Source of the DNA: Cloeon dipterum
Taxonomy: Eukaryota > Arthropoda > Insecta > Ephemeroptera > Baetidae
Assembly: GCF_949628265.1 (NCBI RefSeq)
Contig: NC_088787.1
Span: forward strand, 2,036,501 to 2,100,500
Length of the DNA: 64,000 bases
Direction of reading: 5' to 3'
The notes under the pieces are model-generated. The model worked only from the letters and a program-made list of their open reading frames with translations. It had not been told where the DNA came from and made no database searches. Positions 1 to 64,000 of the stretch are shown one piece after another; within the stretch, counting starts at the first letter, position 1, and each line of letters starts with the position of its first letter. The translations under genes were made by a program, and so were the position numbers.

Positions 1-2
1 GC

Positions 3-940
3 TCTACATCGTGGAACACGAAAAACCAAATTTGGAAAGTTCTACCGCATCTGGACATCGTCGATGACGTCAAGAATCACGGTCTCACGTTGGAAGACTT
101 TCTTGAGGACGACCAAGCTCCAAGAACGCGAAAATTTTTTTCCTATGACGGGAACTTGGACAAATCTACAAATATTGATCTCTCCAGCATCCGGCATGTA
201 GAGGTATTTTCCACTTCATTTAACTTCGTAAAGTTTGCTAATATTTCCATATTCTAGTTAATCAGTTTATCCGGTTCGTGGATCAAAGATATGGAAACAC
301 TGAATGCTAGCACACTCGAGGGTCTGACCATCAAGTTGAGGTCGTCGGAAGATTCAATTGACCCTTTTTTGCTCAAGTATGGGCCAAACTTGCGAAAGCT
401 CTTTTTGATTGGGAATTCAAATACATCTCCGAGTGTTCAACTGAACCGAATCTCAGAGCTGTGTCCCAGGTTGGAAGCACTGCATATGAAGTCTGTTCAG
501 GTCGATGGAACGAACTGCAAACAAACCATCTTCAGCCGATTGACGGAATTAAATTTGAAATGCGTTAAAGGGTAAGTAAAGATTTGGTATAATTTGAAAA
601 ATTTTATAATCTGTTTCATTACAGCTTGAATGATGAAGCCTTTCTCTCTACCCTCCTTCAATCCGCACCAAATCTTACAAAGTTGTATATATTTGTCCAA
701 AAATTCAACCTTGAGGATATGCGGGAGGTGAAGAGTTTGATGATCGAAAAGAAAATCCTGAGATCTTTGAAGTCTCTTCACTGGAAGTTGATATTTCCAT
801 GCTTCCCAGAAGGCGTTTGTCACGAAATTTCAGACACTTTGATGAATATATCTACAGTTCTTCCCGATTTGGACCTTTCTCTTAATTTTAGTAATTGTCC
901 TCTAAATGATGACGATGACGAAGACTTTGACTCCGACTGA
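3..940 (+). CDS. F-box/LRR-like gene A, 3' part only
   Basis: This is the 3' part of a leucine-rich-repeat gene whose 5' end lies left of the window. Exons read 3-203, 258-571 and 625-940, all with GT-AG borders and consistent phases. The stop is TGA at 938-940 and a poly(A) signal AATAAA lies near 1057. The protein has repeated LRR-type signatures (SELCPRLEALHM, APNLTKLYIF, LRSLKSLHW), as in the repeats of F-box/LRR and RNI-like proteins. It ends in an acidic tail (DDDDEDFDSD). It is very close to genes B and D and was clearly made by tandem duplication. By analogy with FBXL proteins it may be a substrate adaptor of ubiquitin ligases, but no canonical F-box is seen in the family, so the function is unproven. 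Confidence 0.8.
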
Positions 941-1290
941 TCTGTCTCACACGGCATTTTGAACCTTATGTAGTTTTGAAGGATAACCTACACTTGCATG
1001 CATGATGATATTATTAGTAGATTGCAAAAATCTCGTCTGTATTGAATATTCTTTAAAATAAAAATTGATTTTTTACTTTTAAAAATTGTTTACTTTTAAA
1101 AATAGCTCTAGAGGTGATTTTGACTAGCGCCACTCGCCGCACAAGCCATTCTCCGTCTCCGTCCAGATAATTGAATAACGGGAACACGCAAAAATAAGTT
1201 TTTTCCACAGTTGCGCGCTGGGAAATTTTGTACGTTTATTCAATTTATATTATTCCTTTTTCGCTGTTTTGATCTTATATTTTCATTCAG

Positions 1291-2036
1291 GAAGGATGGC
1301 CACACGAGGAAAATGGTCTCTTCTACGACAAATGGGTCAAAAACGATCTTCTGGTCAGGTCCATTTCGTCAAGAATGGACGAGGAGGTGGAGGAATATTG
1401 GAAACTTCATGAAAAGTCGCTTGCCCGTTCAACAAAGAATTAAGAAGGCACGCGGCGAATTCCCTAATGTTACGTGGGATGGACACAATCTACGCTTCTT
1501 TCGCAGGTAAAATTATAAATCACTAATTTTGGAGACAATTTCACGTTGAATTTTTTGTACAGCTGGAGAAAAGATTTTGGACTTTCAGCAAATGAGCCAG
1601 ACGATGAGAAAGCACGGCTACACCACGCGAGTGAATTCAATCGACAACGACGCTTTCATCGTCGGCTTCCGAGATCAGTAATAAGAATTAAAAATTTATT
1701 TTCCTTCTAACTTGTATGGTTTTTAATATTATAGGATTGGCGCAGAGAAGGCTTTGACGAATCAGGGTGGAAACATAATCACGAGGCCAATATTTAAGAG
1801 TGCCCCGAAAGCGGCGAACAAGCCTGTGCCGAGACTGGACGCGAGCGACCCTTGGGAGGCGCAGGCCAAGCAGCTGGCCGTCGCCTTCAAGTTGGCTGTG
1901 GCGCCGGAGGTCGAGGAGCAGCACCGCAAGCAGCAAGACCACCTTTTGACCGACATTGTGACAACCTTCCAGCCTCTGTGTCTACGGCTCCAGGGCCACC
2001 GGCCTGGCCAACATCGATGTCCATATTAAATTAGGT
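1291..2036 (+). pseudogene. Dead copy of the first three coding exons of the TUT1-like gene
   Basis: Exons at about 1291-1506, 1563-1677 and 1735-2036 match exons 1-3 of the TUT1-like gene on the minus strand at 30348-31121, with the splice sites kept. The start context GAAGG-ATGGCC is the same. Two bases are missing just after MATRGKW, so the zinc-finger CxxC is lost. In exon 3 the stretch encoding the nucleotidyltransferase aspartates (D-x-D after GSRATGL) is deleted, leaving a short nonsense end. The copy stops exactly at the exon-3 splice donor and is fused to a lectin fragment. About 180 bases upstream (1110-1290) also match the parent's 5' flank, so this is a genomic duplicate and not a retrocopy. 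Confidence 0.85.
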
Positions 2037-2297
2037 ACACGTGGGCCAGCAGCCAGGCGACTTCTGGTGGCACGGCGGCGACGTTTTTCCTCGGCTCAAC
2101 CATTTGTGGTTCTACAGCCGCTACGTCCGCGAGCTGGACGTCCACGGTCGATTCACCAAGGCTTGCATCCACGCCCAACCCTCCGCAAAACTATGACGAC
2201 CCCTGTGGCGCCTCCAACTTGGTACTCTGCCAGAAGGCGATGGATGCGTCTTTGGTTGATTCCAGATTTAAAAAGAAAATGTGTTCCTTCGTAGTAT
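2037..2297 (+). pseudogene. C-type lectin last-exon fragment
   Basis: About 260 bases match the last exon of the lectins at 61191-61444 (+) and 35008-35264 (-). The matching stretch runs from GQQPGDF through HLWFY and ends near the CASNLVLCQ-type C-terminal lectin motif. It begins abruptly at the word ACGTGGGCCAGCAGCC, directly after the TUT1 exon-3 donor, so there is no signal peptide or upstream lectin exon. The C-terminal aspartate-rich end differs from the intact genes. The 3' untranslated sequence (TTTGAACGGGCTCA) continues past 2320. It is the left piece of a third, damaged copy of the lectin/BTB module. Confidence 0.85.
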
Positions 2298-2807
2298 AAA
2301 TTAATTGAACTATTTTGAACGGGCTCATGTGATTTATAATAAAACTTTTAGCGTTCAGTGGTTTATCAAATTCATTTGTTGGCTTGTTTCATAATTAGGT
2401 ATATTTCTGATTGAATAGAAAATTTAAATTTCATTGCTGACGCTGCTAAAATCATAAAAAAGTACTTAAGAAAAATTTGTATTACTAATTTCTCAATTAT
2501 TTATAACCCTCACTGTTTTCGAATGCATTTTTAAAATTTATTAACAAAAGAAAAAGTTATATTTGTATCAGTACATATGAGGTTAAATAAACAAATGGCA
2601 CCACGACAGGTATATGTAAACAATATATCAAAAATAAATGCGCTTAGTTCAGATCCGAAAGACGAGCAGGAAACCAGAATCAAGTTCAAACAGCCTTCGG
2701 TCTGACGGCACCTGACACTAACTTAATCCATAGCGTTAAATGTTGCAAGATTATGTCTTAAATAATCGAGCTTATGGTGCTATTTCAAAGGGGTTTAACA
2801 AATTTCC
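2298..2807. other. 3' flank of the third lectin/BTB module, partly unrelated DNA
   Basis: Bases 2298-2460 align with the shared 3' flank of the lectin genes (compare 61490-61640). The stretch 2460-2800 shows no clear match to the 34.2-35.0 kb intergenic spacer and no coding potential. The C-terminal exons of the BTB gene that should lie here are missing, so the segment probably spans a deletion or replacement. Confidence 0.6.
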
Positions 2808-3604
2808 TCTGCCTCTCTTTGATCATGGTGTATCTAAGACAAGCTAGCAGTAGTTCCGACTCAGATTTGATGTTCATCTTATCCCACTCGCAGAAGCGCT
2901 TCACTGCTTCTTCACTGGCCTCGAGAAAACTCGGATGCTTAAAACAGTCGGTCGGCTTTGACCTTAGAATCAATTCAGAAACATATATACACATCAGAAC
3001 CAAACACGTTTTCAATTTATTTGTACCTTGAAACAAGCCGAGACCACGGCTTGCACCGTGATATACTCGAGCAGCACTGTCCACACGTTGTCCACGGTGA
3101 GGAACCTGTCCTCGAGCAGCTTTGAGCACACACATCCCAGTTCATCAATCATGTATTCATCTGCTGCCGCTGCCAACTTCAGACAGGTGTCCAAACTGTC
3201 CACTTCCGACACCAGCTGACCACTCAAATGAGTAAACCTTTGTAATTGAAGGAAATAAATTAGCCACTCCAAGTTATTTAATGACGCATCACTTACTCGA
3301 TGACCAGACCAAAGATCTTTGGCTCAACGTTCTTGATCCTGATTTTCCCGTCGTATTTCACGGTCAAAGGGCTGTTCAGCAGGTTCACGAAGAACTCGCT
3401 GCTCACCACGAGGTCTGACAGAATGGCTCGAATCTCCTAGAAATATTAATGAGTGTTTAGATAAAAAAAAATACCCCGTGAAACGTTAAATACCTGCGCG
3501 GTGGCATCATTCGCACCGACGAGGAAGACCACGTCTGTCACCAGGCCTTCTTTCAGGGCCTTCAGCTTCTTCCTGGCCAGTGTCACCTGCCTCTCATCAG
3601 CCAT
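2808..3604 (-). pseudogene. Truncated BTB-BACK gene (third copy)
   Basis: Exons on the minus strand are 3604-3494, 3436-3297, 3237-3027 and about 2969-2808. They match exons 1-4 of the complete gene at 32316-34160, with identical lengths for exons 1-3 (111, 140 and 211). They encode a BTB/POZ half (LVTDVVFLVGA, LVVSSEFFV) and a BACK-like helical part (LDTCLKLAAAADEY, VDNVWTVL). Two defects are visible. The AG expected just before exon 4 (ATTCTAAGG) is absent, and all sequence after KERQR, that is the whole C-terminal half, is missing. It could still make a short BTB-only product, so pseudogene is likely but not certain. Confidence 0.75.
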
Positions 3605-4390
3605 GGTGCGTGCTCTCTGAGAAGTAACGAAGCAACACGGTTCTAGTTTTCAACAGAAGCAGCTCTCACCCTTTTTCAGTTGATGGTCGCAAAAAGTAGC
3701 TCTGGTTCCGTACCAATTTCTCCGAGTTTTGTAGAAAGAAAATGAAAAGCGGCAGGAAGCAGGAATTGGCGGGACAAACACGGCGACAGGTGACTGGCGA
3801 CGAGCGACTAGTGGCGTCGGCGGAAAACCAAGGAACCAAATCGCCTATTCAATACCGGTACCGGCGGTGAAAATATTGAAATCTTTGAGATATTTTTCAT
3901 TTCTTTTGTATACAACTATCAAATCTCATTTAAACGTCTAATTTTTAACATAATTCTAACGAACTTAAATGATTTGACGCGGTTTATTTTCGGAAATTCT
4001 TGTAAGAAACTTCTATAGTACCGGTTATGGAGTACAAGAACAGAAAAAACAAATATCGGAGTTAAGGGGAATAGTAGCGGAGTGCAAACTTCAGCTTTTA
4101 TTCTTTATTTTTAGCTCTTATTTTCAGATTTATTTTAATGCATTTAAATATTTGAATGTTTTTGAACAGCATTTCAACTCAATTTAGTCTGTGTTAATGT
4201 TCGCAAATAGCCACATAGTTAAACTCGTCTTATCTCCTTAACATACCTACCCCTCACAATTACATCCCACTGGCATCACTCGTCAGCTGGGCTGGGATGG
4301 GATGGGCCACTCGCGCTCTGCTCTGGCTCTGCTCATGTGAGTTTATTTTTCTTGTTGTGAAGCCATCCGCCATCTCGTGTCACTTTGGTC
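3605..4390. promoter_or_regulatory. BTB-module promoter region, copy 1
   Basis: This upstream region of the truncated BTB gene matches, as inverted sequence, 31600-32315 in front of the complete BTB gene, including the stretch ending CACGGTTCTAG and the GGTACCGGCGG block. Part of it (about 3785-4380) occurs again in direct orientation at 13037-13625, in front of LRR gene B. No TATA box is evident. The conserved GTACCGGTA/CCGGCGG words are the best candidates for functional sites. Confidence 0.65.
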
Positions 4391-6469
4391 AACTATGTGA
4401 ACGAGAAGTTGCCAGTTGCCACGATTTCCAAACAGGTGTGGGTGAGACATGGGCGTGGCAAAGAACATCTGACAGCTGGCCGCAAGAATAATTATTCTAA
4501 TTCTAAATGAACTAGATTTAATATTTTAACCTAGATTTCAGGAATCATACTCTGCGCCGATCAGCGGCGAGAAGCACACGTCTCACCTCCTCACCTGGGC
4601 GCCTTCAGCAGCTGAGCCGAGCGATGGTGAAGTACACAATTTCCTAGCTACCTGTTGGTTCAGGCCGGCAAATAACTGACCGTACCTTCTGGACCTTCTG
4701 GACTCTCTGTACCACTCTCGGTTATTATTGTTTTTCACCTCTCTTTTTGTCAAGTATTTTTTTCCAGCAAATTTTGCGAGTTGCACGACTCTGGGCTGTT
4801 TTTCTCCATGTACATACGTCTCTTTGTGCTTGAAGGGTGCGAGTCTAGTACAATGTACAACACATGTGAGTTTGCGAATCCATGACTAGATCCAGATCCT
4901 CACTCATCCATTAGGATCAAGAGCTGTGCATTGCCTCCGGACAAGACGCTGCGAGAAGACGACGTGACGTCATATTCACGTTCGTTTCGTTACTCCAAAG
5001 CTCGCCTCAAGGTTGCGTTGTACTCCTTTATCTCTATCTGAAATTATTATATTGTGTGGAATTTATTTCAGATTATGAACCATTCAGTTGCCGTGCCGAC
5101 TACTGTACCTTGCCTTATTCTCGGACTTTCGAGATTCACCCGCCCAGCGATGGAAATTAAAGTAACGATCACCGTCCGCCGTGGCCATCTTGCTTTGCTT
5201 TCCGGCTCCCGAGGCACTGTCACGAGTCGCGACCGGCTGGTGTTTATCTTATAAATTCGCAAATATTTTTCCTATGCCAAAATTTAAAAATATCTTTCCA
5301 ATTTACAAGCAAAAAAATAATAGCTTGAACTAAATTCGATTTCGGGGTTGAAAACGTGAGAGTGGCCCGCTTGAAATTTTTTCCTCTTCATTAACTCCAC
5401 TCTGAGTCATTTCGCCAATACGCGGCTGCACCTTGAAATGATGCATAATTTTTCGAGAGGGTTTATAGAGCAGATGCGAGCGGCACGCAGCCACATGTTT
5501 AACACTCGTTCGCAACACGGGCCACTTTCTTGTTTAATTTTATTTTCACCACCGGTTTTACTGCTGACCCCCGGTCCGAGAAGCGACATGCGTGCCTCTG
5601 ATCGCCAGAGAAATTTTTGTACTAGAGATTAACTCGTCCATTACGCTTTCTGGGCATTTCAGCTTTACCCTTTGGCAAACGTGTACTTTCCCTGCAGCCA
5701 CATTCATCTTTCGTTTCTTCGAGCGCTCGAGTGTGATTGATGGGTTCGATTCTAGTTTCATGTGTGTTTCGTTTCAATCCATGACTAGAACCAAACTCAT
5801 CCATGACGCTTTAGAGCCTGTCATCGATTCTACTTCCGAAATAACGAAATAATTTACGCTTCGTAATGTGAAGCTCATTTTCTTGCATTGTTTGACGTGT
5901 TTCCTTTTGTGTTAAACTTCTTGCAAACGAGATTTATTGAAATTGCGATGATGAAATAAGTTTGAATGTTCTGCAGACTACGATATTTTTTTTATTTTAT
6001 GTTAAATGTATTAGAGTATTATTTCCCTTATAAACAAATCCACTTTGGAGAATAAGCTTTTACTACACATTAAAAATGATATTTACAATTTTATCATATT
6101 AAAACGGTTCAAAGTTCACCTGCGTTTTATTCCAAACCTAATACCCTTTGGCTGGGTTTCCGGTCCTTGAGATTTGGCCTATAATGTGTCTAATGCCCTC
6201 AGAAGGTCGCCGGCATTAAGACTAATCAGGTAATAATAAAAATTGACAACGACTGAATTAGATGAATATATTTTTATTATTTTTTTCTCATGTGGTTGAT
6301 AGTGATATCAATGAGTTATTATATATAAAGCTTCGGTCTAGCGTTGGTTAAAAATTTTAAAACACATCTTTTTGCATTAACTCGCAATGAAGAATGCGTT
6401 TTCATAGTTAATACAATATTTTTTGATAGTGCCTTATTTGAATGAAAAATTTTTATTGTAATTCGAATT
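4391..6469. other. Non-coding stretch, nothing recognised
   Basis: Open frames here are short and look like chance. Two related patches near 4820-4920 and 5700-5810 share the word AATCCATGACTAGA and a following CTCATCCAT, which hints at an old duplication. No gene, RNA or transposon is recognised. Confidence 0.5.
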
Positions 6470-6539
6470 GATTGCTGAAAGGTTTAACGACCTGGCAAAA
6501 GCGGGCGTTTGCCGCGAGAGGGAAAATACGTCATCTTCA

Positions 6540-6760
6540 CGTCTTCGGCACGTCCTCCGTTTCGAGTGCTTCCGAAACCTTTTCGTCACTCAAATCCTTC
6601 TCGGGAGAGGCCAACGCGGCGCCTCTTTTTCCACCAAAGGCATCTCTTTTGGTTTTCAGACACAGCCACATGCTCTTCTTGCTTCTCAGCTTCCTCCACA
6701 GGTTCAGCTGGCGGCGTTTCAGACTCCTTTGCAATTTCCTGCTCTTCCGCAGCGTCCTTT
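6540..6760 (-). pseudogene. Possible relic exon of an acidic protein
   Basis: On the minus strand one frame reads a glutamate/proline/alanine-rich segment (AAEEQEIAKESETPP, EEAEKQEEH). It then continues in a second frame as KRDAFGGKRGAALAS and ASPEKDLSDEKVSEA to a TGA. The composition, distinct from the flanking AT-rich DNA, suggests real but frameshifted coding sequence. A possible acceptor (CCAAAG) precedes it. I do not recognise the protein. It could also be chance. Confidence 0.3.
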
Positions 6761-6904
6761 GGAGGTTATTGTTTTGAAGTATAATCTTTTAATTTGAAAG
6801 CTACTTATTTATATATTAAAAGTTAATTATTTGTTTAAACATTTTTAATCAAGTGCGTCTCGCCCTTGCCAATGGTTTGAAAAAATTAATACTTGTAAAA
6901 TTAA

Positions 6905-7545
6905 ATTGAAAAATTGTTGGAATCACGGCGAGCGTGAGTGTGTGGTATGTGCGCCCTGATTTCGCGGGCCAAACGCCAAGCGTCGTGCTTAAGGAAGGAC
7001 GGTTTAACTAGGACTGGTGGACACCGCCATTTTTACAGACGTGATTTTTCCCCTCTCTCGTCTATACGGCGCTCACATTGAAACGCCCTATAGACGAGAG
7101 AGGGGAAAAATCTCGTCTGTAAAAATGGCGGTGTCCACCAGTCCTAGTTATGCCGTCCTGAGGCAAGCTGACTTCGCGGGCTAAACGCCACACGTGGTGC
7201 GTTTAAAGAAGGAGGCGGAGCCAGACGGCACATGCGCGCATGCGCGGTTGGCAGCTAGCGGTGGCACTTAAGGAGAAGCAGCCAGAGTCACCAAGAGAGG
7301 GGAAGGAGTGGGGACGAACGACGCTTGACTGCTGGGTGAATGACCCACTGCTTCCCCTCTTTTGCTGACTCTGTCTGCTGCATCGCTTCTCCTACTCTCC
7401 TTTCATTAGTCTCTGACAGTGCCTGGAGGTTGACGTGCGCGGTGCTGGTCTGCAGCAACGCTTGATGACTGCGAGGGGCCAGCAACCAACAGACGGCCAC
7501 CTTGGACCACGACTGACCCGCGGCCGACGTCCACATTTTAGGCTG
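6905..7545. repeat. Hairpin-rich tandem unit, copy 1
   Basis: This is the first of three diverged units. Shared landmarks, in order, are ATCxCGxxGAGCGxxAGT, TTCGCGGGC-AAACGC, a GCGCATGCGC word (NRF-1-like palindrome), a foldback built on AGGAGAAGC/GCTTCTCCT, and the block TGACGTGCGCGGTGCTGG followed by TCTGCAGC. The unit ends at GCTGAGTACAAT, where copies 2 and 3 have an apparent splice donor (CTGGTGAGT). It also holds a 70-bp-armed hairpin, listed separately. Confidence 0.75.
6997..7158. repeat. Long foldback hairpin, 70-bp arms
   Basis: The left arm 6997-7066 and right arm 7089-7158 are reverse complements apart from about four mismatches, around a 22-base spacer. The arms contain the word TTTTTCCCCTCTCTCG. 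No flanking target duplication is obvious. The form is that of a foldback/MITE or a hairpin-RNA locus. Confidence 0.9.
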
Positions 7546-7819
7546 AGTACAATAACACTACTGACTACACATAATTTCCTATTTTGAGGTTTTGAACTTT
7601 TTCGCATTTCATTACGTAATCGCGAGCTAATATAGCGGAAAAATTGTGCGTACAAGTCACCAATCTTTAAATTTAAAAACAAGTTATTAATTCATTACAA
7701 ATTGTTAACAATAAAAAGATGACTGTATTATAAACTGTAAATAATTGTAAAATTTGAAACTTTTTTCTCTTTCCAATAGTTTTAAATATACTAAACATGA
7801 ATAATTTCACATAATTGAC

Positions 7820-8222
7820 TTGGGATCGCGGAGAGCGCAAGTAAAGGCTAACTGGTTTCGCGGGCTAAACGTCAATCGTGGTGCATGTAAAGATGGAGTG
7901 CGCATGCGTGGGCGGCAACTGGCCTTGGAACTGGAAGTAGGAGAAGCGAAGCAGAAGTCAGAGTCAGCAAAAGAGGGGAAGGAGTGGGGAGCGAACAAGC
8001 GACGCTTGCCCCCACTCCTTCTCCTCTCTGCTGCTGCTTCGCTTCTCCTACTCCCCTACGATTAGTCTCTAACTGGCAGCGACCGGAGGATGACGTGCGC
8101 GGTGCTGGTCTGCAGCCGCGCATGATGACTGAGGGGCCAGCGACCACCAGACGGCCACCGTGGACAGCGTGGACCTCGGCTGACCCGCGACTGACGGCCA
8201 CACCTACTGGTGAGTACAATCA
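7820..8222. repeat. Hairpin-rich tandem unit, copy 2
   Basis: This has the same order of landmarks as copy 1 but lacks the 70-bp-armed hairpin. It carries GCGCATGCGTGG, the TGACGTGCGCGGTGCTGG block at about 8091, and ends in CTACTGGTGAGTACAAT, a good splice-donor consensus at about 8209. It may be an exon-like unit with its own upstream sequence; that is inference. Confidence 0.75.
7937..8051. repeat. Foldback inside tandem unit 2
   Basis: GTAGGAGAAGCGAAGCAG at 7937 is the exact reverse complement of CTGCTTCGCTTCTCCTAC ending at 8051. Inside it, GAGGGGAAGGAGTGGGG pairs with the CCCCACTCCTTCTCCTCT run. Weaker versions occur at equivalent places in units 1 and 3. Confidence 0.85.
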
Positions 8223-8504
8223 TTTCGTAATTTATTTCTTCGTTTGGGGGCTAATAATATTTTCGCGTTTTGGTTACATAATCGCGACTAACTGTGAACT
8301 AAAATACTAAGAGCGTATCTTGATAACAAAAATTGCGCATTCTGGTCAATAATCTTTTAATTTAAAAACAAGTCAATAATTTATTTGATCTTGTAAAGTA
8401 TACAGCAAGTTAAATTTCAAACAAGAATCGAAAAATTGACTAAAGTAATGTATTTGTTTAAACAACTTAACTTGTAAAACTTAAATTAAGAGACTTAAAA
8501 AAAC

Positions 8505-9070
8505 GTGGTAAGAATCGCGTAGAGCGCGTGTGCAGGCAAGCCGAATTCGCGGTTATATTGCTAATGACGGTTTAACTAGGACTCACGGACCTTGCCATAT
8601 TTACATATGGGACCATCTTCCCCTCTCTCAGCTTCACGTTAGCGCATTATAGCTGAGAGTGGGGAAGAAATAAATATTTCCGTTTGTAAATATGGCAACG
8701 TCTGTCATTCATAGTTATACCAAAACGCCAAACATGGTGCGTGTGAAAAAGGGGGCGCAGCCAGACGGCATAAGTGCGCATGCGCGGTCGGAAACGAGCG
8801 TTGGCTCTGGCAGTGGGACGAGAGAAGAGTCACCAAAAGAGAAGAAGGAGTGCGGGCGACCAAGCAACGATTGCCCTCACTCCTTCCCCTCGTTTCAGTC
8901 TGGCTGCTGCTTCGCTTCTCCTCATAGTCCTCTTTAGTCTTCAACAGGCAGCGAGCGAAGGATGACGTGCGCGGTGCTGGTCTGCAGCCGCGCTAGATGA
9001 CTGAGGGGCCAGCGACGGCAGCGACCACCAGATGACCTTCGAGGACCACGCCCAAACTTCTGGTGAGTCG
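8505..9070. repeat. Hairpin-rich tandem unit, copy 3
   Basis: This is the third unit, with GCGCATGCGCGG at about 8776, the TGACGTGCGCGGTGCTGG block at about 8963 and the terminal TCTGGTGAGTC donor-like end at about 9060. It contains a decayed version of the copy-1 hairpin: arms about 8566-8632 and 8650-8722, both beginning with GGTTTAACTAGGACT-like sequence. The dyad array starts just downstream. Confidence 0.75.
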
Positions 9071-9087
9071 AATTCCTTTTTTTCTTC

Positions 9088-11925
9088 TCAGCAGGGTTGT
9101 ACGCCCCCCGAAGTCCTTGACACAGGCGGGCGTTAACTCTGCTGTCCTTTCTTTAAACTTATCCTTTTTTATTAAATTCTCAGCAGAGTTGAACGCGTAA
9201 ACTCTGCTGTTTTTTCTTTTAACTTTCCCTTTTTTTATTAAATTCTCAGCAGAGTGGAGCGCCTCCCGACGTCTTTGGCGTAGGCGGGTGAAAACTCTGC
9301 TGATTTTCTTTTAACTTTCCCTTTTTTATTAAATTCTCAGCAGAGTGGAGCGCCTCCCGACGTCTTTGGCGTAGGCGGGTGAAAACTCTGCTGATTTTCT
9401 TTTAACTTTCCCTTTTTTATTAAATTCTCAGCAGAGTGGAGCGCCTCCCGACGTCTTTGGCGTAGGCGGGTGAAAACTCTGCTGATTTTCTTTTAACTTT
9501 CCCATTTTTATTAAATTCTCAGCAGAGTTGAACGCGTAAACTCTGCTATTTTCCCTTTTAACTTTCCCTTTTTTTATTAAATTCTCAGCAGAGTGGAGCG
9601 CCTCCCGACGTCTTTGGCGTAGGCGGGTGAAAACTCTGCTGATTTTCTTTTAACTTTCCCATTTTTATTAAATTCTCAGCAGAGTTGAACGCGTAAACTC
9701 TGCTATTTTCCCTTTTAACTTTCCCTTTTTTTATTAAATTCTCAGCAGAGTGGAGCGCCTCCCGACGTCTTTGGCGTAGGCGGGTGAAAACTCTGCTGAT
9801 TTTCTTTTAACTTTCCCATTTTTATTAAATTCTCAGCAGAGTTGAACGCGTAAACTCTGCTATTTTCCCTTTTAACTTTCCCTTTTTTTATTAAATTCTC
9901 AGCAGAGTGGAGCGCCCCCCGACGTCTTTGGCGTAGGCGGGTGAAAACTCTGCTGATTTTCTTTTAACTTTCCCATTTTTATTAAATTCTCAGCAGAGTT
10001 GAACGCGTAAACTCTGCTATTTTCCCTTTTAACTTTCCCTTTTTTATTAAATTCTCAGCAGAGTTGAACGCGTAAACTCTGCTGTTTTTTCTTTTAACTT
10101 TCCCTTTTTTTATTAAATTCTCAGCAGAGTGGAGCGCCTCCCGACGTCTTTGGCGTAGGCGGGTGAAAACTCTGCTGATTTTCTTTTAACTTTCCCTTTT
10201 TTATTAAATTCTCAGCAGAGTGGAGCGCCTCCCGACGTCTTTGGCGTAGGCGGGTGAAAACTCTGCTGATTTTCTTTTAACTTTCCCTTTTTTATTAAAT
10301 TCTCAGCAGAGTGGAGCGCCTCCCGACGTCTTTGGCGTAGGCGGGTGAAAACTCTGCTGATTTTCTTTTAACTTTCCCATTTTTATTAAATTCTCAGCAG
10401 AGTGGAGCGCCTCCCGACGTCTTTGGCGTAGGCGGGTGAAAACTCTGCTGATTTTCTTTTAACTTTCCCATTTTTATTAAATTCTCAGCAGAGTTGAACG
10501 CGTAAACTCTGCTATTTTCCCTTTTAACTTTCCCTTTTTTTATTAAATTCTCAGCAGAGTGGAGCGCCCCCCGACGTCTTTGGCGTAGGCGGGTTAAAAC
10601 TCTGCTGATTTTCTTTTAACTTTCCCATTTTTATTAAATTCTCAGCAGAGTTGAACGCGTTAACTCTGCTATTTTCCCTTTTAATTTTCCCTTTTTTATT
10701 AAATTCTCAGCAGAGTTGAAAGCGTAAACTCTGCCCTTTTCCCTTTTAAATGTCCCTTTTTATTAAATTCTCAGCAGAGTGGAGCGCCCCCCGACGTCTT
10801 TGGCGTAGGCGGGTGAAAACTCTGCTGATTTTCTTTTAACTTTCCCTTTTTTTATTAAATTCACAGCAGAGTTGAACGCGTAAACTCTGCTCTTTTCCCT
10901 TTTAAATTTCCCTTTTTTATTTAAATTCTCAGCAGAGTGGAGCGCCCCCCGACGTCTTTGGCGTAGGCGGGTTAAAACTCTGCTGATTTTCTTTTATATT
11001 TCCCTTTTTTATTGAATTCACAGCAGAGTTGAACGCGTAAACTCTGCTCTTTTCCCTTTTAAATTTCCCTTTTTTATTAAATTCTCAGCAGAGTGGAGCG
11101 CCCCCCGACGTCTTTGGCGTAGGCGGGTGAAAACTCTGCTGATTTTCTTTTAACTTTCCCTTTTTAATTAAATTCTCAGCAGAGTTGAACGCGTAAACTC
11201 TGCTTTTTCCCTTTTAAATTTCCCTTTTTTATTAAATTCTCAGCAGAGTGGAGCGCCCCCCGACGTCTTTGGCGTAGGCGGGTGAAAACTCTGCTGATTT
11301 TCTTTTAACTTTCCCTTTTTTATTAAATTCATTGCAGAGTTAAACACGTAAACTCTGCTCTTTTCCCTTTCAACTTTTCCTTTTTTATTAAATTCTCAGC
11401 AGAGTGGAACGCCCCCCGACGTCTTTGGCGTAGACGGGTGAAAACTCTGCTGATTTTCTTTTAACTTTCCCTTTTTTTATTTAAATTCTCAGCAGAGTTA
11501 AACACGTAAACTCTGCTCTTTTCCCTTTCAACTTTTCCTTTTTTATTAAATTTTCAGCAGAGTGGAGCGCCCCCCGACGTCTTTGGCGTAGGCGGGTGAA
11601 AACTCTGCTGATTTTCTTTTAACTTTCCCTTTTTTATTAAATTCATTGCAGAGTTGAACGCGTAAACTCTGCTCTTTTCCCTTTTAACTTTCCCTTTTCA
11701 TTTAAATTCTCAGCAGAGTGGAGCGCCCCCCGACGTCTTTGGCGTAGGCGGGTGAAAACTCTGCTGATTTTCTTTTAACTTTCCCTTTTTTATTAAATTC
11801 CTAGCAGAGTTGAACGCGTAAACTCTGCTCTTTTCCGTTTTAAATTTCCCTTTTTATTTAAATTCTCAGTAGAGTTCAATGCCCCCGGTGTCCTTGGCGC
11901 AGGCGGGCGTAAAACTCTGCTGTTT
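9088..11925. repeat. Tandem array of about 36 short dyads (two unit types)
   Basis: Units of about 91 and 66 bases alternate for much of the array. Every unit has AGCAGAGT and ACTCTGCT as a stem. The short type has a loop of about nine bases (GAACGCGTA). The long type has an inserted loop with the words GAGCGCC, GACGTCTTTGGCG and TAGGCGGGTG, in which CGCCT can pair with AGGCG. Stems are joined by a T-rich linker (TTTTAACTTTCCC, TTTATTAAA). The last unit near 11866 is the most diverged. By eye there are about 20 long and 16 short units. No open frame runs through it. Confidence 0.92.
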
Positions 11926-11936
11926 CCTAATTTTCA

Positions 11937-12117
11937 CACTGCAAGTCAGGGTTGAGAAAATGTCACTGCACTGCATTGAGAAAATCTCCCCTCACCGCAT
12001 GTCACTATTCCTGGGGTGTCGAAGGGGAGTTTTTCGCACCACAGAGCAGTGACATGCGGCGGGGTGAGATTTGCTCACTGCAGCGCAGTGACATTTTCTC
12101 ACCCCTGACTTGCAGTG
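11937..12117. repeat. Imperfect inverted repeat, 70-bp arms
   Basis: Arms 11937-12006 and 12048-12117 face each other around about 41 bases. They begin CACTGCAAGTCAGGG and end CCTGACTTGCAGTG. Within each arm the word CAGTGACAT or ATGTCACTG recurs, giving internal symmetry. It directly adjoins the end of the dyad array. Confidence 0.85.
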
Positions 12118-12189
12118 CATTGCATCACAGGCCCGTCATGTGAGACCTCCAAGTTGAGCGAGATGATGCTCAGTTTTTCCCTGGGCTCG

Positions 12190-12530
12190 CGGGACTCTAC
12201 GTTCACGACCTACCTGGAAGCTTGGAGGTGGGCCAAGGACTGTTTGATTCCTTTTCCGACCTGCCAGATGATCGCCTCGGGAGGCTGTTCCTTGAAGGGC
12301 CACTCGCCACACAGCAGCCCATACCACACGGTTCTGCAGGTAATCAGAATTTTAAAAAAGAAAATTTTTAAATTTTAAGCTGGGACGTAGCCGAAGGCGT
12401 TAATTTCGGAGGCCTTGTTGAAGGGCAGGTCGTCGTTGTCCGAGGAGCGGAGGCTCCTGATGATTTCTGGTGATAGGTATAGCACAGCTAGCCAGGTGGA
12501 ATGATCAATCCGGAACATATCCTGCTCGAC
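12190..12530 (-). pseudogene. Kinase suppressor of Ras (KSR) kinase-domain fragment
   Basis: Two minus-strand blocks read as kinase sequence. The upstream block (about 12530-12395) gives YLSPEIIRSLRS and NKASEINAFGY, the activation-segment APE-like motif with the DVxAxG equivalent. The downstream block (about 12340-12192) gives TVWYGLLCGEWPFKEQPPEA and then IIWQVGKGIKQSL. The combination EWPFKxQPxEAIIWQ is distinctive of KSR pseudokinases, which scaffold RAF and MEK in the Ras pathway. Phase does not fit across the presumed intron, and the rest of the kinase and all of the N-terminus are absent, so this is a relic. Confidence 0.75.
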
Positions 12531-13036
12531 AAAGAGGAATAATAAAATCAAGAGAAAAAGGCAAAGGATATTTTTGAGTAAAAGAACTCCATTTTTTAAA
12601 AAAATTAAGTCAGTCTAACAATAATTTCGACCCAAAATTTGAATTTTTCATGGTCAGAAACATATAAAACGACACAAAGATCACATATCTTGAACGGTAT
12701 CATAATTTTAAAACCTTCAGGGTCACGTCAGGGTCAGAATTGCAACTCAGGGTTGAAAACGGGATTTTTGAAGGGAAAGGGATCTTTTACCTGCCATTTG
12801 TTAAACGTTCAAAACGCACTTAAATATTGCAGGAATTTAAAAAGGAGGCGTGTGATCAGGCGCAGTTCGCCAAAATCTTTAATAGGGGGCGTGGCTGGTC
12901 AAAAACCCGCGAATATTTGAAATTTTCCTTCCTTACCCGAGATTTTATCGGTGAAACCATGACAAATTTCCCGATTAATCAGTTTAAAAGCAAATAATTG
13001 TCATATACTAGCAAATTTATTACCTTTACTCTCCTT
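12531..13036. other. Non-coding stretch, nothing recognised
   Basis: AT-rich DNA with no convincing exon, RNA gene or repeat found by eye. Confidence 0.5.
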
Positions 13037-13625
13037 AGGACAGGTGACTGCGACTGGCGACGAGTAGCACCGGCGGTAAACCAAATCGTCTATTCGATAC
13101 CGGTACCGGCGGTGAAAATTTTGAAACCATCGAGATATTTTTTCATTTCTTTTGTATAAAACTCTCAAATCTCATTTAAACGTCAAATTTTTAACATAAT
13201 TCTAACAAACTTAAATGATTTGACGCGTTTTATTTTCGGAAATTCTTGTAAGAAACTTCTATGGTACCGGTTATAGAACCGGTACAAGAACAGAAAAAAC
13301 GAATATCGGAATTAATGGGAATAGTAGCGGAGTGTAAACTTCAGCTTTTCTTCTTTCTTTTGAGCTGTTATTTTCAGATTTTAATGCATTTAAATATTTG
13401 TAAATTTTAAACAGCATTTCAGACCAATTTAGTCTGTATTTTATTGTTCGCAAATAGCTAAATTGTTAAAAAAAATCTTATCTCCTTAATATACCTACCC
13501 CCCACAGTTAGATCCCTCTGGCGCCACTCGTCAGCTGGGCTAGTATAGGTCACTCGCGCTCTGCTCCATTAGTCCATTGCTCGTGTGAGATTCTTTTTCT
13601 GGTTGTGAGCCATCCGTCAGTGCCT
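13037..13625 (+). promoter_or_regulatory. Copy of the BTB-module promoter in front of LRR gene B
   Basis: This sequence aligns with 3785-4380 over about 590 bases, sharing GACTGGCGACGAG, GATACCGGTACCGGCGGTGA, the run to GAACCGGTACAAGAACAG and the TTGTGAGCCATCCG end. It stops at about 13625, where homology to the 5' untranslated exon of LRR gene D (TCTCATCAAAATCTTCAC) begins. Gene B therefore appears to have exchanged its family promoter for one from the BTB module. Confidence 0.65.
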
Positions 13626-13978
13626 ATCTCATCAAAATCTTCACAATCAAGGTGAGTAAAGCTGCCTGTAACGTAAATTAGGAATTATTTATTGCTCTGT
13701 TTGTTGGAAATTCCGAGAAATGGCTACTGCAGGCAAGATTTAGTAGGAATTCTTCTAATCTACCACGATTTGAGAATATCTTACTGCACACACGCATACG
13801 AGCAGTGTCTGTTGTCTGCATTTCCATAACACGCAATTTCTTCAGCTCAAGCATTTTTCATTCCAGGCTTAGATATTGTCCTGCAACTCACAACGTGTGA
13901 AAATAATGAACCCTTTTGATAAATGATTCCTTTAGTGACAATGACAAATGAAATTAATCTCCACAGGTTGGACACAAG

Positions 13979-15623
13979 ATGGAGTTCGCTGCACTGCAAA
14001 AGAGATCCAAGTGCCTGATGCAAAAATCAAAGAAAATGAAGGATTTGGCGATGGAGACTGTCATAACGAACTTGTCTCGATACATTGAATTAAAGGGAGT
14101 TAACTCCATCCAATCCAAATTGTGTAAGCACACGGCATTTCGCAATATTAAGAACAAAGGAATAAAAAGAGTTTTCTGTTTCAGCCCCAGAGATGAGCGA
14201 CGTCGTGCTGCAGGAGCTGCTCAGGACAAGGCGTCCTGGACAAATAGAAACAATTGAAGAGTTCATGAGCATCAAGCGGTCTGTGTTGGCTTTGATGAAC
14301 ACCGGGACAAAGAAACTTGATTTGGATGTCCTCATGTCTTTTTATCCTCGTGATCAAAATTCCGCGTACGAATTAAACGAGGTAAAAAAGGTAAAACACC
14401 CAAATTTCGTTTCTTGAAAAGGATTTCTTTTATAGGTCTTGATGATGGTCTCTATTGCTGCTCTCAACATCTGGCATTTGAAAATAAACATTACGGAGAT
14501 CAAGCAATGTTTCGCCAATGATGCTTATAAAAAGTCGATTATGAGTCATCTAAAATCTCTGAATGAATTGAGAATCGTAGAGATAGAGGGACGCACTTAT
14601 GATAAGAAGGATTTGTCCCTGTTTTGCAGAGAACTGTCCAATTTACAGGCTCTTAGCGCGAAATCCTTTGCCGATGATAACATGACTAAGGTTGAAATCG
14701 TACAAACGTTTGGACATCTTCGTCTTCTCGAATGCTCTGCTGCATCGTGGTACGCGAAAAACAAAATTTGGAAAGTTCTACCTCATCTGGACATCGTCAA
14801 TGACGTCAAGAAATACGGTCTCACGTTGGAAGACTTTCTTGACGACGACCAATCTCCAAGAACGCGAAAAATTTTTTCCCGTGACGGGAACTTGGACAAA
14901 TCTACAAATATTGATCTCTCCAGCATCCGGCATCTAGAGGTATTTTCCACTTCATTTAACTTCGTCAAGTTTGCTAATATTTCCATCTTCTAGATAATCG
15001 ATTTCTCCGGTTCGTGGATCAAAGATATGGAAACACTGAATGCTAGCACACTCGAGGGTCTGACCCTCAATTTGAGGTCGTCGGAAGATTCAATTGACCC
15101 TTTTTTGCTCAAGTTTGGGTCAAACTTGCGAAAGCTCTTTTTGATTGAAAAAACAAATCAATCTCCGAGTATTCAACTGAACCGAATCTCAGAGCTGTGT
15201 CCCAGGTTGGAAGCACTGCATCTGAAGTTTGTTAAGGTCGATGGAAAGAACTGCAAACAAACCATCTTCAGCCGATTGACGGAATTAAATTTGAGTTGCG
15301 TTAAAGCGTGAGTATAGATTTTTCTGGTGTAGTCTGAAAATTGTATAATTTTTTTCAGCTTGAATGTTGATAAATTTCTTTCCACCATCCTACAATCCAC
15401 ACCAAATCTTACAAAGTTGTATTTATTTGGCCAAAATATCAACCTTGAGGATATGCGGGAGGTGAAGAGTTTGATGATCGAAAAGAAAATCCTGAGATCT
15501 TTGAAGTCTCTTCACTGGGAGTTGATATATTCATGCATTCCAGAAGGCATAGCTCACGAAATTTCAAACATTTTGATGAATATAACAACAGTTATTCCCA
15601 ATTTGGACCTTTCTTTTGAATGA
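13979..15623 (+). CDS. F-box/LRR-like gene B
   Basis: Complete gene. A 5' untranslated exon ends at 13651 (AATCAAG-GTGAGT). Coding exons are 13979-14123, 14185-14381, 14436-14939, 14994-15307 and 15359-15623, giving 474 residues with all phases consistent. The start MEFAALQK follows an acceptor at 13966. Residues 50-70 (PEMSDVVLQELLR) look like a worn F-box helix. The rest is LRR-like (LKSLNELRIVEI, ELSNLQALS, LPHLDIV, CPRLEALHL, TPNLTKLYLF). The poly(A) signal is AATAAA at 15796. No membrane segment is seen. The role is unknown; ubiquitin-ligase adaptor is inferred from the LRR style only. Its upstream DNA differs from that of its sisters. Confidence 0.85.
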
Positions 15624-16863
15624 AGTTCTCTTTTTGAAGATGATTACACGAAGACTTTGACTCTGACTTTGTCTCACATGGCATTTCAAACTTTATGGAG
15701 TTCTGAAGGATACCTACACTTGCATGTATGATGAAATTAGTAGATTCCAATATTAGTAGATTTCCAAAATCTCGTCTGTATCGAATATTCTTTAGAATAA
15801 ACATAGATTTCAAACTTTAAAAAATTGTGTCACATGTTTTGAGATTGTCCAATAAGTATCGTGATGCGTGCTTGTATTGTTCCACAAAACCTAAAAACTT
15901 TTGATATACCAATATTCATCGGCTAAAGCTTTTAATTTTTAAAACGTATTTCTCTGATCTTTGTGCTATGCAAATTGTTCATTATATTTTATTTACAAGA
16001 AAAATTGGTCGTCAAAGGATTTTATAACGGAACCGAATTTTCAAATTTTGATTTTTTTCTCGCAGATCCGATACGGGCGCTCAAGCGTGAAGCACTTGAT
16101 CTGTTTATTACAGGATATGGTTTCCAAGGCTGCCACAGCCCACAAACTGGAGCTGATATCTGTGCACTGATAAAGGCCACAAGGGTGACGGCCTAGACGA
16201 TTCTTTTTATTCAAATGCGAGGCACGTGATTGAGATTGTTTTTCTTTTGAGAGGGTAATAAAGGCGGGGTCGTTTGTACAAGGAAATTTAATATCATGTT
16301 AAAAAATCCAGTTTTTAAGAATTCTAAATTAATCACATCACAGATCACACCGCACATTTCCCAAACTGGACAGCTCAATAGAAAGTATAAGAAATGCAAG
16401 AGTAGCGTTCAATACTTCGCATCGACTTGGTCCGTCAGTTATGTCTGTTCAACCCTTTAGTATGTCCAATACGCAACAGCAATAAATAGAGGATATTCTA
16501 CATGGGACAAACAGCCAAATTAAAACTTCTTGCTTCTGGTTCATTCGTAAATATTTCTTTTTTTTTGTTGGTAAAAAATTATTTAGAGAAAAATTACATT
16601 GTCATTGGAGATTTTTGATATAAATTACGGTTCTCAGACAAGGCGAAGTCTGGAATCAATGGGTAATAACCTGAAGAGATAGAATTTGAATTTTCGGGAT
16701 TATATGCCATTTTGCGGCAGTCAATTCAAGTGTGTATAGAGTTATCTTATAGGTTCGTTTTTCGTTTTAGGACTTCCAACTTAAAATATATTTAAATTTC
16801 TTATGTAACTGCACATAAGGTATTCACAAAAACGAACGCTATTATTCGATTTGAATTGTCCAT
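15624..16863. other. Convergent 3' flanks of LRR genes B and C
   Basis: Bases 15830-16195 occur again at 22735-23110 behind gene D (shared words GTATCGTGATGCGTGCTTGT and CGATACGGGCGCTCAAGCG), so a 3' flank was duplicated with the gene. The remaining 16200-16860 shows no gene or repeat that I can recognise. Confidence 0.7.
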
Positions 16864-18641
16864 TTATTTATACAAATTAAGAATCTCGAAGAGATTTCTG
16901 TCAGCAGCCATTGTGTTATGTAAAGTACTGAAATTTGGCCGAAATGACCAAGTTTCGACACTGATGCCGATGTCGTCGACAGAAAACTTCATTTTTCTTA
17001 ATTCTGAGAGATTTGCGGACGCGTTCTTCAAAATTGTTGATACGTCCTTGAACACAAATCCTGGTACGTAATTAGATATTCCCCAGTGGAGAGACTGCAA
17101 CGAACTCAGGATCTTCTTTTCCATGATCAATTTCTTGACTTGCTGCACGTCATTCATGTAGCAGGTCCTAACTTTCAGTTCAAGCTTTCGCAGATTCGGA
17201 AGCAAGGAAAATACAGCAGTTAAGCTTCCATTTATCCTGCGTAATGTCATTTGAAATTAAAAATAAGAAAATCTCTACCATGCTAAAATGCTCACATATC
17301 AACATCCTCCGTAAATAATTCTTTGAGTTGGCTGAAGTCGGCGTGTTCGGTGGCACTTCCAGTGACCTGTACTGATGTCAAACTGAGAACTTCCAACATG
17401 GGGCATAGTTCGGAAATGCGGTTCAGTTCGACGCTTTGCCATTCCTGTCCTCTTATGGTAAGCCATCGAAGGTTTGCTCCAAATCGGAGCAAGATGGCTT
17501 CAAATGTGTCTTGACTTTTCAACATGATGAGGATCAGGCCCTCAAGTGTCGTCGGCAGCTTTGGAGTCTTCTTCAATTCATCCCACTTTCTTTCATCACA
17601 AAGGAACTAAAAGTTTATCTGGAGTGATAAAAAATATACACAGAGAATAATTATTCAATACCTGGATGTATTTGATGCTGGAAAAATCTGCAGAGACATT
17701 CGATCCGGAAATGATTGTCTCATAATTGAGATATTTACGCCCTCTTGGTAAATTTTCCTCTTCAAGGAAATCTTCCAAAGTAAGGCCGTTTGGTAAGTTG
17801 AATTCGAGGATATCCAGATTAGGCAGCACCTCCGAAATCTTTTCCCTTTCCTTCCCCGACAAAGAAAGAATATGAAGCAGTCTTAGATTCCCAAATGATA
17901 ATCTGACATCCTCCTGAGACATATTGGTTTCTTCAAATGTAGTACCTGGAGCGCTAAGAACCCGTAAATTGGGAAGTTCTCTGCACAATAGCGCAAAGCC
18001 CATTTCATAGCCAAGGTATCCGACAAGCTCTAAGATTGTAAGTTCCTTCATAGAGCTTAGAAATCCTAAGCATGCACTCTGGAATTCGGTGCTGTCCAAG
18101 CACACTGTAGTGTGGTAAGTGTTCATTTTTAACTGCCATACGTCTGGGGCGGCAATCGAAGCCCTCTTCAGAACCTAAAGTTATAATCCAGTTTGCATAA
18201 TGAAATCAACCTTAGATTTTATGCGATTTACCTCTAAGAACTCTTGCACGGCATTGTAATTTCTCGGGTAATTTGACATGAGGACATCCAAATCAAGTTT
18301 TTCGGTCCTCGTGTTGATCAGTGCAAACACGGCCTGCACAATTATGGGGAAATCCACCATGGTATGGATTCTTTTAGGACGCATGTTCTTCAGCAACTCT
18401 TCCAGCACGTAGTTTCTCATCTCTGGTGCTGAAAGAGAAAAGGAAAGCATTCGAATTTTGTGTTTTTAATGATTTCAAATTCCTTGTTCATACACAACTC
18501 AGATTTGATGTAATCTATTTGTGCTTCATCTTGTATGTATGCATCTAAGTTTTTCAGGATGGTGTTCATCGTCCAATCCTTAAACTTATTTAATCTATTC
18601 AACCGCCACTTGGTTTTCTCTAGATGAGTAGCGTCTTCCAT
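16864..18641 (-). CDS. F-box/LRR-like gene C
   Basis: Complete family member on the minus strand. Exons are 18641-18494, 18428-18232, 18174-17662, 17618-17296 and 17236-16864, giving 517 residues with consistent phases. It starts MEDATHLEK. The F-box-like helix reads PEMRNYVLEELLK, and LRR-type segments include MKELTILELVGY, LPNLRVLS, LPNLDILEF, CPMLEVLSL and LPNLRKLELK. It keeps the five-coding-exon plan of genes B and D but is clearly more diverged. It is convergent with B and divergent from D. The function is unknown, as for B. Confidence 0.85.
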
Positions 18642-19178
18642 CCTGCATTCGACCTGTTTGGCGCGAATTTTTTAAATTTGTAATGAAATGAATTTATATC
18701 GTGAGGTTCGATTATTTTAATGTAATGAACAAGATGCAATTATGTGATGCTGGACAACAGCACAGGCATCAAAATCTCTTTGTACAGCCATCTTCCTCGC
18801 AAAGGTTCTCATATAACCAGCATGCACGAACCAATTTCGGATTTACTCACCTTGTTTCGAGGATTTTGTCTTGCTGAGAGATACACTTGTGTTTCTTTGC
18901 TTCACTCCGCTATCATATGGTTATGGTTAGATATAAACACGTGTTTTGATATCGATTATCGATGATATTATATACTGACAATTATATCGACAATATTTAA
19001 ATGTGAAATTGCTTACAACGCTGTTACTTGTGGTGGATTACGGCAACGCAACCTTGAGAGAAAATTGCAACTCTAGACATATTTTTAACTTTGTACAATG
19101 TAGCATGTTCGAGTCGAAAAACAATGCCGTAACACGCTTCATTACCTGGCAATATTTTGAAAAGATTTACTCGAAAAG

Positions 19179-19186
19179 TATCGATA
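19179..19186. promoter_or_regulatory. TATCGATA octamer (DREF-type site)
   Basis: This is a perfect palindromic TATCGATA in the C-D divergent region. In Drosophila this octamer (DRE) binds DREF at promoters of broadly expressed genes. Use in this organism is inferred. Further ATCGAT words lie at 18951-18963. Confidence 0.5.
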
Positions 19187-19499
19187 TTTCAAAACATTGT
19201 TGCATAACAGAGCAGTGAGAAGAGCGCCACTCCGTGACTAGTGTTAGAATAAGAAACTACGAGCAACGACCTTTCAAAGCAGTGAGGCCAGCGCCACTTC
19301 ATGGATTGTGTTCGGAGAAAAAACTACTAAATTGGCGTCATGAGCAGCTATGATGACAATAAATAAATTCAGCATAAATTGAAAGAACGGAAAAGAAATC
19401 TGAACTGTTCACCTCATTGCGGAGCAGATTTTTCCACTTTAAAGATCATTATTTTATGATATTTAAAGAGATAACCACGACATATCCAGCAATAATAAT

Positions 19500-19721
19500 T
19501 CTACTCGGTTTGCGGAATCTCAAGTGGCTCTCGACGATGAATTATTGAGAATGGTCCAGGACTTATTAATTGTCTACAAGAAACTTTGTTCAAATGATCT
19601 TGCCTGGGCCATTCATGCCGTTGGAGAAAATAAAGAGAAAAAAATCGTATCGGTCAGAGCGGCAACGAGTCCTCTTTGGGACCCGTCAGGAGCAGCATCA
19701 GATCTGCAAGCCATGGGTTAA
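19500..19721 (+). pseudogene. C-terminal coding fragment of an unrecognised protein, copy 1
   Basis: An open stretch reads STRFAESQVALDDELLRM, then VYKKLCSNDLAWAI, and ends SGAASDLQAMG-stop at 19721. It recurs at about 23157-23330 with the same frame and the same stop codon. The 15-base length difference between the copies is a multiple of three. That conservation suggests a once-functional 3' exon carried along with the LRR duplications. I cannot name the parent protein. Confidence 0.45.
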
Positions 19722-20222
19722 AGGATTGCAGAGCGCTAATTAAATTTTCTGGTTACACTGTGCTCTATAAATTTGGAATTAAATGTCAAAACCATGATTC
19801 CCAACGCCCAACAAATATTCCTAAACATATTTGTTATTTTAGAATTGAACGAAATAAAAATAAATTTTGGTGCCAAACAAAAGATAGTCTCGACCCAAAT
19901 TGAATTTCCCGCTAATATTAATGTCATCAGCTGCTCATGACGACAATCAAGTAGTTTCTAATACGAACACAAACCCATGAAGTGGCGCTGATCTCACTGC
20001 TTTGAAAGGTAGTAGAGCAAGTGTTGCACTGTTGGTATTTTCCAATCCTATCACCATTCACGGAGTGGCGCTCTTCTCACTGCTCTGTTCTGGGAGCGGA
20101 TCACGGCAACGCAACCTTGAGAAAAAATGGCAACGCTGGGCATAAGGCAAGCATTGCACAGCGTTTCAAGGTCGAGCTAAAAAACGGTGCCGTGATCCGC
20201 CCCCTGGTCCGATGCATGGGAT

Positions 20223-20230
20223 TATCGATA
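20223..20230. promoter_or_regulatory. TATCGATA octamer (DREF-type site), gene D side
   Basis: This second perfect TATCGATA lies upstream of gene D, with a further ATCGATAT at 20424. Its placement mirrors the site on the gene C side. Confidence 0.5.
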
Positions 20231-20877
20231 CTTATCGAGTATATCATTTAATAATATTGCTAGATTATGGGGCAGACTATGGCACTGTTTTTGGCTAGGC
20301 TGTAAAATGCCCAATTGCCCAGCGTTGCCATTTTCTTTCATGTGTGTGTTACCGTAATTCACCTCAAGTAACAGCGTTGCATGCAATTTTTGTAGATATA
20401 TCGAAAATATTGTGAGTAATATCATCGATATTTAATATCGACTTCTATGAGGCATTATTTCAAAACACATGTGTTTACCTCGAACCGCAAGGCAGCCGAG
20501 AGAAGCAAAGAAATAATTACTGTGCATCTCTCATCAAAATCTTCACAATCAAGGTGAGTAAAGCTGCCTGTAACGTATATTAGGAATTATTTAGTGTTCC
20601 GTATGTTGGAAATGCCGAGAAATGGCTACTGCAGGCAAGATTTAGTATTAATTCTTCTAATCTACCCCGATTTGAGAATATCTTATGGCACACGCATACG
20701 AGCAGTGTCTGTTGTCTGCATTTCCATATCAAGCAATTTCTTAAGCTCAAGCATTTTTCATTCCAGGCTAAGATATTGTCCTGCATCTCACAACGTGTGA
20801 AAATAACTAACCCTTTTGATAATATTTCTTTTAGTGACGATGAGAAATAAAATTAATCTCCACAGGTTGGACACAAG

Positions 20878-22570
20878 ATGGAGTTCGCTGCACTGCAAAA
20901 GATATCCAAATGCCTGTTGCAAAAATCAAAGAAAATGAAGGATTTGGCAATGGAGACTTTCATAAGGAACTTGTCTCGATACATTAAAGTAGAGGGAGTT
21001 AACGACATCCAATCCAAATTGTGTAAGCATACGGCATTTCGCAATATTAAGAACAAAGGAATAAAAAGAGTTTTCTGTTTCAGCCCCAGAGATGAGGGAC
21101 GTCGTGCTGCAGGAGCTGCTCAGGACAAAGCGTCCTCGAAATATCAAAACAATTGAAGAGTTCATGAGCATCAAGCGGTCTGTGTTGGCTTTGATGAACA
21201 CCATGACAAAGAAACTAGATTTGGATGTCCTCATGTCTTTTTATCCTCGTGATCCTCGTGATCAAAATTCCGTGTACGAATTCAACGAGGTAAAAAAGGA
21301 ATAACAACCCGATTTCGTTTCTTGAAAAGGATTTCTTATAGGTCCTGATGATGGTCTCTATTAAAGCTCCAAGCATTCAGCAGTTGAAAATCAACTCAAA
21401 TGAGATCGACACATGTTTCGCCAATGATGTGTTCCGAAAGACGATAATGAGGCATCTAAAATCTCTGGAGGAATTGATAATCGTAGAGATAGACGGACAC
21501 GCTTTTCGTTTGGAGGACCTTTCCCTGTTTTGCAGAGAACTGTACAATTTGCGGGCTCTTAGCGTGTACCGCTTAGCCGATGTTGACATGACTGAAGATG
21601 AAATCGTACAAACTTTTGGACATCTTCATCTTCTCCAATATTGCATGTCGCAGACCACTAAACAAAAGATTTGGAAAGTTCTGCCGCATCTGGACATCGT
21701 CGATGACGTCAAGAATTACGGTCTCACGTTGGAAGACCTTGACTACGACCAAGCTACAAGAACGCGAAAACTTTTTTCCTATGACGGGAACTTGGACAAA
21801 TCCACAAATAATATTGATCTCTCTAGCATCCGGCATGTAGAGGTATTTTCCACTTCATTTAACTTCGTCAAGTTTGCTAATATTTCCATCTTCTAGATAA
21901 TCAGTTTCTCCGGTTCGTGCATCAAAGATATGGAAACACTGAATGCTACCACACTCGAGAGTCTGACCCTCAACTTGAGGTCGTCGGATGATTCAATTGA
22001 CCCTTTTTTGCTCAAGTTTGGGTCAAACTTGCGAAAGCTCTTTTTGATTGGGAGTTCAAATCCATTTCCGAGTATTCAACTGAACATGATCTCAGAGGTG
22101 TGTCCCAGGTTGGAAGCACTGCATCTGAAGTCTTTTCAGGTCGATGGAAAGAACTGCAAAAAAATCACCCTCAGCCGATTAACGGAATTAAATTTGAATT
22201 GCGTTAGTGGGTAAGTAAAGATTTGATAAAATTTGAAAAATTTTATAATCTGTTTCATTACAGCTTGAATGATGAAGCCTTTCTCTCTACCCTCCTTCAA
22301 TCCGCACCAAATCTTACAAAGTTGTATATATTTGTCCAAAATTTCAACCTTGCGGATATGTGGAAGGTGACGATTTTGATGCTCGAAAAGAAAATCCTGA
22401 GATCTTTGAAGTCTCTTCACTGGAAGTTGATATATCCAAGCATGCCAAGAGGCGTAGCTAACAAAATTTCACACATTTTGGAGTTTATATCTACAGCTCT
22501 TCCCGATTTGGACCTTTCACTTGATTTTAGTTCTCTTTTTAAAGATGATTACGAAGAGTTTGACTCTTGA
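20878..22570 (+). CDS. F-box/LRR-like gene D
   Basis: Complete gene, very similar to B. The 5' untranslated exon ends at 20553. Coding exons are 20878-21022, 21084-21289, 21342-21842, 21897-22210 and 22264-22570, giving 490 residues. Exon 2 carries a nine-base tandem duplication (GATCCTCGT twice), giving PRDPRDQ. F-box-like PEMRDVVLQELLR and LRR segments are as in B. It ends in an acidic tail (DDYEEFDS) like gene A, which B lacks. A poly(A) signal lies near 22702. Its promoter carries TATCGATA elements, unlike B. Confidence 0.87.
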
Positions 22571-24205
22571 CTTTGTCTCACATGGCGTTTCACACTTTAT
22601 GGAGTTCTGAAGGAAACCTTACACTTGCATGTATGATGAAATTAGTAGATTCCAATATTAGAAGATTTCAAAAATCTCGTCTGTATCGAATATTCTTTAG
22701 AATAAACATAGATTTCAAACTTTAAAAAATTGTGTCACATGTTTTGAGATTGTCCAATAAGTATCGTGATGCGTGCTTGTATTGTTCCACAAAGCCTAAA
22801 ATTTTTTTATTAACCAATATTTATCGGTTAAAGCTTTTAATTTTTAAAACGCATATCTCTGATCTTTGTGCAATGCAAATTCTGGCAAATTTTTCATTAT
22901 ATTTGATTTACAAGAAAAATTATTCGTCAAAGGATTTTATAATAGAACGAAATTTTCAAATTTTGCTTTTTTTCTCGCAGATCCGATACGGGCGCTCAAG
23001 CGTGAAGCACTTGGTCTGTTTCTTACAGGATAAATAGTTTCCATGGCTGCCACAGTCCACAAACTGGCGCTGATATCTGTGCACTGAGAAAGGCCACTAG
23101 GGTGACGGTCTTGACGTTTATTTTTTATTTAAATGCGAGTCACGTTATAGAGATTTATCAATCGTCTACAAGAAACTTTGTTCAAATGATCTTGCCTGGG
23201 CCATTCTGGCCGTTGGAGGGAATAAAGAGAAAGAAATTGTATCGGTCATGAGAGAGGCAGCCGGAACGGCAACGAGTCTTCCTCGGGACACGTCAGGAGC
23301 CGCATCAGATCTGCAATCCATGGGTTAAAGGGTTGTATAGGGCGCTAATTGAATTTTCTTGTTACTCTGTACTCTACAAATTTGGAATTAAATTTCAAAA
23401 CCATGTTTCCAACAATATTCCTAAACAATATTTGTTATTTTAGAATTGAACGAAATAAAAATAGATTTTGGTGCCAAACAAAAGATAGTCTTGACCCAAT
23501 TTGAATTTCCCGCGAATCCTATTGTCATCAGTTCCTCATGACGACAATCAAGTAGTTTCTAATACGAACACAACCCATGAAGTGGCGCTGATCTCACTGC
23601 TTTGAAAGGTTGTATACGTTGCTCGGTTGGTAGTTTCCAATCCTATCACCATTTCTAATCTGCCACGATTTGAGAATATCTTATGGCACACGCATACGAG
23701 TATGGTGTCTGTTGTCTGCATTTCCATAACACACGGAATTTCTTCAGCTCTGTTTGAATTTGAACTCTGGTACCAACTACTACATAAAAAATGATATTAT
23801 ATTAAATTAATAATAAATTTCCCGCTTTTAAAATCAAATGTTTGTGCGAGGCTCCTGGATTGGCCATTAGGAAAACCTCCTCGGCTCATTTCTCTCGGGT
23901 TAAATGGTTTCTAAAGCCGCCACCGTCCACAGAGTGGCGCTGATCTTATGAGTACAAGAGCGCAAAGGCTTAGACGCCATGTTTTTAGTTCAAATATGAG
24001 TGACGTCATATAATCTGTATGATTAACACGGGCGGCTGAGTGCGGGAAATTTTAAACCAGAAAGAAACATGGCGACGAAAACCTATCCTTTTTACCGAAA
24101 CAAAAGAATGTGGTGGTTTTCCTGTTGATTTCTTCCAAAACACACGTGGAAGAAGAGTTGAGCTATCACGAGAGCGTATTTCCAAACAAAAATCTCGGAA
24201 TCAAA
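22571..24205. other. Gene D 3' flank and gene E upstream DNA, patchwork of family repeats
   Basis: Bases 22735-23110 copy 15830-16195; 23157-23620 copy 19540-20010; and 23645-23760 copy part of the first intron of genes B and D (CCACGATTTGAGAATATCTTA, TGTTGTCTGCATTTCCATAAC). The segment 23905-23955 resembles 23037-23090. A new 5' exon for gene E ends at 24205 (ATCAAA-GTGAGT). Confidence 0.7.
23157..23330 (+). pseudogene. C-terminal coding fragment of an unrecognised protein, copy 2
   Basis: This reads DLSIVYKKLCSNDLAWAI, then VGGNKEKEIVSVMREAA, ending SGAASDLQSMG-stop. Beyond the stop, homology to the copy at 19.5 kb continues through non-coding sequence to about 23620. The whole repeated block is therefore about 460 bases in direct orientation. 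Confidence 0.45.
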
Positions 24206-24477
24206 GTGAGTAAAGCTGACTTTAGCACAATTTAGTAATGGTATGTAACTAAAAAGTTAACAACACCTAGAAACCTCCAAAACATGCAGACTTTGAAAGG
24301 ATTGCTTCAAATCAATACCATTTCCAAAATATCTCCATGAACACGTGTAGTGTTTTTTAGGTTTTCGTCTTGTGACAGTGTCATGCAGTCTGTATTTGCA
24401 TCATTGTCACTCGGGAATTTTAAAACCGCAATTGTAAAAAAAAATCAAATAAATTCTCCCAACAGGTCAGACTCAGG

Positions 24478-25812
24478 ATGGAAGACGCCACTCTTGTTGA
24501 GAAAACAAAATCCAGGTGGCTGGGAGTAAAGAAACTGAAGAATTTGGCAACGGAATCTTTTGTGATTAACTTTGATGCATTAACTCAAAAAGAAGGAGGA
24601 AACTACATCAAATCCCAACTCAGTACGTAACAAAAGCATCCCGTTAAATTAATAATAAAAGGGAAACGTATTCATTTCAGCCCCACAACTGAGGGATGAC
24701 GTGCTGCAGGAGCTGCTGAGAACAAGGCAACCTGGAGAACTAAATAAAACAATCGAGGAGTTCAACAAGTTGAAGCAGGCTTTGCGTGTTTTGATGAGCA
24801 CCAAGACAACAAAACTAGACTTGAATATCCTTATGTCATTCTTGCCAGTTCATCCATATTCCAAGGATGAGTCCTCCAAGGTAAATTTGCAAAAAAAAAC
24901 CTTGATTCTGGTCAATCAAATAAATTTCCATAGGTTCTAATGATGATCGCAACTGCTGCTCCGAATGTTCGGTATTTGAAAATAGCCAAAAAGATCCTCA
25001 ACGATTGCTTCAGCAGCGATTCCTCCCGAGACGCTTGTATTCGTTTTCTAAGTTCGCTGAAAGAATTGAGAATCTTAGAGATCGTCGGATGGGCTTATGA
25101 TAAAGTGGACGTTGCACTGTTGTGCAAGGAACTTCCCAATTTGCGTGTACTTAGCGCGAAGGATATAGCTTTAGACACCAGCAAGATGTCCGAGGAAGAA
25201 ATCAGAAATTCATTCGGACACCTTACACTTCTTGAAGATAGTTTCTTGTCGATTGGCAATATGTGCCATATTTGGAAGGTTCTACCTAATTTGGACATCA
25301 TCTGGGACGTCGAAGAAAACGGACTCAAATTGGAAGATTTCGTTAAAGACGAATATCTCCACACTAAAGGGAGAAAATATCTCGATTTCGAAACTTCCCT
25401 TTTGAATTCGAATGTCTGTGCCGATGCAGATTTCTCCGGCATCAGACACTTGAAGGTAATTGATCATTTTTTTTTGTCTCTATTAAATTAATCTAATGAA
25501 CTCCAGTTTACTTACAACGAGGAAAAGTGGAACAAGTTAAATATGACCCTGAAGGGGAAAACACCCCTAGAGAGCCTGGACCTCTTCATAACGAATCCCC
25601 CAGTGCCAGTTGATGACATTTTGCTCAAATTTGGATCAAACCTACGATGGCTTTCCATTAGCGGATCTGCTTTTCCAAGTGTTGAATTCAACCGTATTTT
25701 TGAACTATGCCCCAAGTTGGAAGAAGTCCACCTGAGTGAAGTACCTGTCGACGGAAATTCTTCCCAACCTTCCAGTTTTGTCCATCTGCAAGAATTAGTT
25801 TGTGAAGATTAA
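24478..25812 (+). CDS. F-box/LRR-like gene E, shortened
   Basis: Coding exons are 24478-24622, 24681-24880, 24934-25455 and 25507-25812, giving 390 residues. It starts MEDATLVEKTK, has F-box-like PQLRDDVLQELLR, and has LRR segments such as LKELRILEIVGW, LPNLRVLS and CPKLEEVHLSEV. Sister genes splice after the equivalent of residue 388 into one more LRR exon. Here the donor is absent and the frame stops at TAA. A decayed last exon follows. The protein may work without its last repeats, or the gene may be dying. Confidence 0.75.
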
Positions 25813-25838
25813 TTTAAATCAATAACCATTATAGAGCA

Positions 25839-26080
25839 GTATTGGCGATTGCCTTACCACCGTTTTCTCCTCTGCCAAAAGGTGATGATCAACACCTTCA
25901 AATACAACCTGGAGAATCTGTAGCAGGTCAAGCATTTGATTATTGAAAACAAGATACTTATTCACTCTTTGAGGTATCTCCTGTTGGAGATAAGGTCGTT
26001 TATTTCATCACTACACATCCGCAAGGAAATTGTTGCAATATTGAAGAATGCGGTTCTCAAAGAATTAAAAGAAGCATAAA
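25839..26080 (+). pseudogene. Decayed last exon of LRR gene E
   Basis: After an AG at about 25838 the sequence reads SIGDCLTTVFSSAKR, then a stop. A second frame gives VKHLIIENKIL and LRKEI-type residues, resembling VKKLIMEKKILSSLQSLHW of gene C. At least one frame change and two stops interrupt it, so it cannot be the working last exon. Confidence 0.7.
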
Positions 26081-27110
26081 TATTGTATCTTCAATTCAAA
26101 GAAAATGGCGTGACACTATAACCCCTTTAATATTTTAAATTCTTTTAAATGAAACATTTCTAAGTTTTATAGTTTTCTAGAGAAGTTGATTGGCATGAGG
26201 TAAACATGCATATTTTAAGAATGTAAAAAAATTACTTTAGTAAGGATATTACTAGATTATATCTTCATAGATAGGGTAAATGGCAGTTAATTTACGATCT
26301 TATGAATTATACAGCAACTTGTCAATGCTTTTTAGAGTGTCAGTATGAGCAGATACCATGCAATTTTGTCTCTGATTAACCACGAACGATCATGATTTGC
26401 TTGCTGCTTTAACTTGAATTTTGTGTATTTTAGCGATTGAGGTCAAGGAAAGAATAAATAGATTTTTAATGGAAATTTTCTGTGTCATTATTTTTTAGTA
26501 AATCCTCTAAGTGACCGCGAAAGGCATTGCTATCAACACAAAAAAATCTACTTGTCATATCACGAAGCAATAACACTTAATTTTATTATTGTCTATATAT
26601 TTATAACTTGCAGATCTTTATATTCTGCTTTGGAATTTTCGAGAATAGTCTGGAAGACGATGCCAGCTAGTATAAGAATAAGAGTTCAGAAAGAAACCGT
26701 ACCTCTATTTAAACAAAGCAACAGTCGTCCGAAAACCGGATGTCGCTCCGACGCGCCCGATCAGCATCGAGGTTCGTCGGGTTTCGAATTTTGTTGAAGG
26801 TCAGGAGTCAACATGGCGTCGAAATAATAGAGGCCACTCAGGAGATAGTCCAGCGGCCAATTAGAATCTTCGAAATTTATCAATTAATTCCAGACATTTC
26901 CAAAGAAAATGTTTTCCTTCGTAGTAAAAATTAAATAGTTTGAACGGGCTCACATTGTATTGTTTATTTCTGAAGTAAATATACATAATTATTGCAATCA
27001 CTGGGTTTACATTTACATTAAAAAGATCACATGAGTAAAATAATATGAATTTTCTGACTAAATATTAAAATTCTTTTAGAATTCGCGTCTCACTTGAAAT
27101 GAAAGGATAA
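26081..27110. other. Intergenic DNA with a lectin 3'-UTR relic
   Basis: Mostly featureless AT-rich sequence. At about 26885-26960 the words AAAGAAAATGTTTTCCTTCG and TTTGAACGGGCTCA match the 3' untranslated region of the lectins at 34.95 and 61.46 kb, with no lectin coding sequence left. A short scrap of the lectin module is therefore present here as well. Confidence 0.7.
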
Positions 27111-30100
27111 TTAATCACCATCATTGACTTTATCAATCGCCTCCAGGAAAGGATTGGGGGGCGAGTCCTCGGCAGGCATTGGACTTTTCTTGGCTTGCAC
27201 CGAGAGGAAGTTGAGCTGCTCGTCGAGCGAGAAGCAGCCTCGGTTCAGCGCCTGCCACAGCTTTTGGTACGGACTCGCCAGACTTTTGTCCACCATGCTC
27301 TGCAGGTTTTTGTCCAGAAAGCAGCACAGGGCGTGGAAAGAGTCTGCAGCGCTTCCCGCATTCCTGAGGCGGACTTGGACGTAGGTGGGCTTCACGTGGG
27401 GCGTCACCTCCGTCTTGAACGTCAGCACTTCTAGGAATTCTCTGGAAGTCGTGTCCATGTTGTTGATCATCACTCTGGACGTCATCGCCTCTCTGATGAA
27501 GTAGCACGCCTTCACGTTCACCTGCCGCTGAAGAGCATTGTCCGAGTGCTCAAAGTCCACGCGGCCAGCCGCTCGCTCTTGCCAGCCATTTTTTCCACTT
27601 TTCTTGGCGGAGAGTCCATCTGGATGCTGCAGTCGAGCACGTCCTTGAACAGGTCGTAAATCACCATCACCACGTCCTCGAACCAAAGTTCGCGGATGCT
27701 TTTGCTTTTGAGCAGCTCCAAATCTGCTGGGAAGTAGTTTTGCAGGAAGATTTTTTTAGTGAATGAGTTGTCTTGAAGCTTCACGCCTTCGCAGCTCGGG
27801 GAAAACTTCAGCAAATCTGGAAATTGATTGGTCGAATAATACTTGGAACATCTCAGGCGGGAGGTAAAGATTTTTTTTTTAATTTTTGTTTAGCAAAATA
27901 TTAAGATCTTTGGGACTTACGGATGCGCAAAAGGTGTTAATTTGTGTCACGCATGCGCAGTGATGATTTTCAGCCTCCATATGAGATTTAGAAGCGATCT
28001 GAACATACTGCGCATGCTTAAGATGCGCAGAAGTTTACTGCGCAGCTTCAAAGTTATTCAGAGAACAATATACTACGACGCCATATTGACTTCTGACCAA
28101 CCGATGATTTTTTTTAAATTTCTTGGGAAGGAAATGATTTAAACAGAAGTAACTTTTCATAATATTAAAGAATCCAACATTTAAATCATTTTTATATCAC
28201 GTCAGGGTCATGATTAATAACTACCACTTTAATTTATGACCTGTTTCAGAATTGTCATTCTCAGCAGTTTAGCCTATTTATTTGAGCTTTACCGTTGCGA
28301 AATTTTATAAAATGACCCCAAGTTCGATGGAATTGGACATTTTCGAAATTTTGTATCTCTAGGTAACGTCAGGTACAGACCCTAAAAGTCAATTTCAACC
28401 TTCATAGGTCCAACTAAGGACCTCTTGCTGTTTCTAAGCAATTATAATGCGAAAAAATACTCTTTACCAAGGAGAGGCGAACTGCGCATGCGCGGTCGAG
28501 CAGGTTTTTAAATTTCACATTTGAATTAAGGGAAAACTATAGTGGTTCATTATTTGAAACTTGACCTATTTTAGCCTAGACCTAGGAATCTATTTTTGAA
28601 ATTTCAGAGGTCAGATGAGGTCTCAAAATTCCCGTGAAACTATAAAATAAAAAAACTGACCTTCGATGCTGAGATTGGTCTTGAGTTCGCAGAATTCCGC
28701 CAGTTTTGCGCAAAAGGTCGTCAGCTCGATCGAGTTCTTAGCGCCCACATTTTTGGCGACGTTGTGGTTGAGCTCAAAGGGATCCTGCACGCACACCGGC
28801 TTCTTCACCAGCAGACCTTCGTTCTTGTCAAACCGCGCCAGACCCTGCATCTCCTCGGGCAGCGTCTCGGCTCGCAGGAACCTCCACTTTTCGATTGTGG
28901 ACGCGGTCATCGGACAAATGACGTCCACCCCGAAGTCGAGCCGCGCGACGAAGCCGAAGAAGGCGACTGTGAGCTGCTTGAGGGAGCTGCGGTTGTGGTT
29001 GGCGATGCGCTTGCTGCTGAAGCCGCAGACCCAGCCCTGCTCGAGCACCAGCCTGTCCGCGTCGCCCTTGAGCTGCAGGATGGGCGGCAGCAGCGGCTGC
29101 GCCAGCGTTTGCAGGAACAAAATGGCCAGCATGGTGAAGCAGTAGTTGGACATTGGCAGGCTGTGCGCCTTCCTCCACCGCTTCACCACGAACAAGAGCA
29201 GCAAGATGCGCTCGTCCTGCGCGCCCACGAACCTCAAGAACTGGCTGTTGTGCACGCCGAGCATGTTTTTGAAGGTGACGTCGCACTCGACCATGGTCGG
29301 ATTGTGCACAAAGTGCAGCACCGGCACCCTGGCTGCCAGCACGAAGTACGTGTTGCTGAACACCAGAGGCTTCCTCCGCAGCAGCTTCACCGCCGCCCTC
29401 AGCAGTTTCTCGTGAGATTCTTTGCTCAACGGCTTCTCGAAGTCGCAATCTGCGTAGTCTGAAACCATAAAAGTCAATTTTTAGGATATTTGGGTTTTAA
29501 AATCGTCAAGTTCTTATTGTCAGTGTTCGAAGCAGCCACGCCCCCCTAATAGTGGCACTGCCGCACCGCCATATCGAATTCCCACATGGATTACGCCCCC
29601 CTAATTCAGCTGTGTTGACGCTGAACATTTCCGTTTCCCTCACATCACAAAATATTGTCTATTTTTAAAATTAAAAACCCGGTCAAAGGAGAGCACGCCT
29701 CTTTTTTAAGCTTCTGATTGGCCGGTGGACTCTGGACTGTCTCCTGATTGGCGTCCATTATTTTAACATCATATTAACTTCCGAATGGCGGAAACCGAAA
29801 TAAATCGCAACCCGGAGCACATTACGACTGCGCAGAATATTTTTATTTGGGTCACTCATGCGCAGTGATGCGTTGTGGCCTCTTAGTGAGATGCAGAAGC
29901 GATCTAAACCTACTGCGCATGCTAAAGTTGCGCAATAGTTTACTGCGCAGCTTTAAAAGGGGCGAATTTTTTGAGCTGGCCGATTAAACTAAGAATAAGA
30001 TATTTCGTCGCAATATTCACTTCTGACCAGCAGGAATAAACACAGATCGCAACCCAGCCCTGGGTGGGAATAACGACTGCGCAGAAAGTTTCAATTCGGG

Positions 30101-31121
30101 TCATGTTTGCGCAGTGATGAGTTTCAGCCTCTCAAAGAGATATTGCAGCGATCTGAACACACTGCGCATGCTTAAGTTGCACACAAGTATACTGCGCAGC
30201 AATAAAATGGGACTATAATTTACATAATATAAACAGGACTGACGATTTTGAAGTATTTTTTATCCTAGTCCGTGATTAAAATAATTGTTTACATATTCAC
30301 ATTTACACGAAGAATGTTCCTTCCTATTTAAAAAAATAGCCCTGTACCTAATTTAATATGGACGTCAATGTCGCTATCGATGTCCGCCAGGCCGGTGGCC
30401 CTGGAGCCGTAGACGAAGCAATCGACCTTTCTGCACAGAGGCTGGAAGGTTGTCACAATGTCGGTCAAAAGGTGGTCTTGCTGCTTGCGGTGCTGCTCCT
30501 CGACCTCCGGCGTCACAGCCAACTTGAAGGCGACGGCCAGCTGCTTGGCCTGCGCCTCCCAAGGGTCGCTCGCGTCCAGTCTCGGCACAGGCTTGTTCGC
30601 CGCTTTCGGGGCACTCTTAAATATTGGCCTCGTGATTATGTTTCCACCCTGATTCGTCAAAGCCTTCTCTGCGCCGATCCTATAATATTAAAAACCATAG
30701 AAGTTAGAAAGGAAAATAAATTTGTAATTCTTATTACGGATCTCGGAAGCCGACGATGTAAGCGTCGTTGTCGATTGAATGCACTCGCGTGGTGTAGCCG
30801 TGCTTTCTCATCGTATGGCTCATTTCCTGATAGTCCAAAATCTTTTGTCCAGCTGAACACAAAAATTGATCGTGATATTTTTTCCAAAATTTAGTGATTT
30901 ATAATTTTACCTGCGAAAGAAGCGTAGATTGTGTGTCCATCCCACGTAACATTAGGGAATTCGCCACGTGCCTTCTTCTTTGTTAAATGGGGAAGTGATT
31001 TTTCATGAAGTTTCCAATAATCCTCCACCTCCTCATCCGTTCTTGACGAAATGGACCTGTCCAGAAGGTCGTTTTTGATCCATTTGTCGCAGAAGAGACA
31101 CCATTTTCCTCGTGACGCCAT
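27111..31121 (-). CDS. TUT1-like terminal uridylyltransferase / non-canonical poly(A) polymerase
   Basis: Minus-strand exons are 31121-30911, 30852-30738, 30679-30348, 29458-28661 and 27816-27111, about 720 residues. Order: an N-terminal CxxC/H zinc-finger-like part (WCLFC), an RRM-like segment (TIYASFA, DNDAYIVGF), and the nucleotidyltransferase motif GSRATGL with D-x-D (SDIDVHI). The third aspartate follows in VECDVTF, then the PAP-associated domain (SRE/FxKxW-like, QGWVCGF) and a C-terminal KA1-like part. This order fits TUT1 (U6 snRNA uridylation in the nucleus) better than mitochondrial PAP, which lacks the finger. One anomaly: within the last exon the conserved frame shifts by one near 27590-27620, around a six-A run, so an indel, an assembly error or recent inactivation is possible. 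It is divergent from the BTB gene. Confidence 0.72.
27940..28060. repeat. TGCGCA-rich intronic repeat, copy 1
   Basis: This copy has CATGCGCAGTGATG, GAAGCGATCTGAACA, ACTGCGCATGCTTAAG and TTTACTGCGCAGCTT in fixed order, inside the last intron of the TUT1-like gene. Two further copies lie in the preceding long intron. A related GCGCATGCGCGGTCG word occurs at about 28487. Confidence 0.75.
29790..30215. repeat. TGCGCA-rich intronic repeat, copies 2 and 3 in tandem
   Basis: Two adjacent ~210-base units (about 29790-30030 and 30035-30215) have the same order of words as copy 1. Each begins with CAACCC-GAxCxxAxTACGACTGCGCAGAA. TGCGCA is the half-site of the NRF-1 palindrome. The units could be transposon-derived or intronic regulatory elements. 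Confidence 0.75.
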
Positions 31122-32315
31122 CCTTCCTGAATGAAAAAGATCAAAAAAGAACAATTAAATAATAAATAAAGAATATTTCGCTGTGGCAGCGCCTTTTCCC
31201 AGTATCCCAAACAAAAGAGTTGATTTTCGATTTTTGCACACATTGTTGAGCGATTTTTGCAACACGCAAATTTTGCTACAATCGGAAAAGATACTGGGAT
31301 TGGTCGCTGCCACAGCGATTTGCCAGAGCGGTTGTGATAACAAAAAATAATTCTTTTGTGCGTGTTCTGTTTTCTCAGTCTGCCGAGTCTGCCAATTATT
31401 TGCCTCGCATTGTTTGAAACCAGGACTGTTTTTGACTTGAAAAACAAAACAGAGTTGTAAGTTGTTCTTTTGTTCTGTTTGCGTGCTTAAAATTAGTACC
31501 TGCAGGAGTAAAACGCCTTAAAATGGGCAAGAGGAACAGTGGCGGGAAGGGGAACGGGAAGTGGGCCAGCCCAGCTGGATGAAGATGAAGGACGGAGAAT
31601 GGCGTGGCGTTTGCCGCGAGTGGCGCTAGTGCCGCTAGTGCGAACTAACTGTAGGTAGGATGTATATTAAGGAGATAAGACAAATTTAACTGAAGAGCAA
31701 TTTGCGAACATTTAAACAATTTAAATTGATCTGAAATTCTGTTAAATTAATTCAAATATTTAAAAACGTTAAAACTGATCTGAAAATAACAGCTCAAAAG
31801 AAAGCGTAAAAGCCGAAGTTTTCACTCTGCTACTATATTCCCATTATTTTAGAAATCCGATTTTTCCGTTCGAGTACTAAATAACCGGTTCTTGAGTACT
31901 TGACTTGCAAGAAATTCCGGATATAAACTTAGTCAAATCATTTTAGTTTGTTAGAACTCTTTTTAAACTTGATGTTTAAACGAGATATAAACTTTTTTAA
32001 GAAAGAAGTTAAAAAAACTTTAAATTAAATTTTAAATTTTTCACTGCCGGTACCGGTATCAATGAGAACGATTCGAAATTCACTTGCATAATCACGACTC
32101 TCTTCCTTTCCTTGGTTCTTGGATTTCCGCTGGCGCCACACGTCGCTAGTCAGCTGTCGCCGTGATTGTCCCGCCACTTTTCTTCTGGACGAAAAGTTTT
32201 ACAGAAGAACCAGAGACCAGAGCAACTTTGCGACCAACAATTGAAAAAAAGTGACTGCTGCTTCTGTTGAAAACTAGAACCGTGTTGCTTCGTTACTTCT
32301 CAGAGAGCACGCACC
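31122..32315. promoter_or_regulatory. Divergent TUT1/BTB upstream region
   Basis: About 1.2 kb separates the two start codons. The TUT1 side has an acceptor just before its ATG, so a 5' untranslated exon lies in this region. The BTB side (about 31600-32315) carries the GGTACCGG-type block shared with 3605-4390 and 13037-13625. An inverted pair (GTGGCAGCGCCTTTTCCCAG at about 31181 and CACTGGGATTGGTCGCTGCCAC-like sequence near 31290) frames an internal segment. Confidence 0.6.
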
Positions 32316-34160
32316 ATGGCTAATGAGAGGCAGGTGACAATGGCCAGGAAGAAGCTGAAGGCCCTGAATGAAGGGCTGGTGACCGATGTGGTCTTCCTCG
32401 TCGGTGCGACTGATGCCACCGCGCAGGTATTTATAACATTTAACGGGGTATTTTTTTTTTATCTAAACACATTAATATTTTCAGGAGATTCGAGCCTTTC
32501 GGTCAGACCTCGTGGTGAGCAGCGAGTTCTTCGTGAGCCTGCTGGACAGCCCTCTGACCTTGAAACGCCACGGGAAAATCAGGCTGAAGAACATTGAGCC
32601 AAAGATCTTTGGTCTGGTCATCGAGTAAGTGATGCGTGATCAAATATCTTAGAGTGGCTAATTTATTTCCTTCAATTAAAAGGTTTACTCATTTGAGTGG
32701 TCAGCTGGTGTCGGAAGTGGACGGTCTGGACACTTGCCTGAAGTTGGCAGCGGCAGCAGACGAATACATGATCGACGACCTTGGATCTGTGTGCCTGAAG
32801 CTGCTCGAGGACAGGTTCCTCACCGTGGACAACGTGTGGACAGTGCTGAGCGAGAATTGTATGGTGGAAGCTGTTGCCTCGACTTGTATCAAGGTACAAA
32901 TAAATCGAATACCTGATTTGTTCTGTAAATATGATTCTAAATATAGATTCTGGGCTCAAAGACAAGCGTCTGTTTGAACCATCCGAGTTTTCTCGAGGCC
33001 AGTGAAGAAGCAGTGAAGCTCTTCTTCAATTTGGATAAAATGAACATCAAATCTGAGTCGGAACTACTGGAAGCTTGTCTTAGATACAACAAGACCAAAG
33101 AGAATCAGAGGTAGAGGATATTATTTTCATTAAAACTGAATCTCTTGTCTTTTGCAGAGAGGTTTTTCGCCAATGCTGTCTTCCTGGCCTTCGTCTTCTT
33201 GCTCTTGACTCAGCTGACCTTGCCGAGGTGTTTCCCATGCTTACTCTGGAGGAGAAGACCAGCATTGCGGCCTGGAAAAGCCCTCTGATGGCTGCAGAGA
33301 AGCCTATACTCGCGTCTGGCCTCTGTCCGATCTCAAATGCGAGGTCGGAAATCACCGGAGAGCAGACGTTGAATTTAGTTCCAGCCAGACATGTTCTTGG
33401 CGTGAGAGATGTTTTCTTGACTGATTGCTTCGTAGTATGTCCCGATATCGCATATGAACCTGATCGGGACAGATGCTGGGTTACACTTGAACTTTCCCCG
33501 GAAAGAAACATCAGAATCTCTGGCTTTGAGATCTTCGACAGCCTGGACCTAACCAACGAAGTTTTCGACAACAGTACGGGGTAATTATCCTCAATTATCA
33601 TTACGTTTCAGAATTGATGTAACCGCTGGGTCCCTGCTGCTGCTCCGGATCATCACACCTCTTGATCCTGAACGTCAAGGACGAATACCTAAACTGACGA
33701 AGAGCATCTTTACCCTAGGACTGGGAAGCAACAGATTAATTTTAGTAAAAATACCTCAACTAAAAATGTAACAATTTTCAGTAAAAATTCGTTTGGAAGA
33801 ATCGTCGAAATCACATTAACTGTCGACAATCGCCGCACCCTTTGGTCATATTCCCTCTCTGATGAAGTGACAGTCCCAGATCTATTTCCATTTAATGGCT
33901 GGACTTTCTTCAAGCACTCTGCTCTGGTTCCTGCTGGTAGTACTTTCACTTTGAAGGTATGTTTCAGTAAGAATAGCGTCTTGAGGACTCAGAAGTCCGC
34001 TATGGATCTGGTGAAAAGCATCAACTCAAGCGCTGCCTTTGATGTCTTCAGTCAGATTGGAATTTTTTACAATGACAAAATGTATGAATTCTTGAAGACA
34101 AGGCTTCCAGCTGACACCCGGTTATGCATCTTCAAATCAATTAAATTCACTGAGATCTGA
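32316..34160 (+). CDS. BTB-BACK domain protein
   Basis: Exons are 32316-32426, 32485-32624, 32683-32893, 32947-33110, 33158-33580 and 33782-34160, giving 475 residues with consistent phases. The 201-base last intron spans a stretch that looks open (33612-33744). I exclude it because joining it breaks the frame and because its acceptor is absent in the sister copy at 62.9 kb. Residues 1-85 form a BTB/POZ domain (LVTDVVFLVGA, SEFFVSLLDSPL) and 85-210 a BACK-like helical region (AAAADEYMIDDLG, VDNVWTVL, FLEASEEAVKLF). The remainder is a beta-rich domain (RCWVTLELSPE, ISGFEIFDSL, VEITLTVDN) that could be a divergent PHR domain as in BTBD3/6. Proteins of this plan serve as cullin-3 adaptors; that role here is inference. 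Confidence 0.82.
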
Positions 34161-35007
34161 ATTGAGATCGATATATTTTACTATCAATTTCAGCATTTCT
34201 TTTTTAGTTTGGAAAAATAGTTTTTTGTAGTTCTTAAAGTCACATCACTCATCTCGGGAAATGAAACAAAAACTGTACTTAATTTTGAAATAAATACTTT
34301 CAAATCAAACCAAATTCGTAGACTATATTATTCTAATTCACAACGAATGCTAGAATTAAGACACCACCGTTGATATTCTTTACTCAATAAATGAGAAATA
34401 AAATCGGCTTCCGAGCAGAGCAAGACTTCCACAAATTAAACAGCCATTCCATATATAAACGCCAATTTTGTTTGAATAAAATATGTATTTATCGATCCGA
34501 ACCAAAATTAAGTTGTAATAATTCAGAAGAAAAAATTAATCAATTTGGAGAGCAGAAATTTTGAAACAAACTTCTCTCAAAAGCAGGTGTGAAAATCCGC
34601 CTCTTGTTTGCTGTTAAAAATTGATCGCTTTTTAACAGAGCTGGCGCAGACCTAAAACGCCTAGAGAAGGGTCTCTAATTTAATTTGCCAGCCTCTATGG
34701 TACAGAAAAATACACTGAAAAGACTGTAGATTAATAGATTTATGTTTTTAAGGATATTATGCTATCATTTTAACACGTTTTGAACGCACGGTTTTTTATA
34801 TAACGCGCGAGCAATGAAATTTCAATTTTCAATTAAATCAGCAATATTTTCTTAACTACGAAAAAGCAAACAAATTGAATTAAATTAATCTTGACGCCGG
34901 AAATTTATATTAAAATGAAACAAGAAATTAAAACCACGTGAGCCCGTTCTAACTAGTTTATTTAATTTTTACTACGAAGAAAAACATTTTCTTTTGAAAT
35001 GTGAAAG
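34161..35007. other. Convergent 3' spacer of the BTB/CTL module
   Basis: Non-coding. It is conserved as inverted sequence at 61445-62302, including AACGTTTTGAACGCACGG-like, TGGTACAGAAAAATACACTGA and CAAACCAAATTCG blocks. The lectin 3' untranslated region with TTTGAACGGGCTCA equivalents lies at its right end. Confidence 0.8.
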
Positions 35008-36004
35008 TCAATCGAAGATGCACGCGTCGTCCTGCTGGCAGAGGACCGAGTAGGAGGCTCCGCAGGGGTCGTCGTAGAGTTTTGCGGAGGGTTTGGCGTA
35101 GACGCACACTTTGCTGAATTGGCTGTTGACGTCCGGCTCGCTGACGTAGGGGCCGTAGAACCACAAATGGCTGAGTCGCGGCAGCACGTCGCCGCCGTGC
35201 CACCGCAAGTCGCCCGGCTTCTGGCCCACGTCCGACGCAGACACCCAGAAACCGGCGTCTTCTTCTAATTAGATAATTAAATTATAACAAATTAAAATAA
35301 TAATTAATTCTCACCAAAATGAGAGGCTGCTTTTTGGCTGAGAAGCTCGAGCTCTTCGCTGGTCTTGGGAGAGGCCAAGCGCATCGCGTTTTTCTCGCAA
35401 AATTCTTTCGCTTTGTACCACGTGCGCTGCGAGCGGCGAATCAGGGTCAAAAGGCCGCGAGAGATAAAGAGAGAAACTCACCGAGATGCTCGCGTTTTGT
35501 GCCGGGATCCAGTATTTCTTTCCGTTCGACAGCGTCGTCAAATTCGAGCCTTGAGATTAAATTTAAATTATTTCGGTCGATTTAAAAAAGAATTCTTACT
35601 GATTCGGTCGCACTCGAGTCTTTTCGACACCTGAAAATACAATCTCTAAAGCTGACATTTTAATTTTTAATTATTTTTTCACCTCCTTGGAAAAAGCCAG
35701 CTGGAAATCTCGCTTCAAATCTTTGAGCAGTTGCTTTGTCTCGCCGATTTCGGCCTGGAAGAAAAATTAAAAACCCAAAATCAAATGAAACTGGAGGATT
35801 TTGCACCTTGGTCTCGCTTTGGTCTTTTTTCAGGGCGGCCAATTCGATGACAATCGAGTTCAACTGCGGTAAAAATGTTAGTTAAAAATATTTAAATAAT
35901 TTTGGAAAGATAAAACTCACCTTTGAGTCAATTTGCTCCAAAGAAATCGCGTTTGCCGCGAGAATAGCGGCCGCGAGAAACAACAAAAGCGGCAGTTTCG
36001 ACAT
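35008..36004 (-). CDS. Secreted C-type lectin CTL-A
   Basis: Minus-strand exons are 36004-35921, 35863-35807, 35754-35683, 35630-35600, 35549-35482, 35426-35315 and 35264-35008, giving 226 residues. The start MSKLPLLLFLAAAILAANA is a clear signal peptide. A short coiled coil follows (IDSKLNSIVIELAALKKDQ to LLKDLKRDFQLAF), then one lectin domain beginning LSNGKKYW with WYKAKEFCEKN and LASPK. It ends in GFWVSASD, HLWFYGPYV, CVYAKPSAKLY and ASYSVLCQQ. The usual EPN/QPD and WND calcium-binding motifs are not seen, so sugar binding is uncertain. A coiled-coil stalk suggests a trimer. An immune or cuticle role is possible. It is the inverted sister of CTL-B. Confidence 0.87.
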
Positions 36005-37161
36005 TTTCGATGCGTCAACGCTGCTCGACTGACAAAAAAGCAGAATCAGAGGCAAGATATAAAAGTGCCCCCACGCTTAATTTCGCCGTAAACAAAAAAT
36101 GCGGGAGAGGGAAAACGTTTAAAATAATTTATTTCCCGGGTCCTGAGATTTGGGCAAAAGGTAAATCTCAGTTTTAATTAATTGATGTCGTTTTGTTTGC
36201 TGAAAACCCTGAATGAGTCGCAATTTTAAAAGTTTAGGCTTAAAAATGAGGTAACAGCTAAGGGCACAATCAAATTCTTTTTAAGGAAAACTGCTTTGAT
36301 CTGCGGCAGAGAAAATAAACAGCCCACACTTTGCACGCAGGTTTACGTGTTTGAGGAAAACCATGCACACATCACTGTTATCAAAATACGCGAGCAGAGG
36401 CGAGTGTGCGGATGCGGACCCGCAATCACCCATCCGCCGACGAGCGCAAGAAAATTAATTAAGTGCCGCACAGTCGTCTCGCGTGTCTTGCAGCCTTCCG
36501 CCAAATCAAACAGGTTAAAAATAGTTTGCTTCAATTTTTTATCGACACAGGATGCTTTTTAACTTCGGATTTATCAAAAAGAAAACCCAAAGGTGCTGAA
36601 AATTTCCGGGATTAAAAGTAAAACACTGTTTATTTTATTTTATTTCTTCTGTTTTTGTGAATTTTTAATTTGTCGCATGGTTGCAAATGCAAATGAATTA
36701 TTGGTTTGTTAGTAAGAATTTTTCCATTGATTTTAATATCGTAAATTTCATTGATTTGTTGAGAAGGAGATTGCCTTTAGGTAAAACTGCAGGTCAAATT
36801 ATGACGCTCTTATACACCATTTTCTGTCATTCATCGCGAATTTTAAGGATAATTTCTTGTAAATTCGGATCAGATTTCAATATTATTATTTTAATCCTTT
36901 TATTAAGGATCCTTGAAATTTGTTTATAATTAATTTGATTGAGTAACTGACTGGTTAAAAAAGGACTCGGCGCGAGAGAAGTTGTTCGATTGAATAAAAT
37001 GGCTCGCGCTTTCTCCATAATTTGCGGCGCGCGCGGCCGCGGAAGGTCAGTGTCAAGACGCGAAGAGCGGCAGCTCGCGCGCGCGGCCTCTAAACTGGTC
37101 TACATTGACGCGAGAAAATAAGAGTCGCGGCGGCGGAAAACACAAATGGTCAGTCTGGAAA
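36005..37161. other. Upstream DNA of CTL-A and of the acyltransferase gene
   Basis: The first ~100 bases match upstream sequence of CTL-B (GTGCCCCCACGCTTA and TTTGTTTACG in inverse). The middle is AT-rich without features. The last ~200 bases (36960-37160) are strongly CpG-rich (GGCGCGCGCGGCCGCGG), the likely promoter of the acyltransferase gene. No TATA box is seen. Confidence 0.6.
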
Positions 37162-40100
37162 ATGACGTCGGCTCGGCTGGCTGCTGCGCTGCTCGCTGCT
37201 CTCGCGTGGGCCCTCTGCGGCCCCAGGGTGTGGGCCCTCGAGCCCCTGCTCTCGTTCGACGACGCCGCCGACCAAAAGTGCCGCCTCGACGCCGCCCTCT
37301 ACCGCAGCCAACTGCAAAACTTCACCCTCTGGGCCGTCAAAAGTGAGTCGAGAGAATTTTGGAGATTTCAACGCTTGCAATTAGTGCAGAGTTTTAATTC
37401 AAATATTAAATTAATTAATTATATATTGTGCTCAATTCGGGAATTTATTTTTAATTTTGAGCAGTGTCAATATCAATCGCGCAACTGATGTAATGAATAT
37501 TCCGAAAGAGGAAATGATTATGTAAGCGATTAAATCACGTCGACTTGTTTGCACTGATTTATTTGCCGCGAGAGAGTAATTTGCTGGCCGTGCCGTAAAT
37601 GAGCGTGAGCGAAGGAAAGCGTCTGTCGGTCCGCATGGCCAGCGAGAAAACCAGTTTTGCTCTGCATGTCGGCCGCGAGAATCTTATTTTGCAAACAACA
37701 ACTCGATCGCAGAGGCCAGCAACCCGTTCTCAGTTCTCAGCTGCCGCGAGAGCAATATAATAAAAGAAATTTGCAATTTTAAAATAAAAATAAAATTAAT
37801 ATTTTTCAGTGTACGATGCGAGTGCGAAGGCGCCCGTGGGAATTTTGGCTGGCGCCACCTTCCAGCTGGGCCACTTCGACGAGTGCCTGCAGGTGGGCTC
37901 GGAAGAGGCCCCGACGCCCGTGGTGGCGCTGCCGGCGCCGCTCAGGGCCCAGTACTGCGTGGCGCGCATCCGGCTGGAACCTGAGCAGGCCACCTACCCT
38001 GGATTCCACCGGCTCGACCGCCCGCACGCCTTCTCCCTGCAGTACGACCCCCGCGACTCCGCCTGGGAAAAACTCATGGTGCAGGACTCTAATTATTTTT
38101 TTTAATTAAATGTTATTAATTATTTTTGATCAGGTGCCCTTGGACCCGTCGAAGAAGCCGCGCAACTCGTTCCACTGGGCCACCTGCATTCCCGCCAGCT
38201 GCTCGCCGGCCGACCTGAAGGTGGCTTTGGACGCCGCCCTGCAGCCCCTGCGCCAGCGCCACGAAGTCCAGCTCAGCGTGGACGTCGATGAAAAACTCTG
38301 CACCGTCGCCCAACGAATGCCGCTCTCCACTGCGGACATCGCAGTCTTGTAAGTTAATTTTTAATTTAAATTGAAACTTATTTAAAGGCCATCTTTGATG
38401 AAATTCTCGTGTACACCAATTGATTCCTCCAAGCATGAAATTGGATATCCTTTAGATATTCAAAAGATATCTTTAAGATATTCATAGGATAGCCTTGGAT
38501 TTTCAAAGGATATCCTTGAATATTCAAAGGATATCATAGGATATTCAAAGGATATCCTTGAGATATTCAAAGGATATCCTTGAGATATTCAAAGGATATC
38601 CTAGGATATTCAAAGGATATCTTTAAAATATTCATAGGATAGCCTTGGATATACTAAGGATATCCTTGGATGTTCAAAGGATAGCCTTGGATATTCAAAG
38701 GATATCCTTGGATATTCAAAAGATATCTTTAAGATATTCATAGGATAGCCTTGGATATACAAAGGATATCCTTGGATGTTCAAAGGATGGCCTTGGATAT
38801 TCAAAGGATATCTTAGGATATTCAATGGATATCCTTAAGATATTCAAAGGATATCCTTAAATATTCAAAGGATATCCTTAAGATATACAAAGGATAGCCT
38901 TGGATATTTAAAAGATATCCTTGGATATTTGGATATTCAAAAGTTAGCCTTGGATTTTCAAAGGATATCCTTGGATATTAAAAGTATATCTGGGTATCCA
39001 AAGGTAAACCTTTGAACAAATTATGTCAATAGGTGGATATCCTCGGATATCCAACTTCTAGCTGGGCAAATTCCTCCCGAATTTCGTCAAAGATCTCCGC
39101 AAGATCTCTCTATCTTTAATAACTTCAAAATCATCCTGATTAACCCTGAAATTTTCCTTCAGAACTGTCATCCTGCTGGTTTTCGGCATTGTGGTTGCTG
39201 CCTCTTTCTTCGACATGGCCATCTACAGGCAAAGACCCGCCGGCGACGAGAGACCACTCAGTGAGCCAAAAATTGAGCCTTTATTTTAACAAAAGTTACA
39301 TTTAGAAATTAATAGCGAGAGGCCAGGAAATTCTGATGGCGTTTTCTGCCTGCACAAATCTGGAGAAGCTGAACAAGCCTGACCCGACAGACGACCTGGG
39401 CATCCTGCACGGCCTGCGCCTCTTCTCCATGGTGTTCATCATCCTGGGTCACCGCTGCCTCTTCTCCTACGGTGGGCCCTTCTTCAACCCTGAATTCCTC
39501 GAGGAGGTGCGTGTCTTCCTTGCCTGGCATAATCCTGTTCTAATCTGAATTCCAAAACAGAGGTACCGCAAGATCGAGGACATGTTTCTGCTGAACGGAA
39601 CGCTGCTGGTGGACACGTTCTTCGTGCTGTCCGGCTTCCTCACCTGCTTCGGCATCCTGCTCGAGATCCACAAGCGCAAGACGCTCAACGTGCCCATGCT
39701 CTACCTCTACCGCTGGATGAGGTCCATCTCAAACCACACCCTGACTTTCCTCAATTCTAAATATATCAATAAATCTCAGGTTGACTCCGGTCTACATGAT
39801 GGTGGTGGCGTTCTACGCGACCCTCTTCTCCAAGGTGGACTCTGGCCCTCTGTGGAAGGCCAGGGTTGGCCTCGAGCAGGAGCGCTGCGTGCAGAACTGG
39901 TGGACAAACCTTCTCTACGTCAACAACTACGTCAACGCTGACCAGCTGGTACGAGACCCTGGCTCTTTACGTGGAGAATAATCTCACCTGATTCCGTTTT
40001 GCAGTGCATGTTCCAGTCTTGGTACATCGCGTGCGACATGCACTACTTCCTGCTGGCCCCGCTGATCGTGATTCCGCTCTACAAGAACCCCAAGTTAGGA

Positions 40101-41177
40101 CTGGCGCTGCTGGCCGCCGTCACTTCCCTTTCCATTGTCATTCCCTTCGCCGTCACCTACGTCGGCGAGTACAGCGGCGTGCTCAGGGTCTACATGAGGT
40201 ACTTTGACTTCACTCTCATGGAATTTATTATATCCTGTGTGATTGCAGCCTGCTGGAGGACCCACCTTCGAACGAGGACTACTACGCGGTGTACATCAAG
40301 AGCCACAACCGGGCGGCGCCCTACTTCATCGGCATGGCGGCCGCCTACCTGTACGGCATCCTCAAACTCTCCGACATCAAAATCCCCAAGGTGATATTGA
40401 ATTTCCAATCATGTAAATAACTGACCTCCTGTCCTGCGCAGGGGGTGATGTGGGGCTGCTCTCTGGCGGCGACGGTGGTGGGGCTGACGTCCATGTTCGG
40501 CGCCTGGGTGTTCTACATCCCTGGCCGCGAGTACTTCGCCGGCGAGAACGCGGCGTACGCGTCGCTGCACCGCGTCGGCTGGGCGCTGACCGTGGCGTGG
40601 GTGGTGCTCGGCGGCTGCACCACCCGCTTCGGGGTGCTGCAACCCCTGCTGCAGCTCAACGCCTTCCTGCCCCTCAGCAGACTCACCTACTGCGCCTTCC
40701 TCACGCACGGCGCCGTCCAGCTCTACACCCTCGCCACCCTCCGACAGCCCGAGTTCATGAGTTTCCCCAAACTGGTCAGTGCGCCACGCCCCTTTTTTAT
40801 TAAATTTAAATTTTTTATTTTCTGCAGTTCTGGATGGCGTCGGGGGACATCACGATTTCGTTCATCGTGGCGCTGTTCGTTCACCTGTTTTTCGAGGCGC
40901 CCCTCGGGGCAATCCAGAAAATGCTGCTGCGCAAGAGTAAGAATTCAAAATTCAAGCCCTTTGGCGAAAAGGTTAAAAATAAATAAATTTATTTGCAGAG
41001 CCAGCTAACAGACCAAGGAACGAGAACGCACCGGCGGCGGTCCACATGGCAGACGCTCCTCCGCCGCCCCCTGTGGCCTCAACCCCTCCGCCTCCGGAAA
41101 CCTCAACGCCTCCAGCCCCGAGGGACGCTACTCCTGAAATCCCGGACAACCCTGACGAACAGCAAAGCAGTGTCTGA
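37162..41177 (+). CDS. NRF-6-like membrane acyltransferase (nose-resistant-to-fluoxetine family)
   Basis: Twelve exons: 37162-37342, 37810-38078, 38134-38348, 39163-39260, 39316-39506, 39561-39721, 39780-39948, 40005-40198, 40249-40390, 40442-40774, 40828-40936 and 40999-41177, giving 746 residues with all phases consistent. Layout: signal peptide (LAAALLAALAWALCG), then the extracellular NRF domain with conserved cysteines (GHFDECLQVG, HWATCIPASCSP). An acyltransferase-3 membrane domain of about ten helices follows, including ILHGLRLFSMVFIILGHR with the catalytic-type histidine, RLTPVYMMV, CVQNWWTNLLYVNNY and YIKSHNRAAPYFIG. The cytosolic tail is proline-rich (APPPPPVASTPPPP). In C. elegans NRF-6 acts in uptake and transport of lipids and drugs across the gut. 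Enzyme activity here is inferred from the family. Confidence 0.95.
38430..39060. repeat. Intronic minisatellite, ~21-base unit
   Basis: About thirty imperfect units of the type AAAGGATATCCTTGGATATTC fill the third intron of the acyltransferase gene. Each unit holds the palindrome GGATATCC. The array is wholly intronic and ends before the exon-4 acceptor at 39162. Confidence 0.93.
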
Positions 41178-41516
41178 AGTCTTAATTTTATGTCCTGAAT
41201 GATATGCTTATTTATTTGTTACCTCAACCTTGCGTTATTTAATTTAAGCTCTAATTTTAACCATGCATGTTCAATTTTGATTTAATAAAATTTGTTATAT
41301 ATAAACATAAACCACTTATATAAAAAGGTTCGACATAAATTACAAGCAAAGAACAAAATTTTAAAATGTGACTTGCTAACAGAGGTGATTCAGAAATGTA
41401 TTTAAAATAATAAATAAAATTTGAGAATGATGAAACACTACACATTTTTTGGTTTCCAGATAATTACATTTATTGTCAAATTAATTCCCTAATTGAAATA
41501 TATTTAAAAGCATATA
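41178..41516. other. Convergent 3' spacer
   Basis: AT-rich spacer between the acyltransferase gene (+) and lectin-OBP copy I (-). AATAAA words near 41283 and on the opposite strand serve the two 3' ends. Nothing else is seen. Confidence 0.6.
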
Positions 41517-44500
41517 TTACTCCCACGGATTCTTCGGTATCACGGTCGTGCACTCGTTCATAGAGTTATCTGGGAAGTGGCAGAAGACGTCGGTTTGGTA
41601 TTTGAGCTGCTCGGTGGCGGGGACGGCGTGCAGATTTGGCGTCGCACCCGGCAGCGAGACAAGCATCACGAAATCCTGTTTGGTCGTCGCGTTCATGGTG
41701 ACAGGGATCGGAATTTTAGCCCCAGGATGGGAGGGACCCAAGTCGCTGCGGCACCACATGAATTTCTTGTTCAGCTTGTCGTAAAAGCCTTGGTCCCAGA
41801 TGATCGTCAGATTCGGAGCCACTCCTTTGATTTAATTTAGCGTTTTGTTTTATTTCTTGTAAATTCTCACCTCTGATATAATTGTAGATCATTTCAAACT
41901 CCTCCTTGGTTTCCGCGTTAGGAAGCGAGCCATTCATCTCCAAACACGCGGTGATGGATGACGTGTTGTACTTAGAGAAATTAAAATGCAAATTTGAAAT
42001 ACTAAATCTGTGCTGATTAAAATACCATTTGTATGTTGATCGGTCTCAGGGTAAGAAGAGGCCGTTCAGTAAGCAGAAGCAAGCCGTTTGCTATTAAAAT
42101 AGAGTTAAGAAAATTAAAAAAGAAAAAGAATATTAAAAGGAGAAAATCGTACCTGGAATGCACAAAGAAGAATCATATTTAATAAAATTGTCAAACATCA
42201 TGCATGGCAAGTTTAGTTCGTGGTCTGCGGGAATCACACTGCTTTGCTAAAATATCGGTTGAAAAATAAATTTAAAGATCGCATCTCGTTGAAAAAGAAG
42301 GTTTATTAAGTGAGTACTTCAGAGTTGAAATCGTACAATTTCCAGAAGTGATCCAACGTTTTGGACTGAAGGAGACACACCAGGAAGTCAAACGCGAACG
42401 TTTCCTCGTTCGATGCTTTAAAAAGAATGATTTAGTGTTCTCAGAGCAAGTATAGTAGGTTAGATGGCACCACCATTCAATTACAATTTCTTAATGACTT
42501 CATATAAAGACTACATACGTACTTTTGGTTCCGCTGCATTCGTAGAGTTTGATCATCATTTCGGTGGCAAAATCAAAGTAGGTTAAGGAGAAATCATCCT
42601 GGGAGTCTTCATACATCTCATTCTGAAATATAGCCATCTTCTTCTTATCGTAATTGGCTTCGAGCGACGAGGGCGGCGAATCTATGATTTCTTGCGCTTT
42701 CTTCGTATTCTCTTCACGAATAGTGGCGTAACTTTTGAAAAGTAAAATTTCTGATTCAACAATTTCATTTTTGAAAAATGCGACCGCACTCTTGAGGTTT
42801 TGTTTCAATGTTCAATATAATTTAAACCAGGCTTCATCCTCAATTTCCTCATGAAACTAGCCGAGGATTAAAATCGACGAATTCTTTTCACAACGAGGAT
42901 GAAGCATGGTTTCAATTATATTGAACTATTTCATTTTTATTTACAGGCGTCGCAACATTTTAGACGCCATTTTAATATAAACGTGCAAGTTGGTTTGCGT
43001 CGAGTTGTACACCTGAAATTTAATTATTATTTTACGTCTAAAAACTTTTCTTTGACTTAAACCAGTCCTATGTGCTCGGCGAGGCATTGGATCATTTTCT
43101 GAAACATAGATGAGGAAGCATATAAAAATTGTAAAAATTTCTGGTTTTACTTTGGTTGCGTAGCTGGTGCGGCTCAAATCACCAGTGTTCCAAATTTTCT
43201 CGGCATCGCCTTAGAAACAAAAGAAGAATTGGAACAGCAAATATTGAAAATATAATATATACTTTCTTTAACTTTGTAATTTCTCCTGCAAGGTTGATAG
43301 TGCATCTGCGATTTGAAGCCGACTCCCATGGGCGCCTTTTTTATAAGAATAAATTAAATTCTTATCTCATTATTCAGACACAATAAACCTCGCAGATGAT
43401 CTGTTTCCTTTCCGAGCAGTCTGCCAGCGCCAGACTAGGCAAAACTGGATCCCCAAAATCAATGTAGACGCACGAGTTGTTTGCCAATCTAGGATCATGG
43501 CCCTTTTTCCAAGTCAGGTCACTTTTCAGGTAGTCGTTCAGGTAGCCGGTGCACCATCGCAATTTTCCGCGGCAAGATCCGATATCCCGCCCCGCTGTCC
43601 AGGCCTCTGTCCGAAAAGGCAGATACCCTTTCTCATTCGGGTTACTATTTTCTGATTTTTTAATTTTAAAATCGGAAAAAACTTTAATTAAAGCGTATAA
43701 CTGTAAGGATTGCCCAAGCAGTATTGCTTGTTTGGATTGTGGACTGAAAGAAGGTCCATTCCAAGGGAGCAGCACCGTTTGTAGGCCTCGTCCCAAGTGC
43801 CCTGATTTAAGTTTTTGTTTAATCTTATTGTTCATCTTGTGAATTTGTTACATATTCATTTTGCAGCTCAAGGATGCTGTTGTCGCAACATGAATGCCAA
43901 TTCCCGAAACGCCAGGGTGCTTTTTAATTGAATTTATATTTTAACTTGAAATTTTTTTAATTTCTAACTCACCAAGCAAGACTCGGAAGGGTTGCTTGAG
44001 GAACAAATCATCCTGCAGATAATTCTCAATAATTATTTCAAATATATTTATAGGTTTCACAATCGTACGTCCATAGCGCAATTAGGAAGCCCTGCGCACT
44101 CTGGCAGATCGCAGTTGCTTGTTGTGTCATCCTAATTCCAGACAAATTTTTTAAATCAACAATAAGTTTCATATTTTTGGAACCCTGATTTCGAAGGTCT
44201 TTTCCGTTCCTTGGCAGCACAAAAGCAGTTTGGAGGCACACACCGTTGTTTTGACAACCAGACCCGACACCAACCCGCCATTGGTCTCTATTTCTAAGAT
44301 CGAACCGGCCACGCAAGAGCCTCCTTGTCTGATTCCATATATTATGACATTGTTGAGCGTTCCCGTTGCGTTGTGGAGGAAGTTTTCGAAGTGAAGAGGA
44401 CATCCAGCTCGAGTCAACGCCGACCAGAAAGCCACACCCTGCAGGGCTGCAAAATATTTAAGACTGTGCCAAAAGTTTTCAAATCCATCACTATTGTTCG

Positions 44501-46683
44501 GCTTTGTGTCGGAACTTGAATTTGGCAGAAATCAAATTGTACACTTCCTCCACTATATAAGAAACAAAAAATCTGTACGAAATTCCGTTTCCGTTTGGGA
44601 GTTCCATATTCTAAACTACAGATCACAACATATAAGATAGCGCCCGCGTGCCAGTTTTTTCCTAAATTGTCTGATCGACGCCTAGAAGTAATCTTCTGTA
44701 TAGCTTATGAAATTTTAAGGGTCCACGGACGCTATTTTACGCGATTGAGGAAAACATCCACAAACCCAACGGTCAAAAGTTGAGGAATGTATCTGAAAAT
44801 CTACAGAAATCAATAACGATTAGATCAAATCAAAATCGTGTGTAGGAAACATTTCAAAATGATGTTAAAATTTTAGTCTTTGAACTTTCCCATCCAAGAG
44901 AATAACATGTAAAACCAAAATATCACGAAATTTACAAAACGATGACCCTTAAAAGTTTCCCGAATAATCCAGTTATATAGAACCCGAAATTTTGAACTGC
45001 AACAAAAATGAAAATTATAAAAATTCCTCTAGTCTGACATATTTTGTTCGCAATTTCTAAAAAAGTCTATAGGCCAGCAAAATTTTGGACACGCCACCGG
45101 AATGCTAGTTCAATTTTAGTATCTATTAAATTTGCGGATATAAAGATCTCAAATTACGAATATTTGGTGTCATGAAATGGTCGAAAAGAGAGTCAGTCAC
45201 AGCTAAAGGTTTGAGGCCCAGACTGCAGCATGTCATCCAATTTTCCTTCCAGCTCACCTTCGAGAAAACATATATTTTATATTTGTTTGAAAAACGCTTA
45301 TAAAAATACCAATTTCTCTCCAAAGAAATAAAAGAAACCGAAATTGGTTTGCTCCCACGTGCCACGGATGTTATGTTCTATACATTAAAAGTAAGAAATG
45401 TTTCAAAGAAAATTTAAAAAAAAATACCTTTTTTGATGTACGTTTTCCCGCCAATTCCTTCAAATAAGGACTCCTGCCAACAAATCATATATTTCTTAAT
45501 CATTCAAATCTAAATATTTCCCTGTACATCTTTTTTGCACTCATTTGATGGAAAAATGGGCCTCGAGCATGCTGACTAAAATCGAGAAGGTTAATATATA
45601 ATTCATTAATGAAGATCCGATTTGAAATACCTCGCACGTAAAATATGCTTTAATGGAACAATCCAAAGGTTCGAGTTGCTGGGTCGATTTTCTGTAAATC
45701 ATGCAGTAGGGCCGAGTAAAGTTGCTTAACTTCAACGTGTAGTTTAGACGAGTTTCCTTATTGTTTGGACACCAGGTAACACTGGAGCACGAATTCGTGG
45801 TTTTGTTCAGCGGATCGCTCTTTGAACACGGCGCTGCACTCGTCCACAAAAAATCTATGGCCTCTGAAACAAAGTAATAAGTCATTCAATTTATTATTGT
45901 GTTTTTGGACCTGTGTAACACTGTTGACGCGTTACCATATTCGAGCGGTCTAGGGTCAAAATACGAATCGTCGATTTTATTGTCAATTGCCAGCAGCTGC
46001 AGTTTCCGGTACAAACACGCCTCCACTGCTCTGCCGTACTCAAACTTTATGAAGGGAATATTTCAAGCAAATTCTTAGTTTCTGCATAGACACAGTTTAC
46101 TTTGTCAAAGCTGTCGAAGGTAAAGCTGAATCCTTTTTTCATGTACCTTCCAAATGGGCGGTCTCGAACGTCAAATAATTCAGTTAATGCAGCTTTGACG
46201 CAAATTAATATTGATTTTATTAATTTTCGTCCAAAATATTTACCACGCTTTCCTACGATGAAATCTTGAATAAAGTACACAAATTTTAAAAACTATTAAA
46301 TTAAAGACAAATGTTGCTAAACCTTCACTTAGGGCAGTGTCAAGCACGTTCTAATAAAAAAACATTTTACAAGTATAATTGCATAAAAAATGTGAACGAA
46401 CCCTTTTTATTCGATTGTAGTTCCTGCAAAATTGAAATGGAATCTCGGTTTTCGAACTGGAGGTCGTAGGCTTGATTGTAGTTCTAGCTGTCGATTTCCT
46501 TATCCTTTTTCTCGTGGTTTTTCTGATTGATTCCTGCCTGCGAGTAGTCGCACCCCAAACCTCTAAGGAGAAATAAAAACATGAGTCTAGTCCTGCAAAG
46601 GTAATTAGAAACAAACCTGCAACAATTACGAGGATTGAGAGCAGAAAGAGGACTTGAATAAAGAGCCTCTTCGGTAGTACCAT
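41517..46683 (-). CDS. Multi-CTLD protein with OBP-like domain, copy I
   Basis: About 27 small exons on the minus strand, from ATG 46683 to stop TAA at 41517-41519. It starts MVLPKRLFIQVLFLLSILV, a signal peptide, followed by a basic/threonine-rich linker (TTRRQESIRKTTRKR). Lectin-like domain 1 ends AYFTCE, domain 2 contains WKENWMTCCSLGLKPLAV and FENFLHNATG, and domain 3 contains AYKRCCSLGMDLLSVHN and ADCSERKQIICE. The OBP-like segment (43335-42318) holds KMIQCLAEHIGL, KLYECSGTK and FAFDFLVCLLQS. Domain 4 has GSLPNAETKEEFE and TIIWDQGFYDKL with KFMWCRSD. A 117-base foldback element sits where the intron-21 acceptor should be, so the OBP part of this copy may be mis-spliced or the gene inactive. 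It is divergent from copy II. Confidence 0.78.
42318..43335 (-). other. OBP-like domain region of copy I
   Basis: Six exons encode the segment from PMGVGFKSQMHYQPC to KLYDFNSE. Cysteines fall at QPC (C1), MIQC (C3), LYEC (C4) and LVC (C6). The C2 and C5 positions hold K and no cysteine. The motif AEKIWNTGDLSRTSYATK is typical of the OBP helix pair before C2-C3. The foldback at 42810-42926 interrupts the intron/exon junction inside this region. Confidence 0.6.
42810..42926. mobile_element. Foldback/MITE insertion in copy I
   Basis: A 117-base element has 32-base terminal inverted repeats (42810-42841 and 42895-42926, 30 of 32 matching; ends GTTCAATATAATT). Compared with copies II and III, the end of intron 21 and the first bases of exon 22 (GAACTTCGC in II) are missing at its edge, so the insertion came with a small deletion. 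It carries no coding capacity. Confidence 0.85.
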
Positions 46684-48033
46684 GTTTCGATTACACTGGT
46701 CACAACTAGGACGTTGAACGCTAGGGACCAGGGAGACAGTTTCCCGTCAGCTTGTGCTTTCGAAATGGGGCAAGAGCAGCAGTTTTAACGGAAGTGAGCT
46801 TGTGAAGCTTAGCTGCCGTTGCACACCGTGCACATCCGGACTCATATGAAACCGCAAAATGGTTTCACACAGGCTTCCTGTTAAAAGAGAGCAAAACTAG
46901 GCAGGAGAGCTAAAACCTATGAAAATTTGCAGAGAGCAGACCAGAAAGTTTATGCAGTAATTTAATAATTACATACTTGTGTCATGACAGTCAGGAAAAT
47001 CTCAGGGAGGGCAGATTGCTTTGAGACTAAAATATAGCAAAGAAAGGTAAATTGAGAAATTTTCCATTCCTGCATGCTATCTTTGATCGTCTCTAGTTAC
47101 CCTTTTGGCAGACTTACATGCCTTAAAGATTCTTGCATTATTTGATTGAACTGATTCTCCACTTTCACCGATTTCAAGTTCAAAAAGTTCACTCAGAATT
47201 CTGCTTTTTACTGCCGTCAAATTGTCCAAACTGATTACAGACAGCGAGACCTGAGATAAAAAGAGATCCTTATATTTTCGCCACTAGCTGCCATGTTTCG
47301 TTTTCGCACTGTTTAAAATGATGTTGAACGCAATAGAGACCAGAGAGAGCGTTTTCCTGTCTGCGCTTGGGCTTTTGCTGAAACATGGCGAGCGAGAGCA
47401 GTAGTTTTCACGGATGCTATATTGTTACGCTTCGTTGATTTTAAGCGCGCACACCGCATATATGATGCACATCCGGACCACTACCATCACGTCCAGCACA
47501 AAGTGGTTTCGAAACTGGCTTTCTGTTCGAAGAGAGCATAATATATATATGGAGAATACAATTGTAAATTTTGCCTGAATGTCATGGTGATGGCCGGTCA
47601 GGATTGTTCCAACTGTGTTAGTGACGGGACGCCAACCTACAATGGTACAAAACTACTTTTAGGAAACAATTTGGCTTCTCAACCCTCATTTCTCTCCCTT
47701 TCCAAGAGCATCGAGCCCTCCCTAGGAAAGTATAATTATTAAACTAATGTGAATACAATCTAATCTCCGCAAATTTTTAAATCTAAGCTACGCGATGCTC
47801 TGCGGTTAACTTCTTCTAAAAGCAAGTCTGTTTTGAACCCACTTAGTGCTGGACGTGTCGAGAGTTTCTATGAGTCCGGATGTGCACACATAAAGGCAAC
47901 GAAGCGTAACAAGAGCATCCGTGAAAACAGCTGTCGCCCCATTATTTCGGCAAAAGCACCAGCTGACAGGAAACATTCGCTCTGGTCGCTTGGTGTTGAC
48001 CATCATATATTTTGAACAGAGCGAAAACGAAAC
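46684..48033. promoter_or_regulatory. Divergent upstream region of lectin-OBP copies I and II with an extra promoter relic
   Basis: Three related promoter segments are present. One reads toward copy I (46684-46880), one toward copy II (about 47830-48033), and an orphan at about 47290-47540 reads leftward. The shared words are CACATCCGGA, GCGTAACAAGAGCATCCGTGAAAAC and GCGAAAACGAAACATGG with their complements. The orphan's ATG at about 47292 has no coding exons behind it, implying a lost fourth copy. Confidence 0.7.
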
Positions 48034-51000
48034 ATGGTGCTGGCGAACAGGCTCTTTATTCAAGTCCTCTTTCTTCTCACACTCCTCGTAGTTGTTGAAG
48101 GTAATTTAAAATAATTTCAATGCAGGAATGGACTCGCACGTTCTTTTCCTTAGAGGTTTGGGGTGCTAAAACTCGCAGGAAGAAATGGACCTCTAAAGCC
48201 CTGAAAAATAAGGTAGAGAAATTGACAACTAGAGCTACAGTCAAGCGAACGACCACAATTCCAAAAAACGAGGGTCCATTTCAATTTTGCAATAACTACA
48301 ATCGGATAAAAAAGGTTAGTCCATAATTTTATTATCATTGCCTGGTAAAATATGTTATTGTTTATAAAATTAGAGCGTACAAGACACGGCAATAAGTGAA
48401 GGTATATACAGCAACATATTTTATCTTTTTTTTTTTAATTTGTAAACCATATTTAAGATATCATCGTAGGAAAGCGTGGTAAATACTATTTTTAGGAAAA
48501 AAATAACATACTAATCATAATCAATTTGCGTCAAAGACGGAATAACCGAATTATTTGACGTTCGAGACCAGCAAATGGGAGGATACAGCAAACAAGGCAC
48601 AAAAGGATTGAGATATACCTTTGACGGCGCTGAAACAGTTAACTTCGAATGCTGAACCTTAAAAATGAATTGATATTTTCCCTTCAAAAAGGTCGAGTAC
48701 GACAGAGCGGTTGAGGCGTGTTTCTACCGGAAACTGCATCTGCTGGCGCTCGACACGCCTGATGAAATCGCCAATATATATTATGTCTTAGGGACGCCTC
48801 TATATGGTAACGTCTACATTAATTACAGAGGTTCGAAAAAACTATAATCTTCCTTCAGAGACCGTAGATTTTTTGTGGACGAGTGCGGTGCCGTGTTCGA
48901 AAAGCGATCCGCTGAACAAAACCACGAATTCGTGCTCCAGTCTCACCTGGTGCCCAAACAATGGGGAAACTCGACTTAAATACACGTTGAATTTAAGCAA
49001 ATTTTCGCGGCCCTACTGCATTATTTACAGAAATAAGAATAAGCGATTCGAACCTATGGATTGCGCGTTTAAAGCTCATTTTTCATGCGAGGTAATTCAA
49101 TTTGGAGCTTCCTCAAATAATTATAATGTTATTATCCTTCTTGAATTTAGTCGGAGTGCTTGAGGCCCATTTTACCGCCACAGAATGAGTGCCAAAAGGA
49201 TGTGAGTGCGATTTTAATTAATTTGAAAGACTAATGAAGAAATCAAATTTCGGCAGGGGTCGTTATTTGAAAAAATCGGCGGAAAAACCTACCTCAAAAA
49301 AGGTCCTTTTAGAATTTTCCGCAGAAACATTTCTTAATTTACTTAAAACAGAACATGAGATCCGTGGAACGTGGGAGCAAAACGAATTAGGCTTTTATTT
49401 CTTTGGAGAGAAATTTGTATTTTTCATAGAGATTCCTAAAACAAATTAAATATATATATTCTCGAAGGTGAACTGGCAGGAAAATTGGATGACATGCTGC
49501 AGACTGGGCCTCAAACCTATAGCTCTGATTAACAATATTTTGGACCATTTGGAAACACCGAATATTAGTACAAATCTTTAAAAAATCTCTTTCACATGTC
49601 GCATATATCACTAGAATTTAATTTTTGAAATTGGTTCCTTTGGGGGTGAATTTTGGTTTTGGACAATCGCAGTAATCGATTGGCACCCTGACTAAATACC
49701 CTGAAACCCGATAGTTGCAGCCATGCAGGGTGTGGTTTACTGGACGGCAATGACTCGAGCTGGATGCCATCTTCACTTCGAAAACTTCCTCCACAACGAA
49801 TCGGAAACTTTCGTCTTTGCCATCTATGGAATCCGGAAAGGAGGTTCTTGCGTAGCTGCTTCGATCAGAGATCCAAAATCCGCGGAGGTGGTAGGACCGA
49901 GTCTGGCAGTGAAAACCAAAAACTGCGCCTCCAAACTGCTGTTGGGCTGCGAAGGAACGGAACAGACCTTCGAAATCAGGGTTACAAAATTATAAAACGA
50001 TCATTGTAATGATTTAAAATAATTTATCTTTAATCAGGATGTCCCTAGCAACTGCGATTTACCAGAGTGCACAGGGCTACCCGATTGCGTAATGAAAGTA
50101 CGATAATGAAACCTATAGATATATTCGAAAAATTAATGAGATTATCTGCAGGATGAATTCTTCCTCACGCAACCCTTCCGAGTCTTGCTGGGTGAGTTGG
50201 GAATTAAAACCTTCAAATGAAAATATTAAATCAATTAAAAGCACCTTGGCGCTTCGGGAATTGGCATTCATGTTGCGGCAACAACATCCTTGAGCTGCAA
50301 AATGAATATGTAACGAATTTACACTAATAACTATGGAATTTAACGAAATCTCACACCAGGGCACTTGGGACGAGGCTTACAAGAGGTGCTGCTCCCTTGG
50401 AATGGACCTAATTTCAGTGCACAATTCAGTCAAGCAAGACTGCTTGGGCAATCCTTACAGTTACGCTTTAATTAAAGTTCTTTTCCGATTTTAAAATTTA
50501 AAAAATCAGAAAATAGTAACCCGAATGAGAAAGGGTATCTGCCTTTTCGGACAGAGGCCTGGACGGCGGGGCGGGATATCGATTCTTGCCGCGGAAAATT
50601 CCGATGGTGCACCGGCTACCTGAACGACTACCTGAAAAATGACCTGACTTGGAAAAAGGGCCACGATCCGAGATTCTCAAACAAATCATGCGTCCTTATT
50701 GATTTTGGGGATCCAGTTTTGCCTAGTCTTGCGCTGGCAGATTGCTCGGAAAAGAAACAGATCATCTGCGAGGTTTATTGTGTTGAATAATGAGATAAAA
50801 ATTTAATTTATTTTCACAAAAGGCGCCCATGGGAGTCGGCTTCAAATCGCAGATGCACTATCACCCTTGCAGGAGGAATTACAAAGTTAAAGATAGTATG
50901 TATCTTTATTTTCATATATTTTCTGTTTCAAATCTTTTTGTGTTATAAAGGTGACGCCGAGAAATTATGGAACACTGGTGATTTGAGCCGCACCAGTTAC

Positions 51001-52603
51001 GCAGCCAAAGTAAAATCAAATTTAAGTTCAAAGTCGATATATAATAATGCTAAAATGCAGAAAATGATTCAATGCGTCGCAGAGCACATAGGACTGGTTA
51101 ATTCGAAGAAAAGTTAGAGATTAATCAATAATTTGATCATTTTAAACCCAAGGTGTACAACTCGACACAAATCAACCTGCACGCTTACCTGAGATGGATG
51201 TCCAGAATGGTGGATCCACTGTAAATAAAAATCAAATTGTTGAATCATAAATTATAAACTTTTCAAAAGGAACTTCGCTTTGAAACAAAAAGTGAAGGAT
51301 GACCAAGAAACGTTCTTCTCGTCATTCGAAGCCCAGTTTTCTGGTAAAGAGATCATCAATACAATGAAGAATGTATTGATTAATGACGCACTGGACGATT
51401 TACTCTCTGCCCACTTTGATTTTGCGACCGAAATGATGAAAAAACTCTACCAATGCAAAGGAATCAACTGTATGTATACTTCCGGTAGTCAGTATGGGCC
51501 GAAAACTATTTTTTGTTGTACCAAAATTATAGTTAAGAAAACTTAAAAGCATTTCTTCAAGAAGAATATCCTTGCTTTTTTTCTCAACCGATTTTGGATT
51601 CGAAAAAACTCTTTCTTTTGTCCCATAATATTTGCGAAAAACCGTTACAAGATTATAACGGTTAAACCAAGAAATTTTAAATGTGAAAACAAAAAACAAT
51701 CTTTTTAAAGGTACGAACAAGGAATCGTTCGCGTTTGACTTCCTGATGTGTCTCCTTCAGTCCAGACAGTTGGACCGCTTCTGGAAATTTTACGATTTCA
51801 ACTTGGAAGTATTTCAATGTCAACCTTTTTTTGTCAAAGTGACCAATAAATTTATTTTTCCACCGATATTTCAGCAACGCAGTGTGATGCCCGCGGACCG
51901 CGAAATAAACTTGCCATGCACGATGTTTGACAATTTTATTAAATATGATTCGTCTTTGTGCATTCCAGGTACGGTCTTTTCTTACATTTATTCTTTATCT
52001 AATTTAATTTACTTTTAAAAGCGGGTGGCTTGTTTCGGCTGAATGATGCTGCTTTTCTTACCCAGAGTCCGATCAATTTAGAAATGGTTATTTTCGCATA
52101 AATTTAATGCATTTTCATTTTTCTTCATATTAAAAAAAATCTGCAGTTCAAATCGTCTTCTTTCACCGCGTGTTTGGAGAGAAATGGCTCGCTTCCTTAC
52201 GCGGAAACCAAGGAGGAGTTTGAAACGATCTACAATTATATCAGAGGTGAGAAATTACAAGAAATAAAACCAAACGCTAAATTAAATCGAAGGTGTGGCT
52301 CCGAATCTGACGATCATCTGGGACCAAGGATTCTACGACAAGCTGAACAAGAAATTCATGTGGTGCCGCAGTGATTTCATCCCCTTCGGACCTGGGGCTA
52401 ATATTCCGATCCCTGTCGCCGTGAACGCGACGACCAAAGAGGACTTCGTGATGCTGGTCTCGCTGCCGGGTGCGACGCCAAATCTGCACGCCGTCCAAGC
52501 CACCGAGCAGCTCAAGTACCAAACCGATGTCTTCTGCCGCATTCCAAAATCCGTCGTGGTCGAGTGCTTGACCCTCAACCCAGAAGAGACGTCGGAGTAC
52601 TAA
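48034..52603 (+). CDS. Multi-CTLD protein with OBP-like domain, copy II
   Basis: ATG 48034 to TAA 52601-52603, about 27 exons, all by-eye junctions GT-AG with consistent phases. Order: signal peptide (RLFIQVLFLLTLLVVVEG), basic linker (ATVKRTTTIPKNEG), then lectin-like 1 (EYDRAVEACFYRKLHLLALD to HFSCE). Lectin-like 2 runs from GGKTYLKK and NWMTCCRLGLKPIAL to LLLGCEGTEQTFEI. Lectin-like 3 runs from NWHSCC, AYKRCCSLGMDLISVHN and RWCTGYLNDYLKND to ADCSEKKQIICE. The OBP-like segment is 50823-51808, and lectin-like 4 has ACLERNGSLPYAETKEEFE and FMWCRSDFIPF. N-glycosylation sequons are frequent. No membrane anchor follows the signal peptide, so the protein should be secreted. A role in binding small ligands and glycans together is inference from the domains. 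Confidence 0.82.
50823..51808 (+). other. OBP-like domain region of copy II
   Basis: The segment runs PMGVGFKSQMHYHPC, then GDAEKLWNTGDLSRTS, KMIQCVAEHIGL, HFDFATEMMKKLYQC, KGINCTNKESFAF and LMCLLQS. C1, C3, C4 and C6 are present and C2 is K. An extra cysteine (GINC) lies five residues after C4, closer to C4 and farther from C6 (12 residues between) than a usual C5, which has 8. Confidence 0.6.
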
Positions 52604-53295
52604 TTGCATTAAAATTCGAATTGGGATTTAATTTGTCAACATTTAATTATATCTGGAAACAAAAAATTCGTGTTTTGTTTGTTCCGTTCTTCTCTATCTA
52701 GTTTGTTTTAATTGCGTAATTAATTCGGATCCGGAATCATCCTTTAAAAATTAATTAATTAATTACATAACTTGTAATTTAAGAAGGACCATCAAAATCA
52801 TCCAGCAGCATCTTCAAGCATGTTTCATTTCCCTCTAAATAAATTATTTTCTAATTAAAACATTATTTCGCATCTGTTTTCAGAAGGTAATACCTAGGAC
52901 CTTTCGATTTTACGTCTTCAAATTTTACAATTTAAAATAGGAGACTTAATAGTCCTTCATAATCGTTTGCACCATAAGCTAAAATAATGAAAAAAAGTAC
53001 ATGCAATAAAAATTTTAAATTAGTCTAGTATATAAAGGGGTGATTGCTGAGAGTGTCGTTCTCCATATTTTTGCGCTCTTTTCACAGAAAGCCTGTTTTG
53101 CGCTGGACGTGATGCTGATTTTATATGAGTGCGGATGTGAATGGTGCGCGCGCATAAATGCAGCGAAGCGTAACAAGAGCATCCGTGAAAACAGCTCTCG
53201 CGCCATTATTTCGGCAACAGACGCAGCTGACAGGAAACACACTCTCTGGTCCCTAGCGTTCAACGTCCTAGTTTTGAACAGTGGGAAAACGAAAC
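52604..53295. promoter_or_regulatory. Spacer and promoter of lectin-OBP copy III
   Basis: AT-rich 3' flank of copy II, followed from about 53085 by the family promoter with GCGTAACAAGAGCATCCGTG, CATTATTTCGGCAACAGAC and GGAAAACGAAACATGG just before the start. The same words lie upstream of copy II and in the copy I/II divergent region. Confidence 0.65.
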
Positions 53296-56200
53296 ATGGT
53301 ACTACCGAAAAGGCTCTTTATTCAAGTCCTCTTTCTGCTCTCAATCCTCGTAATTGTGGCAGGTTTGTATCAAATTTCTAATGCATAACTGGAAACCGTT
53401 TTTTTTTCTTTAGAGGTTTGGGGTGTGACTTCTCGCAGGCAGGAATCAATCAACAAAACCCTGAAAAAGAGGACAAGGAATTCGGAAACTATAACTACGG
53501 TCAAGGAAACATCCCCCAGTTCGAAAACCGAGAGTCCATATGAATTTTGCAGAAACTATAATCGAATAAAAAAGGTTGGTTTTATAATTTTATTCCAATT
53601 CCCATTTAATTGTTTTTTTAATTAGAACGTTCAAGACTCAGCACTAAGTGAAGGTTTATCAATATTTTGCTTTTATTATTTGACAGTTTTTTTTAACTTT
53701 GAATACCTTATTCAAGATTTCATCGTAGGAAAGCGTTGTAATTATTATTTTTTACGTAGAGAAATAACCTAATCATAATTAATTTATCGTCAAAGCTGCA
53801 TTAACTGAATTACTTGACGTTCGAGATCGGCCGTATGGAAAGTATAAGAAAAAAGGATTCAGCTTTACCTTCGACAGCATCGACCAAGTAAACTGCATAT
53901 ATTTAATGCTGAAAAATTAACTCGATATTTTCCCATCAAACGTTAATATAGGTTGAGTACGGCAGAGCAGTGGAGGCGTGTTTGTACCGGAAACTGCAGC
54001 TGCTGGCAATCGACAAAATCGACGATTCGTATTTTTACACCAGGCCGCTCGAATATGGTAACGTCGACAATTACACACAGGTCCAAAAACACGATGAATT
54101 AATTGAATAATATTACCTTGTTTCAGAGACGATAGATTTTTTGTGGACGAGTGCAGCACCGTGTTCAGAGAGCGACCCGCTGAACAAAGCTACGAATTCG
54201 TGCTCCAGTGTCACCTGGTGTCCAAACAATGGGGAAACTCGACTTAACTACACGTTGAATTTGGGAAAATTTACTCGGCCCTACTGCATGATTTACAGAA
54301 ATTCGACGAAGCAACTCGAACTTTTGGATTGCTCCATTAAAGCATATTTTTCGTGCGAGGTAATTCAGTTCGGAGCTTCTTTAACAAATTATAAAACCCT
54401 CTGGAACTTAGTCAGCGTGCTCGAGGGCGGTGATTCCCTTACAGAATGAGTGCAAGAAAGATGTAAATGGGAAGTATTGGATTTGAATATGATTAAGGAA
54501 AAATGAAATTCTTGCAGGAGTCCTTATTTGAAGTAATTGGCGGAAAATCATACCTCAAAAAAGGTAACATTTAAATTATCCATATGGAAAAATTCGTAAC
54601 TTTTATATCAGAACATGAGATCCGCGGCACCTGGGAGAAAACCAAATTTGGTTTTTATTATTTCCTTGGAGAGAAAATGGTAAATTTATAATGATTTCTC
54701 AAACGAATATAAAACATGTTTTCTCGAAGGTGAACTGGAAGGAAAATTGGATTACATGCTGCAGACTGGGCCTCAAACCTATAGCTCTGACCAAATCTCT
54801 TCTGGACCATTTCAACAGATCGAATATCCGTAACAAAATCTTTCCAAAATGTATCATAGCACTGCTATAGAGTTAAATTTTCGACGTGGCCAATCAATTC
54901 CAGAGGGTCATCGGTCATACGTAAATATCGTTACTCTGGCGGCCATTTTGTGACACTAGCGCCACAAGAACGTCAGCGACCAATCCGAGATAGCAGCGCC
55001 ACATTTTTAGCTTTCGTTAACTGCCGCTGCTGTCTCGATCTTGCAAATCAGAGAGGGCCGTTCGCTTATATGATTGGTCGGTGCACTCATTAAATAGATA
55101 GTGGCAATATTGTCTCACTTGTCTCACAGCGTCTCGGCTTCATATAAACCTAATTCGGAGCTTCACGCTCAGCAGTTATCGATTGGCACTGTCTACAAAC
55201 ATCTTTTTGCAGCCGTGCAGGGTGTGGCTTTTTGGTCGGCGTTGACTCGAGCTGGGTGTCCACTTCACTTTGAAAACTTCCTCCACAACGCTTCGGAATG
55301 GCTCGAATCATTCAAAAATGTCACAATTTTTGGAATCCGACAAGGAGGCTCTTGCGTGGCTGTTTCGATCAAAGAAACGGGGGGAAAGGAGGTCAAGTCG
55401 GGTGTGGCAGTGAAAACCAACGTCTGCGCTTCCAAACTGCTGTTGGGCTGCCAAGGAACGGAACAGACCTTCGATATCACGGTGACAAAAATATATATAA
55501 TTTTTTCAAATTAATCTATCTGGTATAAAAGGATTACTCAAGCAACTGTGATCTGCCAGTTTGCACAGGGCTTCCCGATTGCGTCATTGAAGTACGATTA
55601 AGAAATTTAGATAAATTGAATTGATTATTGAAATTTCTTCTGTAGGATGAAATTTTCCTCAAGCAACCCTTCCGAGCTCTGCTCGGTGAGTTGGAAATTT
55701 AGTCTTACAAACAAAATTTTTAATTAAATTAAAAGCACCCTGGCGTTTCGGCCATTGGCATTCATGTTGCGACAGCAACATCCTTGAGCTGCAAACTGAA
55801 TATGTAATGAATTTACACTAATAACTATCGGATTTACAAAATTCTTAAATCAGGGCACTTGGGACGAGGCCTACAAGAGGTGCTGCTCCCTTGGAATGGA
55901 CCTCCTTTCAGTCCACAATCCAGCCAAGCAATACTGCTTGGGCAATCCTTACAGTTCAGCATTTTTAAAGTTCTTTTCAGGAATTAAAATTTGAAAAATC
56001 TCAGAAAATAGTAACCCGAATGAGAAGGGGGAACTGCCTTTTCGGACAGAGGCCTGGACGGCTGGGCGGGATATCGATTCCTGCCGTGGACAATTGCGAT
56101 GGTGTACCGGTTACCTGAACGACTACCTGAAAAACGACCTGAATTGGAAAAAGGACCACGATCCAATATTGGCCAACAACTCGTGCGTCTACCTCGATTT

Positions 56201-58068
56201 TGGGGATCCAGTTGAGCCTAGTCTGGCGCTGGCAGACTGCTCAGAAAAGAAACAGATCATCTGCGAGGTTTATTGTGTCTCAATAATGGGATAAGTATTT
56301 TAATTTTGTTTTCAAAAAGGCACCCATGGGAATCGGCTTCAAATCGCAGATGCATTATCACCATTGCAGGAAAAATTACAAAGTTAAAGAAAGTATTTGT
56401 TGTTATATTTTCTATATTTGCTGTTCCAATTATTACTTTTTGTTACTAAGTTGATGCCGAGAAAATTTGGAACACTGGTGATTTGAGCCGCACCAGTTAC
56501 GCAGCCAAAGTTGAACCAGAAAAAATGTCTAAATTCGATAAAAATCTTAATTCTCTGTTCCAGAACATGATTCAATGCCTAGCAGAGCACATAGGACTGG
56601 TTGAGTCAAGATAATATTATTGAGATTAATTAATAATTTAATCGTTCAAACCCAGGTGTACAACTCGACACAAATCAACCTGCACGTTTACCTGAAAATG
56701 ATGGCCAGAATGTTGCATCCACTGTAAATAATAATCAAACTGTTGAGTCATTAATTTTACTTTTCAAAAGTGACGTCGAGTTAATGAAAAATGTGAATGA
56801 ACATCAAATGTTCAAAGTGAAAGAAAACAAAGTTATGCTGCCCTCGTCATTCGAAGCCAATTACGGTAAGAAGAAGATAAAAGTATTTGAGGGAGACATG
56901 ATAGAAGACGGCGCGGATGAATTTTCCTTGGCCCACTTTGACTTTGTCACCGAAATGATGAACAAACTCCAAGAATGCAGGGGAATCAAAAGTATGTAAT
57001 CTTGCTGAAATCAATGGGAAATTAGGCAGTAGATGGCACCATTTTTGGTGGCACAACGAATTTAAGTTTCAATATCTCTTATACCATTTCTTTCTTGGTA
57101 TAATAGTACCAAAATTTTAAATCCGATTTCAATAAATTGTAAATGAACGGTGGTGCCATCTTCTGCTGACTCTGCGGAAACTTAAACATTCAATTTAAAG
57201 AATCGAACGAGGAAACGTTCGCGTTTGACTTCCTGGTGTGCCTCCTTCAGTCCAAGGCGGTGGATCACTTCTGGAGATTTTACGATTTTAACTTTGAAGT
57301 AAATCGTTCAACCTACTGTTATGCCTACGAGACTTTTAAATTTATTTTTCATCCGATACATTAGCAAAGCAGTGTGATTCCCGCGAACCACGATCTTAAC
57401 CCGCCGTGCATGGCGTTTGACGAGTTTTTGAAACATAATAATTCGTCTTTGTGCATACCACGTATGGTTTTCTCTTTTACTTTCTTATTTCTTTTTTAAT
57501 TTTCCTTTAAAAGCGAATGGCTTGCTTCTGCTGACTGAATCTGGACCTTTTATCACCCTGAAACCACTCAACATAAAAATGGTATTTTTACACATATTCA
57601 GTATTTCAATTTTTTATTTTAATTTCTCTAGTTCAAAACGTCATCTTTCACCGCGTGTTTGGAGAAGAGAGGCTCACTTCCTTACGCGCAAACCAAGCAG
57701 GAGTTTGAATTGATCTACAATTATATCAGAAGTGAGAAAATTGCAAAAAATAGAACAAAACGCTAAAATTAATCAAAGGTGTGGCTCCGAATCTGACGAT
57801 CATCTGGGACCAAGGCTTTTACGACAAGCTGAACGACAAATTCATGTGGTGCCGCAGCGACTTGGGTCCCTCCCATCCTGGGGCCAAAATTCCGATTCCT
57901 GTCGCCGTGAACGTGACGACCAAAGAGGATTTCGTGATGCTCGTCTCCCTGCCGGGTGCGAAGCCAAATCTGCACGCTGTCCCTGTCTCCGAGCAGCTCA
58001 AGTACGAAACCAACGTCTTCTGCCGCTTCCAAGATTTCGTGGTGAAACAGTGCTCGACCAAGGTGTGA
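53296..58068 (+). CDS. Multi-CTLD protein with OBP-like domain, copy III
   Basis: ATG 53296 to TGA 58066-58068. Twenty-seven exons read by eye; the first twenty are 53296-53362, 53414-53574, 53626-53653, 53717-53737, 53796-53887, 53952-54057, 54127-54359, 54412-54462, 54518-54563, 54612-54679, 54730-54829, 55213-55481, 55532-55591, 55646-55685, 55736-55803, 55854-55953, 56005-56267, 56320-56392 and on. Order: signal peptide (FIQVLFLLSILVIVAG), linker, lectin-like 1 (AVEACLYRKLQLLAID to YFSCE), lectin-like 2 (WKENWITCCRLGLKPIAL to LLLGCQGTEQTF), lectin-like 3 (YKRCCSLGMDLLSVHN to KKQIICE), OBP-like 56320-57300, and lectin-like 4 (ACLEKRGSLPYAQTKQEFE to YETNVFCRF). The frame is open throughout. 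It is in tandem behind copy II. Secreted; binding role inferred. Confidence 0.85.
56320..57300 (+). other. OBP-like domain region of copy III
   Basis: Exons give IGFKSQMHYHHCRKNY, SDAEKIWNTGDLSRTSYAA, NMIQCLAEHIGL, VYNSTQINLHVYLKMM, FVTEMMNKLQECRGIK, SNEETFAFDFLVCLLQ. The pattern of C1, then about 35 residues to C3 inside a xMIQCxxEHIGL motif, then C4 (QEC-RGIK) and C6 (FAFDFLVC), matches insect PBP/GOBP domains that lack the C2-C5 pair. Confidence 0.6.
57025..57168. mobile_element. Small MITE in intron 22 of copy III
   Basis: About 145 bases with short imperfect terminal repeats (GCAGTAGATGGCACCA at 57026 and TGGTGCCATCTTCTGCTG ending 57168). A related end (AGATGGCACCACCATTCA) occurs in the equivalent intron of copy I near 42463, so the element family was active around these genes. 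Confidence 0.6.
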
Positions 58069-60515
58069 TCCAAGACTTCAGAGTTCTAAATAACTAAATC
58101 CTTTTCAATTTGAATTGGGAATTAATTTGATGACAATAAATTTGATCTAGTAACCAAAAATTATTGTTTGTTTATTACTTGCTTATAACGAATTGTTTTT
58201 TTTCTTTTTGGAAGATTCAAATATAATTTATTAATTAAAACACTTCACCGAATTTCACAAAATATAAAACAGCTTGATTTGTATTTTTTGCTATCCTAGA
58301 AAACAAGCAAAAATGATTAATCCACGCAGTCTAAACAATAAATATTATGAATGTCGGTCGAATTTAAATAGAAATAAAACCATTTTTGTTTCGCCGAGCG
58401 AGATTTTGACAAAAATCATTTTTAGCAAAGTTCAGACGCGTATATTTTGGGTATGAAGCGTGCCAAGTGAGTCAAACTTTCGGAAAGGGGCTACCAAGTG
58501 GTAGATTGTAAAATGCCAACACCAACAGCCCCAAAATTCCACGCGCTTCCCCTAGGTTTTACACCCCACGTTCGTGTCGAGACGGAAATCGTTCAAATTT
58601 AAAATAATCGTTACTTTGGCACCAACGGACACGAAACTCCTTTGTTAATATTTTTATTTAAACTGAAAAATTGTAAGCGGAAGTTGAGAACGTCGAAAAA
58701 TTATAAGAGAGTGGCAAAATGACCATTTTTCATACTTCAAACCCTCATATCTCTGTCGTTTTCAAAGATTTTTTGGGAAATTCGGTGCCAAATGACGCGT
58801 AACGATGAGTCCTATTACTTGAGACCCTTTGACCGCAACCTTTGCCCATACATTGACCCTGAGATATTCCTGAAAAAAGAATTTGACTCGCAAAATCTCA
58901 GAATCTGCGGGTTGCCTGGCGAAATTAATACATGCAACCGGCAGGACTTTAAAAGGAACAGGTTGCATATTTACAAATTTTATTTTTCGCCTATATATTT
59001 ATGTGCCATTTTATCAATTATTTCTCTATCTGCATATTTCCCAAACGAAACTAATGTAATTAAAAATTCAGAATAAATTATTGCTCAATTAAAGTTGACC
59101 AGTTAGTGTTTGAAGCCGCCAACAGATGGCGCGTCATCCAGAGATGTCCTGACGTGTCCAAGGCCAAAGAGGGGAATTTAAGCGCCAAACCTGGCTAGCC
59201 GACGCCTTTCAGTGTCAATATGAACGAAAATAAAGTCAAAATCACGCTCCGGCTCATATGAATTTAAAAAAAAAAATCAGAAGAAAAGAGGGCTTTTACC
59301 GCAGGTTTTGGGGGCTTTTGGGCCCAAGGGGACCAACTAACGGGGACTGTTTTAGGGTTCATTCGACGCGGAATTTTAGCACAAGTCCAACGAACATTGG
59401 TTTTTCTTTTGAAACCAATAGGAGGTGCGTTATTAATTATTAAAGGTGAAAAAAGTCAGGAGGGACATTACAAAATTTTGGTTTTCGGGGCCCAACCCAG
59501 GCCCAATGGGCCGCAGAGCGGTTTTACTGGCACCAATCGATGCCCCTTGGAAGGGCACGTTCTCCAATGTGTGGTTTTCCAACATCTGGCCGTTTTTCGA
59601 ATTGCTACGATTTTTTTAATATCCAAATTACGGAAAAGATCAATATTTCAACAGTTTCATTTTTTTTAAATTCGATGGCTTGATGGATTAGAAGTCACAA
59701 TGCATTAAATGAAAGGTCTCGCAAAGCCCTATCACCGGACCCACCCTGACGACCTTTTTCAGGGTAGGCCGACCTGAGATTGGTCCCGGAGGTCACTTTT
59801 CGCGATTTTTCGGCTCTTCGCCGATTGTTGAACTAAATCACATAGCGCGCCTGTTTAAAAAAGACTGAAATAACATGAAGGCAATTGCAGGAAAAATATT
59901 AAATTTGAGTTAAATATTAGCTCATTTAAGAGGCCCAAGAGAAAGATTAAAAATTCGACTTGCAGCCACTTTGTCCGCCTTTTATCATTAAGCCGCTCAA
60001 AGAGAAGCTGCAGAATTATTTCAATTTATTCATTAACTAAAAATAAATCAACTGGCCATTAATTTGATTTCCCAACTGTTAAATTTTGCTGATTTCCTGT
60101 ACGCTCGTGTGTTTTTAAAGGAGAATTTTTAATTAATTTAAATCATGAGCAATAACTGAAAAAAATCGATCATTCTTTGTTTTTGCATTATTGGGAGTAA
60201 ATTGAACATTCATAATTCGCAGTATTGCATCTCTGAACTCTCCACGTTAGTAGGTTTATCCGCAGAATTATTAGGAATGGAGAACTGTTGCTTCAATCTT
60301 TTAATTAATTTGGTTGCCAGGGACCGGCTGATAAAAAGGTCAAGCAGACGCGCCGCAAAGGCACCAAAAAATATTTAAACAGGCAAAAACAAAATTATTT
60401 TATACGTTCCTTCTCCCATATTTTTTGTTTACGACGAAAATAAGCGTGGGGGCACTTTTATCTCTGTCCTCTGATTCTGCTTTTTTGTCAGTCGAGCAGC
60501 GTTGGCGCATCGAAA
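58069..60515. other. Long intergenic stretch, nothing convincing
   Basis: No exon or RNA gene is recognised. An open frame at 58792-59076 (+) has ordinary AT-rich composition, no known motif and no paralogue in the window. Segments at 59280-59560 are richer in GGCCCAA-type words. From about 60395 the sequence becomes the inverted counterpart of the CTL-A promoter (GCGTGGGGGCACTTTTAT). Confidence 0.5.
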
Positions 60516-61444
60516 ATGTCGAAAGTGCCGCTTTCGTTGTTTCTCGCGGCCGCTATTTTCATGGCAAACGCGATTTCTTTGGAGCAAATTGACTCAAAGG
60601 TGAGTTTTATCTTTCCAAAATTATTTAAATATTTTTAATTAACATTTTGACCGCAGTTGAACTCGATTGTCACCGAATTGGCCGCCCTGAAAAAAGACCA
60701 AAGCGAGACCAAGGTGAAAATCCTCCAGTTTCATTTGATTTTGGGTTTTTAATTTTTCTTCCAGGCTGAAATCGGCGAGACAAAGCAACTGCTCAAAGAT
60801 TTGAAGCGAGATTTTCAGCTGGCTTTTTCCAAAGAGGTGAAAAAATAATTAAAAATTAAAATGTCAGCTTTAGAGATTGTATTTTCAGGTGTTGAAAAGA
60901 CTCGAGTGCGACCGAATCAGTAAGAATTCTTTTTTAAATCGACCGAGATAATTTAAATTTAATTTCAAGGCTCGAATTTGACGACGCTGTCCAACGGAAA
61001 GAAATACTGGATCCCGGCAGCGCACACGTGGTACAAAGCGAAAGAATTTTGCGAGAAAAACGCGATGCGCTTGGCCTCTCCGAAGATAAGCGAGGAGCTC
61101 GAGCTTCTCGGCCAAAAAGCAGCCTCTCATTTTGGTGAGAATTAATTATTATTTTGATTTGTTATAATTTAATTATCTAACAATAAACAGAAGACGCCGG
61201 TTTCTGGGTGTCTGCGTCGGACGTGGGCCAGCAGCCGGGCGACTTGCGGTGGCACGGCGGCGACGTGCTGCCGCGACTCAGCCATTTGTGGTTCTACGGC
61301 CCCTATGTCAGCGAGCCGGACGTCGACGGCAAATTCACCAAAGTGTGCGTCTACGCCAAACCCTCCGCAAGACTCTACGACGACCCCTGCGGAGCGTCCT
61401 ACTCGGTCCTCTGCCAGCAGGACGACGCGTGCATCTTCGATTGA
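60516..61444 (+). CDS. Secreted C-type lectin CTL-B
   Basis: Exons are 60516-60599, 60657-60713, 60765-60836, 60889-60919, 60970-61134 and 61191-61444, giving 220 residues. It starts MSKVPLSLFLAAAIFMANA, a signal peptide, then a coiled coil (LNSIVTELAALKKDQ). One lectin domain contains WYKAKEFCEKNAMRLASP, GFWVSASDVGQQPGDL, HLWFYGPYVSEPDV and CGASYSVLCQQDDAC. It is the sister of CTL-A. CTL-A splits the lectin domain with a 55-base intron preceded by QNASIS; here both the intron and those codons are gone, leaving PAAHTWYKA in one exon. No classical calcium/sugar triplet is visible. Confidence 0.88.
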
Positions 61445-62302
61445 CTTTCAGATTTCAAAAGAAAATGTTTTTCTTCGCAGTAAAAATTAAATGAACTACT
61501 TTGAACGGGCTCACGTCATTTTAATTTTTTGTATAATTTTAATATATATTTCCAGCGTCAAGATGAATTTAATTCAATTTGTTTGCTTTTTTCGTAATTA
61601 AGAAAATTGATGATTTAATTGAAAATTGAAATTTCATTGCCCTTACATTATATAAAAAACCGTGCGTTCAAAACGTTTTAAAATAATAGCATAATATCCT
61701 AAAAAACATAAATCTATTAATCTACACTCTTTTCAGTGTATTTTTCTGTACCATAGAGTCTGGCAAATTAAATTAGAGACCCTTTTTTAGGCGTTTTAGG
61801 TCTGCGTCAACTCTGTTAAAAAGTTATCAATTTTTAACAGCAAACAAAAGGCGGATTTTCACACCTTTTGGGAGAAGGAAGTTTGTTATCCTATAGAGTT
61901 CAAAATTTCTGCCCCTCAAATTGATTAATTTTTTCTTCTGAATTAATTCAATTTAATTTTGGTTCGGATCGATAAATACATATTTTATTCAAACAAAATT
62001 GGCGTTTCTATGGAATGGCTGTTTAACTTGTAGAAGTCTTGCTCTGTTTGGAAGCTGATTTTATTTCTACATTATTGAGAATAAATAGAATATCAACGGT
62101 GGTGTCTTAATTCTAGCATTCGTTGTGAATTAGAATAATATAGTCAACGAATTTGGTTTGATTTGAGTATTTATTTCAAAATTAAGTACAGTTATTGTTT
62201 CATTTTCCGAGATGAGTGATTTGACTTTAAGAACGACAAATAACTATTTCTCCAAACTAAAAAAAGGAATGCTGAAATTGTTTGTCAAATATCGATCTCA
62301 AT
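61445..62302. other. Convergent 3' spacer of the inverted BTB/CTL module
   Basis: Inverted counterpart of 34161-35007, non-coding. It includes the lectin 3' untranslated region (TTTGAACGGGCTCACG) and the tail of the BTB gene. Confidence 0.8.
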
Positions 62303-64000
62303 TTAGATCTCAGCAGTGAAGTTAATTGATTTGAAGATGCATAGCTTGGTGTCAGCTGGAAGCACCTGCTGCAAGTAAGTAGACATTTTAGAATTGTAAA
62401 AAATTCCAATCTGACTGAAGACATCAAAGGCAGCGCTCGAGTTGGTGCTCTTCACCAGATCCATAGTGAACTTCTGAGTCCTCAAGAAGCTATTTCTACT
62501 GAATTGTACATTCAAAGTGAAAGTACTACCAGCAGGAACCAGAGCAGAGTGCTTGAAGAAAGTCCAGCCATTAAATGGAAATAGTTCTGGGACTGTCACT
62601 TCATCAGAGAGGGAATATGACCAAAGGGTGCGGCGATTGTCGACGGTTAATGTGATTTCGACGACTCTTCCAAACGTACTGAAAATCTTTACAATTTTAG
62701 TTGAGGTATTTTACCAAAATTAATCTGTTGCTTCCTAGTCGTAGGGTAAAGAAAAATTGTAAGTGTTAATTTTGAATTAGAAATTAAGATATAAATTGCG
62801 AGTCTGATGCTCTTCGTCAGTTTAGGTATTCCTTGACGTTCAGGATCAAGAGGTATGATGATCCGGAGCAGCATCAGGAACCCCGCGGTTACATCAATTT
62901 TGAAACGCAATGATAATTGAGGATAATTACCCCGCACTGTTGTCGAAAACTTCGTTGGTCAAGTCCAGGCTGTTGAAGATCTCAAAGCCAGAGATTCTGA
63001 TGCTTCTTTTCGGGGAAAGTTCAAGTGTAACCCAGCATCTGTCCCGATGAGGTTCATATGCGATAACGGGACATGCTACAAAGCATTCAGTCAAGAAAAC
63101 ATCTCTCACGCCAAGAACATGACTGTCTGGAACCAAATTCAACGTCTGCCCTCCGGTGATATCCGACCTCGCATTTGAGATCGGACAGAGGCCAGACGCG
63201 AGTTTAGGCTTCTCTGCAGCCATCAGAGGGCTTTTCCAGGCCGCAATGCTGGTCTTTTCCTCAAGAGTCAGCATGGGAAACACCTTGGCAAGGTCAGCAG
63301 AGTCAAGAGCAAGAAGACGAAGGCCAGGAAGACAGCATTGACGAAAAACTCCTCTGTAGAAGAAAAGAGATTCAGTTTTGAAATTTTTTAATAAAAATAA
63401 TATCCTCTACCTTTGATTTTCTTTGATCTTTGTGTATCTAAGACAAGCTTCCAGTAGTTCCAACTCAGATTGGATGTTCATCTTATCCAACCCGCAGAAA
63501 AGCTTCACTGCTTCTTCACTGGCCTCGAGAAAACTCGGATGCTTCAAACAGTCGCTCGTCTTTGAGCCTAGAATCTACTCAATCATACGTCAGAATATTA
63601 ATCAGATATTCAATTTAATAAGTAGTAAGTACCTTGAGACAAGCCGAGGAAATGGCCTTCACCCTGACATGCTGGCTCAGCGCTGTCCACACGTTGTCCA
63701 CGGTGAGGAACTGGCCCTCGAGCAGCTTGGAGCACACAGGTCCAAGGTCGTCGATCATGTATTCATCAGCGGCCAACGCCAACTTGAGGCAACAGTCAAG
63801 ACTGTCCACTTCGGACACCAGCTGTCCACTCAGGTGAGTAAACCTCGAATTTTAAGGAAACAAATTTTAGCGCGTAAAAGTCAATTAATCTCACATTACT
63901 TACTCGATGAGCAGTTGAAAGATCTTTGGCTCAATGTTTTTCAGCCTGATTTTCCCGTCGCGTTTCAAGGTCAGAGGGCTGTCCAGCAGGCTCACGAAGA
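62303..64000 (-). CDS. BTB-BACK domain protein, inverted sister copy (5' end outside window)
   Basis: Minus-strand exons are 64000(partial)-63904, 63843-63633, 63574-63411, 63353-62931 and 62678-62303. Lengths match the copy at 32316-34160 exon for exon (211, 164, 423; last 376 against 379). It has the BTB end (LLDSPLTLKRDGKIR), BACK-like AAADEYMIDDLG and VDNVWTAL, and the C-terminal domain ending KLCIFKSINFTAEI. The frame is open throughout, so it is probably functional. About 50 extra bases near 62750 lie in the last intron. Exon 1 and part of exon 2 are beyond the right edge. Confidence 0.82.

Follow-up and report, generated by a model that had tools for sequence, protein, structure and literature searches.

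Gene models from the mayfly Cloeon dipterum well support a family of fusion genes that join several lectin (CTLD-like) domains to an odorant-binding protein (OBP) domain. The preliminary description of this DNA knew of no protein combining the two, and literature searches on such a fusion likewise yielded no description of one. The window, that is, the whole stretch of 64,000 nucleotides analyzed, comes from C. dipterum and contains three copies of the gene.

Three spliced copies in the window

Copies I to III were modeled as complete spliced genes:

41517..46683, minus strand: copy I, full 27-exon gene, 959 aa, GT-AG splicing
48034..52603, plus strand: copy II, full 27-exon gene, 960 aa, GT-AG splicing
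53296..58068, plus strand: copy III, full 27-exon gene including the stop, 960 aa, GT-AG splicing

The three copies are mutually homologous, with 83–92% identity over their longest common stretches of 283–471 nt. None of the spliced 27-exon models contains an in-frame stop, and all introns are GT-AG. The preliminary description had joined the exons of copies II and III into one continuous frame from the signal peptide to the last lectin domain; this frame was recovered in both copies (27 GT-AG exons each), and the coordinates of the copies as well as the start of exon 18 (56320) proved correct in the spliced models. In all three copies, a signal peptide and a Thr/Lys-rich linker are followed by three CTLD-like domains, the OBP domain (exons 18–23), and a fourth CTLD-like domain. 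The individual parts are located as follows:

53296..53574, plus strand: copy III exons 1–2, signal peptide and Thr/Lys-rich linker, hydrophobic N-terminus
53626..54359, plus strand: copy III exons 3–7, CTLD-like domain 1, cysteine spacing C212-x14-C227-x7-C235
54412..55481, plus strand: copy III exons 8–12, CTLD-like domain 2, C372-x23-C396-x7-C404, hhalign match to Neocloeon
55532-55591, plus strand: copy III exon 13, Cys-rich spacer
55646..56267, plus strand: copy III exons 14–17, CTLD 3, Lectin_C E=8.9e-4 as isolated domain, below cut-off
56268..56319, plus strand: copy III intron 17, CTLD3/OBP junction, 52 bp
56320..57298, plus strand: copy III exons 18–23, probable OBP domain of minus-C type, aa 592-776, PF01395 E=1.2e-6, 29 bits
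56771-56991, plus strand: copy III exon 22, most of the variable insertion of the OBP domain
57365..58068, plus strand: copy III exons 24–27, CTLD-like domain 4, exon plan 68-100-290, resembling CTLD2 and 3
50823..51808, plus strand: copy II exons 18–23, OBP domain
51875..52603, plus strand: copy II exons 24–27, CTLD-like domain 4
42318..43335, minus strand: copy I exons 18–23, OBP domain
41517..42246, minus strand: copy I exons 24–27, CTLD-like domain 4

The encoded proteins are 70–77% identical, with dN/dS values of 0.50–0.58. The exons of copy III were also recovered, two residues short of the end, by a second program, a spliced aligner scoring with a family profile that contains copy III's own model. 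Of the NCBI models, P0001 (LOC135936017) equals our copy III model except that exons 15–16 are skipped, and P0014 (LOC135937733), representing copy I, spans the OBP domain to CTLD4 only. Whole-protein Pfam and database queries for copy III used a 963-residue version with three extra residues at the exon 17 donor.

The family in Cloeon and a relative in Neocloeon

In the Cloeon genome, 29 family loci were delimited, and 28 of them gave open models of identical domain order. Thus, all three copies of the preliminary description are present in the window, but its count falls short of the 28 open models found genome-wide. Since the frame is kept in copies I–III and same-order models without stops were obtained for 25 of the 26 further loci, a chance origin of the copies' frame is excluded. 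These further models came from a program able to place introns over faults, and in nine of the 25 the first exon was unresolved (without Met). The remaining locus, L030, is not counted among the 28 because its model is truncated where the locus ends, is missing CTLD1, and contains one stop and a junction gap of 891 bp. The family may exceed 29 loci, since the database protein P0009 fits none of the fetched loci well.

Identity among the 28 open models ranges from 49 to 95%. Of 378 gene pairs, 187 have a dS of 0.03–0.6; across these pairs, which are not independent of each other, the median dN/dS was 0.50 for CTLD1, 0.46 for CTLD2, 0.21 for CTLD3, 0.39 for the OBP core, 0.75 for its insertion, and 0.56 for CTLD4. 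Distances in the OBP domain and in the lectin domains correlate at 0.94, a value reached in none of 999 permutations. The parts of the fusion protein are coinherited, in one frame and one order.

The same architecture, which the preliminary description had suggested seeking in other insects, occurs in the baetid mayfly Neocloeon triangulifer. The uncharacterized protein P0019 (LOC132204352, 1037 aa) is the sole relative found outside Cloeon and carries both Pfam domains in the Cloeon order, with PF01395 at E=4.9e-9 and Lectin_C above cut-off. At 25% identity to the Cloeon proteins, it likewise consists of a Ser/Thr-rich region, a CTLD-like region, two CTLDs, an OBP domain, and a last CTLD-like domain; its first and last CTLD-like regions gave no Lectin_C match. 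Unlike the Cloeon proteins, P0019 has an OBP domain that carries all six classic cysteines and lacks a long insertion, retains a QPD motif in CTLD2, where Cloeon CTLD1–3 have none, and has an annotated N-terminus in which a signal peptide is not clearly recognizable by eye.

The CTLD-like domains

The Lectin_C profile (PF00059) matched CTLD3 of copy III with E=0.078 in the whole protein and E=8.9e-4 in the isolated domain, both below cut-off, which CTLD3 does exceed in P0009 and P0012. CTLD1, 2, and 4 taken singly gave no Lectin_C match in Pfam, and their assignment is based on cysteine spacing, the common exon plan, and profile comparison. Of the two Pfam domains proposed in the preliminary description, PF01395 surpasses its cut-off in copy III, whereas Lectin_C is confined to CTLD3 and stays below. 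The best profile partner of CTLD1 was Neocloeon N1 (E 4e-4, probability 34%), and CTLD2 aligned to Neocloeon N2 and N3 with hhalign E-values of 1.3e-10 and 3.4e-11, respectively. From the canonical CTLD cysteine framework, CTLD1–3 retain C1, C2, C3, and C4 with the spacing C3-x7-C4, apart from a gap at C3 of CTLD3 in one of the 28 models; CTLD4 is without C2-C3 in the 28-model alignment. A trio of exons of 68, 100, and ~263 nt with phases 1-0-1 recurs in CTLD2, 3, and 4.

Sugar-binding C-type lectins are marked by EPN or QPD together with WND in the binding loop. None of these motifs occurs in CTLD1–3 of the 28 Cloeon models. WND is absent from all 28, QPD was found once, at residue 24 outside the CTLDs, and EPN in six models, exclusively at residues 886-931 in CTLD4. 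Solved CTLD structures were not retrieved with the full-length profile at E up to 1. In a Lectin_C exon scan of the genome, in which 150 of 375 candidates were scored, at least 106 matches were obtained, none of those listed lying in the window. The Cloeon proteins resemble arthropod multi-CTLD secreted proteins in the Lectin_C match of CTLD3 in several members, the C2-C3-C4 spacing in CTLD1–3, and the repeated exon cassette. They differ from them in the OBP domain between CTLD3 and CTLD4 and in the absence of EPN, QPD, and WND from CTLD1–3.

The OBP domain

Exons 18–23 very probably encode an OBP fold, as judged from profile matches and cysteine positions. Searched with the whole copy III protein, PF01395 (PBP_GOBP) scored 24.2 bits against a cut-off of 22 (E=3.9e-5). 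The profile matched 27 of the 28 Cloeon OBP domains at E<=1e-3, with a best value of 7e-8; P0009 reached 14.8 bits only. With 28 of 29 loci open and the order alike in one Neocloeon protein, the placement of the OBP domain between lectin domains 3 and 4, as originally described, is supported across the family.

Known insect OBPs are small, single-domain secreted proteins. The Cloeon domain, in contrast, has an insertion of ~60 residues and is embedded in a multi-CTLD protein of 959–960 aa. Its cysteines C1, C3, C4, and C6 (aa 607, 640, 739, and 757 in copy III) are presumably those retained in minus-C OBPs. As in minus-C insect OBPs, they follow one another in the expected order, C2 and C5 are absent, and a signal peptide is present. 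C1 and C3 occur in all 28 models and C4 and C6 in 26, with C4 and C6 lost jointly in L035 and L036, where C1 and C3 only remain. C2 and C5 were found in none of the 28, so that the classic six-cysteine pattern does not apply; the minus-C four-cysteine pattern, as given in PMC5034290, is present in 26 of 28 domains. Two further cysteines, the last two (PPC and SLC), were ruled out as OBP cysteines because they are located in exon 24, the start of the CTLD4 unit.

Among solved structures, the Cloeon OBP profile retrieved one OBP, 5dic, with weak E-values of 0.014 and 0.058; the second stretch of the match, which holds C4 and C6, contributed 0.4 and 2.0 bits only. Comparison of the Cloeon and Neocloeon OBP domains by hhalign gave no significant link, with or without the insertion. 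A genome-wide exon scan with PBP_GOBP yielded one match, on another contig (C3) and outside the 29 loci, and none in the window. The OBP exons of the window copies are short.

The CTLD3/OBP junction

The gene models indicate that each copy is almost certainly a single gene for one fusion product. The intron between CTLD3 and the OBP domain measures 45–65 bp in all 28 models, which leaves hardly any room for a promoter. If a CTLD1–3 gene were followed by a separate OBP-CTLD4 gene, the promoter of the latter would fall in the CTLD3 coding exon, and we consider two such transcription units highly improbable. The product starting anew at exon 18 that the preliminary description had named as a refutation has some counterpart in the annotation, in that, of nine chromosome-scale NCBI models, four begin within the OBP domain, including the one for copy I. 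For P0014 (copy I), P0015, and P0018, the annotated start is an in-frame Met lying in exon 18 or 20, and the frame continues to the end of CTLD4; P0017 begins in exon 19. However, the exon 18 Met is not conserved, several paralogs reading APSG, APGG, or GPSD, and, by eye, a product starting in the OBP domain lacks a hydrophobic leader despite its conserved cysteines. In P0015 (L035), the usual GT donor is GC, which may have split the annotated model. Moreover, most of the database proteins returned cross the junction, namely five of nine chromosome-scale models and eight of nine on shorter contigs.

We tentatively consider that the single gene may be alternatively spliced, with the OBP cassette included or skipped to give lectin–OBP and lectin-only products. 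Exons 18–25 have phase 0 at both ends and are thus skippable as a cassette. P0012 joins CTLD3 directly to CTLD4 without an OBP domain, P0013 contains it, and the two are near-identical by eye over their common parts. P0009 is labeled isoform X2, in a cluster of five members, and the frame of P0001 is preserved despite its omitted exons. Yet all four forms are known as annotated models rather than from reads, and the ends of P0012 and P0013 are disturbed as well.

Proposed function and origin

A single secreted lectin–OBP protein that captures ligands at a surface is probably the best explanation as a whole. Such a protein would be modular, with a signal peptide, Thr/Lys-rich linker, CTLD-like 1, CTLD 2, CTLD 3, a minus-C OBP with a fast-evolving insertion, and CTLD-like 4. 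The OBP exons are flanked by two phase-0 introns, and the OBP module may have been inserted at a phase-0 intron that separated two CTLD exon cassettes derived by duplication. The helical cup of the OBP would carry a small hydrophobic ligand, and the CTLD array would anchor the OBP on a surface formed by protein or glycan, or build oligomers; ligand would then be captured on a surface instead of in free lymph. Ligand tethering by an OBP on a CTLD array, taken by itself, is a possibility that we put forward with reserve.

Alternatively, the domain could be of OBP ancestry without OBP function. It would then act as a spacer, held by disulfides, within a secreted protein with a structural or adhesive task, such as one of the egg coat, the cuticle, or the gut lining, or a silk-like one. 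The long insertion, the missing C2 and C5 (two genes have lost C4 and C6 as well), the lack of sugar-binding motifs in CTLD1–3, and the weak solved-structure matches are in line with a spacer, as is the dN/dS of 0.66–0.82 that the three window copies show over their entire OBP domain. We nevertheless regard it as rather unlikely, as the OBP core without the insertion has a lower median dN/dS than CTLD1, 2, and 4, and a beetle minus-C OBP is reported to bind ligands and to have a larger pocket (PMC5034290).

For the lectin–OBP protein, we infer a possible chemosensory or immune role, and the many copies with their variable insertion point to a putative diversified recognition set. Insects commonly employ C-type lectins in immunity, and the copies could form an immune repertoire that binds or marks microbes, with the OBP domain accommodating microbial lipids. 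The range of the 28 open models and the high median dN/dS of the insertion, which exceeds 1 in 3 of the 12 pairs listed (no significance test), would suit this role. It appears unlikely, however, given that CTLD3 and not the variable module is the most conserved one, and that CTLD1–3 are devoid of canonical sugar motifs.

OBPs are familiar as soluble carriers of small size, and a conserved, expanded family in which they are built into a lectin-like array would alter ideas of how OBPs act in water. More speculatively, and with a good chance of being wrong, the ~30 genes might constitute a new class of secreted recognition proteins of baetid mayflies, in which a variable-insertion OBP cup on a four-CTLD scaffold acts as a surface-held trap that captures chemicals from the water, perhaps on the gills of nymphs. 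These genes would then form part of what has been tallied as the largest OBP expansion known in insects. In C. dipterum, 191 OBP genes were reported on the basis of Pfam-based HMM profiles, and the word "lectin" is absent from the main text of that report (Almudi et al., 2020, PMC7250882). Because such profiles were used on the same species, some fusion genes may be counted among the 191, and the family may bear on this count as well as on the claim of chemosensory mayfly gills. The two genes that have lost both C4 and C6 provide a natural test of disulfide pairing in OBPs.

Gene models and genomic relatives of the window copies

To build gene models, the three window copies were aligned to each other and splice sites were picked to preserve the frame, with the exon 17 donor placed to match the family (a 9 nt shift). 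Each copy had 27 exons, exclusively GT-AG introns and no in-frame stop; in the window self-comparison, copy I was inverted relative to copies II and III.

46683-41517, minus strand: copy I, 959 aa
48034-52603, plus strand: copy II, 960 aa
53296-58068, plus strand: copy III, 960 aa

The limits of copy III agreed with those of the preliminary description, and a spliced aligner run with a family profile that included copy III returned identical exons, ending two residues short. NCBI model P0001 corresponds to copy III minus exons 15-16, skipped in frame by either alternative splicing or annotation error; the skip removes the first half of CTLD3. Intron 11 measures 383 nt in copy III (window 54830-55212), 153 nt in copy II and 711 nt in copy I, differences strong enough to suggest insertions.

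We then searched the 190 Mb genome of Cloeon dipterum (10 contigs; the window occupies C2:2036501-2100500) with copy III by tblastn. At least 103 exon matches (47 of 608 candidates scored) were grouped into at least 29 loci, 26 of them beyond the window. Including the three copies described above, at least 25 loci lie on C2, at least two on C4, and at least one each on C1 and C5. Stop-free models of 26-29 exons with all five domains (coverage 0.91-1.0 each) were obtained for 25 of the 26 outside loci, the count referring to model interiors and leaving terminal stop codons aside. Locus L030, which lacked such an open five-domain model, was excluded from the resulting set of 28. The modelled first exon had no Met in nine of the 25 outside models, a hydrophobic N-terminal stretch was present in 26 of the 28 proteins, and pairwise identity was 49-95%. 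Thus, the lectin-OBP fusion proposed for three copies was right, but its extent had been understated, as a whole gene family was found.

Median dN/dS, taken over the 187 of 378 pairs with dS of 0.03-0.6 (pairs that are not independent), was 0.48 for the whole protein, 0.50, 0.46, 0.21 and 0.56 for CTLD1 to CTLD4, 0.39 for the OBP core and 0.75 for the OBP insertion. Among the window copies, the whole OBP domain gave 0.66-0.82. The OBP and lectin distance matrices were correlated (0.94), and the two trees disagreed in places, e.g., in the position of copy II.

Relatives in databases and literature

The protein search returned 14 database proteins, 13 from Cloeon and one, P0019 (LOC132204352), from Neocloeon triangulifer. 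Both genera are Baetidae; a search of this kind sees only proteins of bounded length that have five-residue words in common, so relatives elsewhere could escape detection. The preliminary description had proposed seeking the architecture in other proteomes, and P0019 indeed contains Lectin_C (residues 614-736, E=2.4e-5) followed by PBP_GOBP (744-849, E=4.9e-9). BLASTP aligned P0019 with the Cloeon protein P0009 from the CTLDs on into the OBP at 25% identity. The P0019 OBP matched solved OBPs (best 6.9e-4) and has six cysteines, whereas 26 of the 28 Cloeon OBP domains have four. By eye, the annotated P0019 N-terminus showed no clear signal peptide.

For C. dipterum, 191 OBPs, 25 of them gill-specific, have been reported in a paper whose main text, as far as it is accessible, makes no mention of "lectin" (Almudi et al., 2020; PMC7250882). 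No description of a lectin-OBP fusion was found in the literature searched. We conclude that baetid mayflies possess a lectin-like/OBP fusion gene family, an architecture that is new as far as our searches reach.

The OBP domain and its exons

PF01395 matched the copy III protein with 24.2 bits (cut-off 22), 27 of the 28 family OBP domains at E<=1e-3, and 12 of 13 database proteins at E<=1; P0009 reached only 0.031. Cysteines C1 and C3 are kept in all 28 domains and C4 and C6 in 26, while the C2 and C5 positions hold other residues throughout. OBP disulfides pair as C1-C3, C2-C5 and C4-C6. L035 and L036, the only domains without C4 and C6, have lost both together (replaced by Ser and Phe), which fits the C4-C6 pairing. 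A PDB profile search with the Cloeon OBP returned one OBP, 5dic, at E 0.014 (12 sequences) or 0.058 (28 sequences); a second stretch brought C4 and C6 into register past the insertion with just 0.4 and 2.0 bits. The 5dic match is weak support when taken alone. PMC5034290 describes minus-C OBPs that carry four cysteines, including one whose pocket is larger. The PBP_GOBP exon search matched a sole genome place, L009 (G000:C3:3625495-3625665); the match contains two stops and may represent a standalone OBP.

An exon unit of 68, 100 and ~263 nt with phases 1-0-1 is repeated in CTLD2 (exons 10-12), CTLD3 (15-17) and CTLD4 (25-27). The plan recurred in the 25 other loci with slightly varied lengths (three values missing), and exons 16 and 17 appeared fused in L037 and L051.

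Copy III OBP domain: exons 18-23 of 73, 59, 36, 68, 221 and 98 nt, phase 0 at both ends

Phase 0 on both sides is consistent with a history in which the OBP module would have been inserted between two CTLD units.

Continuity across the CTLD3/OBP junction

The preliminary description had named transcripts that end before exon 18 or start anew there as evidence against a fusion. Among the nine chromosome-scale NCBI models returned, five cross the junction (P0001, P0008, P0009, P0011, P0016), as proposed, but four begin inside the OBP (P0014, which is copy I, P0015, P0017, P0018). Eight of nine proteins from shorter contigs, taken as another assembly, also cross it; the exception, P0012, skips the OBP. 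The junction intron is 45-65 bp long in all 28 models, and the start Met of P0014 and P0015 is not conserved in the family. P0015 comes from L035, where the usual junction donor reads GC and the aligner took a nearby GT site. We regard the models split at the OBP as errors of annotation; exon skipping is a plausible alternative.

The lectin-like domains

The Lectin_C (PF00059) match of CTLD3 was under the cut-off in copy III and over it in P0009, P0012 and P0019. No Lectin_C match was obtained for isolated CTLD1, CTLD2 or CTLD4 of copy III, or for the isolated Neocloeon regions N1, N2 and N4. A genome scan with Lectin_C found at least 106 places, none in the window among the matches listed (150 of 375 candidates scored). 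By hhalign, Cloeon CTLD3 aligned with N3 at 1.8e-14, CTLD2 with N2 at 1.3e-10 and with N3 at 3.4e-11, CTLD1 best with N1 (4e-4, probability 34%), and CTLD4 with N4 at just 0.21. Searched against solved structures, the full-length Cloeon profile gave no CTLD at E<=1; P0019, in contrast, matched several (E-selectin, mosGCTL-6, Mincle).

The WND motif was found in none of the 28 models, QPD in one (outside the CTLDs), and EPN in six, only close to the CTLD4 end. The CTLDs thus appear to be lectin-like, and CTLD1-3 show no trace of the usual sugar site. QPD is retained in CTLD2 of P0019 (residues 403-566) but not in Cloeon, which suggests a possible loss of the sugar site on the Cloeon branch.

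Other features of the window

9130-11922: long tandem array, units of 65, 91 and ~157 bp starting AAACTCTGCT
14439-25491: three ORFs of 182-184 aa that look similar by eye; LRR_14 matched two of them weakly, under the cut-off
28626-29477, minus strand: exon matching the MTPAP-like central domain (E=2e-10) and, barely under the cut-off, PAP_assoc
38443-38990: minisatellite, ~23 copies of the 21 bp unit GGATATCCTTGGATATTCAAA
39999-40391: Acyltransferase 3 domain (E=2.5e-8), adjoining copy I

The array units contain the inverted-repeat motif AGCAGAGT, and the minisatellite lies ~2.5 kb off the copy I 3' end. The three ORFs may be exons from a family of leucine-rich-repeat genes, and the exon at 28626-29477 probably belongs to a non-canonical poly(A) polymerase-like gene. 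The Acyltransferase 3 gene is presumably nose-resistant-to-fluoxetine-like.
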